Part shown: positions 1 through 64,000 of the stretch, piece by piece | Numbering within the stretch: the stretch's first letter is position 1 | Layout of the letters: every line of letters starts with the position of its first letter | DNA from: Rhododendron vialii | Lineage: Eukaryota > Streptophyta > Magnoliopsida > Ericales > Ericaceae | Length of the DNA stretch: 64,000 nt | Assembly: GCF_030253575.1 (NCBI RefSeq) | Contig: NC_080561.1 | Location: 11,208,001-11,272,000 of the forward strand | Reading direction: 5' to 3' | Notes under the pieces: generated by a model | What the model saw: the letters and a program-made list of their open reading frames with translations, nothing else | Database searches by the model: none | Told to the model about the DNA's origin: nothing | Translations under genes and position numbers: made by a program

Positions 1-51
1 TCGTAGCCTTTCCATGTACTAAATTTGTTTTGTTGATTTGAATTTTTGCAG

Positions 52-1623
52 CTGAAAACGTTAATCATCGTCCCAGACGCACCCCAAGCAACATCCGAAC
101 AGAGGACATTAACAAAGTCCTCAAATATAAAGGTGTGCCTGGTACCCGAACAGCTGGTCGGGGTCGTGACGCTGACGTGCTGCTAGGATACGATCCTGCG
201 TACAGAGGTGTCATCGACAGGCGGCTTGCTCATCCTAGCACCAGTGCTGCCTCTACATCAACTGCTCCTCCGACCAGGAGCACAAGAGCTAACGCAGGAG
301 TAACCGTAGCCGGTCAACTGGGTGAAATCCCAATTTCTGAAGGAATTCCATTACCACGAGTGAGAGTTCGAAGATCCTCACGAAGTCAGGCCTCCTCTCT
401 TCAACCCGAACAGCCAGTAGTGAATCTTGACACCAGTCAATCATCCTCTTCAGGTTATTCTCAATTTTCTCCTAACTCTAGCACCATGACACGTCAGCCT
501 TTAAACCTCAGCTCTCTCCTCACCGTCTCTTCTCGGGGACGGGGATCTGGTCGGGTAGCTTCCACAGGGAACGCCCCTCCTGCACCCCGTCGTAACAGAG
601 GCGGTTCGAGCCGCTCCACTTCATCTCGTGAAGTGGAGACTACCATAGAGGCCAGTGATGCTCACAGAGACAAACGGCCTAGATCAGAAGACCCTACTGG
701 TACTGCTTCTCAAGCAGACATCGAAACACATCACCCCGTTTCACCAACTACCCAAGTACTTCCTCAAACATGGACTCCTCTATTCACTAGAGGAGACCGT
801 CCCGTTCACGTCGGGGATAGTGCTAGTTCGTCGGAGACAGCACTTGCTCTGGCCCAAGGGTTGCTACTCCCTGTTGACTTACAGAAAGAGTCATTGTCTC
901 CCCCTGATCGGCTTGTGTCCACTGGTCTCGTCAGTGGAATCAAGGTAATAAAAACTTCTCTTCTTTAAAGCTTCATCTTTATAAGTTTTAAGAAAAAAGT
1001 TACTCACGATCTGGTATTTGCTATAGTTTATCCAAAAAATGGTCGTACTGGGCCAAAAATTCCAGGAAGCTGAAGCCGAGAGGATCAGGCTTTTAAATGA
1101 CAACACCAGGTTGATCCGAACAGTCACGAGATTAGAGAGAGAGAGAGATAAAGCTAAAGCTGACTTGTCTGAGACAAAGGGCAAGCTTGTGACCACGGAG
1201 GAGAGTCTGCATCAAGTCTTGGCCGAGATGGACAGCACCAAAAAGGCATCTTTTGAAGATGGTTATCAGAAGGGGTTTGACGCCACAACATCAAGTTATG
1301 TCGAGCAGATGCCTGATATTCAAGACCAAATCTGGGTTGCTTGCTGGGAGGCGTGCCTTACAAAGGCAGGAGTTGCTGAGGATTCTCCCCTATGGGTTGA
1401 GAATGATCTACCAAGTCACCAAGTTGCAGCTCCAGCAGACGACGTTGATCAACAGATTGATGATTTTGCAGATGTTGATGAAGAAATACAAGTTGAGGCA
1501 CAAAATGACGTTGTGCAATCATCTGTTCTGGAAGTGACCACTGAGATCGTTATCCCAGAGGTACAAACTGCTACTGTTGTTGATGAGGCTGATGTCCCTT
1601 CTGAGGTTCAGAACCTGGATTAA
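52..1623 (+). CDS. Antisense accessory gene of Tat element 1 (Ser/Arg-rich plus coiled coil), partial at its 5' end
   Basis: This is a plus-strand coding unit lying beyond the pol end of a minus-strand Tat element, so it is antisense to that element. An exon opens at 52 directly after an acceptor-like tract (tttttgcag) and is open to 944. A GT...AG gap of 82 bp (945-1026) follows, and the frame continues in phase 0 to the stop at 1623. The first part is rich in Ser, Arg and Pro (low complexity). The second begins with a charged, heptad-like coiled coil (about 1040-1250), then a conserved-looking stretch with QMPDIQDQIW, then an acidic tail. Some plant Tat/Grande-type elements are known to carry antisense ORFs in this position. 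Upstream exons would lie left of the window, so the N-terminal domain is not visible. A 'putative gypsy-type transposon' domain is a guess by analogy. The function is unknown. I am fairly sure it is coding and less sure of its name. Confidence 0.7.
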
Positions 1624-1789
1624 GATAATAAACAGGTAGTTTTAAAAATCATCTGGCTGGTCTTGCATGACCATAGCCTTTTTTACCCTGCGTGGTACCA
1701 GTACTATCAATACTTTACTTTTAAAACAGGTATTCGGCCCTTCGTGGCATAACTTTTATGGTTTGCTCGGCTTCCATGTTTGCTGCATC

Positions 1790-2375
1790 TGTTCGTATGC
1801 AATTTCAATCTAAGTATTTCGTACTGTTTAAGCATCGTTTATGTATCATTCGTTTGCATAAGTATTTCGTACTTTTTAGCAAATCTTTCACGCCTGTTAA
1901 GTTTCACGTACTTAATGTTGTTTAAGTTTCACGTACTTAAAAACATTTGTTTCCCAGTGTCTCGTACTGTTTTAAGTTTAGTAGTTTACAAGTGTATTTA
2001 TACTTGTTAAGTATCACGTACTTACACAAAATCGCCTAAGTATCACGTATTTAGAACATCACACAAGTGTTTCGTACTTGTGTTTAAGTTTCACGTACTT
2101 AACTAAATGTGGCTTACATTTAAGTCAAGCCAATATAGGTTCTCAAGTATCACGTACTTAAAACACCATATAAGTATCTCGTACTTTGAACGTCCATACA
2201 AGTATTTCGTACTTGTATTTGTTTAAAAGTAAACATACAAGTGTTTTCATACTTGTGTGCAAATGTATACCCAAGTTTCACATACTGGAAATTCTATACA
2301 AGTGTTTCGTACTTGTATTCGTTAAGTGTCACGTACTTAAAAATGTATAATGCTTTTAAGTTTCACATACTCAAA
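1790..2375. repeat. Array of 18 palindromic 15-mers, AAGTN-N5-TACTT type
   Basis: Eighteen copies of a 15-bp motif lie here, starting at 1812, 1860, 1899, 1924, 1955, 1989, 2009, 2038, 2065, 2086, 2145, 2172, 2200, 2239, 2273, 2300, 2324 and 2358. The commonest forms are AAGTATTTCGTACTT, AAGTTTCACGTACTT and AAGTGTTTCGTACTT. The ends are inverted (AAGT/ACTT) around a short core. In about twelve copies the flanking bases also pair: copies preceded by CA are followed by TG, and copies preceded by TT are followed by AA. The spacing is irregular, so this is not a simple tandem repeat. It lies in the 3' untranslated part of element 1, between the integrase end and the off-window 3' LTR. Tat elements commonly hold repeats there. 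Confidence 0.85.
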
Positions 2376-2595
2376 AGGTATGCCCTGCTCCCCAATACGA
2401 ATAAGGAGAACCAAACTCGTAGTTCGTATTTAAATACCACAACAGTTTGTCGAAGTGATTGTATTCATAATCTGTAAAACGCAAGAGGGCGTTACTCGTA
2501 CCCTTTGCAAAAACAATCAAAACTAGAACAAAGGAATTATATTCGTAATTCCCACACAATCACGTAGTGTAAATCCAAAACAGAATTTAATACTT

Positions 2596-5500
2596 CTAAA
2601 CAAAGAACTTTCGTAAATTATGAACATTCCAAGGCCTCGGAATTGGATCACCATCCAGATCAGCCAATCGATAGGCTCCGATGCCCACAATCTCAGTTAC
2701 TCTATACGGGCCTTCCCAGTTGGCCCCCAGTTTGCCCTCGTTAGCCACCTTGGTGTTGCCGAGCACTTTTCGTAGCACGAGGTCCCCAACACCAAATTCT
2801 CGAGGGTGAACATGCTTGTTGTAGCTTTTCATCAGTTGTTCTTGGTAAGAAGCAAGATGTACCAAGGCTTTTTCTCGCCTCTCCTCGGCAAGGTCAAGCT
2901 CGATTTGAAGGGCCTTGTCATTGCCTCCACTTTCAACCAAAACGGTCCTGTTGGTCGGCAGGCCTACCTCCAGAGGTATGACAGCCTCTGTTCCATAGGC
3001 CAATGAATAGGGGGTCTCTCCCGTAGACCTCCTAGGCGTTGTTCGATGAGCCCACAGGACCAATGGTAACTCGTCAGGCCACCTTCCCTTAGCTTTGTCC
3101 AGCCTCTTCTTTATCCCATCTAGGATAGTTTTATTAGATGCCTCTGCTTGCCCATTACTCTGAGGGTAGGCTGGGGTGGAATAAAAATTTCTTATTCCAT
3201 ATTGGGCACAAAAAGCCTTGAATTTCTTCTGGAATTGGGATCCATTGTCTGTAATCAATGAATAAGGGACCCCAAAACGAGTGATGATGTTTTTCCACAC
3301 GAACCTTTCTATCATAGGCTCAGTGATTTTGGCCAGTGGTTCTGCCTCAATCCACTTTGTAAAATAGTCAGTTGCAACAAGCAGGAATTTTCGATTCCCA
3401 GTTGCTTTGTGCAATGGACCCACGATATCCATCCCCCATTGAGCAAAAGGCCAGGGACTTGTTAATGGCACCAGATCTTCAGCGGGTGTTCGAATCATTG
3501 GTGAGAACTTTTGACACTTCTCACAAATCTTTACATACACCTTTGCATCTTCTTACATGTGTGGCCACCAGTAGCCTTGAGTAATTGCTCGGTGGGCAAT
3601 AGATCTGCCTCCAGCATGGCTCCCACATGTTCCCTCGTGGATTTCATGAAGGAACTTCTGTACCATCTCAGGATGTACACATAGCAAATAGGGACCCGTA
3701 AAGGATTTCCTATACAATTTACCCTCTGGGGACAGCCAAAACCTAGCAGATTTGACTCTTATCTTGTGGGCCTCCTTTTTATCAGAAGGGAGTATCTCGT
3801 CTCGTAAGAACTCCATTATTGGGTCCATCCAACTTGGTCCTTGGTTCACGTCCAAGACCAAGTCTACACTCCTCCCAATGCTCGGCTCGTTGAGGTATTC
3901 TACTGCCACCCTTCTTTTAAACTCTGTTGGTACTGCTGCAGCCAACCAAGCTAAAGAATCTGCATGAGCATTCTGTCCAGAACTTATTTGCTCAATATAT
4001 ACCCTCTCGAAAGTATCAAGCAAGTCTTTTGCTGCCTGCACGTAGGCTACCATCTTTTCATTCCGAGTCTCGTACTCTCCGGACAGCTGATTCACAACAA
4101 GCTGGGAATCACAATACACCCTGACCCGTTCTGCTTTAAGGGTCTTTGCACTTCTTAACCCAGCCAAGAGTGCTTCATATTCAGCCACATTATTCGATGC
4201 ACTGAATCCAAGCCGAACAGAGAGTTCAATCAGAACTCCTTGAGGAGGAAAGAGGACAACTCCAATTCCAGAACCAGTATTACACGCTGATCCATCAACG
4301 AATAACTTCCATTCTTTAGGATCCTGTTCGGCTACGGGTTGATCCTTCAAGGATGATGTCTTAACTGCCTGTTCCTTTCTCGTAGGAGGCAAGGGAGCAA
4401 TAGTGGGGGAAAACTCTGCCATAAAATCAGCCAACACCTGGCCTTTAATTGCTGTGCGTGGCTGATACTCGAGATCATACTGACTTAACTCCACGGACCA
4501 CGTCGAGATCCTTCCCGAGAAATCTGCCTTTCGAAGCAGTGATTTTAATGGATACTCAGTATAAACCACAACCTTATGGCTTTGGAAGTAGTGTGGCAAT
4601 TTCCTGGTTGCTGTCCTGAGTGCCAGGACAAGTTTTTCTAGAGGCAGATATCTTGTCTCTGCATCCAACAATGTCTTGCTAACATAATAGATGGGGATTT
4701 GTTCGATCCCCAAATCCCTCAACAAGACTGCACTTACTGCATGCTCGGAAACAGCTAAGTACAGAATTAAAGACTCACCAGGCTGTGGAGTTGACAACAG
4801 TGGGGGCTCGGCCAGGTACTTCTTCAGGTCCTGGAAAGCTTGTTCACATTCTGCTCCCCATTCAAATCCCTCCCTTTTTTTCAATAACTGAAAAAAGGGT
4901 CTGCATTTGTCGCTTGACCTGCTGATGAATCTGTTAAGTGCTGCTGCCATTCCAGTCAGTCTCTGGACTTCCTTGGTAGTTTTGGGACTCTGTAGTCTTT
5001 GTAAGGCATCAATCTGATCGGGATTTGCCTCTATCCCTCTCAAAGTTACCAAATGGCCCAGGAATTTTCCTGAACCAACCCCAAACGCACACTTCGAGGC
5101 GTTGAGTTTCAGCTTATACTTCCTCAGGATTGCGAACACTTCCCTCAGATCAGAAATATGCCCTCCCTTTTCTCGACTCTTTACCACCATATCATCTATG
5201 TAAACTTCCAAAGTCTTCCCGATGAGCTTCTTGAACATAATGGTTGCAAGTCTTTGGTATGTAGCCCCAGCATTCCTTAGTCCAAAGGGCATAACACTGT
5301 AACAATATAACCCTCGTGGTGTGATGAACGAAGTCTTCTCTTGATCAGGTTCAAACATAGCAATCTGATGATATCCTCGATATGCATCGAGAAAACTCAT
5401 TCGCTCGTAGCCAGAGGTTGCATCAACCAATTGGTCAATCCTAGGTAAAGGAAAACTGTCCTTAGGGCATGCTTTGTTCAGGTCTGTGAAGTCCACACAG

Positions 5501-8274
5501 ACACGCCACTTCCCATTCTTCTTCTTTACCACAACAGTGTTGGATAACCACTCTGGGTAATAGATTTCACGTATTGCCTTGGCCTCCAACAAACGATCGA
5601 CCTCTTCAATCACTGCATCTACATGCTGTACGGCAGCCCTTCGTTTTTTCTGAATGATTGGCTTGTGTTGAGGGTCAATGTTTAAATGATGACAGATCAC
5701 GTCTGCATCCACCCCAGGCATTTCCTCTGGCACCCATGCAAAAACATCAATATATTCTTTTAGAAATCTTACCGACTCAGCTTTTTTGTCTGCTGGTAAT
5801 GATTTCCCAATCAAAAAATATCTTTCAGGATCAATCTCGTTGATCTGAATCTTCTCCAGGCCCTCAACTACTTTTTCAGCCGGGCTTCTGCCAACATCCT
5901 CGATGGTTGGTTGATCTGGTACTTCTAGTGTGTGAACATGGTGGACCTTCGGGGCTGTTTTGATGATGGAAATCAAGCATTGCTGTGCCACCTTCTGGTT
6001 TCCTTTAAGGACTTCAATCCCATTTGATCCTGGAAATTTCACCATCTGGTGATAAGTCGAGGAGACTGCTCTCATTTTGTGCAACCACGTCCTCCCTATA
6101 ATCGCGTTATAGGAAGATGGGACATCGACTACCAAAAAGTCTGTTCTTAATACTACTGACCCAGCCCGAACAGGTAGAGTCACTCTTCCCAGGGGCCAAA
6201 CTGCTCCTGCACCGAACCCAATTAGAGGTGTTGTTGATTGTTCCAAGTCCGATTGGGCCAGGCCCAGCTTCTTGAATGCATCATAGTACAACACCTCTGT
6301 ACAGCTCCCCGAATCCACTAGAATTCTTTCGATGTCGTATTCCCCAACTCGTAGGGTCACGACCAATGCATCATTGTGGGGTATTTGGACCTCCGCCAAA
6401 TCATCGTCACTGAATGCCATGCTCTCGTTGCATGCATTAGTCTCTCGCCCTCTCTTGTTTCCCAACCGCATCACGTGCTGATCATGCTTGACTTGTCTTT
6501 GCAACAGCCTCACCTCACTCCTCGTATAAGGTGCAGCCAGTCCATGTATCATATGGATCACGCCTTTAGGGTGCTGCTCGTAACCCAGTTCCATGGCCTT
6601 CCCTTTCTCTTTAGGGTCCTCCTGGATAAACTCCTTGAGATAGCCCCGAGAGACCAAATCATCAAGGTGCCTCTTGTATACCTCACAATCCTCGGTCATA
6701 TGGCCCCAATCTTTGTGATAACTGCAGTGCTGATTCGTAGCACGTTTTGCATCTTTGTCTCCACCTAGACTTGGGGGCCATTTAAAATATGGCTGATTCT
6801 TTATTCGATAAAGAATCCTGTATATTGGTTCTTTCCAAACCGTAGTGATAGAAAAGAAGGACTTGGGGTCAGGAGCTTGCTTGTCCTTGTATGCCTCCTT
6901 CTTAGCCTGCCCGTACTCCCTTCTGTCTTTGTAAGACTTGGGTTCTGGCTTATCCACCTTTTTGGCAGGTGCCTTCTGCTGTTCGGCAACCGTCCTGCCA
7001 TCCTCACGGAGTATGTCATCCTCCATTTTGGCGTGTTGCTCTATCCGTTCCATCAATTTAGCCAAGGTGGCTACTGGATGTTTATTCAATGAACGGCGCA
7101 GCTCCCCCCGAACAGGCAAACCAGTTTTGAACGTAGCAATTGCATACTCTTCACTGCAACTTTCAATCTCGTTGAAAGTTTCCCAGTACTTCTTTGCATA
7201 ATCCCTGATCTGCTCGTTCTCCTCCTGCTTCATGGTGGAAAGACTCTCAAAAGTCTTTGGGGCCTTTCTGCTCGTTAAGAACCGAGCAGTGAATTCCTCT
7301 GCCAACTGCCTCCATCCTCGTATGGATCGTGGGGCCAACTTATGAAACCAGGATAAAGCCACCTTGCCAAGACTGGAGGGAAACATCTTGCACAAGATGG
7401 AATCGTCCCCCTCATGCATAAGCATGGCCTGTTGGTAATGCTGTATGTGAGCTATGGGATCCGTATTTGTCTCGTAAAGTACGAATGCACCGTGCTTCAC
7501 TCTGCCCGGCAAACTTGCTTCTTGTAGCCTCTTTGTAAAGGGAGAGGCTGCAATATTACTCAGGGCCTTGCGTGCTGCTTCTCGTGCAGTCACTGTCCCA
7601 TCCTCTTCCTCCTTTGACTTGTGGGCCGTAGCCTTGACCCAATCAGCATCAGGTCTCTCGTACCTGTCTCGATGATGCTTTCTCGTGTCCTCTTCCTCGG
7701 GGGTAGAACTCCGGTCTCTGCTCCTCTTTTTTCGTGAAGAAGTCTTTCTCTCCGGTGTTCGGCTTCTACTTGTTCTTCCCCTTTTTCGTGGAGAAGCTAC
7801 GTGACGCCCTCTAACAGGACTTCTGCTCCTTCTTCCTCGTGAAGGATCTTTTCTGTATTGTACCATAGCATACCTACTGCCTCTAGAATTTCCTCGAGAC
7901 AGGCCAGAATCCTCCGGATGCTCCCTAATTCTTTCCAATTCTCTGATCTCATGCTCTCGTTTTTTAATCAGACGAGCATACTTCTCGACTTCTTGCCTCT
8001 TCCTATCAAGAACGTCGTCACTATGGTGCACACTCCTGGAGTGCGCGATTGATTCATCCCTTTGATGGGATTTACTCCTTCTCGTGGATCTTGAAGCCGT
8101 CTCTCCATCTCCTCTATTTTTGGAGTTATGATGCACGGTAAGGGGGCGGTCCTTACTCGTGTTCCTTCTGTGCCCACCCTGGGGCTTTCTCGGAGCCCCG
8201 GGTGGTGATTTGTCCCTTCCCTCGTCTAACACATCTTTTGGTTCATGCGGCGTTGCTGGAGTTACTTCCACCAT
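2596..8274 (-). mobile_element. Tat-lineage Ty3 element 1: gag-pol body
   Basis: This is a long minus-strand gag-pol that starts at 8274 near the LTR and PBS. In order it shows an Arg/Ser-rich N-terminus, a gag core (about 7500-7000), a Tat-type zinc-binding motif (CSYH...C, about 6725-6685), a protease (VDSGS, about 6310), RT (YIDDM, about 5195), a first RNase H, and a second ancestral-type RNase H (FVDGSA, about 4300). An integrase follows with an HHCC finger (about 3640), catalytic-core motifs (GMDIVGP about 3440, DNGSQF about 3245) and a C-terminal barrel ending at 2596. The second RNase H after the retroviral-type one marks the Tat lineage. The body is close to whole, with about one break. 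It copies itself through an RNA intermediate and inserts by integrase. Small plus-strand ORFs inside it are shadows. Confidence 0.92.
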
Positions 8275-8303
8275 GGTCGTATTTCAAAAGGGAATTCTTT
8301 CGT

Positions 8304-8321
8304 TTCCCACAGACGGCGCCA
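8304..8321 (-). other. Primer-binding site of element 1
   Basis: Read on the minus strand, TGGCGCCGTCTGTGGGAA starts three bases inside the LTR edge. It is the usual primer-site form in Tat elements, and its first bases fit the 3' end of a plant tRNA such as tRNA-Asp. It sits between the LTR and the gag start and so fixes the orientation of element 1. Confidence 0.75.
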
Positions 8322-8323
8322 AT

Positions 8324-9292
8324 TGTAGGGGGATGAAAACAATTGACGCTTCGGATCAACTGGATTGCAACGGCTTATTCGTGCCTCTTCACCGGAACCC
8401 TAGCTCGACGTCTGAACCCTAATCTGCAAAATAGACAGGGGGTGAGTGCACCTTTGCCTCTCGTGGCAAAGGCCCTCCGATGCTTTTGTTAGTATCACGT
8501 ACTAGAAAACTCAGCCCTAATTATCAGTAGGAAAGCAATAATAATGCAATATTGCGTACCTCTCACCTCTAGGTTTTCCTCATATTTATAGATTTATGGA
8601 TGCTTGCTGTCCAAGCATCCTTATTGCCATAGGATTTCTTAACTCGTATAGGAAACCCAGGATATCAAGGAATCTCGTTTCCTTTATCAGTTTATGGAAA
8701 AGAGTCCTTTCAGGATTCTTTTCCTTTAAGAGCCGAACATCCCATACTCGTTGGGTATCTTTCTCAGATCCTATATTCTTGGGATCTTTTATCCCTATAT
8801 GGGACATGACTATTCTGGAATCTTCCAGAGTATTCCCTTTGCTCCCATCTTAGTTGGAGCTCAATCTTTGTTCGGCCGTCTCATAGCCGAGCAGACGGCT
8901 TGAACCAACTACCTCACATGTAACTGGTCCTTGAGCCCGTTCAACCTTCCTAGACCATTGACTTCTCATGTCACTGGTCCATATTGCCGAACACATGTTT
9001 AGCATGACTGTCCTGTCTATATTCAAACTATGGTCCCACGCACCATTTATTCGGATAGCGATTGTATTGCTTTCAGCCCGTGATCACTCGTATCACGTGC
9101 TAGGTTCTTTACAACATCTGTTCGGCTGTATCATAACCGAACAGTCTATTTATAGCCATGACTTCTCATATCACTGGTCCATATCGCTGTTCACCGAACT
9201 GCTCGGCGATAAGTCCAGTCGTATTTACCACGTGTTCCCAAACATCACGTGTTTGGTAACTAAATGTATCTGCTCGGGAATACCTCCCTACA
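8324..9292 (-). repeat. 5' LTR of element 1 (969 bp)
   Basis: On the plus strand the segment begins TGTAGGGGG and ends CTCCCTACA, an inverted terminal pair of the kind that bounds LTRs. The left edge abuts the primer-binding site. A minus-strand TATA box (TATAAATA, 8590-8583) puts transcription toward gag. The sequence includes one further copy-like AGTATCACGTACT (8492-8504), matching the palindrome array at the other end of the element. The partner LTR lies left of the window, so age and target duplication cannot be read. The 5 bp after the right edge are GAAGA. Confidence 0.75.
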
Positions 9293-9916
9293 GAAGAATA
9301 AAATCTTCTTACATAGGAAATGAAATGGAATCAAGATCCAATCAAATCAAATCAAGTCAAGCCAATCAAATCAAGTCAAGCCAATCAAATCAAATCAAGC
9401 CAATCAAAGATCTTGCCATACTTAGCTCTTCTCTTATTGAGCCTATAAATAGAGGCTCATATGAGAGAGAGAGCACCTTTTGCTTGGCATTCTTCAGAGC
9501 TCTCAAGCACTCTTCAAGAACTCAAGCATTCTTCAACATCCTGCAGAGAATCATCAAACACCAAAAACCGTGTCGATTTCTTTGTAAGTCCACCACACAA
9601 ATCATTCAACAAACCAAAACTCTTGGAGATTTTAAAGATCAAACTCCAAAGTTCAAGTCATATTCAAACTTTGTTCTTCAGTTCATTCAACTTGAAGATT
9701 CAAAGAAAGTTATTGTTTCTGCGATTCAACAACAAGCATTCAAGCCGTTGGAACGCCACCAATTCCGGAGATCGAATCAGAGGATTTTGTTCTTGTCTTT
9801 ATTTAAAGAGCATTTATTAGAGAATTGTAACCCTCTCAATTCAAAATCAATAAAAAGTATTATTTTGTGCATCTTTTTCGTCTTCTTTATTGCAGGACGC
9901 GAATTTGTGTGTTACA
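9293..9916 (+). repeat. 5' LTR (right part) of element 2, with promoter
   Basis: This stretch reads like the 3' portion of a plus-strand LTR. A TATA box (TATAAATA) is at 9444-9451, a GA-rich leader follows, AATAAAA is at about 9849, and an edge ending GTTACA lies just before a primer-site-like sequence at 9921. Its beginning is not visible because element 1 abuts it at 9292. The simplest reading is that element 1 inserted into this LTR. From 9330 to 9415 a short AATCAAATCAAG/CAAGCC repeat runs through the U3 part. Confidence 0.6.
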
Positions 9917-9920
9917 AATT

Positions 9921-9938
9921 TGGCACGCCCGGTGGGAC
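9921..9938 (+). other. Primer-binding site region of element 2
   Basis: TGGCACGCCCGGTGGGAC follows the LTR edge by four bases and precedes gag, in the place and form usual for Tat-type elements. The priming tRNA is not assigned. Confidence 0.55.
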
Positions 9939-9982
9939 CTCTCTACCTCTCATCTCTTTCTCCAAAGTCAAGTTCTTCACAA

Positions 9983-12900
9983 ATGGCTTCTAAGAAGATT
10001 CAAACCGCTCCGATCAACAAAAACACTAACAAGAATGCCGCTGTTGCCAAGAATAGCAGTAGCACTTCTACTGGCCCTGCGACGCGTAGCAAAGCTAAGG
10101 CGACCGATATCGTCGCAAATCAAGGAGCTATGCCAAAAGTTAACCCAGCAAAGGTGCCACCTAACAAGCGCCGAGGTGTTGCCACACTTGCAGCAAAGAA
10201 GGAAGAAGAGCGCTCCGAAAAGCTTCCATCCAATTCTGGAAGTTCTATGTCTGCAAGCTCACCTCTCCCAACTCATTCAGTTTCTGATGCAGATTCTAGC
10301 ACGGGTTCGCATTCAGGATCCTCTCCTTCTTCTCCGAAGCGCTCAGAGTCGCCAATTCGTTCAGACGCATCTTACTCCATGGCTATGCAGGCAATGACCA
10401 CTGATGCTGCAACGGTGGAGGAGCAACTAACTACTATGGCGCGCGCCATTGAAAAGCTCACCAAGACCGTGGAAGATAAAGACCTCCAGATTGCATCGCT
10501 TATGAACAAGTTAGAGACTCAGAACATGGGAGGAACTAGCCACGATGCTTCACATCCACCAGGTTTCACACCAAAAGGAGTCATAATTGCTGACCAATCT
10601 GGAAAGCTCATGATGGGTGACCAAACTGGGAAATTCAAGCAAACGGACGATGGTAATCATATTTTGTCATCAAATCAAGGAGATGGTCGTAAGGTCAATC
10701 GCATAAGGGCAATTGAAAGTGCTCAACCAACTTCTATTGCTTCGTTGTCTGTCCAACAACTCCAAGACATGATAGCAAGCACAATCAGAGCACAGTACGG
10801 AGGGCCTTCACAAAGTGCGTTTACGTATTCAAAACCTTACACAAAGCGCATTGACTGCTTTAGGATGCCTATTGGTTATCAGCCACCAAAGTTTCAACAA
10901 TTTGACGGGAAAGGAAACCCAAAGCAACACGTCGCCCACTTCGTCGAAACATGCAACAACGCTGGGATGGAGGGAGATCTACTTGTCAAACAATTCGTTC
11001 GTTCGCTCAAGGGAAATGCTTTTGAATGGTACACAGACTTAGAGCCAGAATCGATTGATAGTTGGGAACAGATGGAGCGAGAGTTCTTGAATCGTTTCTA
11101 TAGCACTCGTCGCATTGTAAGTATGACGGAGCTAACCAATACAAAGCAGTGGAAGGATGAACCTGTGGTTGACTACATCAACCGTTGGCGTGCTGTAAGC
11201 CTGGACTGTAGAGACCGACTCTCCGAACTCTCGGCCGTTGAGATGTGCATGAAGGGTATGCATTGGGGTCTCCTTTACATTCTTCAAGGGGTAAAGCCGC
11301 GGACTTTTGAAGAGTTGGCTACACGTGCACACGATATGGAAATCAACATAGCAACTCACGGAGGAAACAATCCTCCTATTTTGGGAAATCCAAATGACAA
11401 GAAGGATGTGAAGAGAGGAGACAAGTTCTCCAAGAACACAACCAAAGATGCGATGGTGGTAAATACGACCCCAATAAAGATCACAGCAAGGACAATAAAA
11501 AGGAGGTCAAAAAAGAATATCGCCCTGTAGAGAAAGACAAACGTTTGACTCTAAAGGAATTACAAGAAAAGAAGTACCCGTTCCCCGACTCTGATGTGCC
11601 CGGCATGCTAGAAGACTTACTTGAAAAGAAAGTCATTCAACTACCTGAGTGCAAACGTCCCGAGGAAATAGGTCGTGTGAATGACCCAAAGTATTGTCAA
11701 TATCATCGAATTGTAAGCCACCCTACTGAAAAGTGCTTCGTGTTGAAGGAACTGCTTATTGATCTAGCAAGCAAGAATAAAATCCTTCTAGACCTAGACG
11801 AAGCTGCGGAATCCAACCATACCACCACCATTGTTGTGGGGTCGCAAGATTCTCCAACTTCTGGTTCTAAAGCAAAGGGAGAGCACGTAACAACATCGAC
11901 AGAAGGGGCAATTGCGAGAACTCTCCAGTTTGGCTCACTTGAACCTGTGATAGTTCAAGTCCTAAGTCAAGAAATATCAACTTTTTCTTGCATAGACAAA
12001 AATCCGAGTGCAGAAATTGATGAAGGATGGATCGTCGTGACACGAAAGAAGTCATGCAAAAACAAGCCCAAAGCTAAATCAGTCTGTCCTACAAAAATCC
12101 AAGGAAAGAGGAATCATCACCAATATTCAAAGAGAAAGGGAGGAAGGAAAATGAAAGCCAAGAAAGAGGTGTTAGAAGTTTGCGAACCTGTAGAACAAAA
12201 TCCTCTTGCCCCAATCACTTTACAAGATTTCTTTCCAAAGGGGTATTTCAAGGAGGACGAAGTCGAAGATGTCTACATGGTTTCAACAAGTGAAGAAATT
12301 GTTGGCAACGTCGAACAAGTCCACGAGCTAAAAGCAACAATGAACAAAGAAGAGACTGACCTCTTTACAACTTTGAACGAAGCACCTCCACGGTTTAGTC
12401 TTCGCGAAGCAGCGCAACTCTCCCAATCAGCCAGGCTCGCACTCATTCAAGTTTTAGAAGACCTCACGGAGTACGAGTCTATAATCAATAAAGTTGATAC
12501 CACGGAGAACTCCACTACTTGTGCTTCTTGTTGTGCGACGATCACATTCACCGATGAAGACTTGCAATTAGGTTCAAAACCGCACAATCGACCATTGTTT
12601 GTGTCGGGGTACATCAAAGAACAAAAGGTGGGTCGTATTCTTATCGATGGAGGCTCCGCAGTAAATATCATGCCAAAGTTCATCATGAAGAAACTCGGAA
12701 TCCCAATCGATGAGTTGGCCCGTAGTCGTTTGGTCATTCAAGGCTTCAACCAAGGAGGGCAGCGAGCAATCAGAATGATTCGTTTGAACCTCACCATCAA
12801 TGAGCTTGTAGCAAGTACACTATTTCATGTCATCGATGCAAAAACCTCTTACAATCTGCTACTGGGGAGACCATGGGTTCATGGAAATGGAGTGGTTGCA

Positions 12901-15845
12901 TCCACACTCCATCAATGCTTTAAATTCTATCAAGACGGGATAAAGACTGTAGTAGCAGATGACAAGCCATTCACTGAAGCTGATTCTCACTTTGCAGATG
13001 CAAAATTTTACATGGAGTCCGTAGCCGTTCTTGAAGTTATCCCAGCTGACGTTCCTTTCATGGGACAAGGAAGTTCAAAGAAAGAGAAGCAAGCCACAAC
13101 AACGCATTCACAAGAAAATGCAAGAAATTGTGAAGAACCACTAAGAATTGAGTCTTCACGAGAAAGATCTTCATCTTCTGAAACACAAGCTGTGGAAAAG
13201 AGCTTTAGATACATTCCAAAGTCTCGACGAAAGGAAGGACAGGCACCGTTTGAAGAGATCATCACCACTATAGAGAATCCAGCAAAATGCTCTCAAACTT
13301 TGTGCAAGGAAGATCTTCAAATGCTAAAGGGAGACCTAACAACACCTCTTCCGACCTTGGGACAGCCTAGCTCAACCAAGCCTCCATTGAAAGGGTTTGT
13401 TAAGTCTACACAAAGTCCTCTTCAACATTCTCCTCTTCCCGAAAAGAGAACCGACGGTTTTGATCCAAAGGCTTACAAGCTCTTGGCTAACTCAGGTTAT
13501 GACTTCAATAATCCTACGCCACTTGGAGAGTTGAGTCCTGAACTCACTGGTGAGAAGGTCCACGGCCTTAGTGAAGCACAAGAAGAATTAAGGCAGCAAG
13601 GATATAGAGTTAGTCCTCCAAAGACTGGTCTTGGGTTCACACCACCGAAACCCATCCGCATATCTGCCAAAGGAAAAGGTAAGAAAGCAAATTCGCAGCA
13701 TATCACAGTGGAAGAGGTGAAAGAGGGCGACAATGAACAAGTTGCTCCTCGAGTCTCTGTTTTCAATCGCATCAAAGCTCCCATATCTCGAACCTCAGTC
13801 TTCAATAGACTTGGTGTTACAAAAGAGACGCGCGAGGAAGCAATGTTGCAGCCAAAAAAGTCAATCTTTTCTCGACTTGGGAATAAAAGCGCATTGTCGA
13901 GAGAGAACAATTTCGAGAGAAAGGGAAAAAGCATCGAGCTAGATTCTGCAAAGGAAGATGAGGAGACTCGAAGCTCTATTCCTTCTCGTATGAAGCGGAT
14001 AACATCACTCGAAGTCAATGCAGAAGGTCCACTTAAAGTTAAACGACGCACCATCGTACTAACTGGGCAACCTAAGGGTCATGAAAGAGCTGAAAAAGAA
14101 GAGGAGATGGAGTACACTACATCCTACCACATGACGGTTGAGGAACACTCGAAATCAGATTCTGAAGATGACGATTTTCCAGAAGCTCCTCCCGAACTGG
14201 AAGATGGAGGACAACCAACAGTTGACGACCTCAAAGAACTCAACCTTGGAACTTCCGACGAGCCTCGACCAATCTTTGTGAGTGCACTTCTAAGCCCAGA
14301 AGAGGAAAAAGCATACTTCGACCTGTTGTTCGAGTATAGAGACGTCTTTGCTTGGACTTATAAAGAAATGCCAGGACTAAGCCCTAGAGTAGCTGTTCAC
14401 CACGTAGGGATTAGACACAGTGCCCGTCTTGTAAAGCAAGCTTGTCGGTATATCCGACCTGAGCGGATCCCCGTTATTGAAGAAGAGGTTAACAAACTAA
14501 TTGAAGCTGGGTTCATACGTGAAGTAAAGTACCCACGGTGGATTTCAAGCATGGTCCCAGTAGTGAAGAAAAATGGAAAGATTCGGATATGTGTCGACTT
14601 TCGAAATTTGAATGATGCATGCCCCAAAGACGACTTTCCTCTTCCCATCATGGAGTTGATGATAAACGCAACTACCAGCCACGAGGCATTGTCTTTTATG
14701 GATGGATGTTCCGGATACAACCAAATAAGGATGGCACCCGAAGATGAAGAAGCAACGGCCTTCCGCACCACGAAAGGAATATTTTGTTACAAAGTAATGC
14801 CTTTCGGCCTCAAGAATGCTGGAGCCACTTATCAACGCGCCATGCAAAAGATTTTTGATGATATGCTCCATAAGATCTTGGAGTGTTATGTGGACGACTT
14901 GGTTGTTAAGACCAAACAAAGAGAGGATCACCTGCAAGACCTTCGAGCAGTTTTCAATCGATTAAGGAAGTACGACTTGAAAATGAATCCTCTCAAATGT
15001 GCCTTTGGAGTTACATCTGGAAAATTTCTTGGTTTCATTGTCCGACATCGTGGCATTGAGGTCGATCAATCCAAAATTGATGCTATACAAAAGATGCCAA
15101 CGCCGAAAAACATAAAGGAACTCCGGAGCTTGCAAGGCCATTTGGCGTACATCCGCCGATTCATTTCAAACTTAGCGGGACGTTGCCAGCCTTTTAGTCG
15201 TCTGATGAAAAAAGATGCACCTTTCATTTGGGATCACGCTTGTCAAAATGCCTTTGAAAGTATTAAAACGTACTTGCTCAATGCTCCAGTTTTAGGGGCT
15301 CCTATTTCTGGAAAACCACTAATACTTTACATAGCTGCCCAAGAGGAGTCACTGGGGGCAATGCTTGTGCAAAATGATGAAGAGAACAAAGAACGAGCAC
15401 TCTACTACTTGAGTCGAAGATTGACTGAAAACGAGCTCAAGTATTCACCTGTTGAAAAGATGTGCTTGGCACTCGTCTTCTCCTCGCAAAAGTTAAGGCA
15501 TTATTTTCAAGCACACACAATTCATCTCGTGGCCAAAGCGGACCCGGTCAAATACGTCATGTCCAAACCTATCCTCTCAGGACGATTAGCAAGGTGGTCT
15601 CTCCTCTTTAATGAATTTGAGATCATATACGTCCCACATAAAGCACTTAAAGGGCAAGCATTAGCAAATTTCTTGGCGGATCATCCTATCCCAGCCGATT
15701 GGGAAATATCCGAAGAGTTCCCTGATGAAGATGTACTATTTATCGAGGTTCTTCAGCCCTGGACGATGTTCTTTGACGGGGCTGCTAGATTGGAAGGGGC
15801 TGGAGCTGGCGTCATCTTCGTGTCTCCACACTTGAGAACAGTCCC
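9983..15845 (+). mobile_element. Tat-lineage Ty3 element 2: gag-pol body, right end missing
   Basis: Gag starts at the ATG at 9983 (MASKKIQTAP). It has a Ser/Lys-rich N-terminus, a retrotransposon gag core (about 10855-11345) and a Tat zinc-binding motif of CQYH...C type (about 11690-11740). Pol has a protease (LIDGGSAVN, about 12640), a long low-complexity linker, RT (VCVDFRNLND about 14595, YVDDLV about 14887), a first RNase H, and the start of a second RNase H (FFDGAA, about 15770). Homology stops near 15840, inside the second RNase H, and no integrase follows. The body has about one internal break plus loss of everything right of that point. The lost part is not seen again in the window. 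Confidence 0.88.
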
Positions 15846-16160
15846 ACAAAAGTTTGTCAAAACGGTGAGCTTCGCGCTGTCGAAGGTTGGAATGGTGATT
15901 TAACGGGACCTCGTGTCCGGCCAATCCAATCTGGGGCTTTTCCGATTGTTCTCTTGTGCGGTTTCTTCTAAGCATTGACTAAATAAAGTGAGCCAAATTT
16001 GAAAAGGCATTTGCGAAATTGTGATTCTGTTCCATTAAATCAATCTTTAGCATTCTCATTTGCATCGATGTGGGATAAGCCTCGTTGGATCGTTTTGGCA
16101 ATCCGGCACGGTTTACCGGAGCCCGGGGACCCCGAATGACCAACAACCTCCGACGATGAT
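15840..16160 (-). repeat. Inverted LTR-like fragment at the junction of elements 2 and 3
   Basis: The reverse complement of about 15995-16065 resembles 34172-34226 in the LTR near 34 kb. Both share GCTAAA.ATTGATT, AGAATC.CAA and TTTCGCAAATGCC in the same order. Weaker likeness continues around CAGCGCG. This suggests the 3' part of a related LTR lying on the minus strand between the broken end of element 2 and the leader of element 3. The evidence is a few short blocks read by eye. Confidence 0.35.
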
Positions 16161-17122
16161 AGGTCATTCTACCGTTCGACTGTTGCTCAGCGATTACGCG
16201 GGCAGCGGGAGGTATATCTTGGCTTTAGACCGAAGAACCCGTTACAAGCCAAAACCAGCCTTTTGCATGTACAAAGCACTAGAACTCTCCAAAATAGGAC
16301 AGGTACCTGCAGGGTAAGATCTACTTGCATCTAACCCCCATATACTGTCTATGTGTTACTGCTTTCCCTATCGCATGCACTGTACATACATACCGTTTTG
16401 CGTAGGGGCATGTTTAGGGCGGCTTCTAGGTTGTCTCTCTTTCGAGTCTGTCTTATGTTTATTAGGACGCTGCTAGGTCCGATGAAGAGTCATGCATCTT
16501 CGCGGTGCATGTTGTCAGATTTTCAAAAATCCTAGGATCAACGAGACTTTGGGAAATCAAACTTTTTAAGTCCTTGTCTATATACCCAATCGAAGTTTCA
16601 AACAGAAAACAAGGAACGACGGAGAAAATGCCGTGATGCTCACACCACCCTGGTTATCGTGCGCAGCACGTACACCGCTCAGGCTATGGCGCTGTGTCGC
16701 CTATGCCGCCCTGGTTAAGGTATCACGTCATCCACCCCGAGTTATTCCAAGTTCAAAGTTGAAACTTCAAGAACGGAAAAGTCAAAGGCTTAGACTATTT
16801 TCGACATCTCTTAGTATTATTTGATTCAAACGAGGATACACTCTCGAAAAGAAATCCGAGGATTTTGGCGGCGTCCGAACATCATGAGACAGACTCGTCT
16901 GTAGTCTTAGAGTCTAAGGGCGACACTGACGACGATGGCTGCATTATCACTTTAAAGTCTTTTGTTTAGAATAAGGTTGCTGCAGGGCCCTTATCGAACC
17001 TTTTCTTACAGCGAAGCAAAGCAGAATTCTGAACCATTGCGCCGCCAAGGAAAGTATCGAGGCAGAAAGCCAAACCCACTTGGGAACGTCTGCATCAGAA
17101 TTCCGTTCAAAGGCTAGTCAGG
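16161..17122 (+). other. Leader of element 3, no gene seen
   Basis: This is non-coding sequence before gag of element 3. Short plus-strand ORFs here have no recognisable domains. One small hairpin (CGTGC-GCA-GCACG) lies near 16660. No LTR in direct orientation is visible upstream, so the 5' end of element 3 looks lost or replaced. Confidence 0.4.
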
Positions 17123-20100
17123 TTGCAAGCTCAGTCAGTCACAACGGAAGACTCTCCGTGCTCCCTTTTGGCCGCTTTACGATCAGGATCACCGTCAGTC
17201 ATCCAGGAAATTGAGTCTCCGGCATCGCCAACCTCCCCGTCCTCGTCAAGTTCATCCGGAACCTCCATTATGGCAGATCATCCGCAACCACTGAGTCTCG
17301 AAACCATACTCATGAACATCCAGAACAGCATCGCCACCATGCAGCAAAGGGGTGCTCAGACTGATGCGAATCTCACTAGGCTCAATGACCTTATCAACAC
17401 TCGTCTTCCGCCAGCTGCAGAAGTGGGAGGCGAGGTCGATGAGGACGACCATGCAGAACCAATCTTTGTTGAAGACCCTAACCATGCAGGGCGGATCATA
17501 ATTCAGCCCAACCCGAGAGAGGCTCACCCGGAGGCAACGAATCTGAACCTCACTGTGGCAAGACCCGTTTTGGATCCTAACATGACTGCTCTCATGGCAA
17601 AGATCGTCAAGCTGGAGGAATCTGTGTCCAAGTCTGAAAAGATCAGCGCCGGGGGAATTGATTTAGATCGCCTCTGCTTGTATCCCAATGCTAAGCTCCC
17701 CGACAAGTTTAAGATGCCTGACCTCGCCAAGTTTGATGGGAGTGGTGACCCGAAGACTCATCTCTATGGGTACCATGCCGCCATGAAACTCTTGGCTGTT
17801 GAACCCGAGGCCATGTCCCAACTGTTCCCTCAGACTTTCTCAGGACCCGCTTTTCACTGGTTTTTGTCGCTTGACATTGCTAAGAGGAGGACGTGGGAAG
17901 ACATCGGTGCTGCGTTTATTTCGCAGTATAGTTACAACTCCCAGCTCAAGATGACAACCCGAGAGCTTGAGTCCACGAAAATGGAAGCTAAAGAATCCTT
18001 TGCGGATTTTGTCAAAAGATGGAGGACGAAGGCTGCTCAGATGACCGATCGCCCGAGTGAGAGAGATCAGCTCCGAATCATCTCTCGCAATCTTTAGCCT
18101 GATTATGCTAGACATTTGGTTCTTGTCCAAGCCTCCTCGAACTTTGATACTTTCTTCGAATCTGGTATGGCCATCGAAGATGCGCTGCAAAGTGGGATTC
18201 TGTCGAGAGGGGAGCCCTCTAACCCTTCGAAACCAAAGCCTCGCGTCTACTCAGGGAACACCAATGCGTTGTTTGGCAGTGGGGGATCTTCCAACACAGC
18301 AACCAGCGGCACTAACGCCTCCTCTTCCAATACCGCCAATCGCGTCGCCGAGATTAACCAGGTGCAAACCCCTCAAAATAACCGACCTCGCACTCAGCCC
18401 CGCAGTTTCTCTGCGTTTGAAGCTCCATTGTCTTCCGTTATGGAGAAGTTTATCCAGTCAGGGCATCTGAAACCCCTTGACCCGACTCCTCTGCCTAAGA
18501 ACCCTTCACCCAACTTCAAAGCTAACCTTTATTGTGCTTACCACCAAGGGGCTGGTCATCTTACGGACTCTTGTTTCCGTCTCCGACATGCGATTCAGGA
18601 TCTTATAGATGAAGGGACTCTCCACGCTCCACCTCCACCCACTCAAAAACCAAACATCCTTTCCAACTCCCTACCAAAGCATAATCCTACTCCCCGTATC
18701 AACCAAATATCCATCAGTTCCACTTATATCAACCCTAGCTCTACTATATTCAACCCCACTGACCATATAACCTCAACAAACCAACCCAAGCCGGTCGTGC
18801 CCATCCCTTCTCAGCCCGAAGCCGAGATTTTCTACATCCATCTTGAAGAAGGACAGTCGTCCAATCCCGATGTGCCTCTCGCACGCCTGCAGAATGGAAC
18901 GTTTGTGTTCAATGCCTCCATCGGCGACCTGTTTCACCGGTCCATCCCCTCTGTGCAGCTCAACTCTGCTTCTTCCTTGGACAGGCCGTATTTTGATGTG
19001 ACGGATCCAAACTCCTCTCTGAATTTGATAAGCCGCTTTAGGTCTGCTGTCCCTTTTCTACCGGAACGGCAGGTTGATATGCAAGCAGTAGGATGGGCTA
19101 TCGCCAATAACGATGATTATGCAGCCCCCATAATCAATGAATGGACGGAGCTAGAGTTAGACGGTTTCCCCCAGAACCCCGAATATGTCCCATTTAACCA
19201 TGCTTGGTATGACGCCTGGATGGCTAATTATGAGGCAGACATGCTTGACCCTTTGAATGGATTCTCTTTGAACATGCTTTTTCAACAGCCTGAACCTGTT
19301 TTGCCTGAGGAGGAGTACTATTGGGATCCCGAGCCCGCGTGGCAGTTTCCATTAGAGTTTGACCTCAATCCTCTTCAAGGATATGCTCTGCCCAATCATG
19401 AGGTTCAATTCATAGAAGAGGGTCTCGTTCAGGAGGAAACTCGTGTCTTGGGGGAATGCTTTCTCCATTCTACTCTTGACAGGCTGGTTGACTCTGTAAC
19501 TAACACTGAGTACGATCCTACATTTTACATCATTAGCGAGGAACTCTCGCACCCCGCACCGCCTTATCCAACCGAGGAAGATCACAGCATTATGGTTACG
19601 GACCTTGTTCCGCCAGTAGATCTCTGGGATGTTGATGATGTGGTTAATATCCAAGTTGGGTCCGAGGTTTGGACTGTCAACCGCTCTCTTGCCGATGGGG
19701 GACTCTGGGACGTCCCATTCATTGCTAACACGGAGCCCATTGGGGAGGCTGTAGCTATTAAGGATCCAGATTTCTAGGAGTCGCTGCTGTGGAACGATTT
19801 AGCTGAAGACCTCGATCTAGGCATGGAAGCACCTATAGCCCCACCGCCATCTGACAAAGGAAAACGCAAATTGGGGGAAGTCCCTGCTGATCTTTGGGAT
19901 GACCGTCAAGACCTTCAAGCGATACCCTCTTTAGAGAACGTTCTCAACGTTACGAGGAGTGGACGAATTTTTCAGCCTTCCAATCTTCAGGCTGGGAGCT
20001 CGTCCAACTCTTCTAACAAAAGGAACGAACCTTCTGCATTCTCAAGGTCTGCACTGTTTGAGGTACCTCCTAGCTCCCCGAATGAGGACATGATTCAGAG

Positions 20101-23100
20101 GCAGCTGGAGCAAATTCTTGCTGCTATATCACTCTGGGGACTAATCTGTTCCTCCCGCGAACATCGTCAGAAGTTCTGCCATACTCTCTCTCGCCTTGAG
20201 ATCCAACCGGATGTCACGCCTGAAGCAATGATATCTATAATTCTCCCGCCTACTTCTAGGCACACCGTGGTCTTCACCGACAAGGATCTACCGATCGAAG
20301 GGGTTGATCACAATCGCCCCTTGCACATCACTGTTAAGTGTAAAGGACTCTGGATTCCCACTGTTCTGATCGACAACGGATCGGCAATCAATGTTTGCCC
20401 GTTGAGAGTGGCTTACCGTTTGGGACTGGCCAAGAAAGACTTTGCACCTTCCAATCTGGCTGTTAAGGCATACGATAGCACTCGTCGCGTGGTCGAGGGC
20501 ACGCTCGTGCTCAAACTTGACGCTGAGGGATTTGAGATGGATGTTGAGTTCCATGTGGTCGACATCCCCGCCACATTTAATCTTCTGCTGGGAAGGCCGT
20601 GGCTTCACAGATCTGACATCATGGCTGTACCGTCTACTCTTCATAAGAAAGTTATGTTGGGACTCCCTACCGGTACTTTGACTATCTGCGGGGACTCTGG
20701 CATTCGCCCGCTTAAGGAAGATGGCACACCTGTTTTGGGGATTGCACACGGCGAGGAAGACGTTGATCTCGGGAGTTTCTCTTTCGACACTTCTGGTTCG
20801 GTTTTGGCTATCAACGTGGATGAGGACTTCATCATAAGCTCTGTTGCCTTAGACATCATGAGGAGGATGTCCTATTTACCTGGTCTTGGTCTTGGGATTC
20901 ACCAACAAGGGATCCCGGAGTTCCCTGCCTTTCCTTCCTGCGAGGGCCGCTTTGGTTTGGAGTACTCTTCCTTTACCAAGGATGCCAAAAGAAGGAAATG
21001 CACGGGAAAGCCTCGATCTCTCTATGGTGAACCCGACAGCTACTTTGTGCGCGAAGTGGGGAATGACGTCTACACTGGACAGCCTGAGCCTTTTATCGAT
21101 TCAGTCACTGGGGATTTGCTGCCTGGGTTTGAGGTTTTCGCTGATGACACTTGGTCCTCCAGTGATGAAGAACCAGCAAGGGCGGAATTCAAAAGGAAGC
21201 TCAGCCAGCCTAAGCTGAAGACTGATTGGCTGATGTCTTTTAACCAAGGGAGCTTGAAGCAGCTGTTTTGTGAGTTCTCCCAGGTGGGTTTGGCCAAGGA
21301 AGCTGAAGAGGCCGAAGTGTTCATGCTCGGTTCCGACGACCTCAAGGATCCCCTCTCCCTCATTACAGAAGCAAAGGGTAGCCTTAAAAATTGCATTTTC
21401 AAACCACGCCTTACTTGCATTGATGATGTACCAGAGTCTGACACTGAGTCTGTTGAGTCGTCTGAGTCTAAGTCTAGCTCTGAGTCGGAGTTTGTGCCTC
21501 TCGGCCCTCCACGTCATGGCTTTTACTTCGAGTTTGATTCCCTTGTACTTGGCGACCCTGCAGGGTCTTATGAAATGAAAGAATCCTCTTCTGACTACTT
21601 GAATGATCTTTATATAAACTGTGTCGACCCCGACGATGAAGGGATAGATTTCGATGGGGACATTCCCAAGGAAATCCGTGCCCTCATCGAGAGGGAAGAT
21701 GAAAGGCATGCTCAGCCGTTAAAAGAAAAAATAGTCTTAATAAACTTGAAAGACGAGAATGATCCCCGAATGGTTCAGGTGGGCTCCACTTTATCCTCAG
21801 AGGAACATCATGATTTCAAAGAACTACTCTCAGAATTCAGTGATATCTTCGCGTGGTCTCATCAAGACATGCCCGGCATCGACCCAGAAATAGTGGAGCA
21901 TCGAATCCCCTTACTGCCAAATGCCAAACCCGTGAAACAGAAGTTGAGACGAATGAGGCCGGATTGGGTACAGAGGATCAAGGAGGAGGTCACTAAACAG
22001 ATCGACGCCGGTTTTCTTATGGTTTCTCAATACCCCGCATGGGTTGCTAACATTGTTCCAGTTCCTAAAAAGAATGGACAAATTCGAGTGTGCGTGGACT
22101 TCATGGATTTGAACAAGGCAAGCCCCAAGGACGATTTTCCCCTGCCACATATCGATGTACTGGTTGACAATACGGCGGGCCATGCCCTGCTTTCATTCAT
22201 GGATGGTTTCTTCAGATATAACCAGATTCTTATGGCACCAGAAGACCGTGAGAAGACGACTTTCATCACTGAATGGGGGACTTATTGTTACTTGGTCATG
22301 CCGTTTGGTTTGAAAAATGCTGGTCCTACCTACCAGAGAGCCGCTATGACCATTCTGCACGACATGATGCACAAAGAGGTTGAGGTCTACGTAGACGATA
22401 TGATTGCTAAGTCAAAAACTCGGGAGGGGCATGTTCCTGTATTGAGGAAGTTTTTCGAGAGGCTCCGAAAGTTCTGCATGCGTCTCAATCCACAGAAATG
22501 CACCTTTGGGGTCACAGCAGGTAAGATGCTCGGTTTCATGATCACTTCGCGTGGGATTGAGGTCGATCCGTCCAAGATCAAAGCGGTGCTTGAAATGAAG
22601 CCACCAGAGACTGAAAAGGGAGTGCGAAGCTTTTTGGGGAAAATTCAGTTCATCAGCAGATTCATCGCCAAGTTAACCTTAACTTGCGAGCCGATGTTTC
22701 GTCTACTCAAAAAGGACACCCCGTTCGTATGGTCGGACAGATGTCAGGCGGCCTTTATGTCCATTCAGAGCTATCTGCAAAACTCGCATGTCTTAATGCC
22801 ACCAGTGCCCGGAAAGCCCTTGATTTTATACCTATCCGTGAGTTCTACATCCATGGGATGCTTGCTAGCTCAAGAGGGTGACCAGGGAGTTGAGAAGGCC
22901 GTTTATTACTTAAGTAAGAAAATGGTTGGGTCTGAAGAGCGCTACACCGCCTTGGAAAAAACGTGCTGGGCTTTGGTTTGGGCTTCTAAGAAGTTGAGAC
23001 ACTACATGCTGGCTTACCCAGTGAAATTGATTTCTCGAATGGATCCACTCAAGTATTTGTTTGAGAAACCGGCTCTCACTGGTAAGTTAGCACGCTGGTT

Positions 23101-24988
23101 GCTCCTTCTGGCAGAATTCGATCTCGAATACGTCACGAGGAAGTCGGTAAAGGGGCGAGCCATCGCTGAATTTTTGGCTGATCACCCTGTCGATGGACCG
23201 GAAGATGCAGATTTTGTGTTTCCAGATGAAGAAGTGCTAACAGTTGTCGAGGACGTCTGGACTCTGTACTTCGATGGGGCGGCCAATCAGAAAGGATTTG
23301 GGATCGGGATTTTGCTAGTCGCCCCCGATGGTTCTCATATTCCGCTTGCATTCAAGCTTAACTTCGATGTTACAAACAACCAAGCTGAATATGAAGACTG
23401 TATCGTGGGTATGGAGGCTGCACTCACGCTCGGCGTAGAAAGACTCGAAGTCATCGGGGACTCTAATCTTGTTGTATCTCAGGCCAATGGGGACTGGAAA
23501 GTACGTGAAGAGGGGTTGAAACCTTATCATCAGGATTTGGAGGGGTTAATTCCTCGCTTTAACAAAGTGACTTTCACCCACATCACTCGTTTGAAGAACC
23601 GATTTGCCGATGCACTCGCGACTTTGGCTTCCATGGTCGAATTACCTTTGGGAGTCAAACTCCGCCCAGTCTTAATTGAACAACGGGACCGCTCCGCTTA
23701 TCAATACGTCAACGCCATCGATGATGTCAATGATGGCCTACCCTGGTACCATGACATATGGAACTTTGTCGAGAGTGGTTCGTATCCGGCCGAGGCCTCC
23801 AAAAAGGATCAGACTGCATTGCGGAGAATATCTGCCCAGTACGTCATTTGTGGGGGAAAGTTATACAGGAGATCTCATTGTGGGATGCACAAGCTCTGTG
23901 TCAACGGGACTGAGGCCGTCAGAATCATGGAAGAGATCCACGAGGGGGTCTGTGGTCCCCATATGAGCGGCATCATGCTGGCCAGGAAAATCTTGCGTCA
24001 AGGTTATTTCTGGTCTACTATGGAATCTCAGTGCGTGGATTATGTGCGGTGATGTCACAAATGCCAAATTCATGCTAATCTAATGCATGTTCCACCCTCT
24101 AACCTGTTTGGCATGGCTTCGCCTTGGCCTTTCTCTGTATGGGGCATCGATGTCATCGGCATGGTCAGACCATCCGCATCAAATGGTCATAGGTTCACCC
24201 TCGTGGCCATAGATTATTTTACCAAATGGGTGGAGGCCGAATCTTATAAAACCCTAACGGCGGTTCAAGTCGCTCACTTCATCAGGAAAAACATCATCTA
24301 CCGATATGGGGTTCCGCAAGCGTTCGTATCAGACAATGGGAGTCATTTCAAAGGCAGGGTCCTGGAGCTCTTCGAAGAATTCAAGATCCAAGTCCATCAC
24401 TCAACGGTCTATCGTCCCCAAACAAATGGTGCGGTTGAAGCGGCCAACAAGAATGTCGAGACAATCATCAAAAAGTCCGCAGAGTCCGCCAGGGACTGGC
24501 ACGAGCAACTGCCATTAGCTCTTTGGGGTTATCGAACGTCGATTCGAACATCAACGGGGGCAACCCCCTATTCCTTGGTCTACGGGATGGAAGCAGTTCT
24601 CTCTATAGAGCTTGAGGTGTCATCTTTGAGGATCATGGTAGAATCGGAACTCTCGGAATCTGAATGGCTCAGTGGGAGATTCATTGAACTCATGCTTTTT
24701 GATGAGAGGAGGCTCCGGGCTTTATATCATGTTCAGGGGTATTAGCGGAGAATCGCCCGGGCATTCAACAAAAAAGTGAAGTCTAGAGACTTGGTCGAAG
24801 GAGACATGGTCACAAAAGAGATTCGGGCACCAGTTTTTGACCCCCGCGGCAAATTTCGACCCAAGCGTTCCGGACCTTACATCATCAAGACCATCCTTTC
24901 TGGGGGAGCGGCTCAGCTCATTGATCTTGACGACAACGAATTCAGCTCTCTGGTTAACCTGGATCAACTCAAACGATACTATCCCTGA
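17123..24988 (+). mobile_element. Ogre-like Tat element 3: gag-pol body
   Basis: Gag probably starts at the ATG near 17270 (MADHPQPLSL). It has a gag core (about 17700-18060) and a Tat-type CAYH...C zinc motif (about 18535-18580). A long acidic linker follows, then a protease (LIDNGSAINV, about 20370), RT (VCVDFMDLNK about 22095, YVDDM about 22390), a retroviral-type RNase H, and a second ancestral-type RNase H (LYFDGAANQ, about 23270). The integrase has an HHCC finger (about 23935-24060), core motifs (IDVIG about 24150, DNGSHF about 24335, VEAANK about 24435) and a C-terminal domain ending at 24988. The dual RNase H and the layout fit the Tat lineage, Ogre-like group. The body is broken in about four places. 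Two antisense genes and a candidate 3' LTR follow, giving an element of about 18 kb. Confidence 0.9.
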
Positions 24989-25507
24989 GAGAAGCTCGTT
25001 GGGCCGAAAACCACAAGGGTGGGCGGTTCCAAGCAAAAATTAGAGCAAGCCTGCTAGACCGAAAACCTGAGAAGGCGATTTAGGCAAAAATAAATAGGCA
25101 TCAATCAAAGCTCGCTAGGCTGAAAAGCCGAAACGGCAGCACTAGGCAAAATTTAGAGCGTAAAAGGAGAGCTAAAAATACTCGAGTGAACCTAAGCCTG
25201 AACTACGTGCTGACCTGATTCCCTGAAAAGGGATACGTAGGCAATCTCTCTGTGAGATTCGGTCACAATCCATCAACTTGATCCACGGTTTCCCATTACC
25301 AGGAGTTGGCTCGATACTTGGGTGACACGGCGGTTCAACACTTGGATCAAAAGGGGAAAACTCTCGAACTTTCATTTTTATTCAAATTATAACTTCTATT
25401 ACACAGGCTGAGCAGTCTTAAAAGGAGTAAAGCATAAAAACAGAATAAAGTGCTCGAGGCCTTAACAGGCTCACGGTTTATTCTAGATCATCAGGGTTCG
25501 TCAGAAG
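24989..25507 (+). other. 3' untranslated segment of element 3 before the antisense genes
   Basis: No gene is seen. The sequence has short variants of a phrase (GCTCG.TAGGC.GAAAA, GGCAAAAA) repeated about three times between 24990 and 25160. Two neat hairpins follow: TCCCT-GAAA-AGGGA near 25222 and AATCTC-TCTGT-GAGATT near 25243. The phrase GGGATACGTAGGCAA is common downstream of pol in Ogre-type elements, which is a recollection rather than a search result. Confidence 0.45.
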
Positions 25508-26794
25508 TCAATTGTTGTTTTGCCTGCTTGCGATTTCCCTTCTTAGCCATGTTTGATATCGGTGCGTAAGTTCCGTACTAAAGTCTGGGTCAGCTCCTCC
25601 GAGTTGCCGCAGGCCCCAATCGTGCTCATACCCTCTCAGATTCTGGGCAGTGAAAGTGTGGACTTGGAAATCTTCAGTCCCAGCTCGGTGGAGTCCTTGG
25701 CTCATTCCTAGCTGACGAAGGATGCGTCCGGGGATGTAGAATGTGAAAGCGGTCAGCCCAGCTATCACTACTCTCTCGAATCCTGCAGAACTCAGGGCCA
25801 TGTCTGGAATGTTTAAGGCTTCATGCCGCCATGTGATCTCGTTCGGCAGCATTTCTCTCATAAATGCGCACCATTGATTCACAGACATTTCCAGATAGAT
25901 CATACCCCGCTGGTGCATTCAGTCGGGCAGATGAGGCCAGTTTACTTCCGGTGCTGTAAGCAATCCCAATTTGTTAGATAGCCAGAGCTGCATGAGTAAA
26001 AAAACAAGTGAGAAGTTACATAAAGCTTGAGAGAAAAGACAAGTAAGGAACTTCGATATAGCCTTAGCTGAGAGATGAGGTAAAAACAGAATGTGCGAAA
26101 GCCGGAAAAAGGTGAGCTGAGTGAGAACTAAGCTAACATGCAGTAGTAGTGGACTACCGCTGAACACGTCTGCTTGGCCGGAAGAAACCAAATCCAAACC
26201 TATGAGTGTCTCTGCCAGAACCAGTGGTACCACATTTCTTCGGGCACCCATTTGAGCGGCGACGCTCACTAGCATGGGGTTGACTTGTCCATTCGGAGAT
26301 ACAAGTAAATAAGCAGCTAGCACGCCGATCGCCAGGGCGAATCGACGCCGAGCCTGCACGGCTACATTCTCTACATCCCCCTCTGGCCCGTACCACTCCA
26401 TTAGGCGCATGATGTTGATTTGCCCTCCAGTTAGCAAACTTTCGGCCGCTCCCCGGGTGATGCCAAGACTTGACTGTAAGAGCTTCGACATGCTTTTCCT
26501 ATAAGGCGGCACGACAATCACGCTCGAGGCGACTCCTTGGAGGTATGCTTGGAATTCCTCCACGGCCGGGCACAGCTCATTAACCCCAAACCTGAACACG
26601 TGAACCTCTGGGTCCCAGAATTGTAGGGCTGCCCTCAGAAACTCAGGACGGACCTTCACATTGCGGAGGAAGCGGAATGCGGCCAGCCCGTGAAACCGGA
26701 ATGACAGCCAATCTCCAGCAACAAAGGCCGTGAGCCATGGGCTAATTAAGGCTGGAAGATTATTTGCCATTCTGTTTTCTCGTGGGACTCTCAA
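25508..26794 (-). pseudogene. DUF7745/PMD-related gene, antisense within element 3, about one break
   Basis: This minus-strand coding region lies between pol of element 3 and the PMD gene. The start is the ATG at 26794 or, more likely, 26770 (MANNLPALIS). The signature FWDPEVHVFRFG...ELCP..EEF (26620-26558) is typical of the plant DUF7745 family, a relative of the plant mobile domain found in genes and in Ty3 elements. A gap of about 145 bp with GT...AG edges falls near 26135-25993, in the place where such genes carry an intron. Coding similarity resumes after it and runs to 25508. There appears to be about one break. The protein has no known enzymatic role. Its upstream region holds two copies of the paired TCGCGCGA motif. 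The family call is from memory of the motif, not a search. Confidence 0.6.
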
Positions 26795-27036
26795 ACTGTG
26801 GGAGGAATGCCTTTCATTTGCAGAATATTGGCCTATTTATAGGCAGAATGCTTAGAGTGTCGTCCTTTCCCAGTACAAACATCCATGCCATGTGGCATTC
26901 TCTTCTCCAAAAGTGCAGGCGTCCCCTGCAATGCCCCCCCTCTGAAGTACTCTGAGCAGTTAAAGGTTGGTGACGAGGCCTGGTCGTCCAAAAGTTTGAG
27001 ATGGTCAAATAAAGGTGGCCTGGCACGGCCCGACCA

Positions 27037-27112
27037 TCGCGCGACGATCCCACTCCATCGCGCGAGTGAGAAAATCCATTCCATCGCGCGACATACTCAA
27101 TCACTCGCGCGA
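27037..27112. promoter_or_regulatory. Two TCGCGCGA-N13-TCGCGCGA pairs upstream of the DUF7745-like gene
   Basis: Exact palindromes TCGCGCGA start at 27037, 27058, 27084 and 27105. Within each pair the start-to-start distance is 21 bp, and the 13-bp spacers are unrelated to each other. They lie about 240-340 bp upstream of the ATG of the minus-strand DUF7745-like gene. Their regulatory role is inferred from position and from recurrence upstream of other promoters of the same element. Confidence 0.6.
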
Positions 27113-28051
27113 TGGTTTAGCCTGCATTTTGACAGATTGAACCAGCTACTGTCCAATTTTGGTCGTTTCCTATTCCAAGGGTACTTTTGCAACTTTTATG
27201 GATCCAGCAAGTCACTATGAGCATATGCAACCATATCCAAGCATCGGATTCGAGATATCGCGTTTAACGAGGTTTTTGAATCCTCGGTGGCTCGTTTCAA
27301 GGCCAAATGTGCATTTCGGGAGGTCGAAACTCGGTCCCGAGGGTCGTGTCCTTTTCTCTCAGGCCGTACAAGTCATGATGACCTAATGTGACTGTACGGA
27401 GGTGTCGGTTTCAGTCCGGGACATAATAGAGTCATGTTTTTCAATCTCGTGTCCCTTTTGTGTCCTTTGTAAGGTTTTTGGGCAATTTTGCGTTTCGGGA
27501 AGTATTTCTCGAATCTGTCAATTCTCTCAGGTCATTTTGTATATATACATGACCTCACGGAAGTGTCCCTTTTATCCAAGTTGGGGTATTTTAGGTTTTG
27601 ACTTGCGAATGTCCAATATTTCGTATCCTCGTATCCTGACCGTATCCTGGAGTACATTTTCGTTTTTCCACCGAGTCAATTATGTCTGTGCGTATGTGTG
27701 CGTTTGTGAACGGTCCCAGTACGTTATCAATGCAAGCATGGTATTAATGGCAAGCGTTTATTTATTCTAAGTTCATTACGAGAGTAAAATGAACTGAAAA
27801 TGCAAATTTTATAGCTAATCCATATCTATCCATGTCAAAGTAAGGGAGACTACTGTGCGTACGGCGCTTCGGCCGCTAACTCATGTCAGCGCAGGCACAC
27901 TCGCCCATCAAGTCAAAAAGGCACACATGCCCCAAAAACATGTATCAAGTATCAACTAAGGCACTCCGGCCTTCCATCTATCTACGCAGGCGCGTAGGCC
28001 CAAAAGCAAAATCAAAGATGTGGAAAGACAAATGAGGCTTCTTAGTAGCCC
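27113..28051. other. Intergenic segment between the two antisense genes, no gene seen
   Basis: I see only short unsupported ORFs. The sequence would contain the 3' untranslated part of the PMD gene and the distal promoter of the DUF7745-like gene. No repeats beyond short phrases were noted. Confidence 0.4.
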
Positions 28052-31000
28052 TCACTCCTCTCCGAACCAATCACCATCTCCGTCGTCGTCGTCGTCGTCG
28101 TCTCTCTCTTTAGGATCCTGTCTAAAACCAGGATCATCGGCTGAGTCATCCGAGCCGCTGCTGTCAGGCGTCTCCTCGTCCTCCTCTTCTTCTTCTCCAT
28201 CCTCTTCCTCTTCTTCCTCAGAATCCTCGGGTAGGATTAGCCGCTTCTTGCGGACCGGCTCGTCTTGCGAGGGCCTTTGGCGCATCTTCAATTGATACCT
28301 CTCCTCTGCGCGCACCACGGCCTCTCGGGCCGCCTCCTCACTCGCAGCGGGTGGCTGTATACCCCGCGTCTGTGGTCTAGTAGTAGGTGGAGGAGCAGGA
28401 GTCTTGCTTGCTAGCTTCTTTTGTGGAGGCTCTCTCGCGCTCTTCCTCCTAGGAGCCGCCCGTCTCTGTGTCTGCATTGTAAAATTTTGCACATTTAGTA
28501 TATGTTCTATGTATTGTATGTTTGCAGGCAGGTACAATCAATTTCAAAGTTGACGGCAATTAAAGTACACTATGTATCGAGCAAAGCATGCATATGTCAA
28601 GTATCGAATGTAGGAATGTATCGCTTCTCTAAAGGATATACCTGAGATCTCTGAGCTGCCGGTGATGGGTATCGCAAGTCCAAAGGCAGGCCACTTGCCG
28701 CCCGCCTTATCACGTTCTCCAATGCGAGCATACGCCGAACAGCTTCGTTCGCCCACTCATTGGGCACCTGCAAGGATAACTTGAACATAAGTAATGGAGC
28801 AATATTTCAAGACTTTATGGAAGTACAATCAATGAAGGGTACAATGTCTTACCGGCACGGTGACAGGCGCTGGCTCAACTCTGGCAGGAACTAAGTGTAG
28901 CTCGGCTGGATTACCCTGAGAATCCACCACAGCTATATGCCATGTCAACTCTGGCGGCCCACCTCTCACAGGTCCACTCGGACCCCGCCTCGCGCGACTT
29001 TCACCACTGCTCTGCCTTGCAGTGACGGCTCTCCTCTCCTCAGCAGCTCCACGGGCCTGACTCCAGACTTCCCTGAACTCTCGCACTCTCAGTGGCCCCG
29101 CCAAACGCTCCCTCTGGTAGACTGCATAGTCCATGCCGAGACGCAGGTAGCGTGTCAAGTCGGTGTCAGGCCGCGTGAAGACCTCTAGCTCGGCCAACGT
29201 GTACTCCCCTGTGTGTGAGGCCCGTGGTGGAAGCGGCCCGGGCACCTGGAACCCTGCATGGCCAAGTGATTGGCGTGTCACTCGGTCGCCCAAGTACCAC
29301 TGCCAACCAAAAGCCGACTTCAGCAGCACTCTGCTCGCCGTCACGGCCCTGCTCCTGGCCAAGTACTCAAGCTCTGACTCTGCCACCCTCCAGGGATCCC
29401 ACTCTACCTGCACGAGCAAGCAATGCAAACGTCGGTCAGCGACAGCATTAAAGCAATAAAAAGGGATGCATATTTCTATTTGATAAAGTCATGTTATACC
29501 TGTGAGGGTCGGAGCTCGTCTAGGTATATCCTGAAGCCGTTCAGGTCGCCTCTCCCTCTTTTCTCTCCCATGTTCTTCTTACTCCAGATATGAGCACGCG
29601 GGAGGATCCCCAAGTCCAGGCTCTTCGTCACTGGACGACACATGTTCAAAACCTCGTAGGCCCAGAGCTGCACAGTCATCAAAGTTCAAATCATTAGTAT
29701 AATGCAGGAATATTTTTTTGAGCAGTTCATGTATTCAAATAAATAAGTGCATATTAGAAATGTGCTTTACTCAATTATGATCATACCTCCCAAATCCGCC
29801 AGTAGCCAGCAATGCTCATCTCAGTCCTCGACGAGTCCCCCATAAAGCCATAAGCTGCGCCAAGCGCAGCTCCTCCCCAGTTAAAGCGCGAGGCCGTCCT
29901 CAAATCCCTCAATGCGGGTAAGTACGATAGATGGACCTTGCTACGCCTGTTCGGATACAGGGTAGCACCAAAAAGATACAGCAAGTACGCCCGGGCCATC
30001 TGCTCCGCCTCTTGCTCCGTCGCCACCTCCTTTGTAAGGTACCTCATGAACTGTCCATATCTCGCCATCCCCTCTTCAACCTTGGGCACCTCTCCCAAGA
30101 ACCATTCCAGGGCCGCCTCGTCCTCCTGAATGCCCGAGTCAAACGGGATAGGGTCGCCTCTAACCCTCAAACCAGTAATCGCCGCAAAGTTAGTAGGCGT
30201 CACTGTCATCTCCCCGAGCGGTAGATGGAAGGTGTTAGTGGTATCCCTCCACCTCTCTGCGAGTGCAACCAAGACCGCATGGTCATTTCTGGCCCGAGTC
30301 AGGGTCTGTATGAACTCCCCAAAACTTGCCATATCCACCAACTGCCTCACCCTCTCCGGCAAACCCTGGTACAACGCCAAGGAGCTACAGGCGCCCCCGA
30401 AACCCCGGATGTCCCTCTGTCTCACTCTCTCCTGCATTAGACACGGAAACGAACAACAGAGGATATATCAGCATGTAAAGCTTTCATTCTCAAGTTCTAG
30501 GTAATCAATACAACTTGGCAGTACATGGTTGGTTCAAGTTATTATGTCTCATGCATGGCATTCAACGTGAACTATAGTGTCACTATTTGGATCTACTTCA
30601 AAGGATTACACTACGTTCCTCGGCACTTAAGCACATGCATTGTATTGAATTTGCAATCACGAAAGGAAATGAAGGAATTTCAGAAATTTACCTCAGCCCA
30701 GCTGCTCAAAATATGGGTATCGGGGTCTCGTAGAACAAGCTCAGGGTCATACTCCGCTTGCCGTGGCCTGTATGCCGCAAGACCCGATGGTACGAACAAA
30801 TGTGGTATTGGTGGCCTGTACCCCTCTGCTGAAAATGGAGCACGAGTCAAACCCTCTGCCTCTGACACTGCTGTCACTCTGGGCCCCTGTCCCCTCGCTC
30901 CAACCCGCTCCTCGGCCTCCGCGTCCCTCAAAACCTCCTCCTCAGCGGCCCTCGCCCTCTCGGCCCTCGCCGTAGCCTCTGAAGCGGCTATCTCCCGCTC

Positions 31001-31600
31001 TCGCTCCTCTCGAGCCTCCAACACGGCAGCCCCAATCATGGGATCCTCTTCAAGAAGCCGGGCTAATCTCTCGTCACTCAGAAACTCCGCAAGATCCTGT
31101 CTCGTGATCGGCTTGTGGCCCGATGACGTGGCCCCCGGCCGAAATAGCACCTCCTCCTCAGAAACCCCCGTGGTCCCCTCCTCCTCGGCCGCCACACCCT
31201 TGTCCTTCGCCGGATCCCTCGGCGGGGTCTCGCTCGGCCCAATGCCATCACCACCAACGCCATCACCACCGGCGCCACTGCTGCCGGTATCTCTGCCAAG
31301 ACCACGACCAACCACCACTGAACCACTCACGGCCACACTCGGGTCCAGTTGCTCGATTCCAGTACTCGCGGCCTCGACTCCCTCTGTTGCGCGACCCTCT
31401 GACACCATCGCGCGACGATCACCGTCATCGCCAGTCTCCTGCATGTGGCCCTGAATGCCATCGTCGCCGCCCGTGGACGTTGCACCAGTATCCGAGGCCT
31501 CTTCTAACTGCTGTTGGTCTCCTGTACCGACCCCCATGGGTTCGTCCTCTCGATGATCGACTACCTCTTCTCCACTGCCACCATTGCCGTGTTCCGCCAT
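28052..31600 (-). CDS. Intact plant mobile domain (PMD, MAIN/MAIL-like) gene, six exons
   Basis: Six minus-strand exons, each bounded by GT-AG and all in phase 0: 31600-30692, 30431-29787, 29667-29500, 29407-28853, 28767-28642 and 28471-28052. They sum to 2823 nt (940 residues) without interruption. The ATG at 31600 (MAEHGNG, good context) is preferred to the in-frame ATG at 31720. Exon 1 is low-complexity Gly/Glu/Ala with a charged helix. Exons 2-3 hold the plant mobile domain (PF10536): TNTFHLPLGEMTVTPTNF, ITGLRVRGDPI, then ARAYLLYLFGATLYPN, SRFNWGGAALGAAYGF and LWAYEVLNM. Exon 6 ends in a long Glu/Asp run, part of it from a GTC/GAC triplet tract (28083-28101). Host relatives (MAIN, MAIL1) are nuclear proteins needed for genome stability and transposon silencing, and PMDs are known inside Ty3 and MULE elements. 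This one lies antisense in element 3. Its role there is unknown. Confidence 0.85.
31387..31415. promoter_or_regulatory. Paired palindrome inside PMD exon 1
   Basis: TTGCGCGA (one base from the consensus, a C-to-T at a CpG) starts at 31387, with an exact TCGCGCGA at 31408, 21 bp on. It lies within the coding part of PMD exon 1, so it may be coincidental in function, but the spacing is that of the other pairs. Confidence 0.45.
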
Positions 31601-31813
31601 GGGTGAGTGATTGGGCGTGGATCCCTTTCGATTTTCGTGAAGAAATCGAAGGGTTTGAGTTGGGGTTTGGAGAGGTTGAGAGGAGTTTGAGAATTTTGAA
31701 GTTCGGAAACCGCTAAGCATCGGTTTCTGTTACGTCCCCGGGAAGAAAAGAGAAGAAAATGGGTTCGGGCCGGACCTGGACTGGTTTCAGACCCAGGCCC
31801 TGACGAAGAACCA

Positions 31814-31842
31814 TCGCGCGACGGTGTGAGTTCATCGCGCGA
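31814..31842. promoter_or_regulatory. Paired palindrome upstream of the PMD gene
   Basis: Exact TCGCGCGA copies start at 31814 and 31835, 21 bp apart. They sit 214-242 bp upstream of the preferred PMD start codon at 31600, where a promoter would be expected. No TATA box was identified with confidence. Confidence 0.55.
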
Positions 31843-31950
31843 TTGTACTATTGGGCCGATCGCTAGGTTTGGCCCAGGGTTCAGGCCCATTCGTGTATAT
31901 TGCTTCAATGAAGTCCAAGAGTCTTACTCGGGCTTTGCGATTGGATCCCT

Positions 31951-32398
31951 CAGCGACGATCCATCCGTCCAATTATCAAATCAGCGACGATCCATCCGTC
32001 CAATCATCAATCAGCGACGATCTATCCGTCCAATTTCAATCAGCGACGATCTATCCGTCCAATTATCAAATCAGCGACGATCCATCCGTCCAATTATCAA
32101 ATCAGCGACGATCTATCCGTCCAATCATCAATCAGCGACGATCTATCCGTCCAATTTCAATCAGCGACGATCTATCCGTCCAATTATCAAATCAGCGACG
32201 ATCCATCCGTCCAATTATCAAATCAGTGACGATCTATCCGTCCGATTATCAATCAGCGACGATCCATCCGTCCACTTATCAATCAGCGACGATCCATCCG
32301 TCCAATCATCAATTAGCGACGATCCATCCGTCTGATTATCAATCAGCGACGATCTATCCGTCCAATCATCAATCAAACGACGATCTATCCGTCCAAAT
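31951..32398. repeat. Tandem array of 15 units of about 30 bp in the 3' region of element 3
   Basis: Units begin CAGCGACGATCYATCCGTCC and end in one of three short tails (ATTATCAAAT, ATCATCAAT or ATTTCAAT), giving lengths of 31, 30 and 29 bp. Starts are at 31951, 31982, 32012, 32041, 32072, 32103, 32133, 32162, 32193, 32224, 32254, 32284, 32314, 32344 and 32374. The tail order 31-30-29-31 recurs, so a 121-bp higher-order unit is visible at 31951, 32072 and 32193. The array stops about 170 bp before the LTR. Tandem arrays in this place are a known habit of Tat/Ogre elements and can seed satellites. Confidence 0.92.
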
Positions 32399-32569
32399 TT
32401 GGATCAGCAATCAATCTGCTCACCGATCCGTTGGTGCACGGTATTTGTATATACTTGCTAGCACTTTTCGTTTAAATCGGCTTTTGGGTGGATTGGATGG
32501 GTGTCTAGAAATCTTTGACATTACCCGTACCAGCCAATGGTGCTCTGCGTGCCGTCAAAGAGGGACTAC

Positions 32570-34400
32570 TGTAGACACCCCAATCTGACTTCCCGATCGT
32601 TTTACTTTCTTCTTCGGTTTCTTGATTCCCCGATGATGAATCAGGTCGAAAACAGTCTCGAGAACTTGGAATGGCTTGAGTTTGGCATGTGAGGAACCCA
32701 TCCTTAGCCCTAAAACCCTTGAATCAGAACCTGGACCTTGGGTTTGATGGTCGCGCGACACACTAGGATCCTCGCGCGATGGTCCATTTGCCAGGTGGTG
32801 GTCAAAGTCAAAGCTTTGACCATTGACCCTCGCGGGGTTGGCTGGACCCTCGCGCGATGCTCTCACTTCATCGCGCGATGGTCAACACCTGTCATTTTCA
32901 CCCAGATTGCGTGGTGGTCAGGGGGCTACAGGCCTATATGACCCCGTTTTCATCGGCTGAACAGCGTTCTGGGGGGCTCCCCTTGCACCACCTCACCCCC
33001 CATTCTCCCATCACCTTTGCCACCCCACTTCTCCACCAAGCAATTATAACCAGCATTGTTGGCTGGTTACAAGGCCTTGGCTAGCCACCAACCAACCCTC
33101 TTTTCTATAAATACCCCCCCATGCTTCATTGCAAAGGGTTACAAAAATTCTCTCTAAGAAAGAAGAAGTAAAAGCTCAAGAACAAACACTTCACACCACA
33201 TTCTCTCCTACATAGTCACCTCCTAAGCCTCATCACCTCATTTAAGCCATCTCCAAGGGACTCAAGCAAAGGTATAATATCTTTCTGCTTACTGTTCGAA
33301 CCCCTGAGGGGGGCTGGCAGGGTCAAGGCTGGTAATCAATATCAGCTCTGGCCCTAAAGCTAGCAGGGTTTCAAGAGCCGTTACCTGGGACACCCTCGCG
33401 CGATGGTCCCATACACTCGCGCGACACTTCTGTCTGCGTGAGATTGGACCACGTGGGGAAGGGACCCTGGCCCTTAAGTTTATTGTTGTGTTCATAGTCT
33501 TTTAAAAGTCTTTTAAGGAGTTTTAGCTCACTGCTTTGCAAGTTTGCATGTTAAAAATCATCGTTTCAACCTAGTTCATAACTCCTCTTGGTTCGGAATG
33601 CTCTTGGGATGCTCTTGAACATGTCTCAGAGCCCTAAGTATGCAAAGCAATTCCTGGAAGTCCAGTCTGAACAATCGCGCGCCTGTGTCACTCTGTCGCG
33701 CGATGGTTCTTTGTTTTCCAGGGACTGCCCTTGCATGAGCAGCTTGGCCTTGGCCTTTGTTTAGATACCCCCACTGTTTAGGGGTTGTGCTTTCAAAATA
33801 TTTCTATCTACTTGCCGTAATATTGTTTACTTTCAAGTGCTTATAAACTGCTTGGTTTGCACCTGGGTGAGCACTGGTCCTTCCAGAGCCCAGAAGGGGG
33901 TAAAATCCAAAACATTGGTGGAACGTCAACACTCGCGCCAGTGTATGGTAGTGTCGCGCGATGGTTGGCTTGCATGTAGATGGGTTCACGCATGCAAGCT
34001 GGCTGTTTGTTCGTGCCAAAATCATACACGGCACTGCTTTGATGAACGACCGATGTTTTGAATTTTATTCCATTTATTGTATGTCATCTCACTAATCCAT
34101 GTCATATCTTATCACATCCCGCAAATTGTTACAGTTTTAAATCCCCGATTAACTGTTCCCCTGCCCTAATTGGCTAAAAATTGATTAATCAAATAGAATC
34201 GCAAACAAACATTTTCGCAAATGCCTAAGTAGAGACCGATCTCCGGATTGGGCGAGAGGGGTGCCATAAAACCCTTCCCCTCTCGTAACCTGGCTCCCGA
34301 ACCCAGATATGGTTATGACGGACTGGTTCCTTAAACTTTTTCAAATCAAACAGCGCGGCAAGTGCTTCGAAATACGGTTACTTGGGTGTCGGACCTTCAA
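32570..34400 (+). repeat. LTR assigned to element 3 (candidate 3' LTR)
   Basis: The left edge TGTAGACACCCC follows a purine-rich tract (AAAGAGGGAC), as a polypurine tract would. A TATA box (TATAAATA) at 33106-33113 gives plus-strand polarity with a U3 of about 540 bp. The right edge is uncertain, near GGACCTTCAAACCCGAG at about 34400. Five TCGCGCGA pairs lie inside. The likeness of the right edge to an LTR-to-primer-site transition means a 5' LTR of another, lost element cannot be excluded. The tandem array and purine tract just upstream favour a 3' LTR. The partner LTR is not in the window. Confidence 0.6.
32751..33961. promoter_or_regulatory. Five TCGCGCGA pairs within the LTR
   Basis: Pairs start at 32751/32772, 32850/32871, 33395/33416, 33675/33696 and 33933/33954, each exactly 21 bp apart. 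The first members of the last two pairs have changed bases (TCGCGCGC, TCGCGCCA) but keep the spacing. The first two pairs lie about 230-355 bp upstream of the LTR TATA box and the rest lie downstream of it. A further half-like TCGCGGGG is at 32830. Confidence 0.65.
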
Positions 34401-34406
34401 ACCCGA

Positions 34407-35951
34407 GTGGCGACTCTGTAATTTGCGAGCGCTTGCTTCCCCGCTCGCGCTCCCTCGACCCGGGCCCCTTGCGTCTCGGAATCCGGAAATTCCAAAAAGG
34501 GCACGCATGCCCACATCTAGCTACACACCTTGCGTATTAGTCACTCCACTCCTTAACCTCCACTATCTACTTAAACCCCTTGTCATTCCACTGCCTTAAC
34601 CTCCATTGCACTGCCTTAACCTGACAAAAACTCGAAATTACTATTTTCCTTCTGCTACTTACCCATCAATCAATGATGTATTTTCTACCTACAAGCCTTG
34701 CATATTAGTCACTCAACTTCCTTAACCTCCACTATCTACATAAACCCCTTGTCATTCCACTGCCTTAGCTTCCACTGCCTTAGCCTCCACTATCTCCTTT
34801 GCCACCATTTTACTCTACCACTTAAACCTCCACTTTGTGACCCCACTGCTTAAGATTGACAAGGACATCACAAGCACATTATCAAGACGAACTTTGGTTT
34901 CTCCGTGTAAACAAAACCATCATTTTCCTACTTTCTAAGTCTGCTGCAAATGCCTTTATTTTCCTGAACTACTGTATGTGAGCTTTAAGTCATGCAATTG
35001 CAGAGTAGCCAGATAGTTGCCAGCAAGAACTACTTCTCCTACACTTTTATTCCCATGGCTTTACTGTAAAAAAGCACTAGATTTGCTCTGTTGCTGATCT
35101 ATCAGTTTGCTCTTTCATCTTCTCTTTTTGGGTTCTCACGGCTCTAGAAGCTTTGACTGTCTGGTATATCTATTCTTTTGTCATTTCTGTTTATATTCAT
35201 TAATGGTACGTGATGTCCATAAACTCTTGTTCTTATGCTGCTTTATTTAGGTGCTAATCCTGTTCCTTACTTCTATTAGAACACAATTTTTGTGCATGCA
35301 CATAGCATCCCATTATGCTATGTATCCCTGGCTACATAAGATATAGCTGTTACGTTTTTGTTCATGATTTATATTGCTACTTCAGTTGCTGCATAAATCA
35401 GCTTCATTTCCTGTACTCTTAGTTCTATGCCTTTACTGTCAAAAAATCCTCCATAAGCTCATCTCCTGTACTTTTCTTTGCATATTTCTAATGGAGTTTT
35501 TGCCAACTGGTTTTCTTAACTCTTCATCATCATCTTCCTATTTAGCTTTGCTTCAGCATTCTTTTCTTGCATGAGTATTCTGCCTTAATGTATCTTAATC
35601 ATGGCCAAGAAAAAACTAAAAATGAAGGAATCTGTGATCTTTGAGCTGAAGTTTCCAAAAAAAATTCACATTAGCTTGACCCCCTCATAGTAAAGGCATG
35701 TAATCCATCACATGCACACAGATTCCGACCACATGCAAGAACTAGAATACTCATTATGCAAAAAGTACATTTCCTAGACTATGTATAACCTTTAAGCCAT
35801 GCAATTGTAGAATGGTAAGATCATTGACAGCAAGAATTGTTTCTGCTGCACTTTCGTTCGCATGGCCTTACTGTGACCTATTCTGTTACTCAATACATGA
35901 AATTCATTCATTTTTTTTATTCACATCATGCATATTTATAATTTCGCTTAT

Positions 35952-35987
<36 letters not shown>

Positions 35988-36071
35988 AAGCAAAGAAAAT
36001 AGATTCTACTAAACTTGTATAGCATACTAATCTAATGAAAATCTTAATATTTTCATAGTCATTAAACGGAA
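34407..36071. other. Presumed 5' part of the Helitron, no intact gene, with local duplications
   Basis: This is AT-rich non-coding sequence. Two direct duplications are visible: about 34522-34596 with 34690-34768 (around CTTAACCTCCACTATCTAC), and about 34974-35068 with 35780-35876 (around TTTAAG.CATGCAATTG). An (AT)n run lies at about 35957-35983. The segment leads into an acceptor-like TTTTCATAG (36049-36057) and the Helitron Rep/helicase start at 36072, so its right part is probably a 5' intron or leader of that gene. I could not place a Helitron 5' end. Confidence 0.4.
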
Positions 36072-36086
36072 ATGTCTGAGAACAAG
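36072..36086 (+). pseudogene. First five codons of the Helitron Rep/helicase, cut off by element 4
   Basis: ATG at 36072 is followed by TCT GAG AAC AAG, and the chromovirus starts at 36087. After the far target duplication the Helitron frame continues at 44552 with CGT CGA AGA. The two sides are in the same reading frame and give a basic Helitron-like N-terminus. This places the insertion between codons 5 and 6. Confidence 0.65.
36082..36086. repeat. Target-site duplication of element 4, left copy (ACAAG)
   Basis: ACAAG abuts the left LTR and recurs at 44547-44551 right after the other LTR. An exact 5-bp match is the expected signature of Ty3 integrase. Confidence 0.9.
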
Positions 36087-37932
36087 TGTGAGACCCGACT
36101 CTTTTTTTTTAAAAAGAAAAGTAAATAAGTAGTCTTATTAAAAGTGATTTTTTTTGTTTTATGTGGGCCTCCAATGTGGATTCCTAAAACTATAGGGATG
36201 TATTTGTAAAAAAAAACAAAATGTGTGTGCTGGTGTGCACGTGGAAGGCAAAGGAAGTGCTTGTGTGCATGTGTGGGATATATATATCTTCTAATAGAAA
36301 AAAAAAATACAAACAGAAGAGAGAAAAAAAGAAACGTACAGGAGAGAAAAAAAGAAAACGCAAAGAGAAGGATCGAAGAAGAGAGGATTTGCGTTAACGG
36401 AAGTTCTAATCTCGGTAGGTAACTCTTCGTCTCTTTTGCTTATTGATCAGTTAATATGTCTTGTAATTGAGATGGGTTGTTCTTGGGCATTTTTATTTGG
36501 AAAGAAAGGCCATGTTAGTAAATGATGGAAGTGGTTTGTTAAGTGAAATAATCTCTTTGTATGCAGATGATAGTTTAATTTCCTACCTAGCTGATAATTT
36601 TACTTGACTTGCCATAAAAAGGAAGAACCCTAGATTTGAACAGAGGTTTTGGAAACAGTTAATGGTTACGGGAATGGATCGAATTGGTGTAATCTGTGGT
36701 GACTTAGGCCTAGGTATTAACAATATCACTGGCCTTCAATTTAATTGAATGGTTTTATGCGCACTAATTTGTGGAATTGGACAAAAGAGCAGTAGACAAG
36801 GAAGAAGGAAAAAAACAAAAATAAAAGGGGTTTGGTTAGCAACGTGGAATAATAGTTCCTCAATGGCTGTCAAATAAGTATTTTTATCATGTGTGGTCGA
36901 GCTTATGGAAGTCTGTTACACACTAATTGCTATTCGCCTAATCGGATAACTTTTTGATTATGAAATTGACACTCTCTTATGTGGTCCGATGTACTGAATT
37001 TTATTACGTGGTTAGTCTAGAAGGAATTTGATGCTAGAGTAATGGTTGCAATCCTTTCAATTTATGGGTATCTTTGAAATCGTACTCACATGTATGGATT
37101 TATGTGTTACTCGTCAGGTTCGGAGGCGACTACGAGCACCGTGACTCCACGTAGGGAGTGAGCTCGTGTTGGTACCTTTTGGGTTGGGCCTCGAGGTGGG
37201 TGTTCTTATTTTTAATAGCAGAAGATGAGACACGGTGTAGAGTTATTTTTTGTTCGTATTGAAATGGTTAATATTTGGCTTGAGCTCCTAAGCGAGAATA
37301 TGATCGTAGCCTTAGTGGCGTTATAATATGGCCTTAGTGGCGTTATTGATTATTGCCTTAATGGTGTGAATAAATATTGCCTTAGTGGCATGACGACTAT
37401 TGCCGTAGTGGCGTAAAGAGTATTACCTTGTGCCGTAGATATGGGAATTGCCTTAGTGGCTTTATAAATTGCCTTAGTGGCGTTATAAGAATTACGTAAC
37501 GGAAAGTTACTGCGGGGCTGAATAATCTTGTTTAAATTGTTTGATAGCACTTGTCTTTATTGCTTCTCTTATTACGAATAAGAACATTCACTGGGCAAGT
37601 TGACAGCTTACACCCCCACAGTGTTTTCTTTTCAGGTGCGTGACGGCACGCGGGTCCACTGCAGAGTCTAGACTGGAGTTGTGTATATAGTGGTCTAGCT
37701 TTTTGACTCTTTTGATTATGTGCCTATTTTTGGAGCTTGTATATGTTGTAAATACCCGTGGGCACGTCTTGTATGACAGTTGTTTCCGTATATTTGCAAG
37801 TTAAGTTTTTTTTTTTTTTTGAGTTGGACGCTTGGCTGGTGTTTTTATTTACTGTTTGAGCAGGGCCAAGGTGTGGGTCCATCCCATTTGGAAAATAATT
37901 TAGCGTGGTATTTTCCAAGATGGGGTGTGACA
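36087..37932 (+). repeat. 5' LTR of chromovirus element 4 (1846 bp)
   Basis: It begins TGTGAGACCCGACTC and ends GGTGTGACA. It matches 42704-44546 along its whole length, with roughly 40 substitutions and several small indels by eye, about 2-2.5 percent. Under commonly assumed plant rates that is of the order of one million years. Both LTRs contain an array of eight GCCTTAGTGGCGTTAT-like units. Confidence 0.93.
37308..37492 (+). repeat. Eight-unit GCCTTAGTGGCGTTAT array inside the LTR
   Basis: About eight units of 20-25 bp share the core GCCTTAGTGGCGT with varied tails. The matching array in the other LTR is at about 43919-44105. Several units differ between the two LTRs (for example CCTTGTGCCG here against CCTTAGTGGCG there), so the array appears to change faster than the rest of the LTR. 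Confidence 0.8.
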
Positions 37933-37937
37933 ATTTT

Positions 37938-37950
37938 TGGTATCAGAGCC
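37938..37950 (+). other. Primer-binding site of element 4 (initiator tRNA-Met)
   Basis: TGGTATCAGAGCC, five bases after the LTR, is the standard plant site complementary to initiator tRNA-Met. Confidence 0.9.
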
Positions 37951-38072
37951 AATGGTTATTTGGTTCTGTAGACATTTTTTAGTCTAGAACTTGCAGTGGA
38001 CCATAGGGAGTCTGTTGAGTTGGTGGTTAGCTTATCTTTGCATGCGTGGTAAATATTGAACTGCAATGATAT

Positions 38073-41000
38073 TTGTTGCTTATCTTGAGTTCAATGACAG
38101 ACAAAGTTATGGACGGTCAGGAGAAAGATTCAGGGGATCAAGCGGGTCAAGGTGACCCTAGTGCTCAAAGTCAATCGGATATCATGCAGGCTCTTGCACG
38201 GTTTATTGAGTTTCAAATGGGTGCACAAGCAAGCTCATCAAATCAGCCACGTAGTACAGTTCATGAACAGTTTATGAAACTTCAACCTCCAACATTCTCT
38301 GGTGGTGTGGAACCATTGGAAGCAGAGGAGTGGTTAAAGAGGATGGAGTATATTTTTGATGTCATGAGTGTTTCTGATGATCAAAAAGTTACTCTTGCTC
38401 CTTTCATGTTAAAAGATCAAGCTCGATTTTGGTGGGAAGCTACTAAAGGATTGCTCACTACACCAGCAATTGGGGAACCAGAGCCTTCAGTGCCAAAAAA
38501 GGTTACTTGGAAAGAATTTATCGCGGCCTTCAATGAGCAATACTTTCCTCTGTTGTATCGATATGATATGGAGCACGAGTTTTCAAGGTTGAGGCAAGGA
38601 AGTATGTCTGTTGCTGAATATGATGCTAACTTCATCAAATTATCTCGGTTTGCACCAGACTTAATCCATACAGAGGATGCTAAGTGTAGAAGATTTCAGT
38701 TTGGTTTGGATCCCGACATTCGAGCTGGAGTTGCTACTCATGAAGCAAAGAGATATTCTGACTTGATACACAAATCAAAGATTTCAGAAAAGAGTGTTAA
38801 TGAGAAGAAAGAAAGGCAAGCACAATATAGGAAGGGTCGATTTGAGGCTGGATCAGCTAGACAAAGGTTTTAGGGATCTCAATTGAGCGGAGTTCAGGGT
38901 AGGCCACAACAGAATGTTCCATTTGGTGGTCACCAAGGTCAGAGTTTGCAGAAGCAACAACCTAGACAACAAACCAGTGTTTCCTCAGGTAGTGGTACAC
39001 GGGATATTACTTGTTTCAGTTATGGAGCGAGTGGGCATGTGGCACGAGATTGTAAGGGAAAACAACAAGAGAGATGTTATCGTTGCAATCAATCTGGGCA
39101 TAAGATTTGTGATTGTCCTGTGACATCTGTTGCTTCTCAATCGGTGGGTAGTGTGGCTGGTGGCAGTACAGCTTCATCTAGGACTCCTCAGAGAGGTGGA
39201 GGATCTTCCAGTGGACCTCGCACTTAGGCCAGGGTATTTTCTATGACTCGGCAAGATGCTCAAGCGACACCTGATGTTGTTACAGGTACACTTAATGTTT
39301 CTAGTAGGGATGCACATATTTTAATTGATACTGGCTCTACTCATTCGTATGTGTCCCTATCATTTGGCATGCATTTAAATCAGCCCCTTACATTATTAGA
39401 TCATTGCTTATTTGTGTCTACTCCTATTGGGGAAGTGGTGGTGGTAGATGTGATATATAGGGGTTGTGTGGTACGTGTGGGTGAAAAAGAATTACTTGTG
39501 AATTTAGTGCCTCTTGACATGCATGATTTTGATATAATATTGGGTATGGATTGGTTGGCATCATATCATGCTTCTATAGATTGTTTCAAGAAAGAGGTAA
39601 TATTTCGGGTTCCTAATGAATCTGAGGTTAAATTTTGTGGCGAGCGAAATGTTACTCCTACTTGTCTTATATCAGCAATTGAAGCCAGGAAATTGCTCAG
39701 AAAGGGTTGTGAATGTTATTTGGCACATGTGATAGATACAACAAAATTAGAGATGAAATTGGAGGATATTCCAGTGGTACGGGAATTTACAGATGTGTTT
39801 CCAGAGGAGTTGCCGGGAATTGTGCCGGATAGAGAGGTAGAGTTTTCTATTGAGTTACTTCCAGTGACTGCTCCTATATCTATAGCACCTTACCTAATGG
39901 CTCCTACCGAGTTGAAAGAATTAAAAATTCAGCTACAAGATTTGCTTGACCGAGGTTTTATTCAACCTAGTGTGTCGCCCTGGGGAGCTCCAGTGTTGTT
40001 TGTTAAAAAGAAGGATGGTACATTGAGATTGTGTATTGATTACCGTCAGCTCAATAAGGTAACAGTTCACAACAAGTATCCCTTACCTCGGATTGATGAT
40101 TTATTTGATCAGTTGTAGGGAGCTACGGTGTTTTCAAAAATTGATCTCTGATCGGGGTATCATCAAATAAAAGTGAAAGATAGTGATGTTCTAAAGACTG
40201 CTTTTCGTACAAGATACGGGCACTATAAATTCCTAGTAATGCCTTTCGGGTTGACTAATGCTCCAGCCGTGTTTATGGACTTAATGAATCGGGTATTTCA
40301 GCCTTATCTTGACTCGTTCATTATTGTCTTTATTGATGATATCTTGATATACTCACGAAGCAGAGAGGAACATGTGAAGCATCTACGCATTGCATTGCAG
40401 ATTCTACGAGAAAAATGATTGTTTGCAAAGTTAAGCAAATGTGAGTTCTGGTTGGATAGGGTGGTTTTCTTGGGACATGTGATATCTGGAGATGGAATTT
40501 GTGTTGACCTTGCGAAGGTGGAAGCTGTAGTTAAATGGGAATGCCCAACGAATGTCTCTGAGATCCGAAGTTTCTTGGGTTTGGCAGGCTATTATCTTCG
40601 ATTTATTAAAGGTTTCTCAGCGATTGCTAGACCATTGACTAGATTGACTCAGAAAGCAGTGAAGTTTGAGTGGACTGACGCTTGTGAGCATAGTTTTCAA
40701 GAGCTAAAGGCTAGATTGGTTTCAGCTCCAGTTTTGACTATTCCTTCTGGCGCAAGAGACTTTGTTATCTATAGTGATGCTTCACACCAGGGTTTGGGAT
40801 GCATGTTGATGCAGCGCGGAAAGGTAATTGCTTATGCTTCAAGACAATTAAAGAACCATGAACGCAATTATCCAACTCATGATTTGGAGTTAGCGGCAGT
40901 TGTGTTTGCATTAAAGTTGTGGAGACATTACTTATATGGCGAAGCTTGTGAGATTTTTACCGACCATCAGAGTTTGAAATATTTGTTTACATAGAAGGAC

Positions 41001-42668
41001 TTGAACTTGAGACAAAGGCGATGGATAGAGTTAATTAACGATTATGATTGCAGTATTCACTACCATCCAGGGAAAGCTAATGTTGTGGCAGATGCTCTGA
41101 GCAGAAAATCTTCAAGTAGAATGGCATGTGTTCAATGTACTCATGTTGATATTTTTAAAGAGTTGACTTTGATGGGTGTGCAATTAGCCTTGACAAATAC
41201 TAATGCTTTGATAGCTCATTTTAGAGTGAAACCTTTATTAATTGATTGGATTCGGGAGACTAAATATTGAGATCGAAAATTGAAAAAATATATCGATGGC
41301 GTGAGAGATGGGACGCGAACAGACTTTGTTATTGAGGATGGGTTATTGTTATTCGAAAATCGATTGTGTGTACCTAGAGACCAAACTTTGAAGAGAGAGA
41401 TTTTGGAGGAGGCGCACAGTTTAGCTTATACTATGCATTCAGGTAGTACAAAAATGTATCGCGATCTTAGGGAGCACTATTGGTGGATTGGGTGAAGAGG
41501 GAGATAGCTCAGTTTGTGGCTTGATGTTTGGTTTGTCAACAAGTAAAGGCCGAGCATCAATGACCTGCAGGTTTATTGCAACCTCTTCCTATTCCTGTGT
41601 GGAAGTGGGAGCATATTACAATGGATTTTGTGACTGGCCTTCCTCGTTCTAAAAAAGGCTATGATTCCATTTAGGTGATTGTGGATTGATTGACGAAGTC
41701 TGCACATTTTCTACCTGTTAATACGACTTATACGATTGATCGGTATGCTAAATTGTATGTTGATGAGATTATCTGTTTGCACGGGGCTCAAGTGTCTATT
41801 GTTGCTGACCGGGATCCTAGATTTACTTCCAGATTTTGGTCGAGTTTGCAACAAGCGATGGGTACTACTTTGAAGTTTAGTACATCTTTTCACCCTCAGA
41901 CTGACGGGCAATCTGAGCGGACTATTCAAATTTTGGAGGATATGTTGCGTGCTTGTGTATTGGACTTCACAGGCAGTTGGGATGCTTATATGTCGTTGAT
42001 GGAATTTGCTTATAATATGCTATCAGACTAGCATTGGCATGGCACCCTATGACGCTTTATATGGTCGGAGGTGTAGAACTCCTGTATGTTGCAGTGAAGT
42101 TGGAGAAAGGTGGTTGTCGAAACTAGAGTTGGTTCAAGTAACTGTCGATAAAATTAAAGTGGTTCATGATCACTTGAAAATTGCACAAAGTCGCCAGAAA
42201 AGTTATGCAGATAAGCGGAGGAGAGACTTAGAATTCGCAGTGGGTGATTGGGTGTTTCTTCGAGTATCACCATGGAAAGGGGTTATGAGGTTCAAAAAGA
42301 AAGGCAAGTTGAGTCCACGATATATTGGGCCGTATGAGATCATTGAGCAGATTGGGTCTACGGCGTATTGCTTGGCATTGCCACCGGAGTTGAGCCGACT
42401 CCATGATGTATTTCATGTTTCCATGTTACGAAAGTATATTGCGGATCCATCTCATGTGTTGACTTCTGAGCCGACAGAGCTAAAAGAGGATCTAACTTAT
42501 GTAGAGCAGCCGGTGGAAATTTTAGATCGTAGAGATCAAGTTTTGCGCAATAAGACTATACCATTGATGAAAGTCTTGTGGAGGAGTCGCGCAATCGAGG
42601 AGGCTACTTGGGAGACTAAGGAAAGTATGAGAGCTCAATACCCACATCTATTTTCTGAAGGTAAGTGA
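38073..42668 (+). mobile_element. Tekay/Del-type chromovirus element 4: gag-pol body, heavily broken
   Basis: The gag core (about 38270-38760) is followed by two CCHC zinc knuckles (CFSYGASGHVARDC about 39013, CYRCNQSGHKICDC about 39074). Next come a protease ([11 protein letters not shown], about 39325), RT ([11 protein letters not shown] about 40032, FIDDILIYS about 40333), RNase H ([10 protein letters not shown], about 40772), integrase (about 41380-42400), and a C-terminal chromodomain-like region ending ATWETKESMRAQYPHLF (about 42600-42650). The order PR-RT-RH-INT plus chromodomain marks a Ty3 chromovirus, and the C-terminus resembles the Tekay/Del clade. It is broken in about eight or nine places and cannot be autonomous as it stands. 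It lies inside the Helitron Rep/helicase gene. Confidence 0.92.
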
Positions 42669-42703
42669 ATTTCGGGGCGAAATTCTTTTAACGGGAGGAT
42701 AAT

Positions 42704-44546
42704 TGTGAGACCCGACTCTTTTTTTTAAAAAGAAAAGTAAATAAGTAGTCTTATTAAAAGTGAATTTTTTTGTTTTATGTGGGCCTCCAATGTGGATTCC
42801 TAAAACTATAGGGATGTATTTGTAAAAAAAAAAACAAAATGTGTGTGCTGGTGTGCACGTGGAAGGCAAAGGAAGTGCTTGTGTGCATGTGTGGGATATA
42901 TATATCTTCTAATAGAAAAAAAAATACAAACAGAAGAGAGAAAAAAAGAAACATACAGGAAAGAAAAAAAGAAAACGCAGAGAGAAGGATCGAAGAAGAG
43001 AGGATTTGCGTTAACGGAAGTTCTAATCTCGGTAGGTAACTCTTCATCTCTTTTGCTTATTGATCAGTTAATATGTCTTGTAATTGAGATGGGTTGTTCT
43101 TGGGCGTTTTTATTTGGAAAGAAAGGCCATGTTAGTAAATGGTGGAAGTGGTTTGTTAAGTGAAATAATCTCTTTGTATGCAGATGATAGTTTAATTTCC
43201 TACCTAGCTGATAATTTTACTTGACTTGCCATAAAAAGGAAGAACCCTAGATTTGAACAGAGGTTTTGGAAACAGTTAATGGTTACGGGAATGGATCGAA
43301 TTGGTGTAATCTGTGGTGAATTAGGCCTAGGTATTAACAATATCACTGGCCTTCAATTTAATTGAATGGTTTTATGCGCACTAATTTATGGAATTGGACA
43401 AGAGAGCAGTAGACAAGGAAGAAGGAAAAAAAAAGAAAAGGGGTTTGGTTAGCAACGTGGAATAGTAGTTCCTCAATGGCTGTCAAATAAGTATTTTTAT
43501 CATGTGTGGTCGAGCTTATGGAAGTCTGTTACACACTAATTGCTATTCGCCTAATCGGATAACTTTTTGATTATGAAATTGACACACTCTTATGTTGTCC
43601 GATGTACTGAATTTTTATTACGTGGTTAGTCTAGAAGGAATTTGATGCTAGAGTAATGGTTACAATCCTATCAATTTATGGGTATCTTTGTAATCATACT
43701 CACATGTATGGATTTATGTGTTACTCGTCAGGTTCAGAGGCGGCTACGAGCACCGTGACTCCAAGTAGGGAGTGAGCTCGTGTTGGTACCTTTTTGGCTG
43801 GGCCTCGAGGTGGGTGTTCTTATTTTTAATAGCAGAAGATGAGACACGGTGTAGAGTTATTTTTTGTTCTTTGAAATGGTTAATATTTGGCTTGAGCTCC
43901 TAAGCGAGAATATGATCGTAGCCTTAGTGGCGTTATAATATGGCCTTAGTGGCATTATTGATTATTGCCTTAGTGGCGTGAATAAATATTGCCTTAGTGG
44001 CATGACGACTATTGCCTTAGTGGCGTAAAGAGTATTACCTTAGTGGCGTAGATATGGGAATTGCCTTAGTGGCTTTATAAATTGCCTTAGTGGCGTTATA
44101 AGTATTACGTAACGGAAAGTTACTGCGGGGCTGAATAATCTTGTTTAAATTGTTTGATAGCACTTGTCTTTATTGCTTCTCTTATTACGAATAAGAACAT
44201 TCACTAAGCAAGTTGATAGCTCACACCCCCACAGTGTTTTCTTTTCAGGTGCGTGACGGCACGCGGGTCCACTGCAGAGTCTAGACTGGAGTTGTGTATA
44301 TAGTGGTCTAGCTTTTTGACTCTTTTGATTATGTGCCTATTTTTGGAGCTTGTATATGTTGTAAATACCCGTGGGCACGTCTTGTATGACAGTTGTTTCC
44401 GTATATATGCAAGTTAAGTTTTTTTTTTTTTTTTGAGTTGGACGCTTGGCTGGTGTTTTTATTTACTGTTTGAGCAGGGCCAATGTGTGGGTCCATCCCA
44501 TTTGGAAAATAATTTAGCGTGATATTTTCCAGGATGGGGTGTGACA
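42704..44546 (+). repeat. 3' LTR of element 4 (1843 bp)
   Basis: Near-identical to 36087-37932. It is preceded by a purine tract (GGGAGGATAAT) and followed at 44547-44551 by the target duplication ACAAG. The ends are TGTGAGACCC and GGTGTGACA. Confidence 0.93.
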
Positions 44547-44551
44547 ACAAG
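44547..44551. repeat. Target-site duplication of element 4, right copy (ACAAG)
   Basis: Exact copy of 36082-36086, directly after the 3' LTR. Confidence 0.9.
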
Positions 44552-47500
44552 CGTCGAAGAATTCCATATTGTCAGTTATCACAAGAAGAAAAGGACAGAA
44601 TAAATGCCCGAAGGAGAGCTTTATATGCCGAAAAAAATCCCAAAGAGAGAATAGGCTTTTCCCAGTTGAGATACAAGAACAAGTTAGTGCAGAGGAAAAC
44701 ATCGAATCAAGCTTAGGTTATGGCTCCATAGCAGAACTCTCTTATAATGAGGAAGACATTCCTAATGATCGTAATGTTATCCATATGACTCCTATAGGTA
44801 TATTACGCTTCCTGGTTATTCGCAAATTTGTGTAGAGGTTTCTCAAGGAAATCTCATATCTATTTTATCTTTCATTACTTAATTTTGACAAGTACTATTG
44901 AAAGTAACTGATAATGCTTAATAGGTTCTTCTGTTATACCATCAAGTTCAAGACACCATGATGAATGTACGCTATCTAACAATTTTCCATATTTTATTTT
45001 ACTTAGAACATAATCATAGAGCAAAATTTAATATTATCTCTTTGAATTTTCTATAGGTATGCTCGATGACATCTCCATAGGTATGACCCTAAACGCTCGC
45101 TACATTCGTATATAAGATGCTGTTAGTAATATGTGAAATTTAAATATAGGTGTAACAATGGATACGTTCACTACAGCACCAACTGTATCACAATGAGCTA
45201 TACCAATGGAACCATACAAACTATCATCTATACAAGATTGTAAGCATTGTGGTGCCAGAAGATTCCCATATGAAACACCTAAGTTTTGTTGCTCAGGAGG
45301 TGAGGTTTGCCTTTACCCAATTACTATTCCAGTCGAGCTTCAACAGTTATATTCTGGTTTAAGGGCAGACTCATCCCACTTCCTCCAGTATGTAAGCCAT
45401 ATAATGAAATTTTTGCATTTACATCCATGGGCGTGCATCTGGACCCTGTATATGCGAAACGAACTAACGGGATTTAAACATTCAGAGCACAAGGACAGAT
45501 CTATCATTTCATTGATAGTCTTTATCCTTCTGAGGAAATGCCATTGTATCTCCAGCTATATTTCTATGATACACAAAAAGAAATACAACTTAGAAAAGGT
45601 GATAAAGATAAATTGCAGCCACATATTATCTCAGGTCTGATTAATACGTTAAGGGCTAATCCATATTCTCAGTTTTTCCGGAGTCTTTCTGATTTGCCAA
45701 ATATCGATGAATGTCAAATTATATTAAAAACAAATCCTAGAGCAGAAGACTCCACTACTTTACCACCGACTGTATCGCAAGTAGCTGCTATCTGGATAGA
45801 GGATGAAGGTGCCACACAATTACAAGAACGTGACATAATTGTTCGCAAACAAGAAGATGGTCATAGTCAGAAAATCAGTTATTACTATGGCTGTTATGAT
45901 CCTCTCCAGTATCCACTTCTGTTCCCATCTGGTGAGCCCGGATGGCATCAAGGAATCAAGAAAGTTAAGGCATCAAATACCATGAAATTTTGCTCAGGGC
46001 AAGGCAAAGTACTGCCAAACCAATCAGCAACAGCAGAGGAGTTAATAGATATGTATGTTAAAATTGAGACATCAAGGTTGGATTATTTCAGAAATAAACA
46101 AGAGGAGATTCGAGCCGATTTATATCAAGGAATTGTTGATAGCATTAGTCAAGGGGAATCTGATCCTTCTAAGATAGGCAAACGAATTGTGCTCCCAGGT
46201 TCATTCATAGGAGGACCAAGGGACATGCGCAAGCGGTACCTAAATGCAATGACTTTAGTAGAAAGGTACGGCCAACCTGATCTCTTTCTTACAATGACAT
46301 GCAATCCAAATTGGCAAGAGATTAAGAATGAAATGAAGCCACATAAAGAAGCTCAAAACAGACCTGACTTACTATCAAGAGTGTTCAGGAGTAAATTGGA
46401 ACATTTGCAAAAAGAGATAGTAAAGAATCAGCTGTTTGGTCCTATTGCTGCATATACATTTGTAGTTGAATTTCAAAAGAGAGGTCTTCCACATGTTCAT
46501 ATGCTGCTGATACTGAAAAAGCTGTTCAAGCTCAACATAGTTGCGAAGATTGATGCATTCATCTCAGCTGAAATACCAGATAAAGAGAAGTACCCATATT
46601 TATATGCGATGGTTCTAAAGCATATGATGCATGGGCCGTATGGAGAGCTAGATATCACTAAGGTCTGCATGCAGAAAGGGAAGTGTAAGAACAACTATCC
46701 AAGAAGCTTCTGTGCAGAAACAACTATTGATGCAGATGGTTATCCAATATATAAAAGGCAAGCAACTGGTGAACAAGTTCAGATTCGAGGCCATATGCTT
46801 GATAATAGGTGGGTTGTTCCGTACAATCCTTATTTATTGGCTACATTTGACTATCATATTAATGTCGAGGTTTGCTTTAATATTAAAGCAGTCAAACATC
46901 TACACAAATACATATATAAGGGGCACGACAAGATTATTTACCGCCTAGCTACTTCAAAATTCCCAGAGAACATTGATGAGATCCAGCAATTTCAAACCGC
47001 AAGATGGATATTGCCACCTGAAGCAGTTTAGCGAATTTTTTGATTCTCACTTCATGAAATGTCGCCAGCTGTTATCAGTTTGCAATTGCACTTGGAGGGC
47101 TGTCAGTTGATACCACTAAAAAAAGACTCAAATCTACAGAATATCGTAGATAATGAGTTCTTATCCAGAACAATGCTTACTCAATTTTTCTGGATGAATG
47201 CTCACAACGACAAAGCAAAAGTATTGAAATTACTATACAAAGATTTCCCCCAGCACTTCGTGTGGAACAGCCCATCAAGATCATGGACAGAGCGAAAACA
47301 GCAAGAACTTGTTGGCCGAATCATCACAGCAAATCCTAGCGAAGGCGAAAGATATTATCTTCAGCTACTGCTTACTTATATCCCAGCGCCTACATCATAT
47401 GCATATTTGAGAATAGTAAATGGCGTTACCTTTGAATCATATAGAGAGGCAGTCTACTAGAAGACGACAAAAGTAACGAAAAATGCATGGAAGAAGCATG

Positions 47501-49229
47501 TACAAATCGAATGCCATTCTCATTGAGGCAACTGTTCTCTACCATTCTTGTTTATTGTGCTCCAGTGAATCCATTGGAGTTATTCTTCAAATTTGAAGAC
47601 GATATGGTTGAAGACTATATCTCTGTACAGAAGATCAGCAAAGATGTTGCGAGACAAATTTTACTCCAAACATTAAACACAGAGCTAGAGTCTATGGGCA
47701 AAAATCTGAATCATTTTTAGTTATCTCAGCTTGTTACTTCGGATTCAACAAAGAAAGCAACACCAAGGGAAGTAGAAGATGAAATAAACATTCCTATATC
47801 AGAAGATGATCTGAAAAGCCCAGACGTATTAAATGATGAGCAGTTAATTGCCTACAATAACATATTGGATGCTGCTTTTCATAAGAAGCCCAAATGTTTC
47901 TTCATTGATGGGCCCGGAGGTACTGGGAAGACATTTCTTTATCGAGCTCTACTTGCAGCAGTTCGTTCGCAGCATCAGATTGCATTGGCAACAGCCAGCT
48001 CTGGAGTTGCTGCATCAATTCTGCCAAATGGAAGAACTGCGCATTCCCGCTTCAAAATTCCAGTTAGTTGTGAAGGCAAACTGTGCTGTAGCATATCAAA
48101 GCAATCTGGCTTAGCTACTCTCATAAAGGAAACTACACTTATTATTTGGGATGAAGCATCAATGGCAAAAAAGGAATCAATTGAAGCTTTAGATTACCTG
48201 CTACGAGATCTTATAGATAACGACACATTATTTGGAGGAAAAGTTGTGGTTCTAGGAGGCGATTTTAGGCAAGTATTACCTGTCATTCCAAAAGGAACTA
48301 GGCATGATTGCATTAATGCAAGTATAGTGAGATCATACATATGGCAATCACTGATCAAGTTCAAGCTCACACAAAACATGCGTGCAAGGATTGATCCAGC
48401 ATTTAGTGCATACATTCTGCGAATCGAAAATGGTCTAGAAAAGGAAAATGAAGCCAGAGAAATCAAACTGCCTACATCCTTGGTCATACAACCAACCTCA
48501 ACAATCCCATCTTTAGATCAATTGATCCAATTTGTCTTCCCATCTTTTCACATTGACACATTAAACCCACTCTCTTTGACTGACTCAACCATTCTAACCC
48601 CCAAAAATGAAGCCGTAGATGAAATCAATGAGATAATGCTTTCGAAATTCCCAGGGAAAGAGCACACCTACTTAAGATTTGATGAAACAACTGATCCAAC
48701 TCAACAAGGACTCTACATTGATTTCTTAAATTCCATCACACCACCAGGAATGCCATGCCACTGTCTCCGACTAAAAGAGAATAGCCCAATTCTATTACTG
48801 AGGAACATAAATCCATCCCAAGGGCTATGCAACGGCACAAGATTGATATGCAAAGAATTTACAAGCCATTTGATTACTGCTCAGATAGCAGTAGGAGAAA
48901 GGAAAGGTACTACGGTATTCATACCAAGGATCCCTCTACGACCAAATGATATCCAGCATTACCCAGTACCATTCACATGTCGCCAATTCCAGGTGAGAAC
49001 ATGTTTTGCCATCACAATAAACAAAGCTCAAGGTCAAACTTTAAATTCCGTTGGTGTATATTTGCCCGAACCTGTTTTCTCTCATGGCCAACTCTACGTT
49101 GCTTTATCCCGAGCAACAACAGTAGCCAAAATAAAAGTCCACCTTAAGCATTCAGAAAATGATCCATTGTCATGCTTCCAAACTAAGAATATTGTATACA
49201 AAGAGCTCCTAGAAGAAGCTAACTGTTGA
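44552..49229 (+). pseudogene. Helitron Rep/PIF1-like helicase gene, decayed
   Basis: This gene drives rolling-circle transposition: the Rep part nicks DNA and the helicase part unwinds it. The N-terminus after the chromovirus is basic (KRRRIPYCQLSQEEKDRINA). A Cys motif (CKHCGARRF...FCCSGGE) is near 45240-45300. The Helitron-like N domain follows (YPLLFPSGEPGWHQG about 45910, LPGSFIGGPRDMRKRY about 46195). The HUH motif is GLPHVHMLL (about 46480-46510), and the tyrosine motif is HKYIYKGHD (about 46903-46929). The PIF1 helicase has a Walker A (GPGGTGKT, about 47908), DEAS (about 48151), GGDFRQVLP (about 48256) and a terminal INKAQGQTL...LYVALSRAT (to about 49125). Decay is visible: frame changes near 44650 and 45410-45540, stops near 45195, 47031 and 47720, and a short gap near 47460. 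The 5' part appears to have small introns. The helicase third is open from 47721 to 49229. Confidence 0.9.
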
Positions 49230-51237
49230 TAATTACAATACCTAAGTCGCAATTATGAACATACTTAGCTACAATGCAAAGCCCAAAAAAAGGTATATCC
49301 TATAACATTTACTCATATATTACATTTATTAATACATAGCTGCATTCATTTATCTGCTCATTCTGATAAATAACTGTAACTGCTCAATATTCGATGCTTC
49401 TACTAACGCGTATCTTACATTTATCAATACATAACTGGATTCATTTCTCTGCTCATTTGGATATATAAGCCTAGCTGCTCAATGTTGAATGCTTACATTA
49501 ACACATACCTGTAAATTTGCAGGTCCAGATGGCCCCAAGCATTCTGCCACTAAGCAATGTCAACCTCACAACCTCAAACTATGTAGTTCAAGCCATGGTA
49601 ATCGAAAAGAACATTCCAAGGATGTCAACCTCGAGCAATTCGCAATATCAAAGGATAATTTTGCAGGATAAAGAGGTAACACATCTAAAAATTCAATAAT
49701 GATCCATATATTATTGCTCTTTAATCTGCTACTGCTATAATGATTTTACTAATGTCAGATGTTCTTTTGCTTATGGCCCAAAATTAACTGCTACTGCTGT
49801 TCAAAATGAAAAAATGATCTGCTATCTGTCATAGCTTCTAATCTTTAGCTTTACTATCATAGCTTCCTGATCTTCACCCTACGGACCTTGCTTACCTGAC
49901 TTGCTACATTTGTTCATCAGTATGTTTTGCCCTATATTTTCCTGTTTTTCAACTATTGTAGTTGATTTGGTTCTGTTTCCTGAGGTTAATTTGTTATCAA
50001 CTCTGGTATTATTTTTACCTTCTTCTTCCCCACAGAGACTACAGTACTACACCAAGTTTGTATAAATTTAGAGATGCAGTGATATATGAACATGATATTG
50101 AACTGCTCTTTCCTTTTGATCTTCAGAGCTATCATACAAATGGTTCCAAATAGTTTGAAACCCTTTCCCGTAACACTTCTACATCTACGTTCTACGTGAT
50201 ACTTAAAAGGCTCGAATATATGATCTTGCACATTCTTTGTTGAACATTTACGCATTTAATCATTTATTGAACTTCAGTGCAAAGCAATGCATTGTAACTT
50301 ATTCAGTGATTCCCTCTTGCTATAAGATAACAAAACTTCATCCTCATGCTCAATATTCTGCTGCCTCTATTGTACAAACCTCAGAACATAGTGTCCTATG
50401 GCTTCTTCCAATGCCTAAATCTTGATGTGCAGAAACAAGTAATCGGATCTGCTTTCCAGCTTGAACTTCACATGTAGCTGTTACCTCTGATGCCCTCATA
50501 TAGTTAACAGTTAACAATATCCAAAAATTGTTCATCTGTAGTCAGAAAATTCAGATGATTGAGTACATGCTACTGTCATGTATTCATTCAGTCCTATATA
50601 TATCAACTTATCTAGCTTTGCAAAATACCTATGCAGATTCTCAGATACTTAAACATTGCAGCAAGGATATAGATTTAAGTACTACCTAAGCAGTAAAATC
50701 CATCTCTCCAAAGTTTAATGCACCATTAATCTAACAGTAAAATCTTACCCCATACCTATTTAACTCTGCCCTGCCAATTTAGTCTTCCCTCCCCAATATT
50801 TTATTCCTTCATTGTGGACAGTATTTTGAAATATCAATGTGTACTTTTTAAATTGATCCAGTTTCAATGTATCATCGGATTCTATTGCTTCTATTGTACA
50901 AACCTCAAAACATAGTATCGTGTGGCTTTTTCCGATGCTTAAATCTTGGTGTGCAGAAACAAGTGGTGGAATCTACTTTACAGCTTGAACTTCACGTCTA
51001 GCTGTTACCTCTAATGCCCTCATGTCATTAACACTTACCAATTTCCTTCCTTAGATGATATTGTTATAAGAAAATCCAAAAAAAATTCATCTGTAGTCAG
51101 AAAATTCACATGATTCAGTACATTCTACTATCGTATATTCCTTGAAATTTCAAAGCATAGTTTTTTTATTCATGTGATTCTAATGTATAGTTTGTTCCGC
51201 AAGCACAAATTCATGATAGTACCTACACTCTTCAACA
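49230..51237. other. Helitron spacer between the helicase and RPA-like genes, with duplications
   Basis: No gene is seen. A tandem duplication of about 95 bp lies at 49318-49500 (around TTACATTTAT.AATACATA). A larger direct repeat joins about 50351-50600 with 50879-51140 (around TCTATTGTACAAACCTCA and TCATCTGTAGTCAGAAAATTCA). Both are diverged. The stretch ends at a polypyrimidine and acceptor-like tract before 51238. Confidence 0.6.
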
Positions 51238-53162
51238 GGGCAACAAGATGCAAGCAACCATCTTTGGATACAACATCAGAATTCTGCAAAATACACTGAA
51301 AATGTACCATACATATTGCATAACAAATGCTGCTGTCGGCCAGACTTCAGAAAAATTCCGTTTTCTGGAAAACAAGTACCAATTGGCCATCAATGCTTGC
51401 ACACCAGTTGGAGAGATAGAAATTGACGGCCTCACACTCAGAACATTGAGATACAACTTCACTCCAATCACCGCTATTTCTCAAGTTCGAGTCTCCGATC
51501 CAAAAATAGGTAAGTCACTATACCACTAAAACTCCTTTAACCAAAAAGTAAGAACTAACTAATATTACAATTCCTTTTTAGATGTGCAATTTGCAATTTT
51601 AGAAGTTGGACCACTAAAACTTATCAATGATTCATATGTCGTGGATGTCCGAGTAGTTGATCAAGGGTAAGCCATACATAAAACCCCTAATCAAAATTAT
51701 TATTTGTACTGCCAACAATGCTAACCAAAGCATTACAAAATACCATCAGCATGCAGCCAACAATCATATCACTGTGGGATCAATTTAGTGAATATGAAGC
51801 ACGTGCAATGGCAACTTTACCAGGATCTTTCCCGGTAGTAATTGGATTGCGCTTGAAAACTTCCACATATTATGGTAATATAATCTTTACTCACAACAAT
51901 CAATAACACATTTACATACAAAAATTCCCATATAGTTATATCCATGCAGGTTTGACACTTGCCATACGGAACACATCAAGTTTCATCTTCAACCTGCCAA
52001 TACCAGAAGCAACTGCGCTACAATCATGGTAATCAATCTATTACCTAGGCAACGAAATACAAACTCTACCATTTCTATATTTAGCTTAAACAAGTAAAGC
52101 TCTGCAGTCTTCACATCAAAAAGTACTATTGCAGGTGTGTGGTGAATGCCAGCAAGATCAGAGAATTTCCAACAACACCATCACAGCTTCTTCTGGCAAA
52201 CCCAACTGAAGAATCAGATGAAAAAATCACAAAGATTGCCAACCTTCCGGTGATCGTATAGAAGGTACCACCTATGCCAAATCTCATCCTCTAAGCAAAT
52301 AGTATCCTTGCCATAACACTAAATACAAAGCTATACATTGCAGGTAGAGTTCTTAACCGTCAAAGGCATCGCAAGAGTAATTGATTTCGGACAAAAATTC
52401 TATCACCTAGCTTGCTCACTCTGCAATAAAGCAACAAATGCATATGGAGACGACAACTTCTGGTGCAACTATTGTCTCCAAAAAGTACCAGCTCTCGCAG
52501 AGTAAAAAACTCACTCCCAACTATATCAAATCTTCCAACCAAAACAAAAACTACATTAGCTAATCAAACAACGAACAGAACTGAAAAAAATCTTCTTTAC
52601 TTGCAGGATCAAATTCAATGTCCAAATCACAGATTCAACTGGAAATATTGAAGCAACAGTCTTTTCCAAAATTGCATCAGAATTCTACAGCCTTACACCA
52701 GCAGATTTAACTGACGTAAGACAAGCATACTTCCTCTTTTAAATCTAATGCATACAATATCGTAGATTACAGAAAAAATGCATACATCCTGTTAAATTAC
52801 AAAAGAATCTGAAACACTACTCAAAGCAAGGACAAGTGCTCTTCCTAGTGCTTCACAAACTGAGTGCACCAAAAGAATGCACCATCACATTGAAGGCCCA
52901 CATGTACAATTATGCCGGAGTCAGCCAAATAAAATTCAAAGTCCATTCCATCTCCACCACAGACATGACAGAATCACAAAACCGTTCAGAGGCACTCCTT
53001 GCTCTGCCTTCAAATGCTCCAAATAAGAAAAGCAAGACCACAGAGCACAATGCAAGCTCCTCCTCCTTCCCAGCTATGGATACTCCAACAGTAAACAGCC
53101 CAACGGAAAACTCTGCTGCAACAGCTGAACAAACATCTGAGAGCCACAACGACAACAAATAG
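51238..53162 (+). pseudogene. RPA1-like gene carried by the Helitron, about eight exons
   Basis: This is a single-stranded-DNA-binding protein of the replication protein A large-subunit type, which plant Helitrons often carry. Exon-like segments with GT-AG edges are at about 51238-51509 (OB fold, SEKFRFLENKYQLAINACTP), 51582-51668, 51745-51874 (PTIISLWDQFSEYEARAM), 51951-52030 and 52136-52265. The next, at about 52345-52503, holds a zinc-finger motif (FYHLACSLCNKATNAYG...NFWCNYC). The last two are at about 52606-52716 (a second OB-like strand set, TDSTGNIEATVFSKIASEFY) and 52805-53162 (C-terminal tail, stop at 53160-53162). One in-frame stop (TAG near 52258) falls in the fifth segment, so this copy may be inactive unless splicing avoids it. 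The gene lies downstream of the Rep/helicase in the same orientation, 300 bp before the Helitron end. Confidence 0.75.
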
Positions 53163-53430
53163 GGAGCCACCTCCGACATTTGCAAACCTACCCAAGCTTT
53201 TGCCTTGAACAACTTGCAAGCCATAGACTTTTGCTATGTCCAAGGAAAGTAAAATCTACTTTAGTACTAGCCCTTTTGTAATCTATTTCACTGCTAGCCC
53301 CTTTGCAGATACTTATGTTAATGTACCAAACTTATGTAACCTACTCTGGATAACCCTTTTGCAGTCATAAATATAACGTACTTATATGCAGCTAAATCAC
53401 CAGAAAATTTAAAATCGATCAATTCAACGG

Positions 53431-53468
53431 GCAAGGCACACGTGCCTTGCACGTAGCAAAGTACCTAG
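53431..53468 (+). other. Helitron 3' terminus: hairpin plus CTAG|T
   Basis: A perfect inverted repeat GCAAGGCAC-AC-GTGCCTTGC (53431-53450) is followed 14 bp later by CTAG (53465-53468) and then T. A hairpin just inside a CTRR end, inserted before T, is the defining 3' structure of Helitrons. It closes the element that carries the helicase and RPA-like genes. Confidence 0.88.
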
Positions 53469-53637
53469 TTTGGTTGGATAATTTGGTTCAACTGGATAAC
53501 TTGGGGGATACTCATGTAAGTTGGCGTCTATGAATAAAAATTAATGATAAAGTATTGTCACACCTCTTATATAGTAATGAAATAACATTGTCAGCCCTCT
53601 TATTATTTTCAAGTTTCTGTTGTGTGGACGAATCAAA

Positions 53638-53660
53638 TATTTTGGGACGGAGAGAGTATT
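53638..53660. repeat. Lone Stowaway-like MITE end
   Basis: ATTTTGGGACGGAGAGAGTA resembles the inverted end of Stowaway (Tc1/Mariner-type) MITEs, with TA at its edge. No partner end is visible nearby, so it is at most a remnant. Confidence 0.3.
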
Positions 53661-53961
53661 TTCTTAGAGAAATGGAAGGTCAGATTTTGATCGTTCATTT
53701 TTGTTAAGATAACTATTATTTGGCCAAATAGATAAATATTATTTGTTCGAATAGAAACAAGTATCTGATCAGCGAATTTTTTTGTAGAATTAAATACACA
53801 TGAATACTTACAATGAGTTTGGTGTGGTTTTAGTTATTCCATGGAGTTTTCATTCTCATACATTAATGGCTTTGTTGCAAAAGTGAGCTAGGGTTGTTGT
53901 GCATCAACCAAATATTTCATCGAATCTATTCAATTTCTATGCAGCTCTTTATGTGTCATTA

Positions 53962-54241
53962 TCTATATTATAAAACAGAATGATTTTTCAAAAAGATGTC
54001 TATGCATTCAAACAAAGTACTAACATCTACAACCCTCCGATAATATTTTCATGTTATGGTTTGCCCGTTGGATGATTTCCTTTTCATAAGATACAGATAA
54101 TATTCTCCAAATAAATCTACCCCTCTCTTCTCACTTTTAGGTAATCTATCTCTATTTAAATGTTTCTTTTTATAACGGATAGTTTTTTAAGTTGGGACAG
54201 TATTAGGGCCCAATGTGATTTTAAACACGGACATCCACTAG
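53962..54241 (+). mobile_element. Possible short non-autonomous Helitron (280 bp)
   Basis: It begins TCTATATTATAAAACAG after an A and ends CATCCACTAG before a T, matching Helitron end rules (A|TC...CTAG|T). It has no coding capacity. A clear 3' hairpin was not found, which weakens the call. Confidence 0.35.
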
Positions 54242-54794
54242 TCTTTCTATGAAATTTGATGCACCTTATTTGTACAGATAATGTTTAGTGTGGTAAATTG
54301 ATGGTGACACGTTTGGGGTGGAAAACTTAGTAAAGTAAATCACGTGTCATTTTAAAAAATAAAAAATGAATGAATTTGGTTGGCTTTCAATCAGAGAAAT
54401 GAGTCTGTATCACAGGATTTCATCATTGTTTTAGGACTGGGGGGAGCTGCTGTCCCTTGAAGGGACAACAGCGTGCTGTCCCGGCCGAGGGGGCCCCGCT
54501 CCGATCTTACTCCGATGATCGAAAACATTCACTTCGTAGAGCTCGTCGAGTTGAACAAGTATGGAAAAAATCAGTTTGGTCGGATATCATTAAGGCCATG
54601 TTTGATAAGTGTGTTAGGACTTGGGATAAGATTGCTAATCCTATGGGGTTTCTAACTCTTTGTTTGATTGGCAAATTAAGGATGGGATTGAGAAGAACAT
54701 GGGATTAGTAATCCCACACTTATATAGGAATACTAATACCATGCTCTCCTAAGCTCCCTCCTACAAAATGACCACCTTGCTCATGATTTTTTAA

Positions 54795-55036
54795 CTCAAT
54801 ACCAATAATGTTGAACATGCTTGGTGTTTGAAATGGTTATTGGATGTCTACTGTTTTCAAGCAGGACAACGTATCAATTTTCAGAAATCAAAATTATTTG
54901 TAAGTCCTAATATGGGGTTGCCTGAAGTTAATAATCGTAAGGAGATTTTTGGAGTCCGGTGTTTGGATAAACCTGGCATATATTTGGGGTCTAATATGGA
55001 TTTTTCAACTAGACTTACAAGATACTTGAAGATATG
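54795..55036 (+). pseudogene. LINE (L1-type) reverse transcriptase fragment
   Basis: The translated stretch CFQAGQRINFQKSKLFVSPN followed by GIYLG matches the part of plant L1-type RT just after the catalytic site, where 'SG..IN..KS' and 'YLG' are conserved. It is open for about 80 codons only and has no catalytic YADD in frame beside it. It is a truncated relic. The sequence just before it (54437-54770) is non-coding, with a GC-rich stretch and AAGGCCATGTTTGATAAGTG, a phrase often seen at the edges of small DNA elements. Confidence 0.6.
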
Positions 55037-55060
55037 ACTCGTGTTCTAGGGTTTTATTGG

Positions 55061-55322
55061 AATGAAAATGAAAAAAGAATGATGGCAGAAAGTAGCGTGT
55101 GGAATGAATATATCCAAGTAAGTCATAATTAATGTGTTTTAATTTTGCGTGAACTAACTTTTAATCAATCTTTTGGTAAATATCTCTCCTTGTTTCTTTT
55201 CTTTCTTTTTTTATACTTAGGCTGTTCCGCGAGCGAGGAACATGAGGCACATGCAATTTCCATATTTCAAGGATTGGCACTTTAGCTTTGGGGATGAGTT
55301 GGCCGAGAAGACAAAAGTTTGA
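55061..55322 (+). pseudogene. Fragment of a Harbinger-type MYB/SANT-like protein, with an intron
   Basis: Two short exons in one frame: 55061-55117, ending SSVWNEYIQ at a GTAAGT donor, and 55221-55322, starting after a polypyrimidine acceptor (TTTATACTTAG) with AVPRARNMRHMQFPYFKDW. The pattern W..YI...P.A...R...FPY...L...FG is that of the plant MYB/SANT-like domain found in PIF/Harbinger-associated and 'L10-interacting MYB' proteins. Only the end of the domain is present. It probably came with a DNA transposon or a duplicated host gene. Confidence 0.5.
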
Positions 55323-57394
55323 AAAAATAAATTGCTACTTATGGACTTTTATCGCCTATGTAATGTTACTCAAATAAATAATTAGATTTATTACAATAAG
55401 ATGTTATCTGTTTTGTTCTCTCATTTTTTGAGTCCCCAAAGTTCAGCTTCCATACTGGTGCGGTCATGAAGCTTCCATACTTGAGACGGTACTGATTCTA
55501 GGCACAGCCAATGCATAGAAAGAAGGATACATAGTCACTTATAACTTTGTAATGAGATCAACGTTCACCTTGGTTGTACCAGTACAAAGATTGTCACACC
55601 AATTTAGAACCGAGTGCTAGCAACCAGGATAAGCGGGGTATAAATCCGTAAAGGGACAACTAGCAAACTGAAAAGATTTTTGCACTCACAATCCACAGCC
55701 ACTTTGATGATTTGACAGCCCTCCTGTGCACATGATTGGGCCCCACCATGTAAGACGGAGGGAGGATCATGGTATATCAAACAAGACGTTTTTATAAATT
55801 TCCAAAACTTTTCATGAATTAGCAACTTAAAATATAGCTCATTTTTCGAAGCCAAAACAGCCAAAGAGTAATTAGAAGTCAACTGGAAACAGTGCCATGA
55901 ATAACAGGTAAAAGATACAAAACCATACCATGTCTCCATTCGCAACACTTTGATTTCATTGAGTCTGGACATCAACAAGCATGTGAGCACGTCATGAAAT
56001 GTCAAAGATGCCCACCAAATGTTCATCCACAGCCTGAATTCCATGTTAAACCTACTCAAAGACTGAATCAACAGGCATAACCATTCCAAAGATCCATGGA
56101 AGACTATTTGAACCTCCCATTACAATCAAAAGGTAATGCATGTGCAGGAATCAATCACCTTCAATGCCATCTTCTTTCTACTTAAGATACAAAACAAGTA
56201 ACCATAGGCCCAACATAAGTGGATTTTATCGATAAGAATGACATTATACATACAAAAATCAAAGATGAAACCAGCAACTATGCACAGGTTATCGTAGATA
56301 ATCAAAAGGGTTGAGAGAGACAAGGGATCTGTAGATGTTCCTTAACGTGGAATTGCTCAAAAGCACTGCTTCTAGTTCTTGATGTAAAATGTATCACATG
56401 AAATGGGACCACAAATAAAATACAGGACTTGACTGAAAGGATCTATGATCCAAACATAGCCTTAAGTATAAGATGATGCCATCTTTCAAATGATCCTTCA
56501 TAACATGCAGATTTCTATACACAAGAATTACAAGGCAAAAATTAGTTTAGTTTTAAGTTAATTTGAGCAGAGGATGGGGCGCAGCCGCACAGGATATCTG
56601 ACAAGTAAAATATGTTATAATAACAGCCCCCTCTATACACGGTTAAGCGGTTATAAAATATATCAAACCCATGACTCTTCCAGAAAACTAAAGCAGTATT
56701 CATCAAAAATAGGAGAGCAAAATCCAACCCTTACCTTTCAACAAAAGCAGATTAACTTTTTCGAACCTTTCCCTTGATGCCTCCTAATATTCGTATTGCA
56801 AGTAGAAACTGAGCACAAATGAAATCAAGGACTTAGTGGATTGAACTGAATCGTGTGAGACATATCTCAAATTGTACAATTCCAACGCAAAACTATACGA
56901 ATTGTTTGCTTGGTGCATTGAATCAAATCGTGTGATAGTGGGAATCAAGGTTAACATTGTCGGTGATACGGCCATATATCGGCCGATAGGTAAGTAAATA
57001 ACAGTATCGGAGTTCCAAAGAATGGGATAAAAACATAAAAAGCTCTTTATTTAAAACCCTGTCAGGAATCATGATATTTGTAATGGAGATCAAGACAACC
57101 ATAATGCATCATCCAGCAAAGAAACTTGATGTGCTGAAGCATACACACTGCAGGAAAACAAACAGTCCTTCACATGTAGAAACATGCATATCTCCTCCAT
57201 AGTTTCGGCCAACAGATGCCTAAACATAAAGTATAGACACAAGAGAGCACCTAAAGAATTTTAGGTTGAGACATCACATATGAACACATGAAACAGTAAG
57301 ATACATTGTACAAACACATCTGATGCTTCCTATACCCCAGAGAGAGAGAGAGAGTCTCATCCACTGGCTGCCATTTGTGGGCTTCCTTCGTGAA
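55323..57394. other. AT-rich segment, no gene recognised
   Basis: The minus-strand ORFs here (for example 55604-56089) lack recognisable domains. It could include 3' exons or untranslated sequence of the minus-strand REV1 gene to the right, but I found no match to the REV1 C-terminal end. A short GA run lies at about 57340-57354. Confidence 0.35.
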
Positions 57395-57399
57395 GAAAT

Positions 57400-57604
57400 T
57401 GTTAGACTTGTCCCACATCACTCATCTAAGCCACCCAAGCTTGGTTAATAAATTCTAAAGGCTACTCCACCTATTGCCAATTGGTTTTAGGTTGGAACCC
57501 TCCAAGAAATCTAACATGGTATCAGAGCCAAGTCTTGGGTGGTCTCACCTCTCGTGGGAAGTCTCTGTCATCTCTGTCGCCCGAGTCAGTCAGTCAGCTC
57601 CTGA

Positions 57605-57635
<31 letters not shown>

Positions 57636-57852
57636 GTGAGGGGGAGTGTTAAGACTTGTCCCACATCACTCATCTAAGCCACCCAAGCTTGGTTAATAAA
57701 TTCTAAAGGCTACTCCACCTATTGCCAATTGGTTTTAGGTTGGAACCCTCCAAGAAATCTAACATGGTATCAGAGCCAAGTCTTGGGTGGTCTCACCTCT
57801 CGTGGGAAGTCTCTGTCATCTCTGTCGCCCGAGTCAGTCAGTCAGCTCCTGA

Positions 57853-57883
<31 letters not shown>

Positions 57884-58011
57884 GTGAGGGGGAGTGTTAG
57901 ACTTGTCCCACATCACTCATCTAAGCCACCCAAGCTTGGTTAATAAATTCTAAAGGCTACTCCACCTATTGCCAATTGGTTTTAGGTTGGAACCCTCCAA
58001 GAAATCTAACA
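57400..58011 (+). mobile_element. TRIM retroelement in tandem form: three 117-118 bp LTRs, two 130-bp interiors
   Basis: LTR copies are at 57400-57516, 57647-57764 and 57895-58011, each beginning TGTTA and ending ATCTAACA. Each of the first two is followed by TGGTATCAGAGCC (initiator tRNA-Met primer site) and a 130-bp interior ending in a purine tract (GTGAGGGGGAG). The outer LTRs look identical, and the middle one has one extra A. GAAAT flanks both outer ends (57395-57399 and 58012-58016), so the triplet inserted or formed at one site. It has no coding capacity and would depend on another element's proteins. Confidence 0.93.
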
Positions 58012-58861
58012 GAAATCAGTGTGTGCCAGCCCGTAGTAGTCATAACATTAGAAGCACTGGTCCTTCCCATCTGAAATATGTAAGCTTCCGCCGTAGTTTT
58101 CCCCAACAGATGCCCAAAACATAGGTACAGCATAAGAGAGTTACTTGAAAAAAAAAATTCAGGCTGCCAAAGTGTTTTTCCCCAACAGATGCTTAAAACA
58201 TAGGTGTCACGCCATAATTGAATTACTTGGGGAACCAGGCCAACCATAAAATATGAATACAGCCCCACCCATACAGAAAACAGGAGTAAAGAACAGTTTA
58301 AGTCGCTGAACAAACCTGAAGCTGAGGAAAGACCACATTGTAAACCTGAGAGAAAAGTTTTGACTCTATAGTAAACCTGCCAGAACAGAACTAAATTTCC
58401 ATAAGCAGCTTAGCTAGACAAAAAGTAGATGCTCGGAGAAAATGGCAAGCATTGAATGACATTAAACAATAAACTAGTTCACAGAAACCATCCACCCTCC
58501 AGGAAAGGTGCTCAAAGGCCAATAGTTTCAAGTTTCAACAAATAATCACCGGCTTAAGAGTGTGAGAGTCTGCAATCACTGAAAAAGTGGTGTGCACTTA
58601 GTCAAATAAGCATTGGTCGGACCGTCATTTGCATAATTCCTCCACAATGAAACAGTTTTGAAGCAAACAAAGTTGAAACATAACATAATCGAGAGTGGAC
58701 AAAATAGTAATTGCTGAAAAGTGAAAACAGCACTGTAAAACAGAATGATCCATGTCCAAAGAGACTAACAACTACCAAATTCATGAGGAAGGAAGCACAT
58801 GGCATATTTAAGCACCTAAGGAAAGTAATGAATCAAGTGATGTAGAACATTTATGTCGAAA

Positions 58862-58918
58862 ACCCCCCCACCCACAATCCCCCCCCCCCCCATAATCCCC
58901 CCCCCACAATCCCCCCCA
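58862..58918 (-). repeat. Poly-C tract, possible G-quadruplex on the minus strand
   Basis: Several runs of 7-14 C are separated by ACCCACAAT, ATAAT and ACAAT. On the minus strand this is four or more long G runs with short loops, a strong quadruplex pattern. It lies between the TRIM and the REV1 exons. Confidence 0.75.
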
Positions 58919-59176
58919 CGTCTCTAATGCGATATGGTTGGAAGAAAATAACGGGGGCTGCTTTGTTATTGTAGTATGGCTATTTTTATGGTTTTGAACT
59001 TGAGGGAGTTGATGAGTAAATAAGATTCAAATTGTCTCAATAAGAGGGGATCAAGATGTGAGAACCTTGTGGGTTTGTCAAGGGTTACGGCCCCACAAGG
59101 AAAAAAACTTCTCTCATTCACCTCTTGGAATCAAGGCCCCTAAAAGTTGTAGGACTTCCTCCCCCTTTCATGCTCC

Positions 59177-59379
59177 CACTATTCTCCTTGTGGAATGAAG
59201 GCCCTAGTCACTCTAGGGTCTCCCTTTCTTGCCTCTCCCTCTCCTTATCCCTTGATGTAAAAGTAAAACTGCAGTTACATGTTAAATATCTCCTTGTGGA
59301 ATGAAGGCCCTAGTCACTCTAGGGTCTCCCTTTCTTGCCTCTCCCTCTCTTTATCCCTTGATGAAAAAGTAAAACCGTA

Positions 59380-59420
<41 letters not shown>
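59177..59420. repeat. Two tandem copies of a unit of about 110 bp, then a (CT)n run
   Basis: CTCCTTGTGGAATGAAGGCC starts two near-identical copies at about 59179 and 59289. The second runs into a CT microsatellite (about 59383-59418). A weaker relative of the phrase (CTCTTGGAATCAAGGCC) is near 59121. No gene is seen. Confidence 0.8.
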
Positions 59421-59423
<3 letters not shown>

Positions 59424-59541
59424 CTTTTCCTCACTTTTTTTTTTCAGTTTGGGTTTGCCATATTAAGGAAAAAGCTTCACATGCAGGAGAAGATATTTTT
59501 ACCAGACTTCATATCATTCATGATTTCTCATTAAGCACTAT

Positions 59542-60113
59542 TACCTTTTAAGAAGACGAAAGGAAACATAGATCTCCTCAATATCTGTTTCTACTCTCAG
59601 CTTAATATACTGCTTGAGAAGATCACATAAGCAACGAATAGCATCATCCCATCCATCATTACTTGCATCCACAAGAGGTTGAGATTCTGAAAGAGTGCAT
59701 TGTAAGATAGAAGACAGACGACCAGTCGATCCTGATCTGTAATACATGTCCGCAAGAGTCCGAAAGATGCAGCAATTGCTATGTTTGAACATCGTAACCC
59801 ATTCCGGTGGATTTCCAGCCCAAAGTTCTTTGCCTGAAACAGAAGACTGATTTTCAGGGGACTTCAGGCCTAATAGCTCCTTAGATTTGGATGAAGGATC
59901 CAAATTAACATCTGACACACATTCTGGCTGCCTATGAGCAGGAAGCAGCTGGAGTATGTCGACTCTCAACTCTTCAGGCAGTTGTTGTAGCACTGAGGTA
60001 TCCACTTGACTCAGAGATGAAGGCATTAAATCAAGTTTATTAGAAACTTCAGTCGATATGCCCATATTTGAAGGTCCCGGCAGAATTTTGTCAAGTGGAT
60101 ATTTTTCTTCCTA
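59542..60113 (-). CDS. REV1: REV1 exon: second ubiquitin-binding motif and C-terminal domain
   Basis: REV1 is a Y-family dCMP transferase and scaffold for translesion DNA synthesis in the nucleus. This minus-strand exon opens after an acceptor (CTTATATTAG) at 60113. It encodes the ubiquitin-binding motif SQVDTSVLQQLPEELRVDIL, which matches the conserved UBM2 pattern (DxSVLxxLPxEL). A plant-type conserved region follows (WAGNPPEWV, LADMYYRSGS), then the start of the helical C-terminal domain (AIRCLCDLLKQYIKLRVE...IEEIYVSFRLLK). The last bases AAAAG|GTAATAG look like a splice donor, so a final exon further left is likely, although a stop codon follows at once if it is unspliced. The polymerase and BRCT exons are not in view and would lie to the right, beyond inserted retroelement sequence. 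Confidence 0.8.
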
Positions 60114-60451
60114 ATATAAGCAACAGTAAAGAATCAATATCTCACATTATAAATCCTGCAAGACTATGAATGAGAACTTTTGGCTCTTGCTAAGTTTACT
60201 GCACTAAGGGCGCAAATAGAACACATTTTTCTTATTGACTTTTGAGCATGCAGCTTCTCCTTCAATGTTACATGTGAATTGCTGGAGAAAAAATCCCCAC
60301 ATGTATCAACTCACACTGTGATGGAAACTGTGGTCATATTCTTTCCTCTCATTTATTGTTTAATCAAAGCAGCAGGTGCATAATCTAAAGAATTTAAGGA
60401 AGCAAGAAGGCCCAAAACCTATTGTTCAATTAAACAAAATTTGAGAGCAAA

Positions 60452-60640
60452 GTGAAAATGATACCTTATCCACCACACGGTTTTCATTTGCACAGGCTGG
60501 ATGATGGTAAAAGGTTCCGCTACCCTTCTTTAGTGGAACTAAATCGCCAAAACGATGATGCATTGAGGGCACTGGTACAAAGAGTAAATGCTTCATTTGA
60601 CAAGTACGTGAGAAACAGTTACCTTGTACTCTTTTCTATG
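60452..60640 (+). CDS. Coding-like segment of unknown family within a REV1 intron
   Basis: The plus strand is open through MIPYPPHGFHLHRLDDGKRF and continues with YPSLVELNRQNDDALRALVQ, a balanced, protein-like composition unlike the AT-rich intron around it. It lies between the two REV1 exons on the opposite strand. It may be a gene fragment moved here by a transposon, or an exon of an unidentified gene. I do not recognise the family. Confidence 0.35.
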
Positions 60641-60891
60641 CAACACTTTTGCCTTTCTTTTTTGAAATCAAATTGATTAACTTCCCATCATAAATGTCAT
60701 TAATTTCTGAAAACAGATCCGGAGGAAGACTTGCTACAACTCCCAAATCAAGATCACCTAAAGCTGGTAGGGTTAAATCGTGGTTTAAAGGAGCTTCAGA
60801 GTTCGATGGGTTAGTCCCAATTTGAACTGAAGGCCCCATGAAATCCGTGCTCAGCCGACCCATGCTTTCATCAATGTGTTGTTTATCAACT
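60640..60891 (-). CDS. REV1: REV1 exon: first ubiquitin-binding motif
   Basis: This minus-strand exon starts after GCATTTTACAG at 60891. It encodes a Ser/Asn-rich linker and then LGDLDLGVVASLPPDLFSEI with the UBM1 pattern (D....SLPPDL..EI), followed by a basic tail (SKKKGK). UBM1 upstream of UBM2 is the REV1 order, and the exon to the left carries UBM2. The donor is unclear: either within GGCAAAAGTG near 60645 or at ACAAG|GTAACT near 60621, the latter past an in-frame stop. Confidence 0.7.
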
Positions 60892-61023
60892 TCTGTAAAA
60901 TGCAAAGTAAGGACACAAATGTGGTTTCAGTTATTTAAAATTTATTCAAAACTGAAGATACATACAAAAAAGACATTCTATATAACTCCACTCCTGAATG
61001 TAACACTCTTTGGCCAAAGTTAG

Positions 61024-61659
61024 GGGCAGATCCAAAAGTACCATGTAAATTTTGGCTCGAGGAAAGATATTACCACTCAGAAAGCATGCATGCAGGTGTT
61101 CTCTTAAGGCAGTTCAGAACAAAAAGGTGTTCTCTTTGGAAGAATAGATCTAGTAAGTGGGGATGTTCCGGTTATCTCAGGAGTAGATAGATTAAGAAAT
61201 AGCAAGAACAGACATGTAGCACATTGACCATATATAACTACCCCAATAAGATTGTTTTGGCAGTCAAAACAAGGGAAGGGAACCTGTAATTCGCAGGCTA
61301 AACTCGTGCCCAGGGACCACCTAAACCCCTATGCCAATGCCAACCCCGAGGTATGCTACCACCTCAGTAAGATTAACCACCACAAAAAGAACACGAAAAG
61401 TAATCAACATACAAGGACTTATCGTTTGGATTTATCTGATAATCAACCAAAAAAGATCTACAAGTTTTCTTAGAATTACCTGACCAGTAACTATGAGCAA
61501 CATTACCTGACCTAGTTCAAAAATATGAATTGAAATTATAATCTTATGTTTAGTATAATTGGTGGGTCCCATTAATTGGCAGTCAAGGCACATGGAATCA
61601 ATTGTAACTCCTACTTGCACGTGAATGATCTTTGCCAAGGCAAATTGGAAGCTGATTGG
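61024..61659. other. Intergenic or intronic segment, nothing recognised
   Basis: Only short ORFs without domains. No repeats were noted. Confidence 0.3.
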
Positions 61660-62450
61660 TGCAATACGCATATAAAAAGGCAGTAGGGTTAACCCTTGGG
61701 GGTATCACAACATCAGGGAGGAGTTTAGCTAAGAACCGAATACGGGAGACGGCGAACACCACTAGCCCAAGGCCGGCTAATTCCATTCTCTAGGGGAAGA
61801 TGAAGCCCCGTACCAAGTAACTTTGTAATATATTAGGTTTAGGTTTTAATATTCGGATAGATTGTTTAACTAAGAACCTGTTCCGTTTCGATCGGACGGA
61901 ATGATTTTTTATGGTTTTAACCGATTGAGTATTTGTGTGCATGCTTTCAAATACGAGTTATGCAATGGTTTTCTTTGATTGTGGTTGGAGTTTTGAGATA
62001 GATTATGCTCGTAAGACAAATCGTGCCGTTAGGCGGCTAGACCGTGCTTTTGAAACTGTCCGTGCTATGGGATAGTTTATACCTTTTAACAACTCAATTA
62101 TTTTCTTAATGATTATCAAAAGGGTTTGCAAGCCCTAGCGATAATCCCTTCTTATTTGAATATTTAAACTAGCCTATGCATGTCGTAGTTATGCGGTCGG
62201 AGTGGATTCTAAACCCTAGATACTTTCCTCCATTGTTTCCAAATCTTTCAACTAAATGGCTCTTTAGTTTAATTAGCTCTTCAAAACAATCCAATCAATC
62301 AATCTTTTCTTTTCCGAATTAATTTAGAAGTTGATCGAAATTATAGTAACTTAGCAAATCTGTCCCTGCGGATCGACACTCAGTCTTGACCACTATTATA
62401 CGGAGTAGTAGTTAACTCCAAGTTTTTATAAGTTTATTTTTGACACGGTA
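61660..62450 (+). repeat. LTR-like fragment, plus orientation
   Basis: A TATA-like ATATAAAAA near 61671 is followed about 30 bp on by GGTTAACCC. The right part contains TCCCTGCGGATCGACACTCAG and a tail (CACGGTACAACGTGGTCAGTTGC) in the style of plant Ty3 LTR ends. No partner LTR, primer site or target duplication was found, so this is a likely solo or partial LTR. Confidence 0.35.
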
Positions 62451-62514
62451 CAACGTGGTCAGTTGCAAACTACTCTTTTGGGATGTGGAGTTGGCAAGAG
62501 TTGTATTTTTTCGA

Positions 62515-62760
62515 GAGTAGGCGATTCGAAGCGAGGTGAGCTCATGGGTTGTCTACAAGCCCCCGATTTGCAACTCCCGTGGCGCTATGGCCAAGAGTAT
62601 TGCAAGGCAATAAATCTATAGGAGATCCGATGTGAGGCGAGCTTATGGGTTGTTTACAAGCCCCCAATTAGGCTAGGCTTGTGGCTCCCATGGCGTTAGG
62701 CTAAGAATATTGCTAGACAATGACTCTGTGAGGGACTCGAATGCAAAGCGGTCTATCCAA
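62515..62760. repeat. Tandem duplication (unit of about 105 bp) beside element 5
   Basis: Copies begin GATTCGAAGCGAGGTGAGC (about 62523) and GATCCGATGTGAGGCGAGC (about 62626). A third, GACTCGAATGCAAAGCGG, is cut short near 62736. Each full copy includes ATGGGTTGT.TACAAGCCCCC. It lies just past the integrase end of element 5, the place where Tat elements hold 3' repeats. Confidence 0.65.
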
Positions 62761-62925
62761 GCTTCTTCTTTTTTTTAAAAAAAACATAGGAACGCATTGA
62801 TTAGGCTTCCAAAAGGGATATCCAGTACATGTTGTCCATGATGGAGTTCCATCCATAAAATGGAGCTTGCAAGATTTGGAACTTATTTGTTTACATGAAA
62901 TAAAGGTGAAATGGAATCAAGCTCA

Positions 62926-64000
62926 TTAAGGGTTGTATGCTTTCAACCACTTCGAATTGATGGGGGCCATGACGCCTTCCAAGCCGGGATTAGAGATTCT
63001 GTAATAGCCATTGGCGTTAACTTCCTTCACCACAAAGGGGCCTTCCCACTTGGCTGCAAATTTGGAAGCGGAGACTAATCTCATGATGAGGGGGGCTGCT
63101 TTTAAAACCAAATCCCCCTCCGTGAATTGCCTCGGCGTCGTAGGCTCGGGCTATCCTTCGTTGGTAGACTCGAAGGTTAGCGTGAGCCTTATCTCTTCTT
63201 TCGTCGACTGCTTCCATTTCACTCGGCCTTGTATCTTGGAGGACTTCACTTTGGAGGGACATGCAAGCGGAAGGTATTTCTATCTCCAAAGGCAAGACTA
63301 CCTCAGTGCCATAGACAAGGGAGAAAGGAGTCCTTTGGGTAGGCCTTCTCTTGGAAGTGCGATACGCCCATAAAGCCATAGGCAAAGCATAAGCCCAGTC
63401 TTTCTTATGATCTTCAGAAGCGTTTTATTGGTTGCCTCCGCTTGTCCATTTCCCTTGGGATAGTAGGCTGTGGATTTGTCCTATGAGGCGAGAAGTTGTC
63501 CGACTTGACGATTGACAAATGGCATGCCATTGTCAGAAAGAATGGCCTTTGGGATCCTGAATCGGCATATGATGAATTCCTTGATGAAGTTAGAAACAGC
63601 AGCTCCACTAGCCCTTCGAAGGGGGATTGCCTCCACCCATTTTGTGTACAACTCTGTGGCAGTAAGAATCCAAATGTGTCCTCTACAGGGAGGGGTGATT
63701 GGCCCAACCAAGTCCATCCCCCAAGTGTGGAATGGCCACAGAGTCCCGATAGCCCACAGGTCAATAGCGGGTGAGTGAATCATATCGTCGTGGACTTGGC
63801 AAGCCTTGCACCTTCTGACATATTTTTTGGCATCTTCCTCTATCGTGGGCCAATAATACCCGACTTGAAGTAGATGTTGGTATAGTTTGGCTCCTCCTTG
63901 GTGCTCGGCTCCATGGGCGACTTCTAAGGCTTTTGAAATTTCAGAGCCAGCCAAGCATTTGAGGGGTTGTCCCTCAAAACTTCTTCAAAAGAGTTCTTCA
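62926..64000 (-). mobile_element. Ty3 (Tat-lineage) element 5: integrase end, broken, running off the window
   Basis: On the minus strand there is an integrase HHCC region (AHGAEHQGG...CKACQ, about 63910-63810) and core motifs (GMDLVGPI about 63720, SDNGMPFVN about 63530). The conserved block LWAYRTSKRRPT.RTPFSLVYG (about 63375-63310) and a C-terminal domain (KFAAKWEGPFVVKE, about 63065-63025) follow, ending at 62926. The style matches Tat integrases. It has about two breaks within view. RT and gag would lie right of the window. Confidence 0.85.

What the first reader, a model, noticed from the sequence alone, without database searches (positions are those of the whole stretch)
27037..33961. 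Nine pairs of the palindrome TCGCGCGA at an exact 21-bp start-to-start spacing
Pairs start at 27037, 27084, 31387, 31814, 32751, 32850, 33395, 33675 and 33933. Each has a 13-bp spacer, and spacer sequence is not conserved. Three pairs have one changed member but keep the spacing. Two full helical turns put both palindromes on the same face of DNA. An 8-mer with three CpGs should be rare. I found 16 exact copies, all within 27.0-34.0 kb, and only one (28990, in a PMD exon) is unpaired. Conserved spacing without conserved spacer sequence suggests binding by a protein with two DNA-reading units rather than copying of a longer repeat.
Basis: seen in the sequence. Interest (0 to 1): 0.88.

Follow-up and report, generated by a model that had tools for sequence, protein, structure and literature searches.

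The report
Paired 37-bp sites in plant retrotransposon
A plant retrotransposon carries nine copies of an unusually precise paired DNA site, placed around its own promoters and mostly outside its coding sequence, which looks like a private switch read by a protein, possibly one that the element itself encodes.

Summary
The pairs are real: 16 exact TCGCGCGA (0.16 expected) and nine pairs at 21 bp, none elsewhere in the window. Two corrections: the seventh pair starts at 33396, and the spacers are partly conserved. Oriented, the pairs form a 37-bp site, roughly ACCA-TCGCGCGA-N13-TCGCGCGA-YGGT with a CTCA-like centre. Every pair has an exact 12-mer TCGCGCGATGGT (9 of 9; random best 4). Similarity ends about 4 bp outside, so this is not a long copied repeat; copying of the short unit is not excluded.

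The sites lie in a Tat-clade Ty3/gypsy element (PMD suggests Ogre) with two antisense plant-mobile-domain genes: one open over six predicted exons (940 aa), one with an in-frame stop. Two sites lie 196-271 bp upstream of gene B's TATA, two 228-355 bp upstream of the LTR TATA, one 214 bp upstream of gene A's ATG, three downstream in the LTR, one in a gene A exon.

Best reading: a bipartite protein-binding site marking the element's promoters, perhaps read by its own PMD proteins; a host factor is nearly as likely. No binding data, other copies or host genome. The paper searches found no earlier description.

The parts
27033..27069 (+). Site 1 (37-bp unit), upstream of antisense gene B; anchor TCGCGCGATGGT on the - strand at 27033-27044
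27080..27116 (+). Site 2, upstream of antisense gene B; anchor at 27105-27116 (+)
31383..31419 (+). Site 3, in exon 1 of antisense gene A; left member TTGCGCGA, anchor facing inward (31404-31415, -)
31810..31846 (-). Site 4, 214 bp upstream of the gene A ATG; anchor 31810-31821 (-)
32747..32783 (-). Site 5, LTR upstream of the TATA box; anchor 32772-32783 (+)
32846..32882 (+). Site 6, LTR upstream of the TATA box; anchor 32871-32882 (+)
33392..33428 (+). Site 7, LTR downstream of the TATA box; anchor facing inward (33396-33407, +)
33671..33707 (-). Site 8, LTR downstream of the TATA box; one member TCGCGCGC, anchor 33696-33707 (+)
33929..33965 (-). Site 9, LTR downstream of the TATA box; one member TCGCGCCA, anchor 33954-33965 (+)
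28052..31600 (-). Antisense gene A: plant mobile domain protein, 6 predicted exons (31600-30692, 30431-29787, 29667-29500, 29407-28853, 28767-28642, 28471-28052), 940 aa without a stop, GT-AG splice sites, acidic C-terminal tail
   Evidence: exon limits chosen by eye, splice dinucleotides checked by script; PMD E = 2.4e-43
25511..26770 (-). Antisense gene B: DUF7745/PMD-like gene, ATG at 26770, a probable intron, broken by a TGA at 25919-25921
   Evidence: Pfam matches of both pieces lie below the curated cut-offs
26835..26841 (-). TATA-like box upstream of gene B
33106..33112 (+). TATA-like box of the LTR (CTATAAATA)
32570..34400 (+). Probable 3' LTR, starting TGTAGACACC after a purine-rich stretch; the 3' end is a guess and no second LTR copy is in the window
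   Evidence: inference
31950..32408 (+). CpG-rich tandem array, about 30-bp unit, about 15 copies, between gene A and the LTR
17123..24985 (+). gag-pol of the host element (gag; RT, RNase H, a second RNase H, then integrase) in one frame, interrupted by in-frame stops at 18095, 19775 (perhaps the natural gag end), 24050 and 24743

Best explanation
The pairs are nine copies of a bipartite protein-binding site, about 37 bp long. It has an anchor (TCGCGCGATGGT), a second palindrome two helical turns away, and a partly conserved centre. The site marks the promoters of one Tat-clade retrotransposon: the LTR, and the upstream regions of two antisense plant-mobile-domain (PMD) genes. Shown: the sites, their spacing, anchor and centre; their positions; the element's clade; the open reading frame of gene A. 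Inferred: a protein with two-fold symmetry, or two dimers on one face of the DNA, reads the site (about 0.8). It acts on sense and antisense transcription together (about 0.6). It is one or both of the element's own PMD proteins, acting as a family-specific activator or anti-silencer, in the way VANC acts on VANDAL elements (about 0.38 overall).
For: Count and spacing far above chance. The 12-mer anchor is in 9 of 9 pairs; in 20,000 random sets the best shared tetramer reached at most 4 of 9. Spacer and flanks are conserved in column-specific fashion; each pair's spacer and flanks score in the top 0.04-2.3% of sampled background windows under a matrix built from the other eight (orientations had been chosen on all nine). 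No homology 5-30 bp outside: 0.281 against 0.287. Two sites lie 196-271 bp upstream of gene B's TATA, two lie 228-355 bp upstream of the LTR TATA, one lies 214 bp upstream of gene A's ATG (positions). 8 of 9 pairs are non-coding, P = 0.002 under approximate element and exon limits. 52 of 54 CpGs are kept. Gene A is an open 940-aa PMD gene while gag-pol and gene B carry in-frame stops. PMD clades A1 and A2 are found only in Gypsy elements (PMC5418596, passages read) and PMD occurs in 57% of Ogre elements (PMC6317226, passages read).
Against: No binding, expression or methylation data. I know of no PMD protein shown to bind DNA; [quoted passage not shown] Single-sequence structure models were useless (pLDDT 36 and 42) and no solved structure matched gene A exon 2 (only that exon was tried). 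Gene B is broken here. Three sites lie downstream of the LTR TATA and one in an exon, which is not pure promoter placement. Gene A has no TATA-like box in the scan. The centre is not oriented in one way to the anchor: in the alignment the anchor is left outer in 4 sites, right outer in 3 and inner in 2. CpG retention is partly an ascertainment effect, since sites were found by being intact. One copy of the element only.
Confidence: 0.38

Rival explanations
1. A host transcription factor reads the sites; the element has gathered them, as stress-inducible retrotransposons gather host response elements, and the PMD genes only share the promoter code.
For: The sites look like ordinary clustered regulatory elements in promoters; everything fits a host factor equally well. 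The host CAMTA family is described as needing a CGCG core (PMC7744605, passages read), and by eye each of the 18 half-sites, changed ones included, contains CGCG.
Against: Fuller consensus strings, recalled and taken from no call, do not fit: E2F TTTSSCGC is in none of the nine units; CAMTA VCGCGB is only at 33677, in a changed member. A bare CGCG core does not explain the exact 8-mer, the flank or the 21-bp spacing. The string TCGCGCGA is held by 7 papers and none of their titles concerns plant promoters (listing only). Other host factors are not excluded.
Confidence: 0.35
2. The unit is a short repeat that spread within the element by copying, with no present function; the palindromes are simply its most recognisable part.
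For: Sites 4 and 8 match over 44 bp at 80% in inverted orientation. The 37-bp unit has recognisable spacers.
Against: Conservation is column-specific: the palindromes are almost perfect, with three CpGs each, while neighbouring columns have decayed to background. Spacing shows no indel in 9 of 9. A non-functional methylated repeat should lose CpGs first, but 52 of 54 remain where the motif-masked LTR has CpG o/e 0.44 (ascertainment applies).
Confidence: 0.15
3. The unit works as an RNA or cruciform hairpin: an 8-12 bp stem with a 13-nt loop, for example in packaging or RNA stability.
For: Two copies of a palindrome can pair with each other; ACCA/TGGT flanks can extend the stem.
Against: On the nine-site alignment the stem shows no covariation above shuffles (score 0.037 against 0.051; 379 of 500 shuffles as high) and pairing is not above shuffles (82.4% against 83.6%). 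Of three changed half-sites one keeps a wobble pair on one strand and none is compensated. No Rfam match in 26000-36000 at gathering threshold.
Confidence: 0.05

Closest known systems
VANC/VANDAL anti-silencing system of Arabidopsis (VANC21 motif YAGTATTAY; PMC5735166 passages, PMC10398659 abstract)
   Same: An element-specific short DNA motif, repeated in the element's non-coding regions, beside an element-encoded candidate regulator gene.
   Different: VANDAL is a MULE DNA transposon; VANC motifs are single, dense, in one orientation and often in tandem repeats. Here the motif is a fixed-geometry pair of CpG-rich palindromes, in an LTR retrotransposon, and the candidate protein is PMD. The VANC21 motif occurs once in the element and in none of the nine units.
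Antisense accessory genes of Tat-clade elements (maize Grande gene23, Retand TRP28 ORFs; PMC7264820 passages, PMC11963269 abstract, part of section 11 and section 12)
   Same: Antisense genes between pol and the 3' LTR, tandem array in the same region, a proposed DNA-binding regulatory role; gene23 has its own promoter.
   Different: Those antisense products are TRP28 or other proteins; these are PMD. The parts read report no cognate DNA sites.
MAIN/MAIL1/PP7L and the 'DOWN' motif CATGCAGTTT (PMC7156037, PMC9899485, passages)
   Same: PMD proteins acting together, linked to a promoter motif of genes that depend on them.
   Different: A host complex; the motif is unrelated and absent from the window; direct DNA contact is not known.
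21-bp Tax-responsive repeats in the HTLV-1 LTR (recalled, not looked up)
   Same: Retroelement LTR sites serving an element-encoded trans-acting regulator.
   Different: There the repeat unit is 21 bp and host CREB is the DNA reader; here 21 bp is the distance between two palindromes.

Membership tests
Tat clade of Ty3/gypsy (OTA) | Additional RNase H (aRH) domain in pol | tested here: met
   A second RNase H-type match (RVT_3, taken here as aRH) at 1151-1268 of the pol ORF, after RT (747-907) and RNase H (996-1099) and before a sub-threshold integrase zinc-binding match; integrase core in the next open piece
Tat clade of Ty3/gypsy (OTA) | Long pol-to-3'LTR region with extra ORFs | tested here: met
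   About 7.6 kb from the pol end (24985) to the presumed LTR start (32570), with two antisense genes
Ogre lineage | Plant mobile domain in an extra ORF (57% of Ogre elements, PMC6317226) | tested here: met
   PMD E = 2.4e-43 in gene A; a correlate, not a definition
Ogre lineage | Primer-binding-site type, TSD length, RT phylogeny | not testable with these tools
   No 5' LTR found in the window; no reference elements in the collections
VANC-type anti-silencing system | Element-encoded protein binds the motif | not testable with these tools
   Needs EMSA, DAP-seq or ChIP
VANC-type anti-silencing system | Motif enriched in non-coding parts of its own element, rare elsewhere | tested here: inconclusive
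   8 of 9 pairs non-coding and none elsewhere in 64 kb; the host genome is not held
VANC-type anti-silencing system | Motifs dense, in one orientation, often in tandem arrays | tested here: not met
   Sites are dispersed, in both orientations; the nearby tandem array has another unit
CAMTA target site | CGCG core (PMC7744605, passages) | tested here: met
   By eye in all 18 half-sites; a four-base core, so weak
CAMTA target site | Fuller consensus VCGCGB (recalled) | tested here: not met
   Only at 33677, in a changed member
E2F target site | Consensus TTTSSCGC (recalled) | tested here: not met
   In none of the nine units
RNA stem-loop element | Covariation in the stem | tested here: not met

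The most novel reading that the evidence does not exclude
PMD proteins of Ogre/Tat retrotransposons are sequence-specific DNA-binding proteins that recognise paired sites two helical turns apart in their own element's LTR and antisense promoters. This would be a retrotransposon self-recognition system parallel to VANC. It would explain why these elements keep antisense PMD genes, and hint at what the host silencing proteins MAIN and MAIL1 descend from or resemble.
Probability: 0.3. Interest if true: 0.85.

Novelty: new variant of a known kind. Interest (0 to 1): 0.6.

Why it matters
PMD genes occur in Gypsy elements across angiosperms (PMC5418596), and their host relatives MAIN and MAIL1 act in transposon silencing, but what PMD proteins recognise is not known from the papers read. 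A defined 37-bp candidate site beside an open PMD gene turns that into a direct binding assay. If the binding is real, it shows that LTR retrotransposons, and not only MULEs, can carry their own regulator and matching sites.

Tried and rejected
Genome-wide spacing test: no genome is held for this window. Relatives: PMD exon 2 and a three-row pol alignment against viral contigs found none; the pol alignment against genome contigs gave 2 distant loci from bacterial bins (30% and 45% identity), not used further. The 120 loci held contain 122 pairs with spacers of 0-30, 0-10 per length; 13 has 7, where the mean is 3.9 and two lengths have more, so there is no outstanding peak at 13. Partner-N13-anchor, exact, in viral contigs: 0. 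Structure prediction of exon 2 of gene A and of the first open piece of gene B, each without an alignment, gave pLDDT 36 and 42; no fold search was made on them. RNA hairpin: not supported. Long duplicated repeat: no flank homology. The sigma-70 promoter scan means nothing for a plant and is ignored. A second LTR copy was looked for by blastn within the window and not found, so age and LTR ends remain open. Papers with TCGCGCGA: 7 listed; with four 10-mers around it: 22, of which 20 were listed; no plant-retrotransposon title among those listed.

Full report
Observation. The string TCGCGCGA occurs 16 times in the window, all between 27037 and 33961; dinucleotide shuffles give 0.16 +/- 0.42. 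Counting one-mismatch partners, nine pairs lie at exactly 21 bp. In a count of spaced words of 5-7 bases with gaps of 3-35, tandem repeats masked, this pair is the top one: for 5-mers 15 direct against 4 for the next, and 9 inverted against 6 for the next, an unrelated cluster mostly near 2 kb. The remaining copy (28990) is in exon 4 of the antisense PMD gene and lacks the flank described below.

The unit is longer than reported. When each pair is given its best orientation, spacer and 12-bp flanks carry 18.0 bits of information against 9.8 +/- 0.8 for random sets of nine given the same freedom; 0 of 150 reach it. The alignment reads ACCATCGCGCGACGnTCTCACACnnTCGCGCGAnnGT. Outside the palindromes one flank base and one spacer base are the same in 9 of 9. 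A matrix built from eight sites places the spacer and flanks of the ninth in the top 0.04% of sampled background windows for six sites, 0.08% and 0.5% for two, and 2.3% for site 5. The orientations were chosen on all nine, so this test is slightly favourable. The full matrix finds no further site in the window: the weakest site scores 38, the next window that is not a site 11.

An anchor. All nine pairs contain the exact 12-mer TCGCGCGATGGT on one strand, seven with TGGT facing outward and two inward. Random draws of 9 x 4 flanks reach at most 4 of 9 for any tetramer (20,000 draws). In the three pairs with a changed member the intact member carries TGGT. So a site seems to consist of one stronger half and one weaker half. 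The centre is not oriented in one way to the anchor: in the alignment the anchor is left outer in 4 sites, right outer in 3 and inner in 2.

Not a long duplication. Between 5 and 30 bp outside the palindromes the pairs are no more alike than random stretches (0.281 against 0.287). Sites 4 and 8 are the exception, matching over 44 bp at 80% in inverted orientation, so copying of the short unit may have played a part.

CpG. The half-sites keep 52 of 54 CpGs, while the rest of the presumed LTR has a CpG observed/expected ratio of 0.44 with raised TpG and CpA. This suggests selection or lack of methylation. It is weakened by the fact that the sites were noticed because they are intact.

Host element. 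The sites lie in a plant Ty3/gypsy element. Its pol has RT, RNase H and a second RNase H before the integrase, the mark of the Tat clade (PMC6317226, passages read); I take the RVT_3 match as that second domain. Antisense to gag-pol there are two genes. Gene A, modelled by eye from 31600 to 28052, has six exons with GT-AG splice sites and an open frame of 940 aa. It matches the plant mobile domain (E = 2.4e-43), has a basic stretch that looks like a nuclear signal (by eye), and has an acidic tail. Gene B starts at 26770, matches DUF7745 and PMD weakly, below the curated cut-offs, and is broken by one TGA. The gag-pol frame has in-frame stops at 18095, 19775 (perhaps the natural gag end), 24050 and 24743. 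A 30-bp tandem array of about 15 CpG-rich units lies between gene A and the LTR. The LTR seems to begin at 32570 with TGTAGACACC; its 3' end is a guess and no second copy was found in the window. PMD is found in 57% of Ogre elements (PMC6317226), so Ogre is the likely lineage, but the primer site and phylogeny could not be tested.

Placement. Gene B has a TATA-like box at 26841 on the minus strand; sites 1 and 2 lie 196-271 bp upstream. The LTR has a TATA-like box at 33106; sites 5 and 6 lie 228-355 bp upstream and sites 7, 8 and 9 downstream. Site 4 lies 214 bp upstream of gene A's ATG; the scan found no TATA-like box there. Site 3 is in gene A exon 1. Eight of nine are non-coding; with approximate limits of the element and its exons this has P = 0.002.

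Mechanism. The geometry, two 8-bp palindromes with centres 21 bp apart and mirrored outer flanks, fits a protein or complex with two-fold symmetry, or two dimers on one face of the helix. The partly conserved centre suggests further contacts. Which protein is unknown. The element's own PMD proteins are the first candidates: PMD proteins MAIN and MAIL1 act together with PP7L and genes that depend on them share a promoter motif (PMC7156037, passages), although contact with chromatin is stated to be unknown (PMC9899485, passages). Two PMD clades occur only in Gypsy elements (PMC5418596, passages). Retrotransposon antisense proteins have been proposed as regulators (PMC7264820, passages; PMC11963269, abstract, the first part of section 11, section 12). 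VANC in Arabidopsis gives the working precedent for an element-encoded protein that reads family-specific motifs (PMC5735166, passages; PMC10398659, abstract). A host factor is nearly as likely. CAMTA proteins are described as needing a CGCG core (PMC7744605, passages), and each of the 18 half-sites has one; the fuller CAMTA consensus (recalled) is met only in one changed member and the E2F consensus (recalled) in none.

Rejected. A hairpin gets no support from covariation or Rfam. In viral contigs a 13-bp spacer is not an outstanding peak: 7 of 122 pairs, mean 3.9 per length, largest 10 (from a capped scan). The partner-N13-anchor form is absent from that collection. So the geometry is not a general property of this string.

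Limits. One copy of one element, no host genome, no plant collection, no binding data. Searches for prior description; none of the listed papers appeared, from titles, abstract openings and the passages read, to describe this site.

Noticed in passing
31950-32408: Tandem array of about 15 copies of a 30-bp unit rich in CGACGATC, CpG observed/expected 2.23 and TpG 0.19, between antisense gene A and the LTR; sites 1 and 3 share the word GCGACGATC with it (by eye).
   Followed up: partly
28052-31600: The antisense PMD gene is open over six predicted exons although gag-pol and gene B of the same element carry stops.
   Followed up: yes
9890-15903 and 2596-8274: Two further gypsy elements, one on each strand; the reading frame of the first breaks off near 15900, next to the element studied here, for which no 5' LTR was found in the window.
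   Followed up: partly
36078-44547: What looks like a gypsy element with two LTR-like direct repeats (36078-37933 and 42695-44547, 97% identical).
   Followed up: no
45538-49226: Helitron-like replication protein and PIF1 helicase ORFs, perhaps one Helitron in pieces.
   Followed up: no
57400-58011: Two and a half copies of a 248-bp unit, 97-100% identical.
   Followed up: no
about 1860-2330: Cluster of inverted AAGTA/TAAGT words, the next most frequent inverted word pair in the window.
   Followed up: no
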